From contig NC_091233.1 of NCBI RefSeq assembly GCF_040958095.1, forward strand, positions 22,886,943 to 22,950,942: a stretch of 64,000 bases of DNA, read 5' to 3'. Below, piece after piece: positions 1 through 64,000 of this stretch (position 1 is the stretch's first letter; each line of letters begins with the position of its first letter). Made by a program: the position numbers and the translations under genes. A model generated the notes under the pieces. That model saw only the letters and a list, made by a program, of their open reading frames with translations. It had not been told where the DNA came from and searched no databases. This DNA is from Procambarus clarkii. Its lineage: Eukaryota > Arthropoda > Malacostraca > Decapoda > Cambaridae.

Positions 1-164
1 TCATGTCAGTTGTCATAAAGCAACTGACATGAGTTATGACACGAGTTATGCCATAACTGGTTTAAGTAGCAACGAGTCATACAAGTGAAAAGTAATTAAG
101 TTGTGTTGAATAATGCATGACCAACATTATACATTTTTTATTAATTGCATTTATTATGATCAGG

Positions 165-312
165 TCATGTCGTTCACCTGGGAACTGGGAGAGTCGAACC
201 TGGGACTCCTGATCAACAGCCTGGTTGATCAGTACAGCAACCAGGAGGCCTGGTCGACGACCGGGCCGCGGGGACACTAAGCCCCGGAAGCACCTCAAGG
301 TAGCCTCAAGGT
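165..312 (-). mobile_element. SINE fragment with tRNA-like B box
   Basis: The minus strand carries a B-box-like GGTTCGACTC near 190-200. It is followed by a GC-rich part (GCCTGGTCGACGACC, then GGGCCGCGGGGACACTAAG) that recurs at 48,220-48,300 and, in related form, in the SINEs at 31.3-31.8 kb. This marks an interspersed repeat of the local SINE families. The exact ends are not resolved. Confidence 0.5.
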
Positions 313-530
313 AGGTAGCCTTCTCGTGTGTGGGGTCGAAGCTCTATTTGGTTATTATATCATGCATTTACTTTGCATCATACTCGTTCTTGACTCATCA
401 TACTGGGGTATGATGAGTCATACACACCCCCCAGCCACAACACAATGACATGACACATCCCAGCTACTGTAGAGCAACATTTGAACAATGATATCATAAT
501 ATATTTGGCTCTCGACGGTTATCACAACTG

Positions 531-720
531 TTGACCAGACCACACACTAGAAGGTGAAGGGACGACGACGTTTCGGTCCGTCCTGGACCATTCTCAAGTC
601 GATTGTGAGCCGAATGGAGAATGGTCCAGGACGGACCGAAACGTCGTCGTCCCTTCACCTTCTAGTGTGTGGTCTGGTCAACATACTTCAGCCACGTTAT
701 TGTGACTCATCGTCTGTTTA
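531..720. repeat. Inverted-dimer palindrome, copy 1
   Basis: Two arms of about 70 bp (531-609 and 614-681) are reverse complements around a short centre. They begin TTGACCAGACCACACACTAG and contain GACGACGACGTTTCGGTCCG. Beyond the right arm the sequence continues CATACTTCAGCCACGTTATT. The same unit occurs as an inverted dimer at 17,828-18,015 and as a single arm at 8,581-8,697, so the repeat unit is one arm plus this tail and the dimer is derived. No coding capacity. Confidence 0.85.
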
Positions 721-926
721 TCACAACTGGATATCTGCTAAGATATCAGGTTGGTCGCGGGAGAACCAAGGGTCGAAACGATATCCAGAACGAGAGAAAG
801 GTGATGTTGCAAATGTCGTTTGCAAGATTCTTCTCGCGACAGAGGTCATCATTACAAAGGTGCAGGTGTAGGATAGTTAGCCGCCCAGAGTGGAAGCACC
901 TGTTGACTGGGCGTCCTCGACGAAGT

Positions 927-1107
927 TCAGAGCACCTGTGAACGACCTCTGGGGTCGTCGTACCAGTAGTCGTAGATGTAGAGGAGGAGGTCGAGGGGCT
1001 GGACGACACAGGGATACTCGTATGGACAGTCACTTCCGTCTTCCTGTCCGTATCTCGCCGCCTTCTGGAACTCCGTCAACTGCTCTTCAGGTGTGTCCGG
1101 GGAGTAC
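927..1107 (-). CDS. Gene A, coding exon 2 (C-terminal, four-member secreted/membrane family)
   Basis: The minus strand shows a pyrimidine-rich acceptor ending CAG at 1110-1108, then an open frame to a stop at 929-927. It starts with G, which completes a proline codon split by a phase-2 intron from exon 1. It encodes YSPDTPEEQL, FQKAARYGQE, then a C-x5-C pair (DCPYEYPC), QPLDLLL and an aromatic tail YDYWYDD. Joined to exon 1 the CDS is 696 nt (231 residues plus stop). At 953-1116 the DNA differs from gene B's exon 2 at one position only. Function unknown. Confidence 0.8.
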
Positions 1108-1111
1108 CTGA

Positions 1112-1474
1112 GGAAGGAGTGACGAGTCAGTAACATAACTACAGGCTTTAAACTTTCTTGTTTTCAAATAAATTTTGTGACAGACGCCGTGGATATTGTG
1201 TGGAAAATCTCTCTGTTCTCGGGAACTCATTGTATGTCTTTGGTGTTCACGAGAACACAGCTTGTTCTTCTGTTATTACTGGCTGAAACTGTCGCTGATG
1301 GCTTGTTGTGTGTGTGTGGGGGGTAAGGTAGGGGAATATAAAGGACCTAACCTTAAATAGCATATAATTTTACGTTTTAAATTTAAAACAAAAAACTAAG
1401 AATTATTGAAGCCAAGTTACTAGCTGTTAAGATAGACATTCGGAAAGGAGAATCTCTCTCGAACCAGTACTTAC
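1112..1474 (-). other. Gene A intron between coding exons
   Basis: A 367-bp intron runs from donor GTAAGT (minus, 1474-1469) to acceptor CAG (1110-1108). I see no other gene or repeat in it beyond AT-rich sequence and a short G run near 1320. Confidence 0.7.
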
Positions 1475-1989
1475 GGCAGGAAGATCCCGGATGCCAAGAT
1501 GAGGAAGCCATAGCTCTCTGAATCACCGTAGACGCTACATATGGACTGCTTCAAACAGCTCCTCAAACACAGAACATCTGGGAGACGCGAGACTGACTCC
1601 TTAACGAGCCAATTCAGTGACGCCCCACTGAAGAACAGATTATCGGATCTCTCTCTGCTGGACGGCGTCACCTGAGCGGTATTATAAATAGCCACGCCCA
1701 CGGCTCCCAGCATGAACCACGATAGAAACCCGTAGATCCCGAAGGAAATCATATTGAGACCAGCAGCTTCGAAACTGGCCGCGCCTGGCTGAAGAAAGGA
1801 GAAGAAGGGGAGAGTGAACCCCACAGAGGTGTTGAAAGCCTCCGCTGGGTCGTAACTAAGAAAAAACCTCCCCTGTTCGACCCCCAATGGCGCCTCAAAC
1901 AGGTCTCTGATGGTGACCTCCATGTCCCCGGCGGCCTCCGTCACCATACACATCACTGCCGTCACCATCATCACCATACGCCAGGCCAT
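1475..1989 (-). CDS. Gene A, coding exon 1 (signal peptide, membrane segment; function unknown)
   Basis: I start at the ATG at 1989-1987 (MAWRMVMM). An acceptor, TTGTCTTGTAG on the minus strand, lies 5 bases upstream, so the more upstream ATG in the open frame is intronic. The product has a hydrophobic signal peptide, a segment IRDLFEAPLG, the sequon FNTS, the block FTLPFFSFLQPG, a hydrophobic membrane segment (FLSWFMLGAVGVAIY), and SRLPDV before C-x5-C (SCLKQSIC). It ends CC at a GTAAGT donor. The topology suggests a secreted or type I membrane protein. The two C-x5-C pairs recall arthropod DM4/DM12 proteins, but that is a weak, memory-based comparison. Genes B, C and D are paralogues in the same orientation. 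Confidence 0.8.
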
Positions 1990-2213
1990 CGCGTCTACAA
2001 GACAAAAAATTAAAATTAACATCTGTCACCATGTGAATTACACTTTGTTAGTGTCATAACAGGTCAGGTTGTTATGTTTGTTATATTACACATGTCTGTG
2101 TTATGTTTTATGTTCTCGTGTTCTCCTGGAGGGTTCTCTACTACTGCTTGTTTGTTCACTGTCATTGTTCTCTCTCACTTATGGCTTGTTCCATGGCACT
2201 GTTGGCTCACCAT

Positions 2214-3608
2214 ACCACTGCTGGCTTCTCTTGGCACTGTTGGCTTCTCTTGGCACTGTTGGCTTCTCTTGGCACTGCTGGCTTCTCTTGGCACTGTTGG
2301 CTTCTCTTGGCACTGTTGACTTCCCTTGGCACTGTTGGCTTCTCTTGGCACTGTTGGCTTCTCTTGGCACTGCTGGCTTCTCTTGGCACTGTTGGCTTCA
2401 CTTGGCACTGCTGGCTTCTCTTGGCACTGTTGGCTTCACTTGGCACTGTTGGCTTCTCTTGGCACTGTTGGCTTCTCTTGGCACTGCTGGCTTCTCTTGG
2501 CACTGTTGGCTTCTCTTGGCACTGCTGGCTTCTCTTGGCACTGCTGGCTTCTCTTGGCACTGTTGGCTTCACTTGGCACTGTTGGCTTCTCTTGGCACTG
2601 TTGGCTTCTCTTGGCACTGCTGGCTTCTCTTGGCACTGTTGGCTTCACTTGGCACTGCTGGCTTCTCTTGGCACTGTTGGCTTCTCTTGGCACTGTTGGC
2701 TCACCATACCACTGCTGGCTTCTCTTGGCACTGCTGGCTTCTCTTGGCACTGTTGACTTCTCTTGGCACTGTTGACTTCTCTTGGCACTGTTGACTTCTC
2801 TTGGCACTGCTGGCTTCTCTTGGCACTGCTGGCTTCTCTTGGCACTGTTGATTTCTCTTGGCACTGTTGGGTTCTCTTGGCACTGCTGGCTTCTCTTGGC
2901 ACTGTTGACTTCTCTTGGCACTGTTGGCTTCTCTTGGCACTGTTGACTTCTCTTGGCACTGTTGACTTCTCTTGGCACTGTTGGCTTCTCTTGGCACTGT
3001 TGGGTTCTCTTGGCACTGTTGGCTTCTCTTGGCACTGTTGACTTCTCTTGGCACTGTTGGCTTCTCTTGGCACTGTTGACTTCTCTTGGCACTGTTGGCT
3101 TCTCTTGGCACTGTTGGCTTCTCTTGGCACTGTTGGCTTCTCTTGGCACTGTTGACTTCTCTTGGCACTGTTGGCTTCTCTTGGCACTGTTGGCTTCTCT
3201 TGGCTTCACTTGGCACTGTTGACTTCTCTTGTCACTGCTGGCTTCTCTTGGCACTGTTGGCTTCTCTTGGCGCTAATGGCTTCTCTTGGCACTGTTGGCT
3301 TCTCTTGGCTTCACTTGGCACTGTTGGCTTCTCTTGGCACTGTTGGCTTCTCTTGGCACTGTTGGCTTCACTTGGCACTGTTGGCTTCTCTTGGCGCTGC
3401 TGGCTTCACTTGGCACTGTTGGCTTCTCTTGGCACTGTTGGCTTCACTTGGCACTGCTGGCTTCACTTGGCACTGTTGGCTTCTCTTGGCACTGTTGGCT
3501 TCACTTGGCACTGTTGGCTTCTCTTGGCACTGTTGGCTTCACTTGGCACTGTTGGCTTCACTTGGCACTGCTGGCTTCACTTGGCACTGCTGGCTTCACT
3601 TGGCACTG
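2214..3608. repeat. 19-bp minisatellite inside gene A's 5'UTR intron
   Basis: About 73 head-to-tail copies of GGCTTCTCTTGGCACTGTT with few variants (GACTTC, GGCTTCAC, CTGCTGG). A 19-bp period cycles through all reading frames, which is why long repetitive ORFs appear in several frames; none is a gene. It lies between the predicted non-coding first exon (3,721-3,787) and coding exon 1. Confidence 0.95.
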
Positions 3609-3720
3609 CCGTAGAGTGAATACAACAAGGCCCACAAGCAACAACAGTTGTATGTTAACAAATCTATTTCAACTGGAAGGTTGTAGTAACCATACCTTGA
3701 ACTAACGAGGCTTTACTCAC

Positions 3721-3787
3721 CTGTATATTCAGCGGTGAGTCTCGGCCGACACAAGGGAACACTCACCACTCAAGCCTACTGCACACT
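3721..3787 (-). promoter_or_regulatory. Gene A predicted non-coding first exon and start site
   Basis: On the minus strand an arthropod-type initiator TCAGT (3,789-3,785) is followed by about 65 nt and a strong donor CAG|GTGAGT (3,723-3,715). Nearly the same block, with the upstream motif CTCATGACTTCCTCATGG on the plus strand (3,809-3,826) and GA-rich sequence, occurs before gene D (34,175-34,243). A relative precedes gene C (22,046-22,122). No TATA box is seen. The join to the acceptor before gene A's ATG is inferred. Confidence 0.55.
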
Positions 3788-3837
3788 GAGGCTGGGTGAG
3801 CCTCCTTACTCATGACTTCCTCATGGGGGGAGGGAGA

Positions 3838-3885
3838 GGGGTGAGAGAGAGAGAGAGGGAGGGGGTGAGAGAGAGAGAGGGAGGG
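3838..3885. repeat. GAGAG-rich tract upstream of gene A start site
   Basis: Purine-rich GAGAGAGAG blocks lie just upstream of gene A's predicted start site. On the gene strand they read CTCTCTC. Similar tracts lie upstream of gene D (34,285-34,310). They could act as GAGA-type promoter elements, but may be simple sequence only. Confidence 0.5.
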
Positions 3886-4124
3886 GTCAGGGGCCGTCTC
3901 CACTGCCCAATCACCTCTTGTCCTCGTCTATTCCTCGTTTATTCAGCGTTCCTCATGCACTAAATACTCAGCAATTCTTCACGTCTCTTCCAACAAGGTG
4001 TCAGCCAATCAGAAGCCCCGGTAGGTGCTGCCTGCTCCTCCCACTGCTTAATGCATTACACATCCTAAGCAGACCTACGCCCTCTGCTGACTGCGGCCAG
4101 CAGACTAAGCCACAAGGCTGCTTC

Positions 4125-4125
<1 letters not shown>

Positions 4126-4203
<78 letters not shown>
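4126..4203. repeat. (TA)n microsatellite
   Basis: Uninterrupted alternating T and A over about 78 bp. Confidence 0.98.
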
Positions 4204-4205
<2 letters not shown>

Positions 4206-4384
4206 CAGGGCTATAAAGGGCCTATTCACTCGCGCTGCGGCTAATTAATGGTTCAATAACGGCTCATTTGTATGCGAGCAGAGAGAGTTTTGGCGCAGTG
4301 GGCTTCGTCTTTTCCTGTAATGTTTCGTGTGCGTTTAGTGCGTTTAATTCAGCGGATAACGGAACAAGGAAGGTTTGTTTTTTG

Positions 4385-4387
<3 letters not shown>

Positions 4388-4462
<75 letters not shown>
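4388..4462. repeat. (GA)n microsatellite
   Basis: Uninterrupted GA dinucleotides over about 75 bp. Confidence 0.98.
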
Positions 4463-4465
<3 letters not shown>

Positions 4466-4571
4466 ATAGAAAACCTACACTCTTTCTCTCTCATCTTCTC
4501 ACCCCACAGCATAAACCAATCCCTAATCTCTTTCATTTACAATCCCATTTTTCCTGCTCACATCCTACATA

Positions 4572-5192
4572 GTCATATTCCAGCTCCTTGTCCTCGTATC
4601 CCAGCTCCTTGTCCTCATATCCCAGCTCCTTGTCCTCGTATCCCAGCTCCTTGTCCTCATATCCCAGCTCCTTGTCCTCATATCCCAGCTCCTTGTCCTC
4701 ATACCCCAGCTCCTTGTCCTCATATCGCAGCTCCTTGTCCTCATATTCCACCTCCTTGTCCTCATATCCCGGCTCCTTGTCCTCATATCCCAGCTCCTTG
4801 TCCTCATATCGCAGCTCCTTGTCCTCATATTCCAGCTCCTTGTCCTCATATCCCAGCTCCTTGTCCTCATATCCCAGCTCCTTGTCCTCATATCCCAGCT
4901 CCTTGTCCTCATACCCCAGCTCCTTGTCCTCATATCCCAGCTCCTTGTCCTCATATCCCAGCTCCTTGTCCTCATATCCCAGCTCCTTGTCCTCATATCC
5001 CAGCTCCTTGTCCTCATATCCCAGCTCCTTGTCCTCATATTCCAGCTCCTTGTCCTCATATCGCAGCTCCTTGTCCTCATATCCCAGCTCCTTGTCCTCA
5101 TATCCCAGCTCCTTATCCTCATATTCCAGCTCCTTGTCCTCATATCGCAGCTCCTTGTCCTCATATCCCAGCTCCTTGTCCTCATATCCCGG
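4572..5192. repeat. 21-bp minisatellite, locus 1
   Basis: About 29 copies of CAGCTCCTTGTCCTCATATC plus C. The period is a multiple of three, so all six frames tend to stay open and give false repetitive proteins. The same unit appears at 6,483-6,562 and, in the opposite orientation, at 32,682-33,127 inside gene D's intron. Confidence 0.95.
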
Positions 5193-5674
5193 GGGACGTC
5201 AATTGTTTAGTGACGGGGGGAGGGACAAGCAGAGGTGACGGGAGACAACAGAGGTGACGGGAGACAAGCAGAGGTGACGGGAGACAAACAGAGGTGACAA
5301 GCAGTAGTCTTGTAGAAATATTCTTGAATGTGACGGAAAGGAATGTGACTCCTTTTCGTTACTACACGAGAAAAGACGAGAGAAAGCACCAAGCCAGTAA
5401 GGCTCTATAGAGCAGGAAAACAGGGACACTGAACGCGGACCTAGAAATAAATTGATCAGTTATATGACCACTAACGCCGCTCCTCACAGAAAGAATAGCA
5501 ATACTCACCACTAAGTAAAACTAAGTCGAGAATTTGGTATTTTTTTTTGCAGCGGGGCCCGCCACTATTGCATTTATATCAGAATCTGCCTCACTAAATC
5601 TTTCTTTTATTTCTTATGCTTTGTTGGATACCCCATCAGCATTGGTGTACCAAACCTTGAACCTTGCAGAGGAC

Positions 5675-5683
<9 letters not shown>

Positions 5684-5768
<85 letters not shown>

Positions 5769-6151
5769 GTACCTAGTAGCCAGAACGCACTTCTCAGCCT
5801 ACTATGCAAGGCCCGATTTGCCTAATAAGCCAAGTTTTCATGAATTAATATATTTTCTCCAATTTTTTCTTATGAAATGATAAAGCTACCCATTTCATTA
5901 TGTATGAGGTCAATTTTTTTTTAATTGGAGTTAAAATTAACGTAGATATGTGACCGAACCTAACCAACCCTACCTAACCTAACCTAACCTATCTTTATAG
6001 GTTAGGTTAGGTTAGGTAGCCGAAAAAGTTAGGTTAGGTTAGGTTAGGTAGGTTAGGTAGTCGCAAAAACATTAATTCATGAAAACTTGGCTTATTAGGC
6101 AAATTGGGCCTTGCAAAGTAGGCTGAGAAGTGCGTTCTGGCTACTAGGTAC

Positions 6152-6244
<93 letters not shown>
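5684..6244. mobile_element. TIR element embedded in a (TA)n tract, copy 1
   Basis: The core spans 5,766-6,154 and begins GTCGTACCTAGTAGCCAGAA; the far end is its reverse complement. The TIRs continue through CACTTCTCAGCCTACTATGC and TTGCCTAATAAGCCAAG. The middle holds CCTAA/TTAGG-rich palindromic sequence and an AT-rich arm. (TA)n runs flank it at 5,684-5,765 and 6,155-6,244, so it sits inside a TA array or carries TA ends. No transposase ORF: a MITE-like, non-autonomous element. A second copy in opposite internal orientation is at 28,541-28,973. Confidence 0.85.
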
Positions 6245-6249
<5 letters not shown>

Positions 6250-6482
6250 GGCCACAAGCCTCTGGCTGGCCCACTAATCGTTACTCTTTCCTCGTCTTAC
6301 TTAGGATGAGCATTTATGTCTGGCATGTTGGCTTCCGTAAGATCATGTCCAATGTCTTTAACAACTTCTTCTGTGCTGTTCAATTTCAGTTGAAATCTTA
6401 TTTAATGCGTGACTCTGCACTGTGGTAGATAATGTTGAAGTGTCGGGAGTTTCTCCACAGTGGTGACACTGTGGGTCCTGTG

Positions 6483-6562
6483 TTGTCCTCGTATTCCACC
6501 TCCATGTCCTCGTATCCCAGCTCCATGTCCTCGTATCCCAGCTCCATGTCCTCATATCCCAG
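6483..6562. repeat. 21-bp minisatellite, locus 2 (short)
   Basis: About four copies of TCCTCGTATCCCAGCTCCAT plus G, clearly related to the 21-bp unit at 4,572-5,192. Confidence 0.85.
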
Positions 6563-6697
6563 CTCCGTCCCAGGGGTCCCGGCTGAGGCTGCGTCGTTCT
6601 CCTCACAACTCACAAACTCCTTAATAATTAAAACGATCGATCCATGCTTATTCATTTGTATCATTCCAACATCTTGTTCTCCGTATGACAACGTTTC

Positions 6698-7583
6698 CCA
6701 CACGTGGCTTTGTTGACACGTGGCTTTGTTGACACGTGGCATTGTTGACACGTGGCTTTGTTGATACGTGGCTTTGTTGACACGTGGCATTGTTGACACG
6801 GGGTTTTGTTGACACGTGGCTTTGTTGACACGTGGCTATGTTGACACGTGGCTTTGTTGACATGTGGTTTTGTTGACACGTGGCTTTGTTGACATGTGGT
6901 TTTGTTGACACGTGGCTTTGTTGACACGTGGCTTTGTTGACACGTGGCTTTGTTGACACGTGACTTTGTTGATATGTGGTTTTTTGACACGTGGGTTTGT
7001 TGACACGTGGTTGTGTTGACACGTGGCTTTGTTGACACGTGGCTTTGTTGACACGTGGCTTTGTTGATACGTGGTTTTTTGACACGTGGCTTTGCTGACA
7101 CGTGGCTTTGATGACACGTGGCTTTGTTGACACGTGGCTTTGTTGACACGTGGTTTTGTTGACACGTGGCTTTGTTGACACGTGGTTTTGTTGACACGTG
7201 GCTTTGTTGACACGTGGCTTTGTTGACACGTGGCTTTGTTGACACGTGGCTTTGATGACACGTGGCTTTGATGACACGTGGCTTTGATGACACGTGGTTT
7301 TGTTGACACGTGGCTTTGTTGACACGTGGCTTTGATGACACGTGGCTTTGTTGACTCGTGGCTTTGTTGACACGTGGCTTTGTTGACACGTGGCTTTGAT
7401 GACACGTGGCTTTGTTGACACGTGGCTTTGATGACACGTGGCTTTGATGACACGTGGTTTTGTTGACACGTGGCTTTGTTGACACGTGGCTTTGATGACA
7501 CGTGGCTTTGTTGACTCGTGGCTTTGTTGACTCGTGGCTTTGTTGACACGTGGCTTTGTTGACACGTGGCTTTGATGACACAT
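6698..7583. repeat. 16-bp minisatellite of E-box units
   Basis: About 55 copies of TTGACACGTGGCTTTG with variants (TTGATACG, GATGACACG, GACTCGTGG). Most units keep the palindromic E-box CACGTG. Reading frames through it are open in several frames only because of the period. Confidence 0.95.
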
Positions 7584-7827
7584 GCGCTGGCTTTTGGAAG
7601 ATGGCAACGATAAATGAATTAATTCGTTTTGTCTGGGACAGGAAGCCTGTATAGATATGTACTTTTACAAAGGTACCTTTTTTTAAAAGGTATGCTTTTT
7701 TTACAAAGGTACCCCGAAAGTTGAACTACAGACCTTCACTAGGATGTAACCCCCCACAAGAGTTCACTAACTGCCGACCACTTATGCTAGGTGAACAGAG
7801 GCACAAGGTGAACTGGTCTGAAGGCCT

Positions 7828-8433
7828 GGGGCAGATTCACGAAGCAGTTACGCAAGCACTTACGAACGTGTACATCTTTTCTCAATCTTTGACGGCTTTG
7901 GTTACATTTATTAAACAGTTTATAAGCATGAAAACTTGCCAATCAACTGTTGTTATTGTTATAAACAGCCTTCTGGTGCTTCGGAGCTCATTAACTGTTT
8001 AATTACAATAAACAAAGCCACTAAAGATTGAGAAAAGTTGTACAGGTTCGTAAGTGCTTGCGTATCTGCTTCGTGAATCTGGCCCCAGGTTCGTAAGTGC
8101 TTGCGTATCTGCTTCGTGAATCTGGCCCTAGGTTCGTAAGTGCTTGCGTAACTTCTTCGTGAATCTGGCCCCAAGTTCGTAAGTGCTTGCGTAACTGCTT
8201 CGTGAATCTGGCCCCAAGTTCGTAAGTGCTTGCATAACAGCTTCGTGAATCTGGCCCCAAGTTCGTAAGTGCTTGCATAACAGCTTCGTGAATCTGGCCC
8301 CAAGTTCGTAAGTGCTTGCATAACAGCTTCGTGAATCTGGCCCCAAGTTCGTAAGTGCTTGCATAACAGCTTCGTGAATCTGGCCCCAAGTTCGTAAGTG
8401 CTTGCATAACAGCTTCGTGAATCTGGCCCCTGG
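7828..8433. mobile_element. TIR element whose right end is expanded into a 43-bp tandem array
   Basis: The left arm (about 7,828-7,921) and right arm (about 7,997-8,089) are inverted: GGGGCAGATTCACGAAGCAG on the left pairs with CTGCTTCGTGAATCTGGCCCC-like sequence on the right. The terminal 43-bp segment (TTCGTAAGTGCTTGCATAAC, then AGCTTCGTGAATCTGGCCCC and AAG) then repeats about nine times to 8,433. No transposase. It looks like a MITE seeding a satellite. Confidence 0.8.
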
Positions 8434-8580
8434 TCAGGAATGTACTTATGCGAAAGATTCAGTTTGTAATTAGTGAATGAATTTATTTTCCTATTCACAT
8501 CATCCTGGATCAAATCATTCTTTTCTGATGTTCCTAGCTCTTTGAGGAGGGCTGGCCGCGCACCATTCTTTAGCACACCG

Positions 8581-8697
8581 CACAATCGACTTGAGAATGG
8601 TCCAGGACGGACCGAAACGTCGTCGTCGTCCCTTCACTTTCTAGTGTGTGGTCTGGTCAACATATTTCAGCCTCGTTTTTGTGACTCCTCGTCTGCG
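8581..8697 (+). repeat. Single-arm copy of the palindromic repeat
   Basis: One arm of the unit found as inverted dimers at 531 and 17,828, with its tail AACATATTTCAGCCTCG. It has an extra GTC in the CGTCGTCGTC run. Confidence 0.85.
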
Positions 8698-8944
8698 TAG
8701 CCAAGATTGTCCATCAGGAAGTTGATTGGTTCAAGCCTTCTGTTGTTGAGGTCTGTATGCTGCGCGCATCACAATAGATGTGCTACGGTTGAAAATAGAT
8801 TGAAGAATAATTCCCCGATGAATATAGATGACATTAACAGGATGGGTTGGTACTGATTTATTAATGCAAATTGCCGACTTTCTGTTATTAATGTCGCCTG
8901 TCACCACGTGTTCATAAGATAATACTGTGAATGTTAACTATGTT

Positions 8945-9685
<741 letters not shown>

Positions 9686-9689
9686 CTAG

Positions 9690-9905
9690 GTCTAGACCAG
9701 TCATTTGGACTGGACGGCAGAGCGGAGGATTTCTCTTCTTGCAGGTCGGGGTTCTATTCCTTATCGTCCATGTGGATGGGCGCCATTCCCTCGTCCCATC
9801 CTATCCCAAATCCTTCAAATCCTTTTCCTCGTTCCTTCCAGGGGCTAAGTAGTCGTAACGGCTTAGGGCTTTCACCTGATCGGTGAAGCTCTGGACCTTA
9901 CCTTA
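9690..9905 (+). mobile_element. SINE copy (GGTCGGGGTTCTATTCC family)
   Basis: It contains a degraded tRNA-like head with GGTCGGGGTTCTATTCC, then CCCTCGTCCCATCCTATCCC and AAATCCTTTTCCTC. The order matches the copies at 32,105-32,290 (plus) and 27,950-28,110 (minus). Confidence 0.6.
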
Positions 9906-10244
9906 AGGACCAGAGTTCAGGAGTACTACCTAATGAAACTGAAAGCTTGAAGCTTTCATCCTGCTTCAGGTCAACTGAAGCTTGACCTAAGAAACCCATT
10001 TATTGGAAAATTTATGATTTGTTTCCATTATGAATAGACTAGAGTCGATCCTAGTGGAGCATAGAATAGACTCTGTAGATTTCGTAAGTCTAGGTAGAGT
10101 GCAATGTTCTTGGATATAAAATAAGTGATAAAATATTTATTGATTCATATAGGCAGCGAAATTTAAGGCAATTTGTAATTAATACCGAAGGAGTAGGACT
10201 TGATGTTATTCGCAGGCTTTTGGTAGTTAATTAATGACGTCAAA

Positions 10245-10345
10245 TGAACAAATCCACAAGGGCCGTGACGAGGATTCGAACCTACGTCCGAGAGCATCCC
10301 AGACGCTGCCTTAATCGACTGACGTCTGTTCGCGATAGCGCAGTT
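10245..10345 (-). mobile_element. tRNA-derived SINE fragment
   Basis: On the minus strand GGTTCGAATCCTCGTCACGG is a clear B box. A second copy (GGGCCGTGACGAGGGTTCGA on plus) lies at 13,795-13,875. It sits immediately downstream of gene B's stop codon. Confidence 0.65.
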
Positions 10346-10368
10346 GGCTACATGAAGTCCATAGCTGG

Positions 10369-10597
10369 TCAAACTGAGTCGCTCTTTCTCCAGTCCGGCA
10401 TTATTGTATAAGTCTGCCTCTGTGGACGACCCACAGTTCTGTGGTCGTCGTACCAGTAGTCGTAGATGTAGAGGAGGAGGTCGAGGGGCTGGACGACACA
10501 GGGATACTCGTATGGACAGTCACTTCCGTCTTCCTGTCCGTATCTCGCCGCCTTCTGGAACTCCGTCAGCTGCTCTTCAGGTGTGTCCGGGGAGTAC
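10369..10597 (-). CDS. Gene B, coding exon 2
   Basis: After acceptor CAG (10,600-10,598) the exon encodes YSPDTPEEQL, FQKAARYGQE, DCPYEYPC, QPLDLLL and YDYWYDD, as in gene A. It then runs on for 22 extra residues (HRTVGRPQ through KSDSV) to a TGA at 10,371-10,369. The near-identity with gene A ends at about 10,443, so the changed C-terminus begins at the edge of a likely conversion tract. The join with exon 1 is phase 2 (CC|G) and gives 771 nt, 256 residues plus stop. Confidence 0.78.
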
Positions 10598-10609
10598 CTG
10601 AGGAAGATG

Positions 10610-11402
10610 GGAAGAGTCAGTAAGATGAGCTGCTACACTTAGCTTACATTCAAGCACCTCAAGTCTGAGACGTCCTTAAGTGCTCTTTAAATATGCTGTA
10701 TTTCTAACATAATCCTTTAGTTTGCCCTGAACACCTGTATGTATACGTTTATAAATATTTTAATTACATCTTATGGAAATAATATTCCATATAAATGAAT
10801 TACGTCGACTTATAATGACCTACAATGAAAGTGTTAAATGCGTAAAAAATTTCATTGTAAAATAAAATGTTTGTAGAAATATATTACCTTTGGGAAGATT
10901 TATTTAAAACATTATTTTATACACAATCAAGAAATGCTTAATTTGCAGTAAGGTAAAATAAATAAAAATTAAAGAATAAATATTGATAGTCGTCAAGCCA
11001 GTGTTCTAATCTTAAAATAATCCTCTAGAGTCTAGATAATCAAATTGAGAAGACTCAGAATTCTAAGAATAGATTAAACTAGACAGTTAATTAATAAAGG
11101 TGAAGAAATGGATAACATTCTCAATAAACATGTTGCATGTATAATGCTATTGGTGTTGCATTCCAACATCCATTTCTAGGATTCGCTCACTTGCCTGATA
11201 CAGTAATGCATACCGTGTATTTTTACACGGCATTCGGGAAATAATCCAAGGATATGAATCAGCAGAATATTGAGTTCTGAATTCAGTTCCCTAGAAGACA
11301 CACCAAGTATTCTGAATTGATTTCCGATATCGTGCCTGTGGGTCATGCAGGCTGCAATGATGCAATCAACTGGTCACCGCAGGTTGAAGTGAGTGAAGCA
11401 AC
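10610..11402 (-). other. Gene B intron between coding exons
   Basis: The intron lies between donor GTAAGT (11,408-11,403) and the exon 2 acceptor. It is AT-rich; I see no gene or clear mobile element in it. Confidence 0.6.
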
Positions 11403-11408
11403 ACTTAC

Positions 11409-11950
11409 GGCACAAGTAGTCTGAAGAGCAGCGCTAACAGTCCGTATTGGCCTCCATCAGCGTGGGCGCCACAGACGACCTGTTTGGCGCAACTGGTCGC
11501 GTAGAGGACATCTGGCAGACGCGAGACGGACTCCACGACCAGTCTGGACAGAAGGGACTCCTGGAAGTCCTGTCCCTTTGAGTTCTGTCTACCGGAGGTG
11601 TCTTGACCGGTGGTGTAGATAGCCACGCCCACCGCTCCAAGCATAAACCACGATAGAATGCCTAAGATGCCGAAGGAATACGGATTGAGCCCAGCAGCCT
11701 CAAATTCCGACACGCCCGGCTGGAGGAAGGAGAAGAACGGAAGGGTAAAGGCAATAGAGGTGTTGAAGGCCTTCGCGTGGTCGTAGTGGATGAAGAACCT
11801 GCCTTGCTGGCCCTCCGGCAGCCCTTCAAAGACGTCCCTGATGGTGTCCTCCATGTTGATGGCGGCCTCTGCCACCTCCGCACACAGCGCTGCCGCTGCC
11901 ACCATGCCCACCACACGCCACACCTGCAGGCGTACACACCTGTACGCCAT
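11409..11950 (-). CDS. Gene B, coding exon 1 (signal peptide, membrane segment; function unknown)
   Basis: The start ATG is at 11,950-11,948, 5 bases after an acceptor CTACAG. The product has an N-terminal hydrophobic leader, INMEDTIRDVFEGLP, the sequon FNTS, FTLPFFSFLQPG, SWFMLGAVGVAIYT as membrane segment, and LVVESVSRLPDVL followed by SCAKQVVC (C-x5-C). It ends CC before GTAAGT. It is closest to gene A among the four. A non-coding first exon is expected from the acceptor but I could not locate one between 12 and 16 kb. Confidence 0.8.
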
Positions 11951-12081
11951 CTCACCTGTAGCACGATGTCTTAATTAGCACATATCGCCATGTCTGTTGC
12001 ACGATATATGTATCTCTATTCACTATATACCATCACACAAATACATGTGTTATGAATTTTTTCATCTTCGCCTGTCTAGTA

Positions 12082-12097
12082 ACCCCCCCCCCCCCCC
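12082..12097. repeat. Poly(C) run
   Basis: A homopolymer C run just before the 21-bp array; its length is probably unreliable in any assembly. Confidence 0.9.
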
Positions 12098-12112
12098 ATG
12101 TGTCACTGTTGG

Positions 12113-12960
12113 GCTGTCATACATATCTCCAGGTGGTCATACATATCTCCCAGGTGATCATACATATCTCCCAGGTGATCATACATATCACCCAGGTGGT
12201 CATACATATCTCCCAGGTGATCATACATATCTCCCAGGTGGTCATACATATCTCCCAGGTGATCATGCATATCTCCCAGGTGGTCATACATATCTCCCAG
12301 GTGGTCATACATATCACCCAGGTGGTCATACATATCTCCCAGGTGATCATACATATCTCCCAGGTGATCATACATATCTCCCAGGTGATCATGCATATCT
12401 CCCAGGTGGTCATACATATCTCCCAGGTGGTCATACATATCTCCCAGGTGATCATACATATCACCCAGGTGCTCATACATATCTCCCAGGTGATCATACA
12501 TATCTCCCAGGTGATCATATATATCTCCCAGGTGGTCATACATATCTCCCAGGTGATCATACATATCACCCAGGTGCTCATACATATCTCCCAGGTGGTC
12601 ATACATATCTCCCAGGTGATCATACATATCTCCCAGGTGATCATATATATCTCCCAGGTGATCATACATATCTCCCAGGTGATCATACATATCTCCCAGG
12701 TGATCATACATATCTCCCAGGTGGTCATACATATCTCCCAGGTGGTCATACATATCTCCCAGGTGATCATACATATCTCCCAGGTGGTCATACATATCTC
12801 CCAGGTGATCATACATATCTCCCAGGTGATCATGCATATCTCCAGGTGATCATACATATCTCCAGGTGATCATACATATCTCCCAGGTGATCATGCGTAT
12901 CTCCCAGGTGATCATACATATCACCCAGGTGATCATACATATCTCCCAGGTGATCATACA
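12113..12960. repeat. 21-bp minisatellite upstream of gene B
   Basis: About 40 copies of CATACATATCTCCCAGGTGA plus T; it is unrelated to the CAGCTCCTTG 21-mer. It begins about 160 bp upstream of gene B's coding start, so it would lie in the 5'UTR intron. The multiple-of-three period produces false long ORFs on both strands. Confidence 0.95.
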
Positions 12961-13129
12961 AAGTATACTTGGGTGTTGACCTAAAGTATAATTCAGTATT
13001 TACTCAAAGTATAACTGAGTTTTGACCTTAAGTGCTATGAACAACCACAATAAGGAAGGATTCCAGTAGCAATTAACTGCTACCCAACTCTAATTTTAAG
13101 ACTTCCCTGAATTGCTACTGAAGCATAGA

Positions 13130-13265
13130 GGAATTAGTTGAGCCACACCCCAGTCATATAAATTATCAACCACAGCAAACATAGGTAATAACATTTCATT
13201 CACTTGGGCTCTAGGAGACTCGAACCGCCGACTCCCAAGAGTAGGAGATGATAGCATTCTCCTTC
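13130..13265 (-). mobile_element. SINE fragment
   Basis: CTAGGAGACTCGAACCGCCG is a tRNA-like B-box region on the minus strand. The adjoining AATAACATTTCATTCACTTGG also occurs next to the SINE at 16,745-17,030. Confidence 0.55.
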
Positions 13266-13269
13266 AACA

Positions 13270-13790
13270 TCACTAATAACACTTAAAGAACGCTTCATAC
13301 ATAGTTTATCAGCGCTGATTACCAACCATCAACAAACAACTCACAAAATCTAAGGACAAAAAAAACTATCCAATATAAAATTATCAAAAATTATATAAGT
13401 ATATTTTCAATTTAAGGATAAGTATTATGAGTATTTTGTTTTTATTTCCGCGTGATAATTGCATAAATGTTTATGAAAGTTAAAAAAATAAAATAATGAT
13501 AATTAAAAAGGTAAAATCATTAAAATTAAATTAGTCATTACAAAAGTTTCTAGGAAATATAATTGGGAGGGGGAATATAACTATTACACAATGTTATAAT
13601 GTATTTATTATAATGTGATGCCAATTCGCCATGGGAGGGAACTGAAAGTAATTGGGGAAAACTTAGTTAAGATATCCCTAAACATGTCTTAAAACAGACA
13701 TATACCTTGATCACGTGTTAGCAAGCTACACACCACCCTTACATGTGCATGAAAGAATTAAACAATCTTCAGTAATATATATGATCTTTA
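13270..13790. other. AT-rich sequence without recognised genes
   Basis: A-rich and T-rich non-coding sequence; I see no long ORF, splice-linked exon or repeat array. Confidence 0.5.
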
Positions 13791-13794
13791 GAGC

Positions 13795-13875
13795 CTTTGA
13801 ACAAATCCACAAGGGCCGTGACGAGGGTTCGAACCTACATCCGAAAGGATCCCAGACGTTGCCTTAGAGCCATTC
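13795..13875 (-). mobile_element. tRNA-derived SINE fragment
   Basis: Shares ACAAATCCACAAGGGCCGTG, a B box and ATCCCAGACGTTGCCTTA with the copy at 10,245-10,345. Confidence 0.65.
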
Positions 13876-14109
13876 ATTGATGGTAGAAGTAATACACCAT
13901 AAGCGATCTTTCACCTCGTGGCGCCCCCTGGGTCATACTGACAGTGCTGCACACAACATATACGCCAAAAATACATATAATACACATGTACTGTTTGGTT
14001 AATTAGAGGATCCAGTGGCTTGACCCCAAGACAAAAGTCGAATCCAAAAAAAAAAAAAAGTCGGCCCCATCATTTGGTAAGACGTCCATTTTTATTATTA
14101 TTATTATTT

Positions 14110-14215
14110 TCTACCACAAGACGTCAGTAGACGTTCTGCGTCAGTAGACGTCCTGCGTCAGTAGACGTTCTGCGTCAGTAGATGTCGTGCGTCACTAGAC
14201 GTTCTGCGTCAGTAC
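14110..14215. repeat. 17-bp GTCAGTAGACGTTCTGC repeats
   Basis: About six near-tandem copies of GTCAGTAGACGTTCTGC. They are followed (14,250-14,390) by a run of scattered AACGT/ACGTT motifs. Confidence 0.8.
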
Positions 14216-14477
14216 AACCTTCTAATGCTCGAGTAATTATAAATCACTGTATAATCAACGTCATCCACGTTCAGTTAACGTAGGGTCACCGTTTTCTGCG
14301 TTTAATGAACGTAGAAACAACATTATAAACGTTTAAACAACGTACATTCAACGTTACCAGCGATGCTTCAATGTTACATTAACGGTTGTTTGGCCCCCAT
14401 TTGGGATGAGGGGTAGTTACATGGGGCGACATATACATATATACAGCTAAAGTGGGTGGTTCAATTGACAGACTCAG

Positions 14478-14571
14478 CAAATTATATATATATATATATA
14501 TATATATCTTTATTTAAGGCATTCTTCAATTTAGTTTACATATCACTAGTTAGATATTACACAATATTCTC

Positions 14572-14664
<93 letters not shown>
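14478..14664. repeat. Two (TA)n tracts
   Basis: TA tracts at about 14,482-14,507 and 14,576-14,662, separated by about 70 bp of AT-rich unique sequence. Confidence 0.95.
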
Positions 14665-14667
<3 letters not shown>

Positions 14668-14669
14668 TA

Positions 14670-15320
14670 ATTAAAACATTTCCTTTCCAATTAAAATCTA
14701 TAATGTTTCGAATACTCAATGGTATTCATCATCAAATGTAAAATACTGAACAAATTTAATTAAATTAAATTTAACAGTTAACATAGAATCTATTCTAATA
14801 ACATGATTACATTCTTAAAAAAACAAAACAGAAAATGACACTAGTTTTATTAAAAGAAAATGACACTAGTTTTTTAAAAGAAAATATTAGATCTTTGAGG
14901 ACTGACTTACATTAATTTTTTTTTTCAGAAATTAGGAATATCACTGTTATGAAAGTTGTCATAGTTTACATGAGTCCGCTTGCGTGTGATTGCGTGTCAT
15001 TGCGTGTCATTATTTTAGACTTACGGTTTACTGCATGATAATGCATATTCCCGCAGCGTCTCCATGTAACATACGTCAACTCAAAAGTGGTCTTGTCTAA
15101 TCAGAGTCGTAAAACTCTTGACACGTCTAACCAATCGAGGTTGATGGTAGATGATTAGTAGTTCGAGGAAACATCAGCTTTACAATGCTTTCAGTTTTGT
15201 CTAAAGCACTGGATTATTTTGATGTTGTATTCGATAGCGTCAGATTTTCTGTGCATTCGCCATTGTTTCATGTCCTTTGGTCATTTATAAAAATCTGTAT
15301 TTTTATATTTTACAGTGTCA
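14670..15320. other. AT-rich intergenic sequence
   Basis: Contains a short duplication of AAAGAAAATGACACTAGTTT near 14,830-14,885. Otherwise no gene is seen. Confidence 0.5.
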
Positions 15321-15403
15321 CTAAACTAGGCCTACCCAAGATTATCAGTGAACTAGGCCTACCCAAGAATATCAGTGAACTAGGCCTACCCAAGATTATC
15401 ACT
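15320..15403. repeat. 27-bp triplicate
   Basis: Three tandem copies of ACTAGGCCTACCCAAGATTA plus TCAGTGA. Confidence 0.85.
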
Positions 15404-15965
15404 TTTGAAAGATTAATTATCATTGGTAATTTATTTAATGCGTTTTTAGGGTAGTTTTGATGTGTAAAACCATGTTGTTAAGGTCATTGATGCCATTTTC
15501 CTGTAATAAGGTCAATAATTGTCACCAGAAGTGTTTGTGATGAATATATCATGTCTGCACTTTGTGTCCCACTCATCCATGATTCATCTAAGTCAATGAT
15601 GAGTAACACAGTCCCCCCTCGACTAAATAACATAAACTCTCTGACTACTGTGAGACTAAATGTTTATCACTGATATATTTACGCCATAAGAACGGGTCGC
15701 GTATTGCAGCGACGATAACCAGGTCCACGATAACCCTTCGTAGTCTCCAAACTAGAGAAGGAAACCTAGATAATAATGCCATTTGTAAGTTTCTTGTAGT
15801 GACAGGAGCCAAGACAAGCATTTCCTTGTTTCATCAGCAGACTACTCAAATGCCCGCTCGAGTAATTTTATGAAAAAAATGCCCAGAAAAGCCATTGAGG
15901 ACTTTCGCCATGCTAAGCTTTCAGAAGTGACCTCTCCTTCAAGCCTTGTCGTGTTGCAGCTCCCG
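15404..15965. other. Sequence with no recognised feature
   Basis: Short chance ORFs only. 15,985-16,040 holds four copies of CTCTACTCGCT, which abut gene C's stop codon. Confidence 0.45.
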
Positions 15966-16033
15966 AGACCCGCCTCGGGAGACGCTGCCCTCTACTCGCT
16001 ACCCTCTACTCGCTGCCCTCTACTCGCTGCCCT

Positions 16034-16193
16034 CTACTCGCTACCGAGCCAGTAGTCATGCATAAAGAGGAGGAGGTCAAGGGGTTGGACGAGACATGGG
16101 AACTCGTACAGGCAGTCTTGGCCATCCTCCTCCCCGTACTTTGCCGCCTTCTGGAACTCCGTCTCCGTCTCCTCAGCTGTACCGGACGTGAAC
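16034..16193 (-). CDS. Gene C, coding exon 2
   Basis: After acceptor CTCAG (16,196-16,194) the frame reads FTSGTAEETE, TEFQKAAKYG, DCLYEFPC (C-x5-C), QPLDLLL and MHDYWLGSE, then TAG (16,036-16,034). Phase 2 joining (CA|G) to exon 1 gives 681 nt, 226 residues plus stop. It aligns throughout with exon 2 of A, B and D but is the most divergent. Its last codons lie in a small 11-bp tandem repeat, so the C-terminus may be slippage-prone. Confidence 0.78.
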
Positions 16194-16744
16194 CTGAGGA
16201 AGACGGAAGAGTCAGATATGCTTACGTCGTGAAATCTTGAAGTATACGTCTGTTATTGTTGCTATCTTTCAGACCTGATTTGTTTTTGTTTCATGGGCGG
16301 AAACTAAATATTGTTATGCAATTATATGTGGGCCTGGAACATATTTTTTGTTCCATCAAGATGGCTCTGTCTAATATATGAAGCACACAGTCTAGTGCCT
16401 AGAGTATGCAGTCTATAACGACTGGAAGAAACACTCTAATGTTTGGATCACACAGTCAGTTGCTTGGAGCACTATCTGCTGCTACTGTGTAATGCTTACA
16501 CTCTCGTTGTGTAGGGTATTGTAACTGTTGAGTAGTAATTACAGAGTTGTGTGTGAACTACGCCAGGATGAAGTGCGTAGTTAGCAGTGGAATAGTGGGC
16601 TGGTAGGTGACTCAGCTGTGGACCACCTGCATACATATGGGCCACATGTATATGTATACACAACTGCTGTGGCTGGGTTGTGGTTGTTCATGGAGTCCTG
16701 ACGGTTTCCCTCATAATCACGCCAGCTCTCTGATATGTATTCAG

Positions 16745-17030
16745 ATCACATGTCAGATCTCTAATATGTATTTCACTCACACGGGCCATCAGAGCCTCGA
16801 ACCTCGAAGCACAAAAAGCAGCAGCGTTCAGCCCTACCACCTGAGCCACGAGGACCCACTGTGAGGAAGGGTCTCAGAGACACCAAACTGATATCCAACT
16901 GCAACTCTAGTCCTTCCGTGAGGCGCCACATGGGCATGAAGGTGGCAGGTAATCCACATCAGTCATATTCATCACTAACCACAATGTGGTGGATAATAAC
17001 CTTTCATTCACTTGGACTATAGAAGTAATT
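16745..17030 (-). mobile_element. SINE within gene C intron
   Basis: A tRNA-like segment on minus (CAGAGCCTCGAACCTCGAAG on plus) is followed by AACCTTTCATTCACTTGGAC, which is shared with 13,130-13,265. Confidence 0.5.
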
Positions 17031-17162
17031 ATTGTTGTGGGAGCAAGTTCCTTCTTTCATCTCCCACTTTCCAACATAAGTCAGCAACAGAACACAAATA
17101 TATGAATCAGTATCATCAGTCTATAAGATAATGAGTGATTAAAAACGTGCAGTGTTACTTAC

Positions 17163-17683
17163 TGCGAGAGGAATCTGATGGGCCAGGCTAGGTAGCCGTA
17201 TGTGTGTCGATCAGCGTAGGCCCCACAGATAGCCAGACTGGCACAGCTTCTCGTATCCACCACCTTGGGCAGTTCCAGGACTGACTCTACGACGCGATTG
17301 GTCAGAAAGGAATCCTGTAAGTACTTTGCCTCTGAGTCCTCCCTACCCCCAGGCAGCCAGGCTTTATGGGTTGCGGTGTAAACAGCCACTCCAAAGGCAC
17401 CAAGCAAGAAGAGTGATATGAAAGTCAGATACGCGAAGGACTGAGTACTGAGGCCAGATGCTGTAAAGTCATTCGCTCCAGGCAGTGTGAAGGAGAAGAG
17501 GGGAATGGTGAAGGACAGACTGGCGTTGAAAGGCGTCACTTTATCATAGCTGAAAAATCTGCCTTCTTGGACATCCGTCAGAGGCCAGAACAGGTCGTTG
17601 ATGGTATCGTTTATGTTCTCGGCAGCCACTGGCAGCCCGCACAACCCCGCCACCACTGATACCACCGCCACCCACCACGCCAT
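17163..17683 (-). CDS. Gene C, coding exon 1 (signal peptide, membrane segment; function unknown)
   Basis: The start ATG is at 17,683-17,681 (MAWWVAVV), 5 bases after acceptor CTTTACAG. The product has a signal peptide, ENINDTINDLFWPLT, the sequon FNAS, FTIPLFSFTLPG, a membrane segment (LTFISLFLLGAFGVAVY), VVESVLELPKVVDTRSC with C-x5-C, then ICGAYADRHTYGYLAWPIRF. The exon ends CA at GTAAGT (17,162-17,157). Exon 1 pairs with gene D (AWPIRFL, FTIPLF), while A and B form the other pair. Confidence 0.8.
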
Positions 17684-17827
17684 CACGCCTGTAAAGAAGC
17701 CCAATACCACATACCGTCAGGCTCATACCTTCAGGGGTCTTGGGACGTTGTTGTTAAAGATTCGCTACTTGGAACAAACAGCTCCAAGTAGCACGGGCTA
17801 TGGTGAGCCCGTAGTGCCTTCTAATTG

Positions 17828-18015
17828 TTGACCAGACCACACACTAAAAGTTGAAGGGACGACGACGTTTCGGTCCGTCCTGGACCATTCTCAAGTCGAT
17901 TGTGACACAATCGACTTGAGAATGGTCCAGGACGGACCGAAACGTCGTCGTCCCTTCAACTTTTAGTGTGTGGTCTGGTCAACATACTTCAGCCACGTTA
18001 TTGTGACTCATCCTC
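17828..18015. repeat. Inverted-dimer palindrome, copy 2
   Basis: Two arms meet at a perfect centre, TCGATTGTGACACAATCGA, near 17,905. The arms read CACTAAAAGTTGAAGGG where copy 1 reads CACTAGAAGGTGAAGGG; both arms of each copy share their copy's variant. The tail to 18,015 matches copies 1 and 3. Confidence 0.88.
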
Positions 18016-18029
18016 TGCCTTCTAATTGT

Positions 18030-18700
18030 TGGGAGGAGTTGTGGAGTGGACATAAACAAGGAAGTTGAACAGAAACAAAAGCATAACATTGTAAAGAAAC
18101 ACAATTAATGATTTACTTACTAACGAATCCTTCTCAATGAAGTTTAGGCTTTAGCCATTTCCCGATTTATATTATTTAAAATTAATTGTTAGAAATACTC
18201 TTTTATTGCCCATTTATGAGTTGAATTGCCCACCTGCCCTTCGTGTATGTTAATATGTCTAAATTGCCCACCTGCCCTTCGTGTATGTTAATATGTCTAA
18301 AGATGATTTGACTATTCATCTACGGCTATAAATTTCACACTTAACCTGTTTAACTCGGATTAAATCAGAATATAATATCAAACTGAATAATTAATACGAA
18401 AAGCACAATATATTAAATATCTTAAGGAAGGTGTTAATTGTTAAATATTTAGAACATCAAAGGAACGAAAATGTAAACTCCGAAATATAACGAAGCAAAA
18501 GTGTAAAATATATTAACGAAGGAAAATAATGAAGAACCGGTTAGTCCGCAGGAAAAGATGATAAACACGGAATAGAAGACAACAATGTATCGTAATTTGC
18601 TTGTCAGCTGCTCTGAAGACGGTAGAGTACTTAAAGACTATTTCCTCACAGATATAACTGTGCAACAGTTATAACTTATAACTGTTATAACTATATCTAT
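18030..18700. other. AT-rich intron/intergenic sequence
   Basis: Holds a 38-bp direct duplication at 18,227-18,301 (CCCACCTGCCCTTCGTGTAT and flanks). No gene seen. If gene C's predicted 5' exon at 22 kb is right, this lies in its 5'UTR intron. Confidence 0.5.
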
Positions 18701-18704
18701 AGTT

Positions 18705-18985
18705 ACCAGTCTCCGTGGTGTAGTGGTAAGACACTCGCCTGGCGTTCCGCGAGCGCTATGTCATGGGTTCGTATCCTGGCCGGGGAGGATTTACTGGGCG
18801 CAAATCCTTAACTGTAGCCTCTGTTTAACTCAACAGTAAAATGTGTACTTGGTTGTAACAAGGATTCTTCGCGGCGGGGATCGTATTCCAGGGACCTGGC
18901 CGAAACGCTACGCGTACTAGTGGCTCTACAACCATGTAACAACTCTTGTATATATCTCAAAAACAAAAAAAAAATAAGGCTAATT
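18705..18985 (+). mobile_element. tRNA-derived SINE with A-rich tail
   Basis: The tRNA-like head has an A box (TGGTGTAGTGGTAAGACACT) and B box (GGGTTCGTATCC) at usual spacing. A body of about 180 bp follows, ending in an A-rich stretch near 18,958-18,977. Confidence 0.75.
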
Positions 18986-19094
18986 TGCACGCAGGGAGCA
19001 CCGGAGCGAACAGTGGCCACTAATTGGGAAAGTGGAAGGAAGAATTAGTTGTGGTAGTATATGGAGCAACAAACAATTAGTTTCTCATATTTAT

Positions 19095-19200
19095 TCACAC
19101 TTGTCTGTTTCGCTCGGGAATCGAACCCGGGCCCGTGGCGTTCCTTCAGTGGCGCGAGATTTAAATCCTGCACTATCATGACAGTTATGACGTCATAGTG
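19095..19200 (-). mobile_element. tRNA-like SINE fragment
   Basis: GGGAATCGAACCCGGGCCCG is a good B box on the minus strand, with a degraded remainder. Confidence 0.5.
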
Positions 19201-19615
19201 GCATCACACATCTGCCTACATCTTTAAATGGAAATGTCTGTCTGTCTGTGAGTTTGTCCAAAGCCGGAGGCCAGAAGCTAGAGGCTGGCCTCACCCATCA
19301 TTCCTAGATCATATTGGGGTATTGGAGTGTCATTGGGCAGTCTGGGTCGGCCTCAGTGCCATTCTTTAAGAATTACCGGCTCTTATAGGGACCCCTACGA
19401 AATTTTGAAGTCTAAAATCGGGCATTCGTTATCCGTAGATTTATTATGTAATATTGAACTTTCTTAGAAATAAAGATATCATAGAGGAATGGGAGTGGAG
19501 GAATGGGGAGAAATAGAGAGATGAGAAGGGACATGTTGAAGGAGATGGAAGAAAAGGAGGAGAAAGGTGGGAAGGGGGGGGGGGGATTGGGAGAGGGAAG
19601 GATAGGGGAAGAGAG

Positions 19616-19617
<2 letters not shown>

Positions 19618-19693
<76 letters not shown>
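19618..19693. repeat. (TA)n microsatellite
   Basis: About 75 bp of uninterrupted TA, preceded by a purine-rich stretch including a G run. Confidence 0.97.
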
Positions 19694-19695
<2 letters not shown>

Positions 19696-19807
19696 GGATC
19701 CGATGATGTGTTAACACGAAACTCCTCAAGGAATTTCCTGTTTCATTTTCATTTGTGATTAAACAGTCACATTATTCATCACGTGTTAATTTCTTCGTGA
19801 TTGACGC

Positions 19808-20160
19808 GCACACACTCACACACACACACACACATACACACACACACACACACACAGGGGGGGCCATGGGGGCGCCGGTGGCTGTGTGGATAGCACGCTG
19901 GTCACGTAATCCTGTGGCCCGGGTTCGATTCCCAGCGCCGGCGTGATACAAAAATTCTTTCACTCTGATGCCCCTGTTACCTAGCAGTAAATAGGTACCT
20001 GGGAGTTAGCCAGCTGTTACGGGCTGCTTCCTGGTGTGTGTTTGTGAGTGTGTGTGGGAGAAAAATATTAGTAGTTAGTAACAGTTGATTGATTGACAGT
20101 TGAGAGGCGGGCCGAAAGAGCAAAGCTCAACCCCCGCAAACACAACTAGGTGAATACAGG
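19808..20160 (+). mobile_element. SINE with LINE-derived 3' tail, copy 1
   Basis: A (CA)n run leads into a tRNA-like head: A box (GTGGCTGTGTGGATAGCACG) and B box (GGTTCGATTCC). A body (TTACCTAGCAGTAAATAGGT and on) follows, then a tail GTTGAGAGGCGGGCCGAAAG with CTCAACCCCCGCAAACACAA. That tail matches the 3' end of the LINE at 20,161-21,865. Other copies are at 20,567 (head only) and 28,190 (minus). Confidence 0.85.
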
Positions 20161-20668
20161 CATCTGTTAGAACTGGACGTGGATAAGGCTTTCGGTCCTG
20201 ACGAAATTTCACCATGGGTACTGAAAAAGTGTGCAGAGGCACTTTGCTTGCCACTCTCCATAGTGTATAGTAGGTCACTGGAGACGAGAGACCTGCCAGA
20301 AATATGGAAGACTGCTAATGTAGTCCCAATATACAAAAAGGGTGACAGACAAGAGGCACTGAACTACAGGCCAGTGTCCTTAACTTGTATACCATGCAAG
20401 GTGATGGAGAAGATTGTGAGAAAAAACTTGCAACACATCTGGAGAGAAGAGACTTCGTGACAACCCATCAACATGGGTTCAGGGAGGGTAAATCTTGCCT
20501 GACTGGCTTGATAGAATTCTACGACCAGGTGACAAAGATTAAGCAAGAAAGAGAACACACACACACAGGGGGGGCGGGGGGGGCCATGGGGGCGCCGGTG
20601 GCTGTGTGGATAGCACGCTGGTCACGTAATCCTGTGGTCCGGGTTCGATTCCCAGCGCCGGCGTGATT

Positions 20669-20704
<36 letters not shown>

Positions 20705-21865
20705 GGGCGAACTGCATTTTTTTGGACTGTCGGAAAGCCTTTGACACAGTACCCCATAAAAGGTTCATGCATAAGCTGGAGAAACAGGCAGGAGTAACTG
20801 GTAGGGCGCTCCAGTGGATAAGGGAGTACCTAAGCAATAGGAAGCAGAGAGTTATAGTGAGGGGTGAGACCTCAGAATGGCGTGAAGTCACCAGTGGAGT
20901 CCCACAGGGCTCTGTGCTTGGACCTATCCTGTTTCTGATATACGTAAATGATCTCCCAGAGGGTATAGACTCATTCCTCTCAATGTTTGCTGACGATGCC
21001 AAAATTATGAGAAGGATTAAGACAGAGGAGGACAGCTTGAGGCTTCAAGAAGACCTGGACAAGCTGCAGGAATGGTCGAACAAATGGTTGTTAGAGTTTA
21101 ACCCAAGCAAATGTAATGTAATGAAGATAGGTGTAGGGAGCAGGACACCAGATACAAAGTGTAATTTGGGAGATGAAATACTTCAAGAGTCTGAGAGAGA
21201 GAAAGACCTGGGGGTTGATATCACGCCAGATCTGTCCCCTGAAGCCCATATCATGAGGATAACATCAGCAGCATATGCCAGGTTGGCTAACATAAGAACG
21301 GCATTTAGAAACTTGTGTAAGAAATAATTCAGAGCTTTGTATACCACATATGTCAGACCAATCCTGGAGTATGCGGCTCCAACATGGAGTCCATATCAAA
21401 TCAAGCGTAAGACTAAACTGGGAAAGGTTCAAAGGTTTGCCATGAGACTAGTGCCCGAGCTGAGAGGTATGAGCTACGAGGAGAGACTACGGGAATTAAA
21501 CCTCACTTCGTTGGAAGATAGCAGAGTTAGGGGGGACATGATCACCACATACAAGCTTCTCAAAGGAACTGCTAGGGTAGATAAAGATAGACTATTGAAC
21601 AAAAGGGGCACACGCACTAGGGGACACAGGTGGAAACTGAGTGCCCACATGAACCATAGAGGCATTATAATATTTTCTTCAGTGTCAGAGTAGACAAATG
21701 GAATGCATTAGGCAGTGATGTGGTGGAGGCTGACTCCATACACAGTTTCAAGTGTAGATATGATAGAGCCCAGTAGGCTCAGGAACCTGTACACCAGTTG
21801 ATTGTTGAGAGGCGGGACCAAAGAGCCAGAGCTCAACCCCTGCAAGCACAACTAGATGAGTACAC
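20161..21865 (+). pseudogene. Non-LTR retrotransposon reverse transcriptase, broken (CR1/Jockey-like)
   Basis: Reverse-transcriptase blocks appear in order: AFGPDEISPWVLKKC, NYRPVSLT, HGFREGKSCL, then after an inserted SINE FLDCRKAFDTVPHK, SGVPQGSVLGPILF, FADDAK with the catalytic aspartates, and the thumb region DLGVDI and ILEYAAPTWSP. It lacks the endonuclease (5' truncated at the SINE), has a frameshift near 20,440-20,460, stops near 21,325 and 21,690, and a SINE at 20,567-20,701. The clade assignment is from general family knowledge. Confidence 0.88.
20567..20701 (+). mobile_element. SINE head with poly(A), inserted in the LINE
   Basis: A tRNA-like head identical in layout to 19,861-19,945 ends directly in about 30 A residues. 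It lacks the body and LINE-like tail. It interrupts the reverse transcriptase between KQERE and CIFLDCRKAFD. Confidence 0.88.
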
Positions 21866-22045
21866 AGGGGACAAGCCACATACAGACATCACAGTAAACT
21901 TGTAGTGCCAATATTTAACACACAAAAACAAATTAACACAAGTACAATCACTGCTAAGCTATCATCTCGTGACTAGTTACTCACCGGCCTATTGAGTTCA
22001 GAGTCCCGTCCTCCTGAACCTCTAACATCATGAGTACTTACTCAC

Positions 22046-22122
22046 CTGGATATTCAAGGATGAGTCCCAGGTTCACCAGGACACAAGAGGTGCAACACTC
22101 ACCACTCAAGTCCACTACACAC
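22046..22122 (-). promoter_or_regulatory. Gene C predicted non-coding first exon
   Basis: On the minus strand a donor CAG|GTGAGT (22,048-22,040) is preceded by about 75 nt that resemble the 5' exons of genes A and D (GAATATCCAG, CTTGAGTGGTGAGTGTT). The initiator is degenerate (CCAGTGTG). If it is joined to gene C, the 5'UTR intron is 4.35 kb and contains the LINE and several SINEs. Confidence 0.42.
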
Positions 22123-22611
22123 TGGGTGTGGGTGATCATCTTCACCCTTGTCTCAATCCTGGAGTGTGGAAATCTGTCCCCCTACCACCCTCCCTCTCAC
22201 ACCTACCCATACCCATCCCATCTCTCCCCTTACCCATTCCCCCTCTTCCCTACCCCTTTCCCTTTGCTGCCACCTCCCCTATCCCTGTTTCGTACCATCC
22301 AGTTCACATCCCTACCAACTTTTCTATCCTTTCCCTTCCTAGTTCACAATTTTTCCCAGATCCTGCCTCTTCTCCCTTCTCTTCCACATACTTTCCGCCG
22401 CTTTTCTTACCTCTTTCCCTTCCTTTCCATCTCCCCAGAAGTCAGAAGACGGTGGAACAGGAGGAACCAATAATTCCACTTGAATCCAGATCATTCAGGA
22501 TACATTTTGCGGTGGTTGACCGCTTCTCAGTGAACAAGCGTTAACACAGTGTACCAATTACTCGACCAAAGTCGTTTCGCAAGAGCAGGACGATTAGTTA
22601 TTTCACACGAG

Positions 22612-23545
22612 GTGTCGGAGTGTCCCGTTGTTGGCCCTGATTGGCCGAGTGTCCCTCTGTTGGCCCTGATTGGCCGAGTGTCCCGTTGTTGGCCCTAACT
22701 GGCCGAGTGTTCCTCTGCTGGCCCTGACTGGCCGAGTGACCCTCTGCTGACCCTGACTGGCCGAGTGACCCTCTGCTGGCCCTGACTGGCCGAGTGTCCC
22801 TCTGCTGGCCCTAACTGGCCGAGTGTCCCTCGGCTGGCCCTGACTGGCCGAGTGTCCCTCTGCTGGCCCTGACTGACCGAGTGTCCCTCTGCTGGCCCTA
22901 ACTGGCCGAGTGTCCCTCGGCTGGCCCTGACTGACCGAGTGTCCCTCTGCTGGCCCTAACTGGCCGAGTGACCCTCTGCTGGCCCTGACTGGCCAAGTGT
23001 TCCTCTGCTGGCCCTGACTGGCCGAGTGACCCTCTGCTGGCCCTGACTGGCCAAGTGTTCCTCTGCTGGCCCTGACTGGCCGAGTGTTCCTCTGCTGGCC
23101 CTGACTGGCCGAGTGACCCTCTGCTGGCCCTGACTGGCCAAGTGTTCCTCTGCTGGCCCTAACTGGCCGAGTGTCCCTCTGCTGGCCCTAACTGGCCGAG
23201 TGTCCCTCGGCTGGCCCTGACTGACCGAGTGTCCCTCTGCTGGCCCTAACTGGCCGAGTGACCCTCTGCTGGCCCTGACTGGCCAAGTGTTCCTCTGCTG
23301 GCCCTGACTGGCCGAGTGACCCTCTGCTGGCCCTGACTGGCCAAGTGTTCCTCTGCTGGCCCTGACTGGCCGAGTGTCCCTCGGCTGGCCCTGACTGGCC
23401 AAGTGCTCCTCTGCTGGCACCGACTGACCGAGTGACCCTCTGCTGGCCCTGACTGGCCGAGTGACCCTCTGCTGGCCCTGACTGGCCGAGTGACCCTCTG
23501 CTGGCCCTGACTGGCCGTGTGACCCTCTGCTGGCCCTGACTGCCT
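22612..23545. repeat. 29-bp minisatellite
   Basis: About 32 copies of GGCCGAGTGTCCCTCTGCTG plus GCCCTGACT. GTGACCC and GTGTTCC variants alternate in blocks, suggesting multi-unit duplications. Confidence 0.95.
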
Positions 23546-23694
23546 CTTCAACGGGAACAGGTCTCCAACGGCCCATAATATGTAAATTAAGATCCTCAGT
23601 GACATTATCGACAAAAAGTCGATCCTTTCAAGATAAACTTTTTTATTATCTTTATTTAATAAAATACAATATGCGAACAAGCCTGACTGGTCCC

Positions 23695-23940
23695 CAGGAC
23701 TATATGCAACTGAAAACTCACACCCCAGAAGTGACTCGAACCTATACTGCCAGGAGCAACGCAACTGGTATGTACAGGACGCCTTAATCCGCTTAACCAT
23801 CACGACCGGACATAAGGAAGTGATAGCCGAAGCTATTTGAACCACTTCCCCGCCGGCACTCGGATGGTAATCTTGGGCATAGCATTTTATCAAATCACCT
23901 CATTCTTTGGGGCACACGTGAGGAACACAAATGCGAACAA
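23695..23940 (-). mobile_element. SINE copy (CCCCAGAAGTGACTCGAACC family)
   Basis: The minus strand has a B-box-like GGTTCGAGTC. The order CCCCAGAAGTGACTCGAACC, TTAACCA, TAGCCGAAGCTATTT, TCAAATCACCTCA is repeated at 30,310-30,530. Confidence 0.75.
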
Positions 23941-23995
23941 GCATTTACAATACACTAGAAAATACAATATACTAGAAAATACAGCTCGCTGTATA

Positions 23996-24029
23996 AGACA
24001 AGATAAGATAAGATAAGATAAGATAAGAA
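23996..24029. repeat. (AGATA)n
   Basis: About six AAGAT/AGATA units. Confidence 0.9.
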
Positions 24030-24106
24030 AATCGCCCAATTTGCTCGTTTGAGTTCAGATGCCGAACAGAACGACTGGAAAGAGAGGAAAGTCATCAATG
24101 TCTTCA

Positions 24107-25882
24107 TAATGAGTGCTCGTTGATGAGTGCTCGTTGATGAGTGCTCGTTGATGAGTGCCAGTTGATGAGTGCCAGTTGATGAGTGCCAGTTGATGATTGC
24201 TCGTTGATGAGTGCTCGTTGATGAGTGCTCGTTGATGAGTGCTCGTTGATGAGTGCTCGTTGATGAGTGCTCGTTGATGAGTGCTCGTTGATGAGTGCTC
24301 GTTGGTGAGTACTCGTTGATGAGTGCTCGTTGATGAGTGCTCGTTGGTGAGTACTCGTTGATGAGTGCTCGTTGATGAGTGCTCGTTGATGAGTGCTCGT
24401 TGATGAGTGCTCGTTGATGAGTGCTCGTTGATGAGTGCTCGTTGGTGAGTGCTCGTTGATGAGTGCTCGTTGATGAGTGCTCGTTGGTGAGTGCTCGTTG
24501 ATGAGTGCTCGTTGATGAGTGCTCGTTGGTGAGTGCTCGTTGATGAGTGCTCGTTGATGAGTGCTCGTTGATGAGTGCCAGTTGATGAGTGCTCGTTGAT
24601 GATTGCTCGTTGATGAGTGCTCGTTGATGAGTGCTCGTTGATGAGTGCTCGTTGATGAGTGCTCGTTGATGAGTGCTCGTTGATGAGTCCTTGTTGTTGA
24701 GTGCTCGTTGATGAGTGCTCGTTGATGAGTGCTCGTTGATGAGTGCTAGTTGATGAGTGCTCGTTGATGAGTGCTCGTTGGTGAGTGCTCGTTGATGAGT
24801 GCTCGTTAATGAGTGCTCGTTGATGAGTGCTCGTTGATGAGTGCCAGTTGATGAGTGCTCGTTGGTGAGTCCTTGTTGATGATTGCTCGTTGATGAGTAC
24901 TCGTTGATGATTGCTCGTTGATGAGTGCTCGTTGATGAGTGCCAGTTGATGAGTGCTCGTTGATGAGTGCTCGTTGAAGAGTGCTCGTTGGTGAGTGCTC
25001 GTTGATGAGTGCTCGTTGATGAGTGCTCGTTGATGAGTGCTCGTTGATGAGTGCCAGTTGATGAGTGCTCGTTGATGAGTGCTCGTTGATGAGTGCTCGT
25101 TGATGAGTGCTCGTTGGTGAGTGCTCGTTGATGAGTGCTCGTTGATGAGTGCTCGTTGATGAGTGCTCGTTGATGAGTGCTCGTTGATGAGTGCTCGTTG
25201 ATGAGTGCTCGTTGATGAGTGCCAGTTGATGAGTGCTCGTTGATGAGTGCTCGTTGATGAGTGCTCGTTGATGATTGCTCGTTGATGATTGCTCGTTGTT
25301 GAATGCCAGTTGATGAGTGCTAGTTGATGAGTACTCGTTGATGAGTCCTTGTTGATATGTGCTAGTTGATGAGTGCTCGTTGATGAGTCCTGGTTGATGA
25401 GTGCTAGTTGATGAGTTCTCGTTGATGAGTGCTCGTTGATGAGTGCTCGTTGATGAGTACTAGTTGATGGTTGCTCGTTGATGAGTCCTTGTTGATGAGT
25501 GCTCGTTGATGAATCCTTGTTGATGAGTGCTCGTTAATGAGTGCTAGTTGATGAGTGCTCGTTGATGAGTGCTCGTTGATGAGTGCTCGTTGATGAGTGC
25601 TCGTTGATGAGTGCTCGTTGATGAGTGCTCGTTGATGAGTGCTCGTTGATGATTGCTCGTTGATGAGTACTAGTTGATGATTGCTCGTTGATGAGTCCTT
25701 GTTGATGAGTGCTCGTTGATGATTGCTCGTTGATGAGTACTAGTTGATGATTGCTCGTTGATGAGTCCTTGTTGATGAGTGCTCGTTGATGAGTGCTCGT
25801 TGATGAGTACTAGTTGATGATTGCTCGTTGATGAGTCCTTGTTGATGAGTGCTCGTTGATGAGTGCTCGTTGATGAGTGCTC
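24107..25882. repeat. 14-bp minisatellite, 1.8 kb
   Basis: About 127 copies of GAGTGCTCGTTGAT. Variants (CCAGTTGAT, GATTGCTC, GTCCTTGTT, GTACTAGTT) cluster toward the right end, where a longer composite unit is repeated. Non-coding. Confidence 0.95.
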
Positions 25883-25889
25883 CCTTAAG

Positions 25890-26745
25890 TAGTTGCACTT
25901 GCAGTGACTGATGACAGGTGGTCAACGCCAGACTTCTGGCTGGTCACAGGTGATTCATCAACATTGACGTCGATGATAACCTTCAACAGTCATCGACGAC
26001 GACAACATCATCTTCCTTCATCAACACCTCTGATGTCAAGAATGTCAACTACAGAGGAACACGACTGTCAAGTTAATGTTTTGACAGACTTGCCAGCAGG
26101 AAATATTATGACTTCGATATTCCCTCCCTAAGTCTTGTAAGCAGCCTTGGGGGATTGAACCAGGTCTTGTGTTCTGGTGTGTAAATACAATAATTCTTAG
26201 TTGTGATGTTCTGATGTTGAGGTTAGGTGGGCAGGAAATTCTCATAAAGTTTCAAAACTTTATGAAAAACGTTAATTGAAAGTTTCCTCTCCTAACGTGT
26301 CCGAGTAGGCCGGACGACTCAAAGAGAAAACGCGACAGTACGTCACTTTTGTGAGTCGATTTCATTTCAAATTACGTCCACTTTTGGCCATATCGCATAC
26401 GAGCCAAAAATGACGTTATTTTCAAGAGAACAGGTTGGGCTATATCCTTCCAGGCGAGGGGGGGGGGACTAAGGTGGTGCAGTGACAGGGAAAGATGGAT
26501 TTACACCATATAAATAAATCCATTTTAACTTTTAACTTGAACCTGGGGATTTAGGTGTAATCCTGCCCGCTTGGGGGGGGGGAGAAACGAAGGATTAGAT
26601 TAGATTAGATTAGAAACCCAAAGGATTAGACCAAATACAAAGTTCTTATTATTTATTGTAGCTCTGATAACTAATTGTCTTCCAAGATATCAATATAACA
26701 TTATTGCCACGATAACTGTTATTGATGTACGTTCATCCGGATTTT
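25890..26745. other. Sequence without recognised genes
   Basis: Short chance ORFs only. A G run lies at 26,459-26,467, a second at 26,573-26,581, and an ATTAG repeat at 26,593-26,612. Confidence 0.5.
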
Positions 26746-26751
26746 GTTCTC

Positions 26752-26975
26752 CAGTATTATACATGTATAGAATCCCGTATTACACGCGTATAGAATCCCG
26801 TATTACACATGTATAGAATCCCGTATTACACATGTATAGAATCCCTTATTATACATGTATAGAATCCCGTATTACACATGTATACAATCCCGTATTACAC
26901 GTGTATAGAATCCCGTATTACACATGTATAGAATCCCGTATTACACATGTATATACAGTCCCGTATTACATGTAT
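26752..26975. repeat. 23-bp repeats
   Basis: About nine copies of ACATGTATAGAATCCCGTAT plus TAC. Confidence 0.9.
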
Positions 26976-27593
26976 TATGCGCTGACGTCAAACCTGGCAT
27001 GAATCAGGGTTGTCCTGTTATACACCTGGACGCGGCAGGAATGGTGTAGGTGTTTACAGGTGTGTGGTTCAGGCTTCAGGTGTGTACTGGGCTGCAAAAG
27101 GCGGTTATGTACCGAGCTTGGGGGGGGGAGGGGTATTATAATGCCTTACACGTGCCATGGGAGTGGATTTACATGGGGGTTTAACGGTACTCAATTGCAG
27201 TACTTAAATGTTGTAATAACTGGCGTCTAGTACTCTAGCATGAGGTACTCTAGCTCGTTGAGCTCTCTCATTGGCTTGGATGTTGTTGTTTAAGATTCGG
27301 GTATTCGGAACATCAGTTACAAGTAGCACGGGCTATGATGATTGCGTAGCAGTACTCCTCCTAGTATACTGCTAGAATGCAGTACTTTGTCACGAAATGG
27401 CTCTTAAAAATCAGTTCTATCCTCTATGTGAGGATATATCAATAGGAAGCCCAATCGCTTTTGCTAGATCTAGGTTTTGGAGGCCTAATATTGAAGCAGG
27501 AACGGGGGAAGCTTCGAGAAGGTTCTAGAACGACATTTGAAATTTGGCGGAAGCCGTTAAACGGTTGACAGCGTACAAGATCTGCCGGTCAGG

Positions 27594-27650
27594 CGTGACG
27601 TCACAGGCCTGACGTCACGGGCATGACATCATGGGCGTGACGTCACAGAG
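27594..27650. promoter_or_regulatory. Cluster of CRE-like sites
   Basis: Three perfect TGACGTCA palindromes and one TGACATCA lie within about 57 bp at roughly 16-bp spacing. This is the consensus for CREB/ATF-type factors. No gene start is visible beside it, so regulatory use is unproven; the spacing also fits a short tandem repeat. Confidence 0.45.
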
Positions 27651-27949
27651 ATTCTCCTCAGTCATTGGCTCAGCCCACTGTCCTCACCTCGGAAAGGTAG
27701 GATGCTTTCCTGTTATTTTCTAGAACTCAAGACTCATTTTTTTAAGACGTTGGAGTTAATGCAGGTTTTGATAACCTTCAGATAAGATGCTTTGTATAAT
27801 TGTGCATATTTCGGGTGATTAGAGAGTCGATATTGCTCTGAATATCTGTTATCTGGTTGCGATATGTTGCATCGATTGTTTGGTCAGATATTCTTGAGGG
27901 GGCAGTATGCAGAGAAGCTATTTTTTATTATCAGGGGAAAGCGTCAAGC

Positions 27950-28110
27950 CATTTACGACTATATAGCACTGGGAAGGGGTTAGGATAAGGATTTAGGATG
28001 GGACGGAGGGAAGGAATGGTGCCCCAACCACTTGTGGACGGTCGGGGATTGAACGCCGACCTGCATGAAGCGAGATCGTCGCTCTACCGTCCAGCCCAAG
28101 TGGCTGGGTG
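27950..28110 (-). mobile_element. SINE copy, minus strand
   Basis: It contains GGTCGGGGATTGAACGCCGA, the complement of the B-box region at 32,155-32,185, and GGAAGGAATGGTGCCCCAAC. Same family as 32,105 and 9,690. Confidence 0.7.
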
Positions 28111-28189
28111 CAGAGAAGCTAATAGTGAGAAATTTACTTAACAAATTTTGCAAATTGTACTGAAATCAATCATTTATCGTGTGTTCACC

Positions 28190-28478
28190 TAGTTGTATTC
28201 ACCTAGTTGTGCTTGCGGGGGTCGAGCTCTGTTCTTTCGACCCGCCTCTCAACTGTCAATCAATCAACTGTTACTATCTATTTTTTTCCACACACACACA
28301 CCAGGAAGCAGCCCGTAGCAGCTGTCTAACTCCCAGGTACCTATTTACTGCTAGGTAACAGATGCACCAGGGTGAAAGAAACCCCACCCCTTTTGTTTCT
28401 GCCATCACCGGGGATCGAACCCGGGCGCTAGGATTACGAGAACAGAGCGCTGTCCACTCAGCTATCAGACCCCTCTCG
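28190..28478 (-). mobile_element. SINE with LINE-derived tail, full-length minus copy
   Basis: On the minus strand it has a tRNA-like head (GATCGAACCCGGGCGC on plus), a body with TACCTATTTACTGCTAGGTA, a (CA)n stretch and a tail that on plus reads TAGTTGTGCTTGCGGGGGTC. The tail matches the LINE 3' ends at 21,800-21,865 and 61,530-61,590. Confidence 0.82.
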
Positions 28479-28540
28479 TGTGTGAGTCACAATATAGTTA
28501 CATATCACCCTTGAACACGAGAATAAAATGAAACAGACAA

Positions 28541-28973
28541 ATATATATATATATATATATATGTCGTACCTAGTAGCCAGAACTCACTTCTCAGCCTACT
28601 ATGCAAGGCCCGATTTGCCTAATAAGCCAAGTTTTCATGAAATAATTGTTTTTCGACTACCTAACCTACCTAACCTAACCTAACCTAACTTTTTCGGCTA
28701 CCTAACCCAACCTAACCTATAGAGATCGGTTAGGTTAGGTTAGGTAGGGTTGGTTAGGTTCGGTCATATATCTACGTTAATTTTAACTCCAATAAAATAA
28801 AATTGACCTCATACATAGAGAAAAGGGTTGCTTTATCATTTCATAAGAAAAAAATTATAGTAAATATATTATTTCAGGAAAACTTGGCTTATTAGGCAAA
28901 TCGGGCCTTGAATAGTAGGCTGAGAAGTGAGTTCTGGCTATTAGGTACGACATATATATATATATATATATAT
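28541..28973. mobile_element. TIR element embedded in a (TA)n tract, copy 2
   Basis: The core at 28,562-28,951 has the same GTCGTACCTAGTAGCCAGAA ends as copy 1 at 5,766 but reversed internal order. Both of its arms read CCAGAACTCACTTCTC, where both arms of copy 1 read CCAGAACGCACTTCTC. Short (TA)n runs flank both sides. Confidence 0.85.
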
Positions 28974-29339
28974 TAGAGATATACACTTTATTATCATTAA
29001 GGCATTATTATAATTTTCAGTTTCAATAATAATTGAGGAGATTTTCAACTCATTCAGCCAATCACAGTGACGCTGCTCTCGTGTAATCACTTGATTGTAG
29101 ATAAATATCTGACTACATATTCATTTTCGAAGCTTTGTAAAGACAGGATCAAGTTCAAGTATGTTTATTGAGACAAGAAAGAAATACATCACAAAGGGAT
29201 AGAGTAGCTTAGGCTATTTCTATCTCCCCCGAGCCGGTTCAAGGGACTCGTAAGTGCAGAGGGAGAAGATTTCAAGTTTAATTCGTGTATAAGACGTGAC
29301 ATAACCCAGAGGAAGAGTTCGTTGTCGGTTACTGAGCCG

Positions 29340-29655
29340 TGATGGACAATAGTTCTGTCTCCCGCCGTGGTGGATAGTCCTGTCTCCCGTCGTGGTGGAT
29401 AGTTCTGTCGTCAGCGCTGTCTCCTGTCGTGGTGGATAGCTCTGTCGTCAGCGCTGTCTCCTGTCGTGGTGGATAGCTCTGTCGTCAGCGCTGTCTCCCG
29501 CCGTGGTGGATAGTTCTGTCGTCAGCGCTGTCTCCTGTCGTGGTGGATAGCTCTGTCGTCAGCGCTGTCTCCTGTCGTGGTGGATAGCTCTGTCGTCAGC
29601 GCTGTCTCCTGTCGTGGTGGATAGCTCTGTCGTCAGCGCTGTCTCCCGTCCTGGT
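29340..29655. repeat. 37-bp repeats downstream of gene D
   Basis: About eight copies of TGGTGGATAGCTCTGTCGTC with AGCGCTGTCTCCTGTCG. The array runs up to about 10 bp from gene D's stop codon. Confidence 0.9.
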
Positions 29656-29665
29656 GGACAGCCAT

Positions 29666-29849
29666 CTACAGGCCGCCGTACCAGTAGTTATATAAGTAGA
29701 GAAGGTGGTCGAGAGGTTGCATGAAACAAGGGTACTTGTACCGGCAGACCTGCCCGTCCACCTGCCCGTCCACCTGCTCGTCCACCTGCCCGTCCCTCGC
29801 CGCCTTCTGGAACTCCGTCAACAGGTCTTCAGGTGTGTCCGGGGAGTAC
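29666..29849 (-). CDS. Gene D, coding exon 2
   Basis: After acceptor CTACAG (29,852-29,850) it reads YSPDTPEDLL, TEFQKAARDG, a QVDG/QVDE tetrapeptide run, VCRYKYPC (C-x5-C), QPLDHLLYLYNYWYGGL and TAG (29,668-29,666). It is much closer to exon 2 of A and B than of C. The tetrapeptide run comes from a 12-bp in-frame expansion and replaces the acidic GEEDG/GQEDG segment. Phase 2 joining gives 663 nt, 220 residues plus stop. Confidence 0.76.
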
Positions 29850-29954
29850 CTGTAGTGAGGGGGGAAACAACATTCTGTAAGACGGTTGTTGGGTAGTTAA
29901 GAGTCATACTGATGACTACTCCTTCCCCTTATTCTGTTTCCCATAATGTCAGTA

Positions 29955-30075
29955 TTCAAGTACTTCCTATTGGCTCGATTATCTAGGAATATTCCTAGAT
30001 ATTTGGGAATATTCCTAGATATCTAGGAATATTCTAGGAATATTCCTAAATAATCGAGACAATAGGAAGGACTTG
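29955..30075. repeat. Imperfect palindrome with GAATATTC motifs
   Basis: ACTTCCTATTGGCTCGATTA on the left pairs with TAATCGAGACAATAGGAAG on the right. The centre has repeated TAGGAATATTCCTA palindromes. A hairpin-forming, possibly MITE-derived sequence with no coding capacity; it lies in gene D's long intron. Confidence 0.7.
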
Positions 30076-30309
30076 CTATAGATCCTGTTAAGATATGATA
30101 TTGTGCTTCGTCCTTATCAGAATAGGTCATTATAGGCCTAAACTAGGTGATTAGCCTAGTTCCTTCGCTTCATATTACATGTTTAAAGTGTTTTATATAT
30201 AAATATTTGTTTCTGCAGCGTCTACAAGTTTTACTCGCCATGTCTTAGACAATCTCGTGTCTTAGACAGTATCTTAGCAACTCCGTTGTCTCCTGAGACT
30301 GATAGATGC

Positions 30310-30530
30310 CTACTACACCCCAGAAGTGACTCGAACCCAGACCGCCAGGAGCACAATGCAACTGGGGTATATGCTATCTTAACCACTCGACCATCAGTGA
30401 CCGTACAAAAGACGATGGTAGCCGAGGCTATTTCCCCACCGCCCCGACGGCACTTTGAGGGTAATGTTGGGCATAATTTCATCAAATCACCTCACTTTGC
30501 GAGGTCACGTGAGCAACACAAATGTCAACA
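30310..30530 (-). mobile_element. SINE copy (CCCCAGAAGTGACTCGAACC family)
   Basis: Parallel to 23,695-23,940: a B-box-like GGTTCGAGTC on minus, TTAACCACTCGACCATCAGT, TAGCCGAGGCTATTT and ATCAAATCACCTCA. Confidence 0.75.
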
Positions 30531-30534
30531 GGGA

Positions 30535-31320
30535 TGGAGGCAACCCGTTCTCGCACTTGCTTATAGTCAATATCTTGCTTATGAATAAGTGCATATGTAA
30601 TATAATAATTTATTGTGAATATTTAAGTTTACCTTAAAAAGCTGAATAGAAAACCACAACCTAACCTAACCTTCTTAGTATGTTAAGATATTACAATTAG
30701 TACTGAACCTTTACCTATCTTGATATTACAGTTTTATAAAAATAATAAAACAAAACTAAAATATAGAAATAAATTGTAAAGTAACTCAGGATATTGTCAA
30801 ATTTTGTATAAAATCTCTATTGTTTAATGAAACTGAGAGAAAAAGTTAGTGCCTTGAAAAAAAATATGGCTTGCAGTATATCACATATATACATATTTAT
30901 AAGCGAAATAGTGACTATAAGTAATAAGTCATATATGTGCTGTCTTGTGCGAGAGCAGGTTGCAGCAGGAGTAGACTGGCCTGTCCTTAACCTTCCCGGC
31001 GCTGAGACGAGGCCAGAGCTTCTTCACACGCCCCTCGACCCTCTTCAGGTACTTCAGGTGAAGAGGTACCCAGGTACGGCCGAGCACAACCTGTACCCCA
31101 CTGCACCGTACAGGCACGTACGGTGAGAGGGCGTACCGTCCCCTTTTACAGCTATGTTGTGGTGGTGACCTTGAGAACCCACGTGCGCACGTACAGGGGG
31201 GGGGGGGGTTTCCAGTAGGCATTAACGTGTACGTGATTGGGTTAACGTACTCAGCACGTGAGGGTATGCACGCTTGAAGGGTTCATCTCTACGGTACTTT
31301 TAAGCTGAGATTAACAGTGC
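30535..31320. other. Intron D sequence without recognised features
   Basis: AT-rich to about 30,950, then more GC-rich, with a G run at 31,196-31,208. No exon or repeat array recognised. Confidence 0.45.
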
Positions 31321-31324
31321 ATTG

Positions 31325-31577
31325 TTCACGCGTTATCTTGAGATCATTTCGGGGTTTTAGTGTCCCCGCGGCCCGGTCCTCGACCAGGCCTCCACCCCCA
31401 GGAAGCAGCCCGTGACAGCTGACTAACACTCAGGTACCTGTTTTACTGCTAGGTAACAGGGGCATAGGGTGAAAGAAACTCTGGCCATTGTTTCTCGCCG
31501 GCGCCTGGGATCGAACCCAGGACCACAGGATCACAAGTCCAGTGTGCTGTCCGCTCGGCCGACCGGCTCCCGTGCGA
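31325..31577 (-). mobile_element. SINE, minus copy of an inverted pair
   Basis: The head on the minus strand has the A-box region GTCGGCCGAGCGGACAGCAC and B box GGTTCGATCC. The body has TTACCTAGCAGTAAAACAGG and the tail has GGCCGCGGGGACACTAAAAC. The opposite copy starts about 25 bp to the right. Confidence 0.88.
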
Positions 31578-31599
31578 CGTGTAGGCTGTTCCATCATCA

Positions 31600-31845
31600 T
31601 GGGAGCCGGTCGGCCGAGCGGACAGCACGCTGGAATTGTGATCCTGTGGTCCCGGGTTCGATCCAAGGCGCCGGCGAGAAACAATGGGCAGAGTTTCTTT
31701 CACCCTATGCCCCTGTTACCTAGCAGTAAAATAGGTACCTGGGTGTTAGTCAGCTGTCACGGGCTGCTTCCTGGGGGTGGAGGCCTGGTCGAGGACCGGG
31801 CCGCGGGGACACTAAAGCCCCGAAATCATCTCAAGATAACCTATC
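31600..31845 (+). mobile_element. SINE, plus copy of an inverted pair
   Basis: Same family as 31,325-31,577 and 48,415-48,660, from GAGCCGGTCGGCCGAGCGGA through the B box to the CCCGAAATCATCTCAAGATA tail. The translated ORFs through it are not genes. Confidence 0.88.
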
Positions 31846-32104
31846 ATGCACGTGTTCGTAAGGATTGTTCAGGCCACCACAATAGTTTACTGACCGACCA
31901 AAAAGTATACTTTTGTCCTGAACATAGTCCAGGACAAAAGTAAACTCTCAGTGTATAGTATACATGCACCCAGAAGCTGGGGTATACCTCTCCATGTATA
32001 TTCGTTCCCATGAGACATTCCTCATAGCTCAAATTGCAGAGTGTATATCCCAATGAGGCGACAGGCTTGTGAACAGCACACAGTATTGTGGAGACTAACT
32101 GCAT

Positions 32105-32290
32105 CTCCTAATTTGCCCAACCACTTTGACGGTTGAAGTGACGGTCTCGCTTCATGCAGGTCGGCGTTCAATCCCCGACCGTCCACAAGTGGTTGGGTAC
32201 TATTCTTTCCTTCCCCGTCCCATCCCAAATCCTTTTATCGTGACCCCTTCCCAGTGCTGTATAGCTGGCTTGGTGCTTTCCCCCCCTGAT
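32105..32290 (+). mobile_element. SINE copy
   Basis: A tRNA-like region with GGCGTTCAATCCCCGACC, then CCACAAGTGGTTGGGTACTA and TTCCCAGTGCTGTATAGCTG. Relatives are at 9,690 and 27,950. Confidence 0.7.
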
Positions 32291-32681
32291 AATTTCCTCC
32301 CTTCGGCCAGAAAGATGACCATAGTTCGAGCCCCGGGCATAGTGGGGCATCTGGGCATCCATCCTTCACCGACTGAACCTCTACATCATTTGGAGTCGAA
32401 CTGAATTAGAAAAAAAACTAGCGAATCCTGTTCCCTCTAGTGTAAACAAACATATTTTGTTTCCCCCTCTAACAATTTGTGTTCAATTGATTGGTCTGCT
32501 GAACCACAGGGACGGCGTTCAGTATCAGGGTAGTTATCAGGAGAAAACACTAGGCCACTATGACTATAGAGCGCTTGGAAGGAATATGAGATAGACTAAG
32601 TGCTAGTGAAGGTTAGGTGATTATGAGGAGAAAGTGCTAAAGCAGGTTGACTGCTCATCACTTGAAAAGGAGAGGCGGAGT

Positions 32682-33127
32682 TGAGGACAAGGAGCTGGGA
32701 TATGAGGACAAAGAGCTGGGATATGAGGACAAAGAGCTGGGATATGAGGACAAGGAGCTGGGATATGAGGTCAAGGAGCTGGGATATGAGGACAAGGAGC
32801 TGGGATATGAGGTCAAGGAGCTGGGATATGAGGTCAAGGAGCTGGGATATGAGGACAAGGAGCTGGGATATGAGGTCAAGGAGCTGGGATATGAGGTCAA
32901 GGAGCTGGGATATGAGGACAAGGAGCTGGGATATGAGGTCAAGGAGCTGGGATATGAGGACAAGGAGCTGGGATATGAGGACAAGGAGCTGGGATATGAG
33001 GTCAAGGAGCTGGGATATGAGGACAAGGAGCTGGGATATGAGGTCAAGGAGCTGGGATATGAGGTCAAGGAGCTGGGATATGAGGACAAGGAGCTGGGAT
33101 ATGAGGACAAGGAGCTGGGATTTGAGG
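32682..33127. repeat. 21-bp minisatellite, locus 3 (inverted)
   Basis: About 21 copies of GACAAGGAGCTGGGATATGA plus G, the complement of the 21-mer at 4,572-5,192; GACAAG and GTCAAG variants are interspersed. It lies in gene D's intron, starting about 145 bp downstream of its exon 1 donor. Confidence 0.95.
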
Positions 33128-33271
33128 ACAAAGATGTGGAATACAAGAACGAGGAGAAGAAATGTTGCCCAATCCCTTGCACTACCGTGGACCGAACGCT
33201 GACCCTGTAAAATGCACGCCCTTACCTGTACCAACCAGTCTAAGCGTCAAAGAACTTATAGCAACACCTAC

Positions 33272-33750
33272 TGGACGAGGAATCTGATGGGCCAGGCAAT
33301 CATTCCGTATCTGTCTCGCTCGGCATAGGCACCGCAGACGCCCAGATTGGCACAGGCCCTTGTATCCACCACGCCAGGCAGATCCGAGAACGACTCCAGA
33401 ACCATCCTCGTCAGAAGGAAGTCGTCTGAATCTGAAAATTCTCTGGCAAAGGGGTGCTTCCGGTAAGCGTTGTAGGCAGCCACACTCAGGAGTCCCAGAA
33501 GAAGGAGGGATAAGAAGGTCATGACCCCGAAGGACTGGCTACTGAGGCCAATGGCCGTAAAGTCCCCCGCTCCAGGCATTGTGAAGGTGAAGAGAGGGAT
33601 CGTGAAAGCCACAGAGCTGTTGAAGTCCGGTTTATCGTTGTACTGAAGGAAGGACCTGACTTCGTCGACGGCGTCCGGTGGGTCGAAGTATGGGTTGCTG
33701 GCGGCTTGTACCGCCCAGCGCCCCGCCACCGCCCCTGCCACCACCGCCAT
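33272..33750 (-). CDS. Gene D, coding exon 1 (signal peptide, membrane segment; function unknown)
   Basis: The start ATG is at 33,750-33,748 (MAVVAGAVAG), 5 bases after acceptor GTTACAG. The product has an Ala/Val-rich leader, PYFDPPDAVDEVRSFLQ, the sequon FNSS, FTIPLFTFTMPG, a membrane segment (MTFLSLLLLGLLSVAAY), LESFSDLPGVVDTRAC with C-x5-C, then VCGAYAERDRYGMIAWPIRF. The exon ends CA at a GTAGGT donor (33,271-33,266). The intron to exon 2 is about 3.4 kb and filled with repeats. Exon 1 is most like gene C. Confidence 0.78.
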
Positions 33751-33777
33751 CTCCACTGTAACATAACGCCAAGGTTA

Positions 33778-33778
<1 letters not shown>

Positions 33779-33861
<83 letters not shown>
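33779..33861. repeat. (TA)n microsatellite
   Basis: About 82 bp of TA only 25 bp upstream of gene D's coding-exon acceptor. Confidence 0.97.
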
Positions 33862-33863
<2 letters not shown>

Positions 33864-34174
33864 CTTACCATTACTTCGATTCACACGATAAAATATTCTT
33901 GCTGACAATCTAATTTTAATCCTTTCACGCAGAATGTTATTTCGTTTGTGAAATAGTTAAGCTTTCTGGTGGAAATAAAATTTTCATTTTGAATTATATG
34001 GAAATTTTCACTCATGGATTCGCCAATACCTGGAAATTTTGTCCATCACGAATGCCGCCTAAACAAAAAAATAGTTGAAAATAGTTTTTGAGCATGATGT
34101 TATGAGAGATTACTCACCAGAGGTGAGTATGGTCTAGCTGGATCTATAAGGCTATGAGACGAAGGGTTACTCAC

Positions 34175-34243
34175 CTGTATATATTCAGCGGTGAGTCTCG
34201 GCCGACACAAGACAACACTCTCTACTCAAGCCTACTGCACACT
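34175..34243 (-). promoter_or_regulatory. Gene D predicted non-coding first exon and start site
   Basis: Initiator TCAGT (minus, 34,245-34,241) and donor CAG|GTGAGT (34,177-34,169), about 70 nt apart, nearly identical to the block upstream of gene A. The similarity extends upstream through GGGTGAGCCTCCTTACTCAT and GACTTCCTCATGGGG (34,249-34,284). The 5'UTR intron to 33,755 would be about 420 bp. Confidence 0.55.
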
Positions 34244-34424
34244 GAGGCTGGGTGAGCCTCCTTACTCATGACTTCCTCATGGGGAGGGGGGTGAGAGAGG
34301 GGGAGTGAGGGAGGTGAAGTGACTAAGAGAATCTATAATTCCCCTACCTTTCTTCCCTCTGTTATATCTTCCTTGTCTCCTCCTTCATCGATTCTCTCAT
34401 TCCTTTCGTGTTACCTAAATTTGT

Positions 34425-34655
34425 CGTTTAGAAATAATAGTTATAGAAAATTAATAGAATTATATAATAAAAATAATCGTTTAGAAATAATAGTTATAGA
34501 AAGTTAATAGAATTATATAATAAAAATAATCGTTTAGAAATAATAGAGTTATAGAAAGTTAATAAAGTTATATAATAAAAATAATCGTTTAGAAATAATA
34601 GTTATAGAAAGTTAATAGAGTTATATAATAGAAATAATCGTTTAGAAATAAGAGA
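34425..34655. repeat. About 60-bp AT-rich tandem repeats
   Basis: About four copies of a unit containing AATCGTTTAGAAATAATAGT and AGAAAGTTAATAGAATTATA, upstream of gene D's predicted start. Confidence 0.85.
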
Positions 34656-34659
34656 GTTT

Positions 34660-35263
34660 TCTAATGCTTTCATCAATTCGCCGTTTTCAAATTCAGCTCG
34701 GAAATTCATGGGTAAATATGGGCTTGGGAATATGGTAGTTGATTGTGAATCTATGGAGCGATTGTTTCAAGCGTAAGTTAGACATGTATGAATGAGTTTG
34801 GGGGGATTTAAATAGGAGCTGCCTCGTATGGACCAATACAGGTCTTCTGCAGTGTGTTTTATGGGTGTGAATCCTATACCACTTGTTGTATAATGTTCTA
34901 CAACACCCCTTATTGTATAATGACTCATACAGGTGTATAATAATGACTGGTATTAACATTATAATAGACTTAAGTGCAGCATAATATCTCATTAAAAATA
35001 ATCTCATATGTAAAATTTGCACTCAAGTATTCCTGAAAATTTTGATTGACATCAAATTTAAACAACAAATCGAATTAAAATAATCAATTCTTTCTGTATA
35101 CAAATGATTTTATAATAGTTACCGAGAGACTGTTCATCAATTACTTAATAATTGATTCTTCCCCTGTTCTTCTTCAGAGGCAATGTACAAGTTACTGGCT
35201 AGTCTCCAAGTCATCTGTAGACTACTGGCCAGTTTCTTGCCAGTTTGTAAGATGTCTTCAGAG
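34660..35263. other. Sequence between gene D promoter region and the giant element
   Basis: AT-rich with no recognised gene. The last six bases before the element, ACTGTT at 35,264-35,269, are repeated after its far end. Confidence 0.5.
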
Positions 35264-35269
35264 ACTGTT

Positions 35270-38200
35270 AGTAGTAGGGATGGCTCCACACAGGTACCTT
35301 TTTTTTCTGGGAGAAAAAAGGTACCTGTGCGCCCCAAGGGTTTCAGGTAAATTTAGAATATCCCCTGTGCGCCCCAAGGGTTTCAGGTAAATTTAGAAAA
35401 TCCCCTGTGCGCCCCAAGGGTTTTCAGGCGAATTTGGGGAGTCACAGATTTAGAATTAGGGAATTCTTATAATGAAAAATAATGTCATACGAGTTTGCTA
35501 AAGTTCTTATAAGAAAAATAATTTCCGAGACTTAGAAGTTTGTTAAGGCCTTATGGGAGAAATTCAAATAACATGTGTAGCACTTTAGGGCTTCCAGGAG
35601 AACTCTACGGACATATTTTACATGTTTTCAACTTACAAAATCGTCTATGTAAGCCTTAGTTATTCATATAAATTTAGAAAAGCACCTGTGTAAGTCATTG
35701 TTTTCAGGGTTTCGTACATCACACCCCCCTCCCTCTCCCCCTTACCTCGCAATCTGTCGCATCACCTTTATTTACTTTGCGCCCAGCCAGTCAGTCGGCT
35801 CTTAATCTTATCTTATCTTATCCATAATATCTGGACCGTCCCTCCTCTCTCTCTCTCTCTCTCTCCTTTCATTCAGTTCAACTATTTTCCAACATCGTAT
35901 GTTTGCTCCTTTTCATTAAGCAAGTCAGTATGTTTGCTCCTTTTCATTAAGCAAGTCAGTTTTACACAAATAAATCATGTTAGTAAGCAAGTTCTAGCTC
36001 ACGTTCCCCACCTTAGTCCCCTGTCGTATAAAGAATACTATCATTCCAATCCCTCTAAAATTTTTAAATAATCATATTTCAAATGTAGTTCAATACAGTA
36101 ATTAGTTACCAAGCTCCAGCTCTTGTCCTCCGCCTTAGCTCTCTCTCGTATCTTCGTTAGTATCAGTCCAATTTCCCTGAAATTTCTACCCTCTGTATTT
36201 CAGACATAGTTTAGTAAATGCAAACAATTATCAAACTCTAGCTCTTGTCCCCAGCTTAGTTCATTTGTACAAAATCATTAGTAACAGTCCAAATTTCCCT
36301 GAAATTTCTACCCTCTGTATTTCAGACATAGTTTAGTAAATGCAAACAATTATCAAACTCTAGCTCTTGTCCCCAGCTTAGTTCATTTGTACAAAATCAT
36401 TAGTAACAGTCCAAATTCCCTGAAATTTCTACCCTCTGTATTTCAGACACCGTAAATAAGATCAAAACAGTTACCAAGCTCCAGCTCTTGTCCTCCGCCT
36501 TAGCTCTCTCTCGTATCTTCGTTAGTAACAGATCAATTCCCCTGAAATTTCTACCCTCTGTATTTCAGACACCGTAAATAAAATCAAAATAGTTATCGAG
36601 CTCCAGCTCTCGTCCCCGCCTTAATTCTCTTTCGTATCTTTGTAAATAACCCATCAATTTCCCTAAAATTAAAAGCAGACATACTTCAAAGTTAGTAAAT
36701 AAGATCAAGTCAGTTACTGAGCTCCAGCTCTCGTCCCCGCCTTAGTTCTCTTTCATATCTTTGTAAATAAACCATCAATTTCCCTGAAATTTTTACCCTC
36801 TGTATTTCAGACATAGTTTAGTAAATGCAAACAATTATAAAACTCTAGCTCTTGTCCTCTGTCCAAGCTCACTTTTGTAAAATCATTACTCTCAGTCCAA
36901 ATCACCCAACTACATTTTCAGACATAGTAAATAAAAACCAGTTCAGTTATCAAGTTTCAACTCTTGTGCCCCAGCTTAGTTCTTTTGTACAAGTTCTTTA
37001 TTTTCCAACTAAATCACCCTGAGATTTAAGATCACCGTATTTCTAACGTAGTAAAATTAATCGGGGCATTAACCAAGCTCCATTTCCTCAGCCTTAGATC
37101 ATCAGACATAAATATATTCGATCAAGTCCCTCTCCAGCCTATCTGTTTATCAGAGTATTTACTTTACCCTTCTCATCCCCAACGTATCAATCCCCAACGT
37201 ATCAAAACCTTCAATAATCATACTGTATTTGCATATTTTTTCTATATTCAGCTGTGTTCTTCACATTTTGTCCATGTTTTCTATGTTCACTCCATGTTCT
37301 TCAAAATGTTCACAGTCCCATTCAGTTCATATTTTCACAAGTATCTCCATTTTTTATGTAATCTTTCTCTTAGTCTCATTATGTTCTCTACAAATTCTAG
37401 TCATATTTTCTATGTTTTCATATTCATCACATGTTCTCTTTACAACTTTTATACTCAATATTCATGCTAACTTCCATATTTTGTGTTCTTTGTCAATATT
37501 CATGTTCTCAATGTTCTTAGCTTGTTCTTCACATGTTCAGTGTTCATTCTTTGTATTCCCTATGTTCCTTATCATGTCTTCATATTCTCTATAAGTTCAT
37601 ATTCCCTGCATGTTCACTCTATTCATCAACTGTTTCTTACATGTTTTCTGTGTTCACCGTATGTTCACTGTGTTCATTCCCTTACTTAACCTCAATTTTT
37701 TATGTTCTTTGTTTCTTCCATTCACTAACTAGTTCTTTGTCAAATAATATTATACTGCATTACAGTTCCCTCAACAATTTTAGTCACCAAGTTTTATTTT
37801 CAAAACTATATCAAAGTAATTCTCGTTGTCAACTTAATAGTTCTACCAGCCATGTTCTTAAACAAATCTACACTTTATTCAGTTCCAAATTTACAAAAGA
37901 CAAACCTTTCTTGTAACTTCTTAACTAAAAATCTTTCGCCAATCAACTGAAACATAGTCACTTTCCTCATTTCTCAACTAACTTATTATCCAATCAACCA
38001 AAAAATTGTCAAAGGAATCTTTCCAACACTGTTCATAACTAAACCTATTATCCAGTCAACTAAAAATAGTCAGAAATAGCCTCGTTCAACACTGTTCTTA
38101 ACTAAAACAACCTTTCTCTTAGCTAAAAATTGTCAAAGGAAACTTTTTCAGCACTTTCTTAACAGGTGCTATGTTTCATCAAGAAAAAATGTCAAAGGAA

Positions 38201-41074
38201 ACTTTCCAAAACTGTTCATAACTAGCTTTTATCCATCGTCAATCAACTAAAAATAATAACTTTCATCATTTCTTAACTAAACATATTCCCCATTCATCAG
38301 AAAATAACCGTGTTCATCATGTTTCATTGTCATTTCTTAACTAAAATTATCTGCCAATCATCAGAAAAAGTCATGTTCATCATGTTTTGGCTTTTGCTCA
38401 ACTAAAAGTATTCATCGGGCAACTAAAAATAGTTACTTCATCATGTTTCCTTGTCATTTCTTAACTGAAATATCACTTCTCTCATCTGAAAATAGTCAGG
38501 ATTAACCTCATTCAACACCGTTCTTAACTAAAACAACCTTTCGCTTAGCTAAAAATTGTCAAAGGAATCTTTTCAGCAGTGTTCATAACTAACTTTATCC
38601 ATCGTCAAGTAAGAAAATATAGTCAAAGATATCTATCATCGTCGTTCTTAACTGACATTTATACTTTGTGGAGCACTAAAATAGTCAAATGTAACTTTTT
38701 CAACACTTTCGTAACTAAAATTATATGTCGCTAAGTAAGAAAAATAGTCAAAGGTGCTCTCCGTTACACCAAAGTTACTCTTCGAGAAATCAAAGACACT
38801 CTTCAATACATCAAGGACTTACTCAAAGACACCAAAGTTACACTCTAAGACATCCTTCGAGACATCAAAGACTTCAATGGGACTCTTCCATTCATCAAAG
38901 ACATTCTCTAAGCCCTCAAAGTTATTCTCAGCACAATCAAAAGTTATTCCAAGACAACAAAAAGTCATTCTCAGAGCTATCAAAATTATTCTCGGAGTCA
39001 TCAAAAGGTATTCTCTAACTCACTTTTGGTCATTAAAGTTAATTTCTATGTTATAAAAGTTGGTCTCAGAGACATCTAAAGTTAATCTTAGAGTTATCAA
39101 ATGTAATCTCTAACTCTCTTTTGTTCATCAAAGTTGATCTCAGAGTTAACAAAGGTAATCTCTAACTCACTCTCGTTCATCAAAGTTATTCAAAGAGCTA
39201 ACAAAAGTTATTCTCAGAGTCACCTTCGTTCTTCAGAGAAACTTTCCAAAACATCTTTATTCATCAAAGTTATTCTCAGAGGCATAAAAGTCATTCTCAG
39301 AGCTATCAAACTTGTTCTCAAAGTCATCAAACTTATTCACAGAGTCATCAAAGTTAATCTAAGACATCATTTTTCATCAAAGATATTCTCTCTAAGCCAT
39401 CAATGTTCTTCTCTAAGACATAAAAGTTATTCTCAGAGTCACCTTCGTTCGTCAGAGAAACTTTCAAAACATCTTTGTTCATCAAACTTGTTTTCAAAGT
39501 CATCAAAAGTTAATCTAAGACATCTTCTTTCATCAAAGTTATTTTCAGAGACATCTAAAGTTATTCTCAGAGCTATCAAACTTGTTCTCAGAGTCATCAA
39601 ATGTTATTCTCGAAGTCATCAAAGTTATTTTCAGAGACATCTAAAGTTAATTTCTATGTTATAAAGTTATTCTCAGAGACATCTAAAGTTAATCTTGGTC
39701 ATCAAAGTTATTTTCAGAGACATCTAAAGTTAATTTCTATGTTATAAAGTTATTCTCAGAGACATCTAAAGTTAATCTCAGAGTTATCCAAAGACATTCT
39801 CAAAGTCATCTAAAGTTATTCTCTAAGACATCAAAGTTATTCAAAGAGCTAACAAAAGTTATTCTCTAAGTAACCTTTCGTTCATCAGAGAAGCTTTCTA
39901 AGACATCTTCGTTCATCAATGTTGATCTCTAAGTCACTTTTGTTCATCAAAGAAACTCTCCTTCTTCCATCAAGTTATACGTTAAGACAACATTGTTGTT
40001 CTCTAAGACATCTTCAGGCATAAAATTTCTCCCCAAATGTAACTAGTTCAGCTTTTCATATCAAACTTACACTTCTGTTAAATATATTTTCTTAGACATT
40101 TTACCCTAAAACTGTTCTCTGAACTACACTGTTCAAACCTACGTAACCTATCCTCTCCACCCAATGTTACTTAGTTAACGTAACGTTCCTAAACCTAGCT
40201 TTACCTATCCTAACATACCTTACCTTACCTTCCCTATCTTACCTAACTTTACCTATCCTAACATAACTTACCTTACCTTCCCTAACTTAACCTAACTTTA
40301 CCTATCCTAACTTAACTTGCCTTTCATAACCTATCTTTACCTATCCTAACATAACTTACCTTACCTTCCCTATCTTACCTAACTTTACCTATCCTAACAT
40401 AACTTACCTTACCTTCCCTAACTTAACCTAACTTTACCTATCCTAACTTAACTTGCCTTTCATAACCTATCTCTACCTATCCTAACATAACTTACCTTAC
40501 CTTCCCTATCTTACCTAACTTTACCTATCCTAACATAACTTACCTTACCTTCCCTAACTTAACCTAACTTTACCTATCCTAACTTAACTTACCTAACTTA
40601 TTCTGCTTAACATAACTTACCTTACCTTACCTATCTTACCTAACTTTACATATCTTACCTAACTTTACCTATCCTATCCTAACCTAACTTGCTTTACCTA
40701 ACTTAATCTTACATTCCCAAACTGATGTATCCTAACTTATCTAGTCAAACCAGACATGATCTAACTTACATAAGTATTCCTTCTTGTCTTTTGTGTTTCG
40801 TCAATCATTGTCTCATATTCATTTACTCATTTCATTAGTTAATTTCTCAAATGGTCACTTATGCATTTCAAGTGCTATTTGTTAGAGATTGGATATTTAA
40901 GCATTTCAAAGAATTTTTGTTATATATGGGCATTTACTCATTTCAAGGGTTAATTTCTCAAATGGACGTTTTTGCATTTCAAGTGTTATTTGTTTAAGAT
41001 TGGGTATTTAACCATTTCAAAGGATTTTTGTTATATATGGGAACTTACTCGTTTCAAGGGCTAATTTCTCAAAT
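35270..41074 (+). repeat. Left arm of the giant element (5,805 bp)
   Basis: Built of successive blocks. There is a terminal hairpin with GGTACC (35,288-35,327), three 40-bp copies containing CCTGTGCGCCCCAAGGG (35,323-35,430) and AT-rich sequence. About eight 120-bp units with CCCTCTGTATTTCAGACA follow (36,030-37,030), then an ATGTTC-rich block (37,230-37,690) and degenerate units with AACTAAAAATAGTCAAAGG (37,900-38,720). Units with CATCAAAGTTATTCTCAGAG (38,750-39,980), TTACCTATCC/TAACTTACC units (40,140-40,740) and 110-bp units with GCATTTCAAGTG (40,830-41,074) complete it. C clearly exceeds G on this strand. Confidence 0.9.
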
Positions 41075-41723
41075 GGTCATTTTTGCAGATCAAGGGTTAT
41101 TTGTTAAAGTTCATCAAGTTGCCCATAAGTTGTATTTATTATGTTTGTTATCTTATGTTCATATTCCCCAACCCCTTAACCTAACCTCTTGTAATCTTAG
41201 TGTATTTAGTAGGTTCTATCTTATGTTCTTATTCCCCAACCCCTTAACCTAACCTTTCAGATGTAGTTTGTTGAATATATTATCCTTTTCCTAACCTTTC
41301 AGATGTAGTTTTGTTTCTCCTTTTTGTATATTTTTACCCAAACCCACCATCCCACTTATCCTTCTTTCCTTCTTTACTTTGTTTTCACATATAAGTTCAT
41401 TCTTTATCATAGTAATAATAAAAATTACAATAGTAAAGTCTCAGATCTACTGAGACTTGAAATTGAGAAACAAGAGCTCAAGGGAGTGAGAGCATGAAAG
41501 AAGAGCAAGGAGTAAGAGAGAGGGGGCGGAAGAAAATGTGACCAAAGAAGAGAGAATGAGAGAGAGTGTGGGCATGGGAGCACTAAGACTTGAATTGAGA
41601 AAAAGAAAAACTAAGTGAATGAGAATGAGAGTGTGAGAATGGGAGCAATAAGACTTGAATTGAGAAAAAGAAAAACTAAGTGAATGAGAATGAGGGTGTG
41701 AGAATGGGAGCAATAAGACTTGA
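41075..41723. other. Spacer of the giant element (649 bp)
   Basis: The only part not present twice. The left half continues the pyrimidine-rich style (CCCCAACCCCTTAACCTAAC repeats near 41,170-41,255). The right half is purine-rich with about three 65-bp copies of GGGAGCAATAAGACTTGAAT-type sequence (41,577-41,720). The switch of strand bias lies at about 41,405-41,440, next to a 7-bp-stem hairpin GTCTCAG...CTGAGAC (41,437-41,455). No gene recognised. Confidence 0.8.
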
Positions 41724-44700
41724 ATTTGAGAAATTAGCCCTTGAAACGAGTAAGTTCCCATATATAACAAAAATCCTTTGAAATGGTTAAATACCCAATC
41801 TTAAACAAATAACACTTGAAATGCAAAAACGTCCATTTGAGAAATTAACCCTTGAAATGAGTAAATGCCCATATATAACAAAAATTCTTTGAAATGCTTA
41901 AATATCCAATCTCTAACAAATAGCACTTGAAATGCATAAGTGACCATTTGAGAAATTAACTAATGAAATGAGTAAATGAATATGAGACAATGATTGACGA
42001 AACACAAAAGACAAGAAGGAATACTTATGTAAGTTAGATCATGTCTGGTTTGACTAGATAAGTTAGGATACATCAGTTTGGGAATGTAAGATTAAGTTAG
42101 GTAAAGCAAGTTAGGTTAGGATAGGATAGGTAAAGTTAGGTAAGATATGTAAAGTTAGGTAAGATAGGTAAGGTAAGGTAAGTTATGTTAAGCAGAATAA
42201 GTTAGGTAAGTTAAGTTAGGATAGGTAAAGTTAGGTTAAGTTAGGGAAGGTAAGGTAAGTTATGTTAGGATAGGTAAAGTTAGGTAAGATAGGGAAGGTA
42301 AGGTAAGTTATGTTAGGATAGGTAGAGATAGGTTATGAAAGGCAAGTTAAGTTAGGATAGGTAAAGTTAGGTTAAGTTAGGGAAGGTAAGGTAAGTTATG
42401 TTAGGATAGGTAAAGTTAGGTAAGATAGGGAAGGTAAGGTAAGTTATGTTAGGATAGGTAAAGATAGGTTATGAAAGGCAAGTTAAGTTAGGATAGGTAA
42501 AGTTAGGTTAAGTTAGGGAAGGTAAGGTAAGTTATGTTAGGATAGGTAAAGTTAGGTAAGATAGGGAAGGTAAGGTAAGGTATGTTAGGATAGGTAAAGC
42601 TAGGTTTAGGAACGTTACGTTAACTAAGTAACATTGGGTGGAGAGGATAGGTTACGTAGGTTTGAACAGTGTAGTTCAGAGAACAGTTTTAGGGTAAAAT
42701 GTCTAAGAAAATATATTTAACAGAAGTGTAAGTTTGATATGAAAAGCTGAACTAGTTACATTTGGGGAGAAATTTTATGCCTGAAGATGTCTTAGAGAAC
42801 AACAATGTTGTCTTAACGTATAACTTGATGGAAGAAGGAGAGTTTCTTTGATGAACAAAAGTGACTTAGAGATCAACATTGATGAACGAAGATGTCTTAG
42901 AAAGCTTCTCTGATGAACGAAAGGTTACTTAGAGAATAACTTTTGTTAGCTCTTTGAATAACTTTGATGTCTTAGAGAATAACTTTAGATGACTTTGAGA
43001 ATGTCTTTGGATAACTCTGAGATTAACTTTAGATGTCTCTGAGAATAACTTTATAACATAGAAATTAACTTTAGATGTCTCTGAAAATAACTTTGATGAC
43101 CAAGATTAACTTTAGATGTCTCTGAGAATAACTTTATAACATAGAAATTAACTTTAGATGTCTCTGAAAATAACTTTGATGACTTCGAGAATAACATTTG
43201 ATGACTCTGAGAACAAGTTTGATAGCTCTGAGAATAACTTTAGATGTCTCTGAAAATAACTTTGATGAAAGAAGATGTCTTAGATTAACTTTTGATGACT
43301 TTGAAAACAAGTTTGATGAACAAAGATGTTTTGAAAGTTTCTCTGACGAACGAAGGTGACTCTGAGAATAACTTTTATGTCTTAGAGAAGAACATTGATG
43401 GCTTAGAGAGAATATCTTTGATGAAAAATGATGTCTTAGATTAACTTTGATGACTCTGTGAATAAGTTTGATGACTTTGAGAACAAGTTTGATAGCTCTG
43501 AGAATGACTTTTATGCCTCTGAGAATAACTTTGATGAATAAAGATGTTTTGGAAAGTTTCTCTGAAGAACGAAGGTGACTCTGAGAATAACTTTTGTTAG
43601 CTCTTTGAATAACTTTGATGAACGAGAGTGAGTTAGAGATTACCTTTGTTAACTCTGAGATCAACTTTGATGAACAAAAGAGAGTTAGAGATTACATTTG
43701 ATAACTCTAAGATTAACTTTAGATGTCTCTGAGACCAACTTTTATAACATAGAAATTAACTTTAATGACCAAAAGTGAGTTAGAGAATACCTTTTGATGA
43801 CTCCGAGAATAATTTTGATAGCTCTGAGAATGACTTTTTGTTGTCTTGGAATAACTTTTGATTGTGCTGAGAATAACTTTGAGGGCTTAGAGAATGTCTT
43901 TGATGAATGGAAGAGTCCCATTGAAGTCTTTGATGTCTCGAAGGATGTCTTAGAGTGTAACTTTGGTGTCTTTGAGTAAGTCCTTGATGTATTGAAGAGT
44001 GTCTTTGATTTCTCGAAGAGTAACTTTGGTGTAACGGAGAGCACCTTTGACTATTTTTCTTACTTAGCGACATATAATTTTAGTTACGAAAGTGTTGAAA
44101 AAGTTACATTTGACTATTTTAGTGCTCCACAAAGTATAAATGTCAGTTAAGAACGACGATGATAGATATCTTTGACTATATTTTCTTACTTGACGATGGA
44201 TAAAGTTAGTTATGAACACTGCTGAAAAGATTCCTTTGACAATTTTTAGCTAAGCGAAAGGTTGTTTTAGTTAAGAACGGTGTTGAATGAGGTTAATCCT
44301 GACTATTTTCAGATGAGAGAAGTGATATTTCAGTTAAGAAATGACAAGGAAACATGATGAAGTAACTATTTTTAGTTGCCCGATGAATACTTTTAGTTGA
44401 GCAAAAGCCAAAACATGATGAACATGACTTTTTCTGATGATTGGCAGATAATTTTAGTTAAGAAATGACAATGAAACATGATGAACACGGTTATTTTCTG
44501 ATGAATGGGGAATATGTTTAGTTAAGAAATGATGAAAGTTATTATTTTTAGTTGATTGACGATGGATAAAAGCTAGTTATGAACAGTTTTGGAAAGTTTC
44601 CTTTGACATTTTTTCTTGATGAAACATAGCACCTGTTAAGAAAGTGCTGAAAAAGTTTCCTTTGACAATTTTTAGCTAAGAGAAAGGTTGTTTTAGTTAA

Positions 44701-47528
44701 GAACAGTGTTGAACGAGGCTATTTCTGACTATTTTTAGTTGACTGGATAATAGGTTTAGTTATGAACAGTGTTGGAAAGATTCCTTTGACAATTTTTTGG
44801 TTGATTGGATAATAAGTTAGTTGAGAAATGAGGAAAGTGACTATGTTTCAGTTGATTGGCGAAAGATTTTTAGTTAAGAAGTTACAAGAAAGGTTTGTCT
44901 TTTGTAAATTTGGAACTGAATAAAGTGTAGATTTGTTTAAGAACATGGCTGGTAGAACTATTAAGTTGACAACGAGAATTACTTTGATATAGTTTTGAAA
45001 ATAAAACTTGGTGACTAAAATTGTTGAGGGAACTGTAATGCAGTATAATATTATTTGACAAAGAACTAGTTAGTGAATGGAAGAAACAAAGAACATAAAA
45101 AATTGAGGTTAAGTAAGGGAATGAACACAGTGAACATACGGTGAACACAGAAAACATGTAAGAAACAGTTGATGAATAGAGTGAACATGCAGGGAATATG
45201 AACTTATAGAGAATATGAAGACATGATAAGGAACATAGGGAATACAAAGAATGAACACTGAACATGTGAAGAACAAGCTAAGAACATTGAGAACATGAAT
45301 ATTGACAAAGAACACAAAATATGGAAGTTAGCATGAATATTGAGTATAAAAGTTGTAAAGAGAACATGTGATGAATATGAAAACATAGAAAATATGACTA
45401 GAATTTGTAGAGAACATAATGAGACTAAGAGAAAGATTACATAAAAAATGGAGATACTTGTGAAAATATGAACTGAATGGGACTGTGAACATTTTGAAGA
45501 ACATGGAGTGAACATAGAAAACATGGACAAAATGTGAAGAACACAGCTGAATATAGAAAAAATATGCAAATACAGTATGATTATTGAAGGTTTTGATACG
45601 TTGGGGATTGATACGTTGGGGATGAGAAGGGTAAAGTAAATACTCTGATAAACAGATAGGCTGGAGAGGGACTTGATCGAATATATTTATGTCTGATGAT
45701 CTAAGGCTGAGGAAATGGAGCTTGGTTAATGCCCCGATTAATTTTACTACGTTAGAAATACGGTGATCTTAAATCTCAGGGTGATTTAGTTGGAAAATAA
45801 AGAACTTGTACAAAAGAACTAAGCTGGGGCACAAGAGTTGAAACTTGATAACTGAACTGGTTTTTATTTACTATGTCTGAAAATGTAGTTGGGTGATTTG
45901 GACTGAGAGTAATGATTTTACAAAAGTGAGCTTGGACAGAGGACAAGAGCTAGAGTTTTATAATTGTTTGCATTTACTAAACTATGTCTGAAATACAGAG
46001 GGTAAAAATTTCAGGGAAATTGATGGTTTATTTACAAAGATATGAAAGAGAACTAAGGCGGGGACGAGAGCTGGAGCTCAGTAACTGACTTGATCTTATT
46101 TACTAACTTTGAAGTATGTCTGCTTTTAATTTTAGGGAAATTGATGGGTTATTTACAAAGATACGAAAGAGAATTAAGGCGGGGACGAGAGCTGGAGCTC
46201 GATAACTATTTTGATTTTATTTACGGTGTCTGAAATACAGAGGGTAGAAATTTCAGGGGAATTGATCTGTTACTAACGAAGATACGAGAGAGAGCTAAGG
46301 CGGAGGACAAGAGCTGGAGCTTGGTAACTGTTTTGATCTTATTTACGGTGTCTGAAATACAGAGGGTAGAAATTTCAGGGAATTTGGACTGTTACTAATG
46401 ATTTTGTACAAATGAACTAAGCTGGGGACAAGAGCTAGAGTTTGATAATTGTTTGCATTTACTAAACTATGTCTGAAATACAGAGGGTAGAAATTTCAGG
46501 GAAATTTGGACTGTTACTAATGATTTTGTACAAATGAACTAAGCTGGGGACAAGAGCTAGAGTTTGATAATTGTTTGCATTTACTAAACTATGTCTGAAA
46601 TACAGAGGGTAGAAATTTCAGGGAAATTGGACTGATACTAACGAAGATACGAGAGAGAGCTAAGGCGGAGGACAAGAGCTGGAGCTTGGTAACTAATTAC
46701 TGTATTGAACTACATTTGAAATATGATTATTTAAAAATTTTAGAGGGATTGGAATGATAGTATTCTTTATACGACAGGGGACTAAGGTGGGGAACGTGAG
46801 CTAGAACTTGCTTACTAACATGATTTATTTGTGTAAAACTGACTTGCTTAATGAAAAGGAGCAAACATACTGACTTGCTTAATGAAAAGGAGCAAACATA
46901 CGATGTTGGAAAATAGTTGAACTGAATGAAAGGAGAGAGAGAGAGAGAGAGAGGAGGGACGGTCCAGATATTATGGATAAGATAAGATAAGATTAAGAGC
47001 CGACTGACTGGCTGGGCGCAAAGTAAATAAAGGTGATGCGACAGATTGCGAGGTAAGGGGGAGAGGGAGGGGGGTGTGATGTACGAAACCCTGAAAACAA
47101 TGACTTACACAGGTGCTTTTCTAAATTTATATGAATAACTAAGGCTTACATAGACGATTTTGTAAGTTGAAAACATGTAAAATATGTCCGTAGAGTTCTC
47201 CTGGAAGCCCTAAAGTGCTACACATGTTATTTGAATTTCTCCCATAAGGCCTTAACAAACTTCTAAGTCTCGGAAATTATTTTTCTTATAAGAACTTTAG
47301 CAAACTCGTATGACATTATTTTTCATTATAAGAATTCCCTAATTCTAAATCTGTGACTCCCCAAATTCGCCTGAAAACCCTTGGGGCGCACAGGGGATTT
47401 TCTAAATTTACCTGAAACCCTTGGGGCGCACAGGGGATATTCTAAATTTACCTGAAACCCTTGGGGCGCACAGGTACCTTTTTTCTCCCAGAAAAAAAAG
47501 GTACCTGTGTGGAGCCATCCCTACTACT
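41724..47528 (-). repeat. Right arm of the giant element (5,805 bp)
   Basis: Reverse complement of the left arm, block for block. Three pairs of 100-176-residue chance ORFs occur at mirrored coordinates with identical translations. Comparisons at the outer 150 bp, the 40.5-kb block and the inner edge found no mismatch. Confidence 0.9.
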
Positions 47529-47687
47529 ACTGTTCACCAGTTACCCGTCTGTGTGTGGTCACACACCCGCACCACCTGACCATTGTTGTTGGCTCGACCC
47601 CCTCTGTTGGTAAACCTGATCACTGGTCGTTCTCATTAGAGAGTCATGGCTGGGATCTCATTCTGATTCAGAGTGCTACGCCTATCT

Positions 47688-47765
47688 CCTCCTCCTGCTG
47701 CTGTAGGTGCTGCTGCTGCTGTTGCTGCTGTCGCTGCTGCTGCTGCTGCTGTTGCTGCCGCTGGA
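47688..47765. repeat. (CTG)n-type trinucleotide tract
   Basis: CTG/TGC repeats with interruptions. Confidence 0.9.
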
Positions 47766-47989
47766 AGTACATCCTACTACAGATACCAACTGATGTTTTA
47801 ATAATACTTAGTAAAACACATTAAAACAGTGTACAATATGAATTTGCGGTACTTTAAAAGTTAACATAGTTGCAGTTAGTGTCATAAAAAATACTTAAAG
47901 CCATTGATTGAGATAAACACTGAACATTTCCAATGATTTGAAAAATTAATAGAAGAGAAGTTGTCATTAAATTATATCATAAAAACTAG

Positions 47990-48118
47990 TAACGCTTTGC
48001 GTAATAGTGGCTTTAGGCATTGTAGGTACTAGCTTTATTTATAAATCCATCAAGGTTTGTATCTCACCTTGTATGTATGGACTTTACCTGAATAAACATT
48101 TGATTTGATTTGATTTGA
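47990..48118 (+). mobile_element. LINE 3'-end fragment
   Basis: AACGCTTTGCGTAATAGTGG, CTTTAGGCATTGTAGGTACT and an (ATTTG)n end. The same tail occurs at 60,463-60,602 and, on minus, at 54,800-54,945. Confidence 0.75.
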
Positions 48119-48134
48119 GTAGTTAGAGTTAAGA

Positions 48135-48312
48135 TGTAGGCAAGCTAGGCTAGGTGTTCCTGATACCTGATCAACCAGGCTGTGACTCATACGTCAGGCT
48201 GCGAACAGCCGCGTCCAACAGCCTGGTTGATCAGTCCAGCAACCAGCAGGCCTGGTCGACGACCGGGCCGCGGGGACGCTAAGCCCCGGAAGCACCTCAA
48301 GGTTAGGTTAGA
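48135..48312 (+). mobile_element. SINE/LINE tail fragment
   Basis: GATCAACCAGGCTGTGACTC through GGGCCGCGGGGACGCTAAGC, matching 200-312. Confidence 0.65.
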
Positions 48313-48414
48313 TCCGGTTTACCTGAATTTATCAGAGGGGTACTGTCTCTCTCTAGTGGCCTCGATGAGGACAGGAAGCCGGCAGCTTGTCACTGGCCTC
48401 CCTATCCCTCACTA

Positions 48415-48660
48415 CGGAGCCGGTCGGCCGAGCGGACAGCACGCGGGACTTGTGATCCTGTGGTCCTGGGTTCGATCCCAGGCGCCGGCGAGAAACATTG
48501 GGCAGAGTTTCTTTCACCCTATGCCCCTGTTACCTAGCAGTAAATAGGTACCTGGGTGTTAGTCAGCTGTCACGGGCTGCTTCCTGGGGGTGGAGGCCTG
48601 GTCGAAGACCGGGCCGCGGGGACACTAAAGCCCCGAAATCATCTCAAGATAATCTCAAGA
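48415..48660 (+). mobile_element. SINE copy (same family as 31.3-31.8 kb pair)
   Basis: GAGCCGGTCGGCCGAGCGGA, B box GGGTTCGATCCC, TTACCTAGCAGTAAATAGGT and a tail CCCGAAATCATCTCAAGATA. Confidence 0.88.
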
Positions 48661-48990
48661 ATCCCCACCTATTGGCACTGTTGGGTGGCTTATTGAGCTT
48701 GATCTTGAGTTTCAACAATGTTTTGGCGTTTACGGCTTCGGCGGGTAGGCGGTTCTATGGGTTTATAACCCTATGGAGAAATGGCATCTCGTGTTCTATC
48801 TTGCATTGTACTTTGTTGAGCGTGAGACCGCTGTTCCTTGGAATCTGACCATTGCAAGACGTCTGAATCAATGTACCATCAAATTTATCTGTCTTTTAAA
48901 AGCTCTAAAAGTTAAGTCAATGAGGCGGTCGGGTCTTCCCTGGCTTTCTCAACTGGGGCTCAAGACAATTACTAACTTCTGATTCCCTAC
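48655..48990 (-). pseudogene. LINE C-terminal remnant
   Basis: On the minus strand a frame reads FLHRVINP, stop, NRLPAEAVNAKTLLKLKIKL. This is the HRVxxxWNxLPxxVVxAxSxxxFKxxLD ending of CR1/Jockey-type ORF2 proteins, with the Trp codon now a stop. Confidence 0.65.
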
Positions 48991-49318
48991 AGTTAGCCTT
49001 CCCCACATTACTTCTCTTGACCCTTGCTTCTCCTCCTTCTCCCCCCTCCCTTCCCCTCCCCACGGTCACCTGCAGGTGTTACTCACTCCTTCATTATTAA
49101 GTTGGGGACCTCTAGATGCCCAACCATTTCTGTCCCACCTGGGATTCGCCCCGGAATTCTCGATTGTGATTTGAGTACGAATCTAATTGTCCGACAGGAA
49201 GAATACTAAAGTTAGGCATATAAACCATTTTCTTTAGCAACGAATTTTCTAGTTTTCTTATACTTTTATAGCGGTAACTTGTATATTTTGTATTTGGTAT
49301 TTACACAAGAATACATTA

Positions 49319-49323
49319 TTAGT

Positions 49324-49362
<39 letters not shown>

Positions 49363-49850
49363 TGCATATACAAGAATGTACATAAGGAATGTGAGGATAC
49401 AATTATGGTAATTACAGTCTTGTAAAGCCACTAGCACGCGCAGCGTTTCGGGCAGGTCCTTAATCTAAGAAAATTTTAAGGAGGTAAATACTTGCAAAAT
49501 TTATAGACAAAAAAATGATAACAGATTACATGGAATGAAAAAATAAATGAGAGAAAATTATAGGTACAGTATATTAAAGCACATAGGTAGCTATGATTGA
49601 TTGCAATGACAGCTTAAAATGGTAGTTGACAACAAATTGGTAGGCACAATACTGCAGAAACAATATAAGATTGATTGCAATGACAGCTTGAATGGTAGTT
49701 GACAAAAATTGGTAGTCACAATACAGCATATGGCTAGCACATAAAAGAAGACAGCAATGAACACAATGATAAGGTTGTTTGATATTACATAAAAATTAGG
49801 AGATTGGGTACCACTAGGTACAGAGCAAATTTAAAGCTCAGTGTAGGAAA
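49319..49850 (-). mobile_element. 3'UTR and (TAAA)n tail of the LINE at 49.9-52.8 kb
   Basis: On the minus strand the region downstream of the 980-residue ORF ends in about nine TAAA units (49,324-49,363 on plus as TTTA). It includes CCCGAAACGCTGCGCGTGCT, a relative of the other LINE tails in the window. Confidence 0.8.
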
Positions 49851-52793
49851 CTAAATAGATGAAGTTAGGTACTTTTTGGTTTTGCTTTTAAATAAGGCAA
49901 AAGTTTTACAGTTTTTCAATTCACTAGGGAGTGAGTTCCATAGACTAGGTCCCTTAATTTGCATAGAGTGTTTACACAGATTAAGTTTGACCCTGGGGAT
50001 ATCAAAGAGATATTTATTTCTGGTGTGGTGATAATGGGTCCTATTACATCTGTCCAGGGAGAGTTTCAGAGCATGGTTTGCATTTAAGAACAGGGTTTTG
50101 TAAATGTAGTTGACACAAGAGAATGTGTGGAGGGAGTTAATATTTAGCAAGTTTAGAGATTTAAACAAGGGAGCTGAGTGTTGTCTGAAAGCAGAGTTAG
50201 TTATTATTCTGATAGCAGATTTTTGCTGTGTGATGATGGGCTTAAGGTGGTTTGCAGTGGTAGACCCCCATGCACAGATACCATAATTAAGATAAGGGTA
50301 GATTAGTGCATAATATAGTGAGAGGAGAGCAGAGTTAGGAACATAATATCTGATTTTGGAGAGTATACCAACTGTCTTAGAGACTTTCTTAGTTATGTGT
50401 TGAATGTGGGTGCTGAAGTTGAGTCTCTTGTCTAGGAATAGGCCAAGAAACTTGCCATCATTTTTATTACTGATGTTAATGTTGTCTATCTGTAGCTGAA
50501 TTGCATTTGATGATTTGCTTCCAAATAAGATGTAGTAAGTCTTTTCGATGTTTAATGTTAGTTTGTTCGTTGACATCCATAAGTGGACTTTTTTTAATTC
50601 ATTATTCACAACATTATTTAGTGTATGTGGGTTGAGGTTTGAGTAGATAAGGGTAGTATCGTCAGCAAACAATATAGGTTTGAGAATATTAGAGACATTA
50701 GGCAGATCGTTTATATATATAAGAAATAGAAGAGGTCCTAAGATGCTGCCCTGTGGCACTCCAACGGTAATTGGTAGAGTGGAAGAAGTTGTATCATTGA
50801 TGGTTACATATTGGTGTCTGTCACTAAGATAGGATCGGATGTAGTCAAGGGCAAGGCCTCGGATTCCATAATGCTGGAGTTTAAGTAAGAGGTAGTTGTG
50901 ATTAACAGTATCAAAGGCTTTTCTTAGGTCAATGAAGAGTCCAATCGGAAACTCATTTTTGTCAAGGGCTGAGTAGATAATGTCAAGGAGACTAATGATT
51001 GCATCATTGGTACTCTTTTGGGACCGGAAGCCAAACTGGCAGGGGCTGAGTATGTCGAATTTTACGAGGTAGGAATAGAGCTGTTTGTAAATAATTTTTT
51101 CAAATATTTTTGATAGAATGGGTAGATTTGATATTGGTCTATAATTGTTTATGTCCGCCGGATTGCCTCCTTTATGGACTGGCGTTACTCTTGCTTTTTT
51201 GAGGATATCAGGGAAGGTGTGACACTCTATAGATTTGTTGAACAGTAGTGCTATGGGTGGGGCAAGGGCATGGGAGGCTCTCTTGTACACAATGGACGGA
51301 ATTTCACTGGTGTTCCCTGCCTTGGTTTTTAGAGAGTGTATGATGGACACAACATCTGCCGGGCTGATTGGTGAAAGGAGAAGAGAGTTTGGATAGCTGC
51401 CTGAGAGATATGTGTTAATATGTGTCTGAGTCTGTGGGATTTTACTGGCAAGATTAGCACCAACCGATGAAAAGAAACTATTAAATTCATTTGCCATTTC
51501 TAAATCAGTTGACGGTATATCCCCATCCTTGTAGAGTTTTATTTGGTTATGTGAGTGTTGTTTAGTTCCTAGGATACTAGAGATAGTTTTCCAAGTGTTT
51601 TTCATGTTGCCTTTTGCTTCATTGAATCTATTCACATAATATGCAAGTTTTGCCTTTCTTATGATACTGGTAAGCATTGATGAGTACCTTTTAGCTACTT
51701 CCTTTGAAACTAGGCCAATCCTAACTTTCTTTTCATATTCATGTTTCTTGTTGATTGAGTTGAGAATGCCACTTGTGAGCCATGGATTGTTTAATCTTTT
51801 GTCAGTTACTTGCTTTGTAAGAAGGGGACAATGAAGGTTGTAGAGGCTTAGAGTTTTGGAGAGGAAGAGGTTAGCTAATGAATTTATATCATGGGTATTA
51901 TTGAATTCAGAATCCCAGTTAATATTGTGAAGTGCCTCTGTAAGATTGTCTAAAGCTGATTCACTGTGTAGCCTAAATGAAAGTTTCTTGCTTTTTGGTG
52001 GTGTTATGTCCATGTTCGCTATGAGAAAGGTAGGATAGTGGTCAGTTGTTCTGTCGTAGATTATACCAGATACAAGGGGAGCTGTTATGTTTGTCCATAT
52101 GTGGTCCAAGGTAGTGGCTGATGTTTGAGTGACTCGGGTAGGTTTGGTGATAGTGGGGATTAGCATACAGGAGTTCATGCTGTTAAGGAAATAGTCAACT
52201 TGAGAGCAGTTTTGTTGACCCAGGTCAATATTAAAGTCTCCTCCCAGAATGATGTGGTTTTTGTTGAGATTGTTGTTTATAATAAGATTCCTTAGGTTGT
52301 CTGAGAAAGAAGCTATGTTAGTATTAGGAAATCTATAGATGGCTCCAATAGTCAAAGAGGATTTAAGGGATTTAATTGTAAACTGAGCAAAAGTATATTC
52401 ACAGTAGTCATCTCTGTCACTAATAACACTGTTGCAGATAAATGTATCTCTGTAATATATAGCTGTGCCACCACCTTTTTTATTAGGCCTACAGTTATGA
52501 ATGGCTTTATAACCAGCTAAGTTGTAGAGTTGGGTATAGTCTTTATTTAGCCAAGTTTCTGTTAAAATAATGAACGATAGGTTAGTACCTAGTGCTGTGA
52601 GTAGTGCATTTAAATCGTCAAAATGTTTACCAAGTGATCTAACATTTTGGTTGTAAACTGATAGACAGGTGCTATTTTGGAGTTTGTTTTTAGCCTGGTG
52701 TGCTGTGAAATACTTACAATAATGATGATCAATGTGCTGGTTGGTATAGATATGAGACAGAAGATTTTGATCAGGATCAATATCAGTGTGCAT
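49851..52793 (-). CDS. LINE ORF2: AP-type endonuclease and reverse transcriptase, uninterrupted
   Basis: An intact 980-residue frame. The N-terminal endonuclease (about 45-260) shows YNQNVRSL, ILTETWL, GGGTAIYYRD, LGGDFNIDL and TTLDHIWTN. The reverse transcriptase (about 530-780) shows NYRPISNLPILSKIFEK, FGFRSQKST, GLFIDLRKAFDTVNH, GVPQGSILGPLLFLIYINDL and FADDTTLI at about 709-716. The C-terminus has YLNYGICAWG and GPSLWNSLPSELK. These are the key catalytic motifs of target-primed retrotransposition. It is CR1/L2-superfamily-like; the clade is uncertain. No RNase H domain and no upstream ORF1 are visible. Open over its whole length, so it is probably a recent insertion. Confidence 0.92.
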   Translation of the reverse strand: MHTDIDPDQNLLSHIYTNQHIDHHYCKYFTAHQAKNKLQNSTCLSVYNQNVRSLGKHFDDLNALLTALGTNLSFIILTETWLNKDYTQLYNLAGYKAIHNCRPNKKGGGTAIYYRDTFICNSVISDRDDYCEYTFAQFTIKSLKSSLTIGAIYRFPNTNIASFSDNLRNLIINNNLNKNHIILGGDFNIDLGQQNCSQVDYFLNSMNSCMLIPTITKPTRVTQTSATTLDHIWTNITAPLVSGIIYDRTTDHYPTFLIANMDITPPKSKKLSFRLHSESALDNLTEALHNINWDSEFNNTHDINSLANLFLSKTLSLYNLHCPLLTKQVTDKRLNNPWLTSGILNSINKKHEYEKKVRIGLVSKEVAKRYSSMLTSIIRKAKLAYYVNRFNEAKGNMKNTWKTISSILGTKQHSHNQIKLYKDGDIPSTDLEMANEFNSFFSSVGANLASKIPQTQTHINTYLSGSYPNSLLLSPISPADVVSIIHSLKTKAGNTSEIPSIVYKRASHALAPPIALLFNKSIECHTFPDILKKARVTPVHKGGNPADINNYRPISNLPILSKIFEKIIYKQLYSYLVKFDILSPCQFGFRSQKSTNDAIISLLDIIYSALDKNEFPIGLFIDLRKAFDTVNHNYLLLKLQHYGIRGLALDYIRSYLSDRHQYVTINDTTSSTLPITVGVPQGSILGPLLFLIYINDLPNVSNILKPILFADDTTLIYSNLNPHTLNNVVNNELKKVHLWMSTNKLTLNIEKTYYILFGSKSSNAIQLQIDNINISNKNDGKFLGLFLDKRLNFSTHIQHITKKVSKTVGILSKIRYYVPNSALLSLYYALIYPYLNYGICAWGSTTANHLKPIITQQKSAIRIITNSAFRQHSAPLFKSLNLLNINSLHTFSCVNYIYKTLFLNANHALKLSLDRCNRTHYHHTRNKYLFDIPRVKLNLCKHSMQIKGPSLWNSLPSELKNCKTFALFKSKTKKYLTSSI

Positions 52794-53275
52794 AGAGATG
52801 CAGAGGGATCACGATACAAGATACACGATAAAGCAAAACACAAGAATAAAAGCAGATACAATAAAATAGTAACAATTTAGAAGTAAAATAAAGATCCAAT
52901 AGATAGCCAGGGAGGACACAGAAGTTACATAAAATAAAACACAAAAAATCAGTAGAGACTGACAATATAAATGTAAAATAAAAAATAATAAGAAAAATAA
53001 TAATCATAAAAAAAAATGATCTTGAAGATAATTAGCTTAGTAATGGTTAATTAACAGGGTAATAAAAAGCCCTAGGTTTAGTGACAAGGGGATTAACTAA
53101 GAACAAATAATTAAGAGTATAAAACAGGCAAAGATGACAAACAAAAAAATAAAGTAAAAATTAAAATAAAAAATAAAAATAAACACCTTTGGAAAGGAAA
53201 GGCAGAGCTTAAGTACTATAGGATGGGTTAACCCAAGTATCGCGCTTCCAAAAGGGTCGCCCAAGTTGGAAAAGA
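52794..53275 (-). other. Putative 5' region of the LINE
   Basis: A-rich on the plus strand with no convincing ORF1. The likely 5' edge is near 53,220-53,275, where base composition changes. Confidence 0.4.
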
Positions 53276-53299
53276 CGAACGCTGAAAGAATATTGTTGA

Positions 53300-54185
53300 A
53301 AACATCTTGATAACTGATTAAACCAAAATTATTTATTAGTCAGAAGAAAGACAGAAACGCGATCTATATGTAAAACCTCTACCAGACAAATATTTTAAGT
53401 AAAACCGAAGATATTTGTAGTTGTATAAAAGTGGCAGTTTCCATCGCTCATCAAACTCGAAAACCGCAGCATTCATCTCAGAACCATGCCTATTTCACGC
53501 AGATTCCTTAATAAACGTAAGAGTTTTATATGTCACAAGAAAGACAGATATATAAGCTTCGTTCTAAATACCTTACCATGGGCATATTTAAATTTAAAGC
53601 GAAGATACGTGTACTTTTATAATAGCCGAGCTCCGACTCCGGACAGATCGATCGACGGAGCAACTCTCTCTCAGAACAATGCTTATTTCACGTAAATTTG
53701 TAAATAATCGTAAATTTTTTATATGCCTCAAGAAAGATTATAAGGCTCATTTTAAACACTTTATCATAGACATAATTAAAGTTCTAATGAAGATTCATGT
53801 ATTTTAATAATCGCCGAGCTCCGACCCCCGCATAGACTGAGCGACAGAGCAACTCTCTCAGAAGAATGTTTATTTTACGTAAATTCGTTAATAAACACAA
53901 ATGTTTTACACATCTTAAGAAAGATAGAAATATAAGCTTTATTTTAAATACATTACATTAGACATATTTAAAGCTCAAGTGAAGATATATATGTTTTTAT
54001 AGTGGCGTTCAGTAGCTTTTCGGTCATGGAGTGCAGACGCCTACGCACTTGCCAATATGTTGTGTAATTAACAAAGATACGCTAATAAAGCCTAAAATAT
54101 TACATGCCTCCAGAAAGACAGCTATAAATGTTATTGTGAGTGCATCAAAGGAAATATATCATGTTGGAGACCAATGATATAGCAA
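53300..54185. repeat. Degenerate ~190-bp satellite, left block
   Basis: The landmark AGAAAGACAG or AGAAAGATAG recurs near 53,345, 53,535, 53,730, 53,917 and 54,112. CCGAGCTCCGAC, GCAACTCTCTCAGAA and TTCACGTAAATT recur between them. Related units resume at 59,590-60,060, beyond the LTR element. Confidence 0.7.
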
Positions 54186-54424
54186 TTTTAATTTAAGTTT
54201 CGAGTCCCGCCTGGTCAAGAGAGATGGGGCGACTCTCGCCCCATCTATTGGAGATTCTGTCCACTAAAGACCCAAAGCTACTCAAACCTTCCTAGCATTA
54301 CGTAAGCAATGAAGTAATATGGTATATTTACTCACTATAATGTGGATGCTGGATGCAGAAAATGAGAAAACATAATTTTACTCTGAAAAAATATCATTTC
54401 ATAACAAAATAAGATGTAAATATG

Positions 54425-54759
54425 TGTAACGGTTCTATTGTTACGTAAAGTATGGTGACAAATAAACACAGACACTAAGATACTATATATATATATTTGG
54501 TCGAATATACAGAAGTACACCGGTGATACTTTGGTGTGAGTTGAGCGCACTGAGCGTCGGTACAGTATCTCGCAAGTGTCTGCTCTAGACCACACTTGAA
54601 AGTAGACTAGTTAATGTTCGCTACACCGCTGCTTATATTGCTCGGGCATCTCACCGTGTTGCCCGGGCAACGCCTCACCTCATTCATCTCCAAAGGTTGA
54701 CAGGAACATTAACACTATATTTGGAGCGAGTATATTATTGGGATAATCTACTCGCTACA
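54425..54759 (-). repeat. 3' LTR (335 bp)
   Basis: TG...CA ends; matches the outer parts of the 5' LTR at 56,575-57,798. Confidence 0.88.
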
Positions 54760-54799
54760 GAACTCCCCCTCCCAGGGGATGAAAGGAAAAATACTTACA

Positions 54800-55260
54800 A
54801 TACAATACAATACAATACAATTTTATTTAGGTAAGGTACATACATACAATAAATATTTACAAGGATTGTTTAACTTATAGGTATAGCTAGTACATACAAT
54901 GCCTAAAGCCACTATTACGCAAAGCGTTTCGGGCATGATAAACTTAAATGACAAGCTTAATACTAATTGAGCATAATGAGTAGAATGAAAACAAGAAATG
55001 AAAACATAGATGAAAAAGCAGCACAAATACAATTATGTCGACAAACAGCGCTCTTTAAAGAAAAAAACAGACATTGGTTGACAATAGAAGGGTAAGGTAG
55101 GTTACAGGGAATTTATTAGGTATAGCTTCGCTTTTAACTTAAACTGGTTGAGAGAGGTACAGTCTTTAACATGGTTGGGAAGGTCATTCCACATTCTGGG
55201 CCCCTTGATCAAGGAACTTAGATCAAGGAACTTAGCTGGTCGGTGAATTGTACGCCCTGC
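54800..55260 (-). pseudogene. LINE 3' end captured inside the LTR element
   Basis: The minus strand ends in a LINE tail (GCCCGAAACGCTTTGCGTAA, then an (ATTGT)n terminus at 54,799-54,822). Its coding end GPRMWNDLPNHVK resembles GPSLWNSLPSELK of the LINE at 49.9 kb. It is fused in frame to the proline-rich ORF upstream. Confidence 0.72.
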
Positions 55261-56043
55261 TCGCGTTACATAACCATCAAAGTTAACTTCCTCCTCTTCG
55301 CTGATGTCATCTAACTGGGGTCGTAGGGTGGGAGGTCGCACAGGATCGTCCGTCGTCGTAGGATCAGGTTGTGGTGCGGCTGGTAACTGGGGTTGTAGGG
55401 TGGGAGGTCGCACAGGATCGTCCGTCGTCGTAGGATCAGGTTGTGGTGCGGCTGGTAACTGGGGTTGTAGGGTGGGAGGTCGAACAGGATCGTCCGTCGT
55501 CGTAGGATCAGGTTGTGGTGCGGCTGGTAACTGGGGTTGTAGGGTGGGAGGTCGAACAGGATCGTCTGTTGTCGTAGGTGGCGGTGCTGCTGGTAACTGT
55601 GGTCGAAAAGTGAACTGCGTAGTCGGCGGATGTGTCTCTGGATTTAGCAGTGTTGCAGACGTTGAGACGAAGCCTGGAGCAGAGCAGAGAGCTGAGTGAG
55701 GCCGGAGTCGTGGAGCTCTATGTGGGAGAGCGTGGCGGCTCGATTGAGAATTGTGAGTGTCTAAACTCGGGGAGCGAGAGCGTGGCAGCTCGATTGAGAA
55801 TTGTGAGTGTCTAAACTCGGGGAGCGAGAGCGTGGCGGCTCGATGCGGTCGTAGTCTGCTGTCTGCTCTGTGTCGAAGCTGTAGCGTCTTGGGTTGATTA
55901 GGACTGTACACGCCGAGTACTACATTGTTGACTGGAAATTGTAGTCTGGTACTAAAAGATGTAGGCAGTGTGTGGACAAGCTCGGTGTAGCAGGAGAGAA
56001 GAATGTGCATAATTGTTGCGTCCTTGGGTCGCTGGTGGAGCAT
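55102..56043 (-). CDS. Composite ORF: proline-rich repeats, TRAGR motif, LINE C-terminus
   Basis: A 313-residue frame with three 24-residue repeats (LPAAPQPDPTTTDDPVRP) and a shorter variant, then EEEEVNFDGYVTRAGRTIHR and a LINE-type C-terminus. The TRAGRTIHRPAKF piece resembles the extreme C-terminal end of LTR-element Pol proteins. Probably a chimeric remnant rather than a functional host gene; whether it is translated is unknown. Confidence 0.45.
   Translation of the reverse strand: MLHQRPKDATIMHILLSCYTELVHTLPTSFSTRLQFPVNNVVLGVYSPNQPKTLQLRHRADSRLRPHRAATLSLPEFRHSQFSIELPRSRSPSLDTHNSQSSRHALPHRAPRLRPHSALCSAPGFVSTSATLLNPETHPPTTQFTFRPQLPAAPPPTTTDDPVRPPTLQPQLPAAPQPDPTTTDDPVRPPTLQPQLPAAPQPDPTTTDDPVRPPTLQPQLPAAPQPDPTTTDDPVRPPTLRPQLDDISEEEEVNFDGYVTRAGRTIHRPAKFLDLSSLIKGPRMWNDLPNHVKDCTSLNQFKLKAKLYLINSL
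55316..55590. repeat. 72-bp tandem repeat within the composite ORF
   Basis: About four near-identical 72-bp units containing GGATCGTCCGTCGTCGTAGG; in frame, so the ORF stays open. Confidence 0.88.
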
Positions 56044-56574
56044 TTAGATCCGGGGCGGATGGGCTCGGGCACCAGGACATTAGGAGGTAATGTAGGCACG
56101 TAGTTAGGACAACGAGGGAATCACTGCTAGAGCTGAATTGTCCTGGAGGCGACGAAGAGTCGGAAACGCAAGCTGTAAGTCCTGTACTGCGCAAAGGGCT
56201 TGAGTCGGCAGAGTATCAAAATGCAGTGAACGTGTAGATGAATCTGACGAAAGAGCAGCTTTCGTGGGCGCCCCTGTAGAACAAGCAGTGCCCTGGCAGC
56301 GACGGAGAGTCGACAGGGCAGGCTGTAGATCCCACATTATGTAGTTACTGATGAAGCTGCCAGATAAGTGAGTAGTGATCGTGGAGCAGCAAGCCGTAGT
56401 AGATGAAAATGCAGAGACGATCGCGATGAAAATCATAGCTATGGCAAGGGTGTTGGCAACGTTCCATGACAGGTGGCTGCGGTCCACAGCAAGCAGCAGC
56501 AGTGGAGGTCCAGTGAGAGTCCATGTTGTAGTCCATCGTGGCTGGGTATCGTCGAAACTCTCTGGGGTCACCAA

Positions 56575-57798
56575 TGTAACGGTTCTTGGTTACGTAAAGT
56601 ATGGTGACAAATAAACACAGACACTAAGATACTATATATATATTTTCTGACCAGGGGGAGAAAGATACTGGCAGTATGGGGCGTTAAAGTTTATTGAAGA
56701 TTAAATTCTGCAGAACATGTAAATGTGTAAAGTTCAAATATAAAGTAAGTAATTATATAAAGTTTATATTAAACACGGTTTATATTATAGGCTTATAACA
56801 AAGTTGATATTATTAAACTTAATATTGAACATGTAAATATATAGAGTTTCAAAATATATAATTTAAGGACTATATAACGTTTATATTAAAATATATAAAG
56901 TAAATATATAAAGTAAGAATTAACAGTAACAATTCCAAGGACTAGATTTAACTTAAAAGGTACACCCGTAGTAAGTATGAGACCTTAGCCTATAGTGACA
57001 TGGAAACTAATTCTGCAGAAACCTAAAGGTTAACTGGTACTAGAATTAAGGCCGAGTGCAAATGTGTAGTAATTATATAACACTAGGATATAACAGGCAG
57101 GACACAAAGAATAACTAATAAGTGAGAGACCACATAACACGTAATGTACCCGGCCAAGAGGCCGTAAAAGACCTAATGGATAAGGAGAAGGGGGTGTGAC
57201 TACAAGTAGGGCTTACTAGCACCTAGACTGGGCAAAGTATTAGCTGCGGACAGCGGGACACTTGGGGACCGGCGCTGCACCCCCCTTCCCACATGCAGTG
57301 GGGAGACAATCGGGACAACTGTGCAAAGCATGACGGGGGTACAAAAGCAGCCGCTTGCAAAGGGGGGGAGGGTGGGGTTTTGCGAAGGCAGCGGCGAGGG
57401 CAGGCGGAGTGAGGCAGAGCCCCAGTGTGCGCCCGTATTTATACAGGCCCCAAACTGCCCGCGCAACGCGCTGCGCAATTGTTTCTTTCTCCCCCGCCAG
57501 AAAAATCCCCGCTTGCGATCAAGCAGTGACCATATTTGGTCGAATATACAGAAGTACACCGGTGATACTTTGGTGTGAGTTGAGCGCACTGAGCGTCGGT
57601 ACAGTATCTCGCAAGTGTCTGCTCTAGACCACACTTGAAAGTAGACTCGTTAATGTTCGCTACACCGCTGCTTATATTGCTCGGGCATCTCACCGTGTTG
57701 CCCGGGCAACGCCTCACCTCATTCATCTCCAAAGGTTGACAGGAACATTAACACTATATTTGGAGCGAGTGTATTATTGGGATAATCTACTCGCTACA
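56575..57798 (-). repeat. 5' LTR with ~885-bp insertion
   Basis: Its outer sequences match the 335-bp LTR at 54,425. The insertion at about 56,645-57,530 separates ACTATATATATATT from ATTTGGTCGAATATACAG. The insert starts TGACCAGGGGGAGAAAG, ends CAGTGACCA, and is GC-rich at its right side; ATATTT occurs at both junctions. Its class is not clear. Confidence 0.78.
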
Positions 57799-57802
57799 TA
57801 TG

Positions 57803-58560
57803 TAATATCAAAGGAAGTCGATGGTCCAAGCAACAATATCGTGGAGCGACTTATCCAAGATATATTGCTCTCTGGAAAGTGTTTGCTGGCATATCAACCT
57901 TCTGTACACAGTGATCCAGTCGTCGAACTTCTCTGCTCAAATTATCGCAAATTTAATTTATGATGTTAACAAGTAGAATGCGTATTTTTAATCAAATCTA
58001 ACGATATTAACAAGTAGAATGCGTATTTTTAATCAAATCTAACATAACTAGCCAAAAAACGTTAAAGATTATTTAAAAATACATGGTTGGAAGTTAAATC
58101 AACTCCATAGAACAATATTTTTGTTATAGATACTAATCGTTATTTGTTGGTATGCGTTCGCTACTTAAACTATCATGTACTGTATTTATGTAAAATCTCC
58201 CTGTTTCTTCGGACATAGAACACGGAACCTTACACGCTCTCTGATTTACTGTTTAATAGAGATTCACAAATAAGCTTATGATTATATACGTTATCAAAAA
58301 GGCAGTGACAAAGTCAATTTTGCATTTTAATCACAGAGATTAGATCTTAGTAAGATAGGAAAGATATTCATATTTTAAAGAAGGATTTTTGAACCATCGC
58401 TCTCCCTATTGATAGAAACTAACTTTTTTTTTGTTATTATTAACAAGCTTAGGTATACACAGTAATGTGCTGCTACCCTCTTCTATATGAAAGATTACAG
58501 TGTATATCAAAAACTAGCTACAAGTTCATTAAATATTCCCATCTCACAGGATGGTTAGTT
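57803..58560. other. AT-rich sequence with a short duplication
   Basis: A 46-bp segment containing ATTAACAAGTAGAATGCGTA is tandemly duplicated at about 57,962-58,050. No gene recognised. Confidence 0.6.
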
Positions 58561-58599
58561 ATACATGGAATCAGGGGATAAAATACCAGCCTCAATAAA

Positions 58600-58830
58600 A
58601 AAAAAATCAACTGTGACTAACAAGAACACCACTTACGGGCTATTCATGCCCGTGCTACCTTTTGGGTGGCTTAATCCTCATCAATCAATCACAAGAAACA
58701 AGGGATACATCTCCCGTCACGCAGGGTCCAGTCGCACCTCCACAGATCTCCAGTATCATCTATTGATACTGTTAATGGTTCAAGAGGACTACCACTTACG
58801 GGCCTACCTCAAGGTAACAATCAGGTAAGA
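58600..58830 (+). mobile_element. Possible SINE-like repeat
   Basis: ACCACTTACGGGCTATTCAT and ACCACTTACGGGCCTACCTC bracket about 170 bp and look like dispersed-repeat material. Only one copy is in the window, so this is tentative. Confidence 0.3.
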
Positions 58831-59354
58831 ACATAAAATATAAGGCTGATCTATTAGCCTCCGTTAGCAAAATCCGGGTACAGCATAAGAATATCTTCCA
58901 ATATTCCTAATTAAGTGTATGAAGTAATTACAGAGTTCAAAGTACCTTATACCATTTGGTCTGAAGTCACATATAACAGGGCAATCACAGATATAGTGTT
59001 GGTGAGTATGTCCCAGCTCTTGTTCACATAGTTTACAATTGGAATATTCACCATTGGGGGCTATTCATTACCTGCAGCCACCTGCGATACATATCGATAT
59101 CCTAGCCTAATTCTGGCAATTACAATGTCACACTGTCATTGTGACACTAGTGGAAGTTTTATGCTGTCCGTTCATATAATTCTCGATTCTAAACATGTTT
59201 ATTTAGTTTAGTTCATTAATTATGCACCCCATATATCATCTTGTGGGCGTTAGTGGAAAAGGTTACAGAGGCACATAAACATGTCATAGCTATTTATACT
59301 CTTGCTTTCTGGCTTTTGTGTGTCAGTGACTGCTCTACTGTCTTCCCTAATTTC

Positions 59355-59560
59355 CTAAAATATTGCGGCTTTGACAGAAGAGATTGGAATGCCCATATCC
59401 CACTCAACTTCAGGCTTATCACATTCAGTTTTAGCTGCCTTGTTTGTGTCATCATGCTGGACAACACCTATATGAGAAGGTATCCATACAAATGAGACTT
59501 TGAAACTCCTACTGTTTGCAATAATAATGTTGTTTATAATGGATGTTACAACTACAACCT
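59355..59560 (-). pseudogene. LINE RNase H domain remnant
   Basis: The minus frame reads VSFVWIPSHIGVVQHDDTNK and AAKTECDKPEV. This matches the W(I/V)PSHxG...N(E/D)xAD...AK block of retrotransposon RNase H domains. N-terminal parts are missing and the flanking ORF is unrelated. Confidence 0.7.
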
Positions 59561-59589
59561 TTTGAAGATCAATGCTAATTTTATCTAGA

Positions 59590-60065
59590 TAATGTAATAA
59601 ACGAAAGTTTTCTATGTCAACAGAAAGGCAGAAATATAAGCTACACTTTAAATACTTGTCATAAATATAACTGAAGTGAAAGCGAAGATATGTGCATTTG
59701 ATACTGTACAGTTTCTTGATGGCTTGTTCTAAGAGTGTGAAGTCCTTCACACCAGCCTATAAATTGTGTAATTTATTTCCATATATGCTAATTAACCTTA
59801 AAATCTATATGTCAGAAGGAAGGAAGATGTAGACGTTAATGTGACAACATTTCAAGAAATATCTCTCTCTTTAAAGTTAAATAATACAATCCTATCGCCG
59901 GTGTCCGGACACATGAAAGCTACTTAGGTATCAGTGGCCAGCCAGGTGGAGATCACAGGCTGTACAATACTGATAAATTATGTAATTCACAGAGATACGT
60001 TGATAAATATTAATGTTTTATATTTTATTAAAAATACAGATATATACTTTGTTTCATACGTTAAA
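59590..60065. repeat. Degenerate ~190-bp satellite, right block
   Basis: AGAAAGGCAGAAATATAAGC, GCGAAGATATGTGCATTT and related landmarks match the block at 53,300-54,185. Confidence 0.6.
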
Positions 60066-60186
60066 TGTAACAATATTTCAGTATATATTATATAAGCATA
60101 GTATACATAATTCAGTATATACAATATATAATAAGAGTGTCAGACCACGGATGAAGAATTGAAACAGGAATTTCCTTTAGTAGTTT

Positions 60187-60252
60187 CTTATATTAATACA
60201 TCTTCAGAGCGAACCATTCCTTCTGAAGATGTATTAATATACGAAAGTACTT
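60187..60252. repeat. Hairpin
   Basis: TATATTAATACATCTTCAGA pairs with TCTGAAGATGTATTAATATA around an 18-base loop. Confidence 0.85.
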
Positions 60253-60462
60253 AGAGCATTCTATTGTGGTTTTAATATTGAACAATTATACATATACGAA
60301 ACAGACAAATCTGGTGTCCGAAATAGTAAAAATATTGTATTGTATTTGTGCTGCTTTTTCAACAATGTTCCCCCCTCTTTAACCTCTATTTTTATTTGTA
60401 CTCAACACATTTTGTTCTTTTTACCCATTAGTTTTAAGCTTTAGTCATTAGTGTTTTTTCCT

Positions 60463-60602
60463 GCCCGAAACGCTTTGCGTAATAGTGGCTTTAGGCATTG
60501 TATGTACTAGCTCTATCTATAAAGCCAACAAACTTTGTAAAATCTCTTTATGTATGTACCTTTACCTAAATAAATATTATTATTATTATTATTATTATTA
60601 GT
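60463..60602 (+). mobile_element. LINE 3'-end fragment with (ATT)n tail
   Basis: CCCGAAACGCTTTGCGTAAT, AGTGGCTTTAGGCATTGTAT and an (ATT)n terminus, as in the tails at 47,990 and 54,800. Confidence 0.78.
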
Positions 60603-60779
60603 GTGCGATGTGATCAATGTAAGGGGGATATTGGGTGTGCCTCGTATCCCCTACAACAACAAGAAGTTCGAGAGCGATGAGGCCGCCACCTACTAGCTTC
60701 AGGATGTCGTCGAATCTAAATCAACAATATACTACCGCCGCTACTTTCTCGGAAACGTAAGTACCTGCCGCTTTACTTC

Positions 60780-60935
60780 TCTCACCCTGCCTAGCCTGGC
60801 CTGACCTGGCCTAGCCAGACCTGACCAGACCTGACCTGGCCTAGCCATACTTGACCAGACCTGACCTGGCCTAGCCTTACCTAGCCTAGTCTGACCTGGC
60901 CTAGTCTGACCTGACCTGGCCTAGCCTTACCCAAC
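60780..60935. repeat. CCTGACCTGGCCTAGC repeats
   Basis: Short degenerate units of CCTAGCC and CCTGACCTGG. Confidence 0.85.
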
Positions 60936-60939
60936 ATTA

Positions 60940-61525
60940 ATCACCACACGTGACAGCCCAAACGAATCGCAAATAAGTACACGTAACAAGTCATATGCCC
61001 GGACACTCTTTCACCTTGGGGACTGAGTGGTAACTATTGTATAGAAGAGCCGGCTCCCCGAGAGTGGTAAGAGGGCGTGATAAGAGGCTAACGTGTGGTC
61101 TTGAAGGAAGTCGATAAAGCAGACAATTTTCAAAAGGAAGGGCAGCATAACGAGCAGACAGGAATGGACAGACAGTCGGTTATCCCATAATGTGTAATAC
61201 GCCCCGCACAGCATGGGTGGAGTGGGGGGGGGGGTTGTAGCAGGGCACAGTATGGTGATGGTGCGGGTGAAGTACACACCCACTGAATTCCTGCCATCAA
61301 TAATTGTTTTCATAACCATTAGAACAATGGCATCCCTCCAGCCACCATCCTTCCACTGACCCCCTCCTCTGGTCCTCCACCTCAGACAATAACCCCCCAC
61401 ACCCCCTCTCCCTTCCAGACATCAGCATGTCAAAATCAGTACCATAATGTGTTTAAACTATTTAAACTAAGTCATTGTGTATCTCAAGGTATCTTAATTC
61501 ATTTGAAAGTGTACATGTGCATTCG
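60940..61525. other. Sequence without recognised genes
   Basis: A G run lies at 61,221-61,234. Chance ORFs only. Confidence 0.45.
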
Positions 61526-61529
61526 TTCA

Positions 61530-61702
61530 TATACTCGCCTAATTGTGCTTGCTGGGGTTGAGCTCTGGCTCTTTAGTTCCACCTCTCAACCGTCAATCAA
61601 CAGGTGTACAGGTTTCTGAGCCTATTGGGCTCTATCATATCTACACTTGAACCTGTGTATGGAGTCAGCCTCCACCACATCACTTACTAATGCATTCCAT
61701 TA
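61530..61702 (-). mobile_element. 3' end of the CR1/Jockey-like LINE, minus strand
   Basis: The reverse complement matches 21,690-21,865: GTGGTGGAGGCTGACTCCAT, GATAGAGCCCA and the GAGGTGGAACTAAAGAGCC tail. Confidence 0.85.
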
Positions 61703-61704
61703 GA

Positions 61705-62340
61705 TATAATCATATATGATTACACATAATCATAATCATTCCATACACATAATCATATATGTGTACGTCAACGTATACATACATGCGTATATATACCTCA
61801 TATTAAAATACTGATAAACGAATGACCATGAACAAATTAATTTATAATTGTAGTACTATATATAATTTTAATAGACTAATTACGTGTTTATACATTTGAA
61901 TGGTCCAGACAGGTGGCCAGCCTTGGATATATACACTTCTGGTAGGCACAATGACCTCATGTTAGACCCTTGATAGATTATGTGAGAGAGAGAGAGAGCT
62001 GGGGCAGGGAGGTGCGTGCCCCAGGGAAATAATCCATGCCCATGCCCCGCCTCGAGGTCAGTTCTCGAGTCACACCAAGAATAACAATCGAGCAAGTTGT
62101 CCTGACCAGGATGTGGCATATTAGGGAGGGTTGAGGAATAGGAAGCCTGTCTGATAGGGCTCTTGGCAAGCAGCTCTCCCTCAGTCTACCTATCTATATG
62201 GAAGAAATGTATCTAGGCCCTCCTCCCCCCTGCCTATTCTCTCTCCCCCACCTTTCTTCCTTCATTTCCTCCCTCCTTCCCTCCCCCTCACTGGTGAGAG
62301 AGTAGGAGTGTTAGAGTGGTTAGAGAACTCGTAGTTCTCA
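61705..62340. other. Sequence without recognised genes
   Basis: AT-rich to about 61,900, then mixed, with a (GA)n run at 61,983-61,998 and a pyrimidine-rich stretch at 62,215-62,290. Confidence 0.45.
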
Positions 62341-62379
62341 CGCTCGTGAAATTGTCTGCGACCCTGGAGGAGTAGAGCG

Positions 62380-62645
62380 GAGGGGGGGGGGTGAAAGTAG
62401 GTGACAATGGAGGAGTAGAGGGGAGCATTATATGCAGTGAACGTAGGTGTCTATGGAAGAGTACATCATAGAGGAGGGTGAAAGGAAGGTGACGATGGAG
62501 GAGGAGAAGGGAGGGGGGTGTGAAGGTAGGTGATGATGGAGGAGTAGAGGGGAGGAGGGGGGCAAAGGTAGGTGTCTATGGAAGATTACATCATAGAGGG
62601 GGGTGAAGGTAGGTGGCGATGGAGTAGAGCAAAAGGGGTGGGGGT
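62380..62645. repeat. Purine-rich degenerate repeats
   Basis: Repeated GTGAAGGTAGGTGACGATGG and GGAGGAGTAGAGGGGAG blocks in irregular order. Confidence 0.75.
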
Positions 62646-62682
62646 TGAAAGTAATCCTGAGTTTAATTTTTTAGTTATATAT

Positions 62683-63300
62683 AGTGACACCTCGGCTTAC
62701 GAATGAATATTTATGAACTTTTCGGGTTACGAGCCTAATTTCTTCGAAAAATTTGAATCGGGTTACAAACTTTGCCTCGGGAAAGGAGTTTGTTGATATA
62801 CGTATGGGCTGACCTAGCGCGTGGTGGCATGGTGATCGCGCCTCAGTTTACCAGTGTCTCCTGCCTAGTAAGTATTGCGCCTGAATTCTTTGTAAAGCAT
62901 TACAGTACATTTGTTTTGGGATTTTTGGCTATTTGAACATAAACTAGCTAGGCAGTACAACAAATCTATGTCAACAATATGCACTATACTTGCTAAGAAA
63001 ATGGACATTATGAGCATTAAAGTGGCAAAAGGCATATCAACAATCCCGAAACAAAGAACACAAACACTTGAGGATGTTAAAAAGTTTTTATTAATTTGGA
63101 TACACAACAAGGAGTTAGCAGGTGATAGCATTTCAGAGGCCATCATTTGTGAGAAACCAAGGCATTTGCATGAAGACCTTTTAAAGAAAACCCCTGGAAC
63201 GAGGGGGGGGGGGGAAAGATGAATCAAGTTTGAAAATGTGAAAAGTTTGTGTGACAATAGAGCCTCGTGGAAAACGTTTGCTGTGGTCATTACCTGGTGG
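62683..63300 (+). pseudogene. Tigger/pogo-type transposon, 5' end and transposase N-terminus (degraded)
   Basis: It begins AGTGACACCTCGGCTTACGA after a TA-rich site, like Tigger-type terminal repeats. From 62,968 a frame reads STICTILAKK, QRTQTLEDVKKFLLIWI and LAGDSISEAIICEKPRHLHE. This is the HTH/CENP-B-like DNA-binding region of Tigger transposases. It stops after a G run at 63,201-63,212. Confidence 0.75.
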
Positions 63301-63534
63301 AATGCACCCAGGATGGAGTATCAGGGCTATACATCTTTTAAATCATCAAAGTAATAAACATTTCCCATCAACCTTACAAACCATATTAACCTATTTTCAT
63401 GTATTTCCCCCATGTGCATTTTAACAAAGTTGCTAAATTGCCTTTATCATTCTGTAAAATTTCAATTACAGTACTGTATGTATAATTTTGTTAGTATAAA
63501 TGGACTGAATATTCTGAAATTGCTATTAATTTTA

Positions 63535-63720
63535 CAATTTCAGATTCAAAGGTGGTCTGGACACCCAATTTGGTCAGACAGGTGAAGAGAGCATTTAGGA
63601 TAGTTCGAAGAGATGAAGATGGTCGCAATTGTGTTCGAAGAGGCAAACGCCCCCCTTTGCTCCTGACATTATGTTCAACCATTGACCTCTGCACACCTAA
63701 CACAAGGTAGGTTGAAAACT
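63535..63720. other. Unassigned sequence between the Tigger fragments
   Basis: The plus strand has a coding-like stretch (TTTGGTCAGACAGGTGAAGA, CGAAGAGATGAAGATGGTCG) that I cannot assign. Confidence 0.3.
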
Positions 63721-63794
63721 CCTCCTTTATGTCATTGGTACATTAGCCAGAAACTCAGGGCTCATGTAGGAATATCCCTAAAAAAAAAAAAGTG

Positions 63795-63930
63795 GCCCCA
63801 ACAATGCATCCTATAAGTCTGGAGGATGAGCAGGAGCATTGTCGAGAAGCAGGACCTTGAGTGTCAAACTTTTCTCTTGCAGATATTTTTTGATGGCAGG
63901 GCAAACCACTCCACATCACAGTTTTTCTGC
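63795..63930 (-). pseudogene. Tigger-type DDE domain fragment
   Basis: The minus frame reads VVCPAIKKYLQEK and LKVLLLDNAPAHPPDL, then a stop. LLLDNAPAHP contains the second catalytic Asp block of Tigger/pogo transposases. Orientation is opposite to the N-terminal piece at 62.7-63.3 kb. Confidence 0.75.
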
Positions 63931-64000
63931 ACGTTATATATTTTTTAAAACTCTTGGATTTTTTAATGTTATGCGAGCAAGGGTTTAATTTTCAAATCGC

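What the first reader, a model, noticed from the sequence alone, without database searches (positions are those of the whole stretch)
35264..47534. A 12.26-kb element with 5.8-kb identical-looking inverted arms, AG...CT ends and a 6-bp target duplication
Arms 35,270-41,074 and 41,724-47,528 are reverse complements at a constant coordinate sum of 82,798, around a unique 649-bp spacer. Both ends read AGTAGTAGGGATGGCTCC in from the edge, and ACTGTT sits directly outside both. Six-bp duplications and 5'-AG ends are Polinton/Maverick hallmarks, but there is no polymerase, integrase, protease or capsid gene; nearly the whole element is TIR. This would be a new kind of non-autonomous, integrase-mobilised giant-TIR element, or a foldback transposon with 6-bp duplications.
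Basis: partly seen in the sequence, partly recalled or inferred. Interest (0 to 1): 0.95.

Follow-up and report, generated by a model that had tools for sequence, protein, structure and literature searches.

The report
Palindromic giant-repeat relatives of Polinton transposons
This is one copy of a large family of gene-less jumping DNA elements, each almost entirely two mirror-image 6-kb arms, that share their ends with virus-like Polinton transposons in the same genome and appear to be copied and inserted by the Polintons' enzymes.

Summary
It is a real insertion: a paralogous site on the same contig lacks the element and has one ACTGTT exactly at the junction. It is a family: a spacer 30-mer has 1,506 hits and an arm 35-mer 1,413 in the 4.03-Gb genome, so roughly 700-1,500 copies. 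All 31 end pairs examined (29 of them giant elements) have 6-bp duplications, two with one extra terminal triplet. PolB-bearing Polintons in the same genome share the ends and up to ~0.7 kb of terminal repeat, sometimes an identical 30-mer end; one examined has integrase and ATPase. So this is a non-autonomous Polinton derivative. In 11 copies 0-4 substitutions separate the arms over 5.2 kb, against 19-475 both-arm differences between copies; other copies' arms have drifted apart. The arms are therefore probably equalised around transposition, perhaps through a replication panhandle. Lengths resemble Polintons (mean 12.7 versus 13.3-13.4 kb), and targets are often tandem repeats. Trans-mobilisation and packaging are inferred.

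The parts
35264..35269 (.). target site duplication ACTGTT, left
   Evidence: single ACTGTT at the paralogous empty site
35270..41074 (+). left arm (terminal inverted repeat), 5,805 bp
   Evidence: 0 mismatches to the right arm
35270..35279 (+). terminus AGTAGTAGGG, (AGT)2-type Polinton end
   Evidence: (AGT)2//(ACT)2 is the commonest vertebrate Maverick end (PMC8097293 section 7)
35270..35974 (+). part of the arm homologous to the terminal repeat of a Polinton in the same genome (element 1-117 at 68%, 235-601 at 90%, 664-705 at 86%)
35324..35435 (+). 40-bp subterminal tandem repeat; 1-6 units per arm among 11 copies, same number in both arms in 10 of 11
36106..36857 (+). 121-bp tandem repeat inside the arm
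38053..38087 (+). arm 35-mer used for the genome count (1,413 hits with up to 2 mismatches, control 0); mirror copy at 44711-44745
39530..39842 (+). 21/43/83-bp tandem repeat inside the arm
40192..40700 (+). degenerate AACCT-type / 136-bp tandem repeat inside the arm
41075..41723 (.). central spacer; its outer parts are inner-arm sequence unpaired in this copy, its core is single-copy per element
41384..41413 (+). spacer 30-mer used for the genome count (1,506 hits with up to 2 mismatches, control 0)
41724..47528 (-). right arm, perfect reverse complement of the left
46824..47528 (-). mirror copy of the Polinton-homologous outer arm
47519..47528 (-). terminus CCCTACTACT
47529..47534 (.). target site duplication ACTGTT, right

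Best explanation
A non-autonomous derivative of a Polinton/Maverick. It keeps Polinton ends (presumed replication origins and integrase sites) but no recognisable genes, and its terminal repeats have grown to about 6 kb so that the element is nearly a palindrome. Shown: a real insertion with 6-bp duplication; a family of hundreds of copies or more; ends and terminal repeat shared with PolB-bearing Polintons of the same genome; in 11 young copies the two arms are near identical although the copies differ; arms of other copies have diverged. Inferred: the Polinton integrase inserts it; the Polinton protein-primed PolB copies it from the ends, with jumping back on the AGT triplets; the displaced single strand folds into a panhandle of its two arms, and copying or repair on that duplex makes both arms one sequence in each round, so that a change or a newly acquired end on one arm passes to the other. 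Least certain: that its Polinton-like length reflects packaging in Polinton particles.
For: Insertion: 6-bp duplications in 31 of 31 end pairs, 29 of them giant elements; exact paralogous empty site; for the C4 copy 40 of 40 scored repeat copies run across the rejoined junction; rejoined flanks restore tandem arrays in 8 of 11 and 13 of 20. Family: spacer 30-mer 746+760 hits, arm 35-mer 709+704, controls 0; the first 100 listed arm hits, all exact matches, form 47 inward-facing pairs and 6 singles by hand count; spacer-core runs 6101-6154 and 6218-6253 occur once, arm runs such as 207-284, 441-592 and 3911-3970 twice, in 11 of 11 elements. Polinton link: a 13,337-bp end pair on C4 encloses a PolB match, has a ~960-bp terminal repeat homologous to the arm's first ~0.7 kb, an rve integrase with chromodomain and an A32-like ATPase; of 19 left ends taken beside PolB matches (19 of the 95 listed) 15 read AGTAGTAGGG and 17 are homologous to the arm; an identical 30-mer ends Polintons and giants. 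Arm equalisation: (0-4 within-copy substitutions per 5.2 kb; 19-475 differences fixed in both arms; in 55 copy pairs no site where A arms agree and B arms agree but A differs from B); 10 of 11 arm pairs sister; repeat numbers largely matched; a Polinton-type ~371-bp end at both ends of the C74 copy. Triplet gain.
Against: No experiment shows mobilisation in trans, replication by PolB, or particles. The inner arm (about 0.75-6.3 kb) and spacer have no identified source; they match none of the three Polinton pieces examined (the PolB stretch was not fetched). The arm 35-mer count (1,413) is not twice the spacer count (1,506) as intact elements would give: either the 35-mer is less conserved or many spacers sit in broken elements, so copy number is uncertain. 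The ten added copies were good matches to the first 1 kb of the arm, hence young and similar by selection. Over the whole arms, beyond the 5.2 kb, BLAST identity falls to 99.0% in C307, 99.5% in C4 and 99.6% in C43, and a 136-bp or 111-bp inner repeat differs in number between arms in C307, C43 and C84. C4's arms are not sister and its end repeats differ, 4 versus 6. That the diverged copies are older was not measured independently of their arms. Similar length may be shared ancestry. The extra triplets could be ordinary slippage. 26 of the first 100 listed ends had no partner matching the pattern.
Confidence: 0.82

Rival explanations
1. The element is a Polinton derivative, but the arms are kept identical by ordinary arm-to-arm gene conversion in the chromosome, as in large palindromes, not during transposition.
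For: Near-identical arms in the 11 young copies would also be seen if conversion were continuous; young copies alone cannot tell the two apart.
Against: In the position-based sample, the 18 giants have 0 substitutions between arm ends over about 690 bp in 7, 1-6 in 6 and 12-44 in 5 (C2_21.6, with 44, aligns poorly over 441 bp). Two copies read in full have arms at 91-95% (C3_34.9) and at 99.3% over 4.2 kb with 96.4-96.7% over the outer 1.2 kb (C2_51.5), the differences spread along most of the length. The duplicated insertion C1_9.09/C1_9.91 keeps its 2-3 left/right differences in both duplicates (weak, the duplicates are nearly identical).
Confidence: 0.15
2. A foldback transposon of another DDE superfamily (Mutator, P/Galileo or similar) that resembles Polintons by convergence of its ends.
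For: Long terminal repeats with internal tandem repeats and a small non-coding middle are the foldback plan (PMC4079207 passages).
Against: 6-bp duplications in 31 of 31 end pairs against 8-10 bp reported for Tetris; homologous terminal repeats, up to an identical 30-mer end, with PolB-bearing Polintons of the same genome.
Confidence: 0.03
3. Assembly artefact: a false inverted duplication.
For: A perfect 5.8-kb inverted repeat is a known signature of fold-back misassembly (recalled); raw reads were not available.
Against: The two outer flanks are different sequences and rejoin exactly in a paralogous locus without the element; the same plan recurs with different duplications in 29 giant elements, two of them a duplicated insertion.
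Confidence: 0.01

Closest known systems
Polinton/Maverick self-synthesising transposons (polintoviruses)
   Same: (AGT)2//(ACT)2 ends, 6-bp duplications, terminal inverted repeats, similar total length; shares terminal-repeat sequence with Polintons of its own genome
   Different: No PolB, integrase, ATPase, protease or capsid gene found; arms of 5.4-6.6 kb against 46-1,447 bp (mean 402) in intact vertebrate Mavericks (PMC8097293 section 7) and about 960 bp in the Polinton examined here
Foldback elements (FB, Galileo, Tetris)
   Same: Giant terminal repeats with internal tandem repeats, short non-coding middle, often no genes
   Different: Other transposase superfamilies and duplication lengths (Tetris 8-10 bp, PMC4079207 passages); here Polinton ends and 6 bp
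Snapback defective genomes of DNA viruses (e.g. AAV snapback genomes)
   Same: A replication-competent end plus self-complementary body, replicated with a helper's functions (PMC8235507 passages)
   Different: Those are subgenomic by-products of infection with the AAV type of end (recalled); here an integrated, inherited family with two Polinton ends; no particle shown

Membership tests
Polinton/Maverick | 6-bp target site duplication | tested here: met
   31 of 31 end pairs, 2 of them with one extra terminal triplet; empty site
Polinton/Maverick | 5'-AG end, commonly (AGT)2//(ACT)2 | tested here: met
   window and ten copies not chosen by end pattern; motif from PMC8097293 section 7
Polinton/Maverick | terminal inverted repeat homologous to that of gene-bearing Polintons | tested here: met
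Polinton/Maverick | encodes PolB, integrase, ATPase, protease, capsid proteins | tested here: not met
   No Pfam match in 3 arm ORFs; nine Polinton ORFs find nothing in 11 elements by tblastn (PolB itself not in that query). Hence a non-autonomous derivative, not a Polinton proper
Polinton/Maverick | protein-primed replication | not testable with these tools
   only indirect: variable terminal AGT number in 2 of 31 end pairs
[quoted passage not shown]
Mutator-type foldback elements | 8-10 bp target site duplication | tested here: not met
   6 bp in all 31 end pairs examined; 8-10 bp is the figure for Tetris in PMC4079207 passages
MITE | short (under about 1 kb) derivative of a DNA transposon (recalled) | tested here: not met
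   34 of 37 listed end pairs, one of them the C4 Polinton, span 11.7-14.2 kb; the other three 7.4-9.9 kb
Defective-interfering or satellite genome of a polintovirus | packaged in the helper's particles and interferes with it | not testable with these tools
   length similarity only

The most novel reading that the evidence does not exclude
A heritable palindromic satellite of a polintovirus: a gene-less, almost wholly self-complementary genome that has parasitised a Polinton's protein-primed polymerase, integrase and possibly capsid for long enough to reach many hundreds of integrated copies, is held near the helper's genome length by packaging, swaps ends with its helper, and rewrites both arms as one sequence in each replication round.
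Probability: 0.35. Interest if true: 0.92.

Novelty: new variant of a known kind. Interest (0 to 1): 0.78.

Why it matters
Maverick particles have not been observed (PMC8097293 abstract, seen in the listing), and whether Polintons still replicate is open. A dependent element with many hundreds of copies, some with identical arms, would be evidence of recent Polinton-type activity and gives a natural read-out of its replication: both-arm changes, swapped ends and triplet gains would be marks left by each round. Arm divergence could date each insertion, as LTR divergence does for retrotransposons. The open-paper searches made here (only listed titles and abstract openings and a few passages seen) showed no giant-repeat or non-autonomous Polinton family.

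Tried and rejected
Considered and dropped: assembly artefact (empty site, many independent copies); foldback of another superfamily (duplication length, Polinton ends); chromosomal gene conversion as the main equaliser (arms of other copies have diverged); Ginger-type integrase element (4-5 bp duplications and TGTNR ends, PMC2836005 passages); hidden genes in the arms; structured RNA in the window (no Rfam match at the gathering thresholds). The regularly spaced copies on C873 looked like a special array, but the examined ends of the three have the same flanks and the duplication CACATA, i.e. one insertion present with its flanks three times, about 22 kb per unit. A 2:1 ratio of arm to spacer hits was expected and not found (1,413 to 1,506).
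Full report
Observation. Searches confirm the coordinates: 5,805-bp arms without a mismatch, a 649-bp centre, (AGT)2-type ends and ACTGTT on both sides. The genome is 4.03 Gb in 2,308 contigs, and the window lies at C84:22886943-22950942.

It is an inserted element. Rejoining the window's flanks with one ACTGTT gives a 340-bp sequence that matches one other place over its whole length (C84:17175598-17175926, minus strand, 96%). The fetched paralogue is 97.5% identical over 921 bp of the left flank, 91.0% over the 233 bp next to the junction on the right (where a CTG-type repeat differs) and 97.6% over 586 bp further right; it reads through the junction with a single ACTGTT and no element end. 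For the copy at C4:40.06 Mb the rejoined flank is a dispersed repeat: 40 of 40 scored places run across the junction; a 41st listed row is a short weak match that does not.

It is a family. A spacer 30-mer has 746 forward and 760 reverse hits with up to 2 mismatches, an arm 35-mer 709 and 704; the reversed-pattern controls have none. Of the first 100 arm hits listed, all exact matches on C1-C5, 94 form 47 inward-facing pairs and 6 stand alone (my count from the listing). Intact elements would give two arm hits per spacer; the totals are about equal, so the 35-mer is less conserved or many spacers lie in broken elements. I therefore put the family at roughly 700-1,500 copies, about 9-19 Mb or 0.2-0.5% of the genome if full length (estimate). 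The end pattern AGTAGTAGGGNNGGCNNCNCACAG has 322 and 297 hits, control 0. Of its first 100, 74 form 37 inward pairs and 26 do not pair; 34 of the 37 pairs, including the C4 Polinton, span 11.7-14.2 kb, mean 12.7, SD 0.6 kb; the other three span 7.4-9.9 kb.

Copies. Set 1: the window plus ten copies chosen among the good matches to the first 1 kb: total 12.3-13.8 kb, arms 5.4-6.6 kb, a 6-bp duplication in 11 of 11, one of them (C4) after an extra ACT. Over whole arms the within-copy BLAST identity is 99.0-100%. Set 2: the first 20 inward pairs by position on C1-C3, chosen by end pattern only: 19 of 20 directly abutting 6-bp duplications, the twentieth after one extra AGT; two of the 20 share flanks and count as one event. 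The centres of 18 of these 20 match giant elements (one of them an 8.3-kb variant); of the other two, C3_41.5 has a PolB fragment (PF03175, 6e-7) and C3_35.5 a 233-aa open frame without a Pfam match above cut-off. So 29 of the 31 end pairs are giants.

Polinton link. PF03175 gives 95 listed matches, many in open frames of about 1,250-1,300 aa. One lies inside an end pair 13,337 bp apart on C4. Its ends, read as separate pieces, have a terminal repeat of about 960 bp (97% left/right). It matches the giant arms at the terminus (65-77%), in a block of about 380 bp (about 90% in most copies, at 235-601 of the window element) and at a short stretch further in. A separate piece encodes an rve integrase with chromodomain and a Pox_A32-type ATPase; a C48-like protease match is below its cut-off. 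The target duplication of this Polinton is a shared 7-mer, GGCGTAA, i.e. not exactly 6 bp. Of 19 left ends fetched beside PolB matches (19 of the 95), 15 have AGTAGTAGGG and 17 match the arm; 2 match nothing. The identical 30-mer AGTAGTAGGGTTGGCGCCACACAGACGAAT (15 forward and 16 reverse hits) ends pairs around PolB matches on C307 (13,408 bp) and C16 (13,360 bp), and the giants on C1:39.36 Mb and C74.

The arms evolve as one. I oriented arms by the spacer and compared the outer 5.2 kb in set 1. The two arms of a copy (C22, C307, C36, C4, C43, C50, C68, C70, C74, C8, C84) differ by 0, 2, 0, 4, 2, 1, 0, 0, 1, 0, 0 substitutions (10 in all; indels 0-2, but 10 in C4), while pairs of copies differ by 19-475 sites fixed in both arms. 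No site shows A arms agreeing across copies and B arms agreeing but A differing from B (55 pairs). Ten of 11 arm pairs are sister in a maximum-likelihood tree; C4's arms are neighbours but not sister. Subterminal 40-bp repeats number 1-6 per arm and agree between arms in 10 of 11 copies (C4: 4 and 6); two inner repeats agree in 11 of 11; the 136-bp repeat disagrees in C307, and the innermost 111-bp repeat in C43, C84 and C307. Copy C74 carries at both ends a stretch of about 371 bp that is 98.4% like Polinton ends on C16, C40 and C57, followed by ordinary giant arm: an end exchanged with a Polinton-like partner and present on both arms.

When are they equalised? Over about 690 bp at the ends, the 18 giants of set 2 have 0 substitutions between arms in 7, 1-6 in 6 and 12-44 in 5; the other two pairs have 8 and 19 (the worst, C2_21.6, aligns poorly and may have one altered end). 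Two copies read in full have arms at 91-95% (C3_34.9) and at 99.3% over 4.2 kb with 96.4-96.7% in the outer 1.2 kb (C2_51.5), the differences spread over much of their length. The simplest reading is that arms diverge after insertion and that equalisation belongs to the mobile phase; the age of these copies was not measured independently. Protein-primed strand displacement offers a direct route: the displaced strand pairs its two ends, here for 6 kb. This step is inference. An extra terminal triplet on one end (2 of 31) fits the jumping-back start that the end repeats are thought to serve in Mavericks (PMC8097293 discussion passage; sliding back in phages, PMC3480470 passages), though slippage would also do.

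Targets. With flanks rejoined, a tandem array spans the junction in 8 of 11 (500-bp flanks) and 13 of 20 (about 77-bp flanks; one of the 13 is the PolB-bearing C3_41.5), against 20% and 22% of 1,500 random window positions outside the element (binomial p 3e-4 and 4e-5; 13 of 19 without the duplicate, 2e-5). The background is from this one window only. The C4 Polinton also lies in a repeated flank. A chromodomain on the integrase makes chromatin targeting plausible (inference).

Novelty. In the open library, 'non-autonomous Polinton/Maverick' and similar phrases give three papers, each holding only 'Polinton-derived' (passages of one seen). Related searches listed 25 of 44, 3 of 3, 12 of 12, 15 of 100 and 12 of 151 papers, and none of the listed titles or abstract openings describes such elements. 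Subscription papers and Repbase were not searched. I file it as a new variant of a known kind: a non-autonomous Polinton derivative with a foldback or palindromic plan.

Noticed in passing
flanks of 31 end pairs (loci L009-L071 and the window): Insertions favour mini- and microsatellite arrays: 21 of 31 rejoined junctions are spanned by a tandem array, against 20-22% of random positions in this window.
   Followed up: partly
G000:C873:5923-62639 (L115-L120): One giant-element insertion (duplication CACATA) present three times with the same flanks at about 22-kb spacing: amplified segment or assembly duplication.
   Followed up: partly
G000:C1:9093390-9105803 and C1:9914137-9926556: Two insertions 0.8 Mb apart with the same 40 bp of flank printed on each side and the same duplication: apparently a segmental duplication carrying the element.
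   Followed up: partly
window 49851-52793 (-): 980-aa intact open frame with endonuclease and reverse transcriptase domains (PF03372, PF00078): probably a non-LTR retrotransposon ORF.
   Followed up: no
window 2194-3608, 4573-5190, 6700-7581, 8944-9681, 12117-12960, 22618-23542, 24109-25882: The window holds many long minisatellite arrays; not compared with the rest of the genome.
   Followed up: no
window 34352-35269 and 47529-48271; G000:C84:17174800-17176700 (L121): The insertion lies in one copy of a segmental duplication (about 97.5% identical on most of the flanks); the CTG-rich repeat near 47695-47763 has many more matching stretches in the empty paralogue.
   Followed up: no
G000, PF03175 listing: At least two groups of PolB-bearing elements by score and open-frame length (about 1,253 aa and about 1,298 aa); only the second was sampled for ends.
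   Followed up: no
window 48419-48490 (+): ARAGORN calls a tRNA-Thr(tgt) just right of the element; not tested whether it is a gene or tRNA-derived repeat.
   Followed up: no
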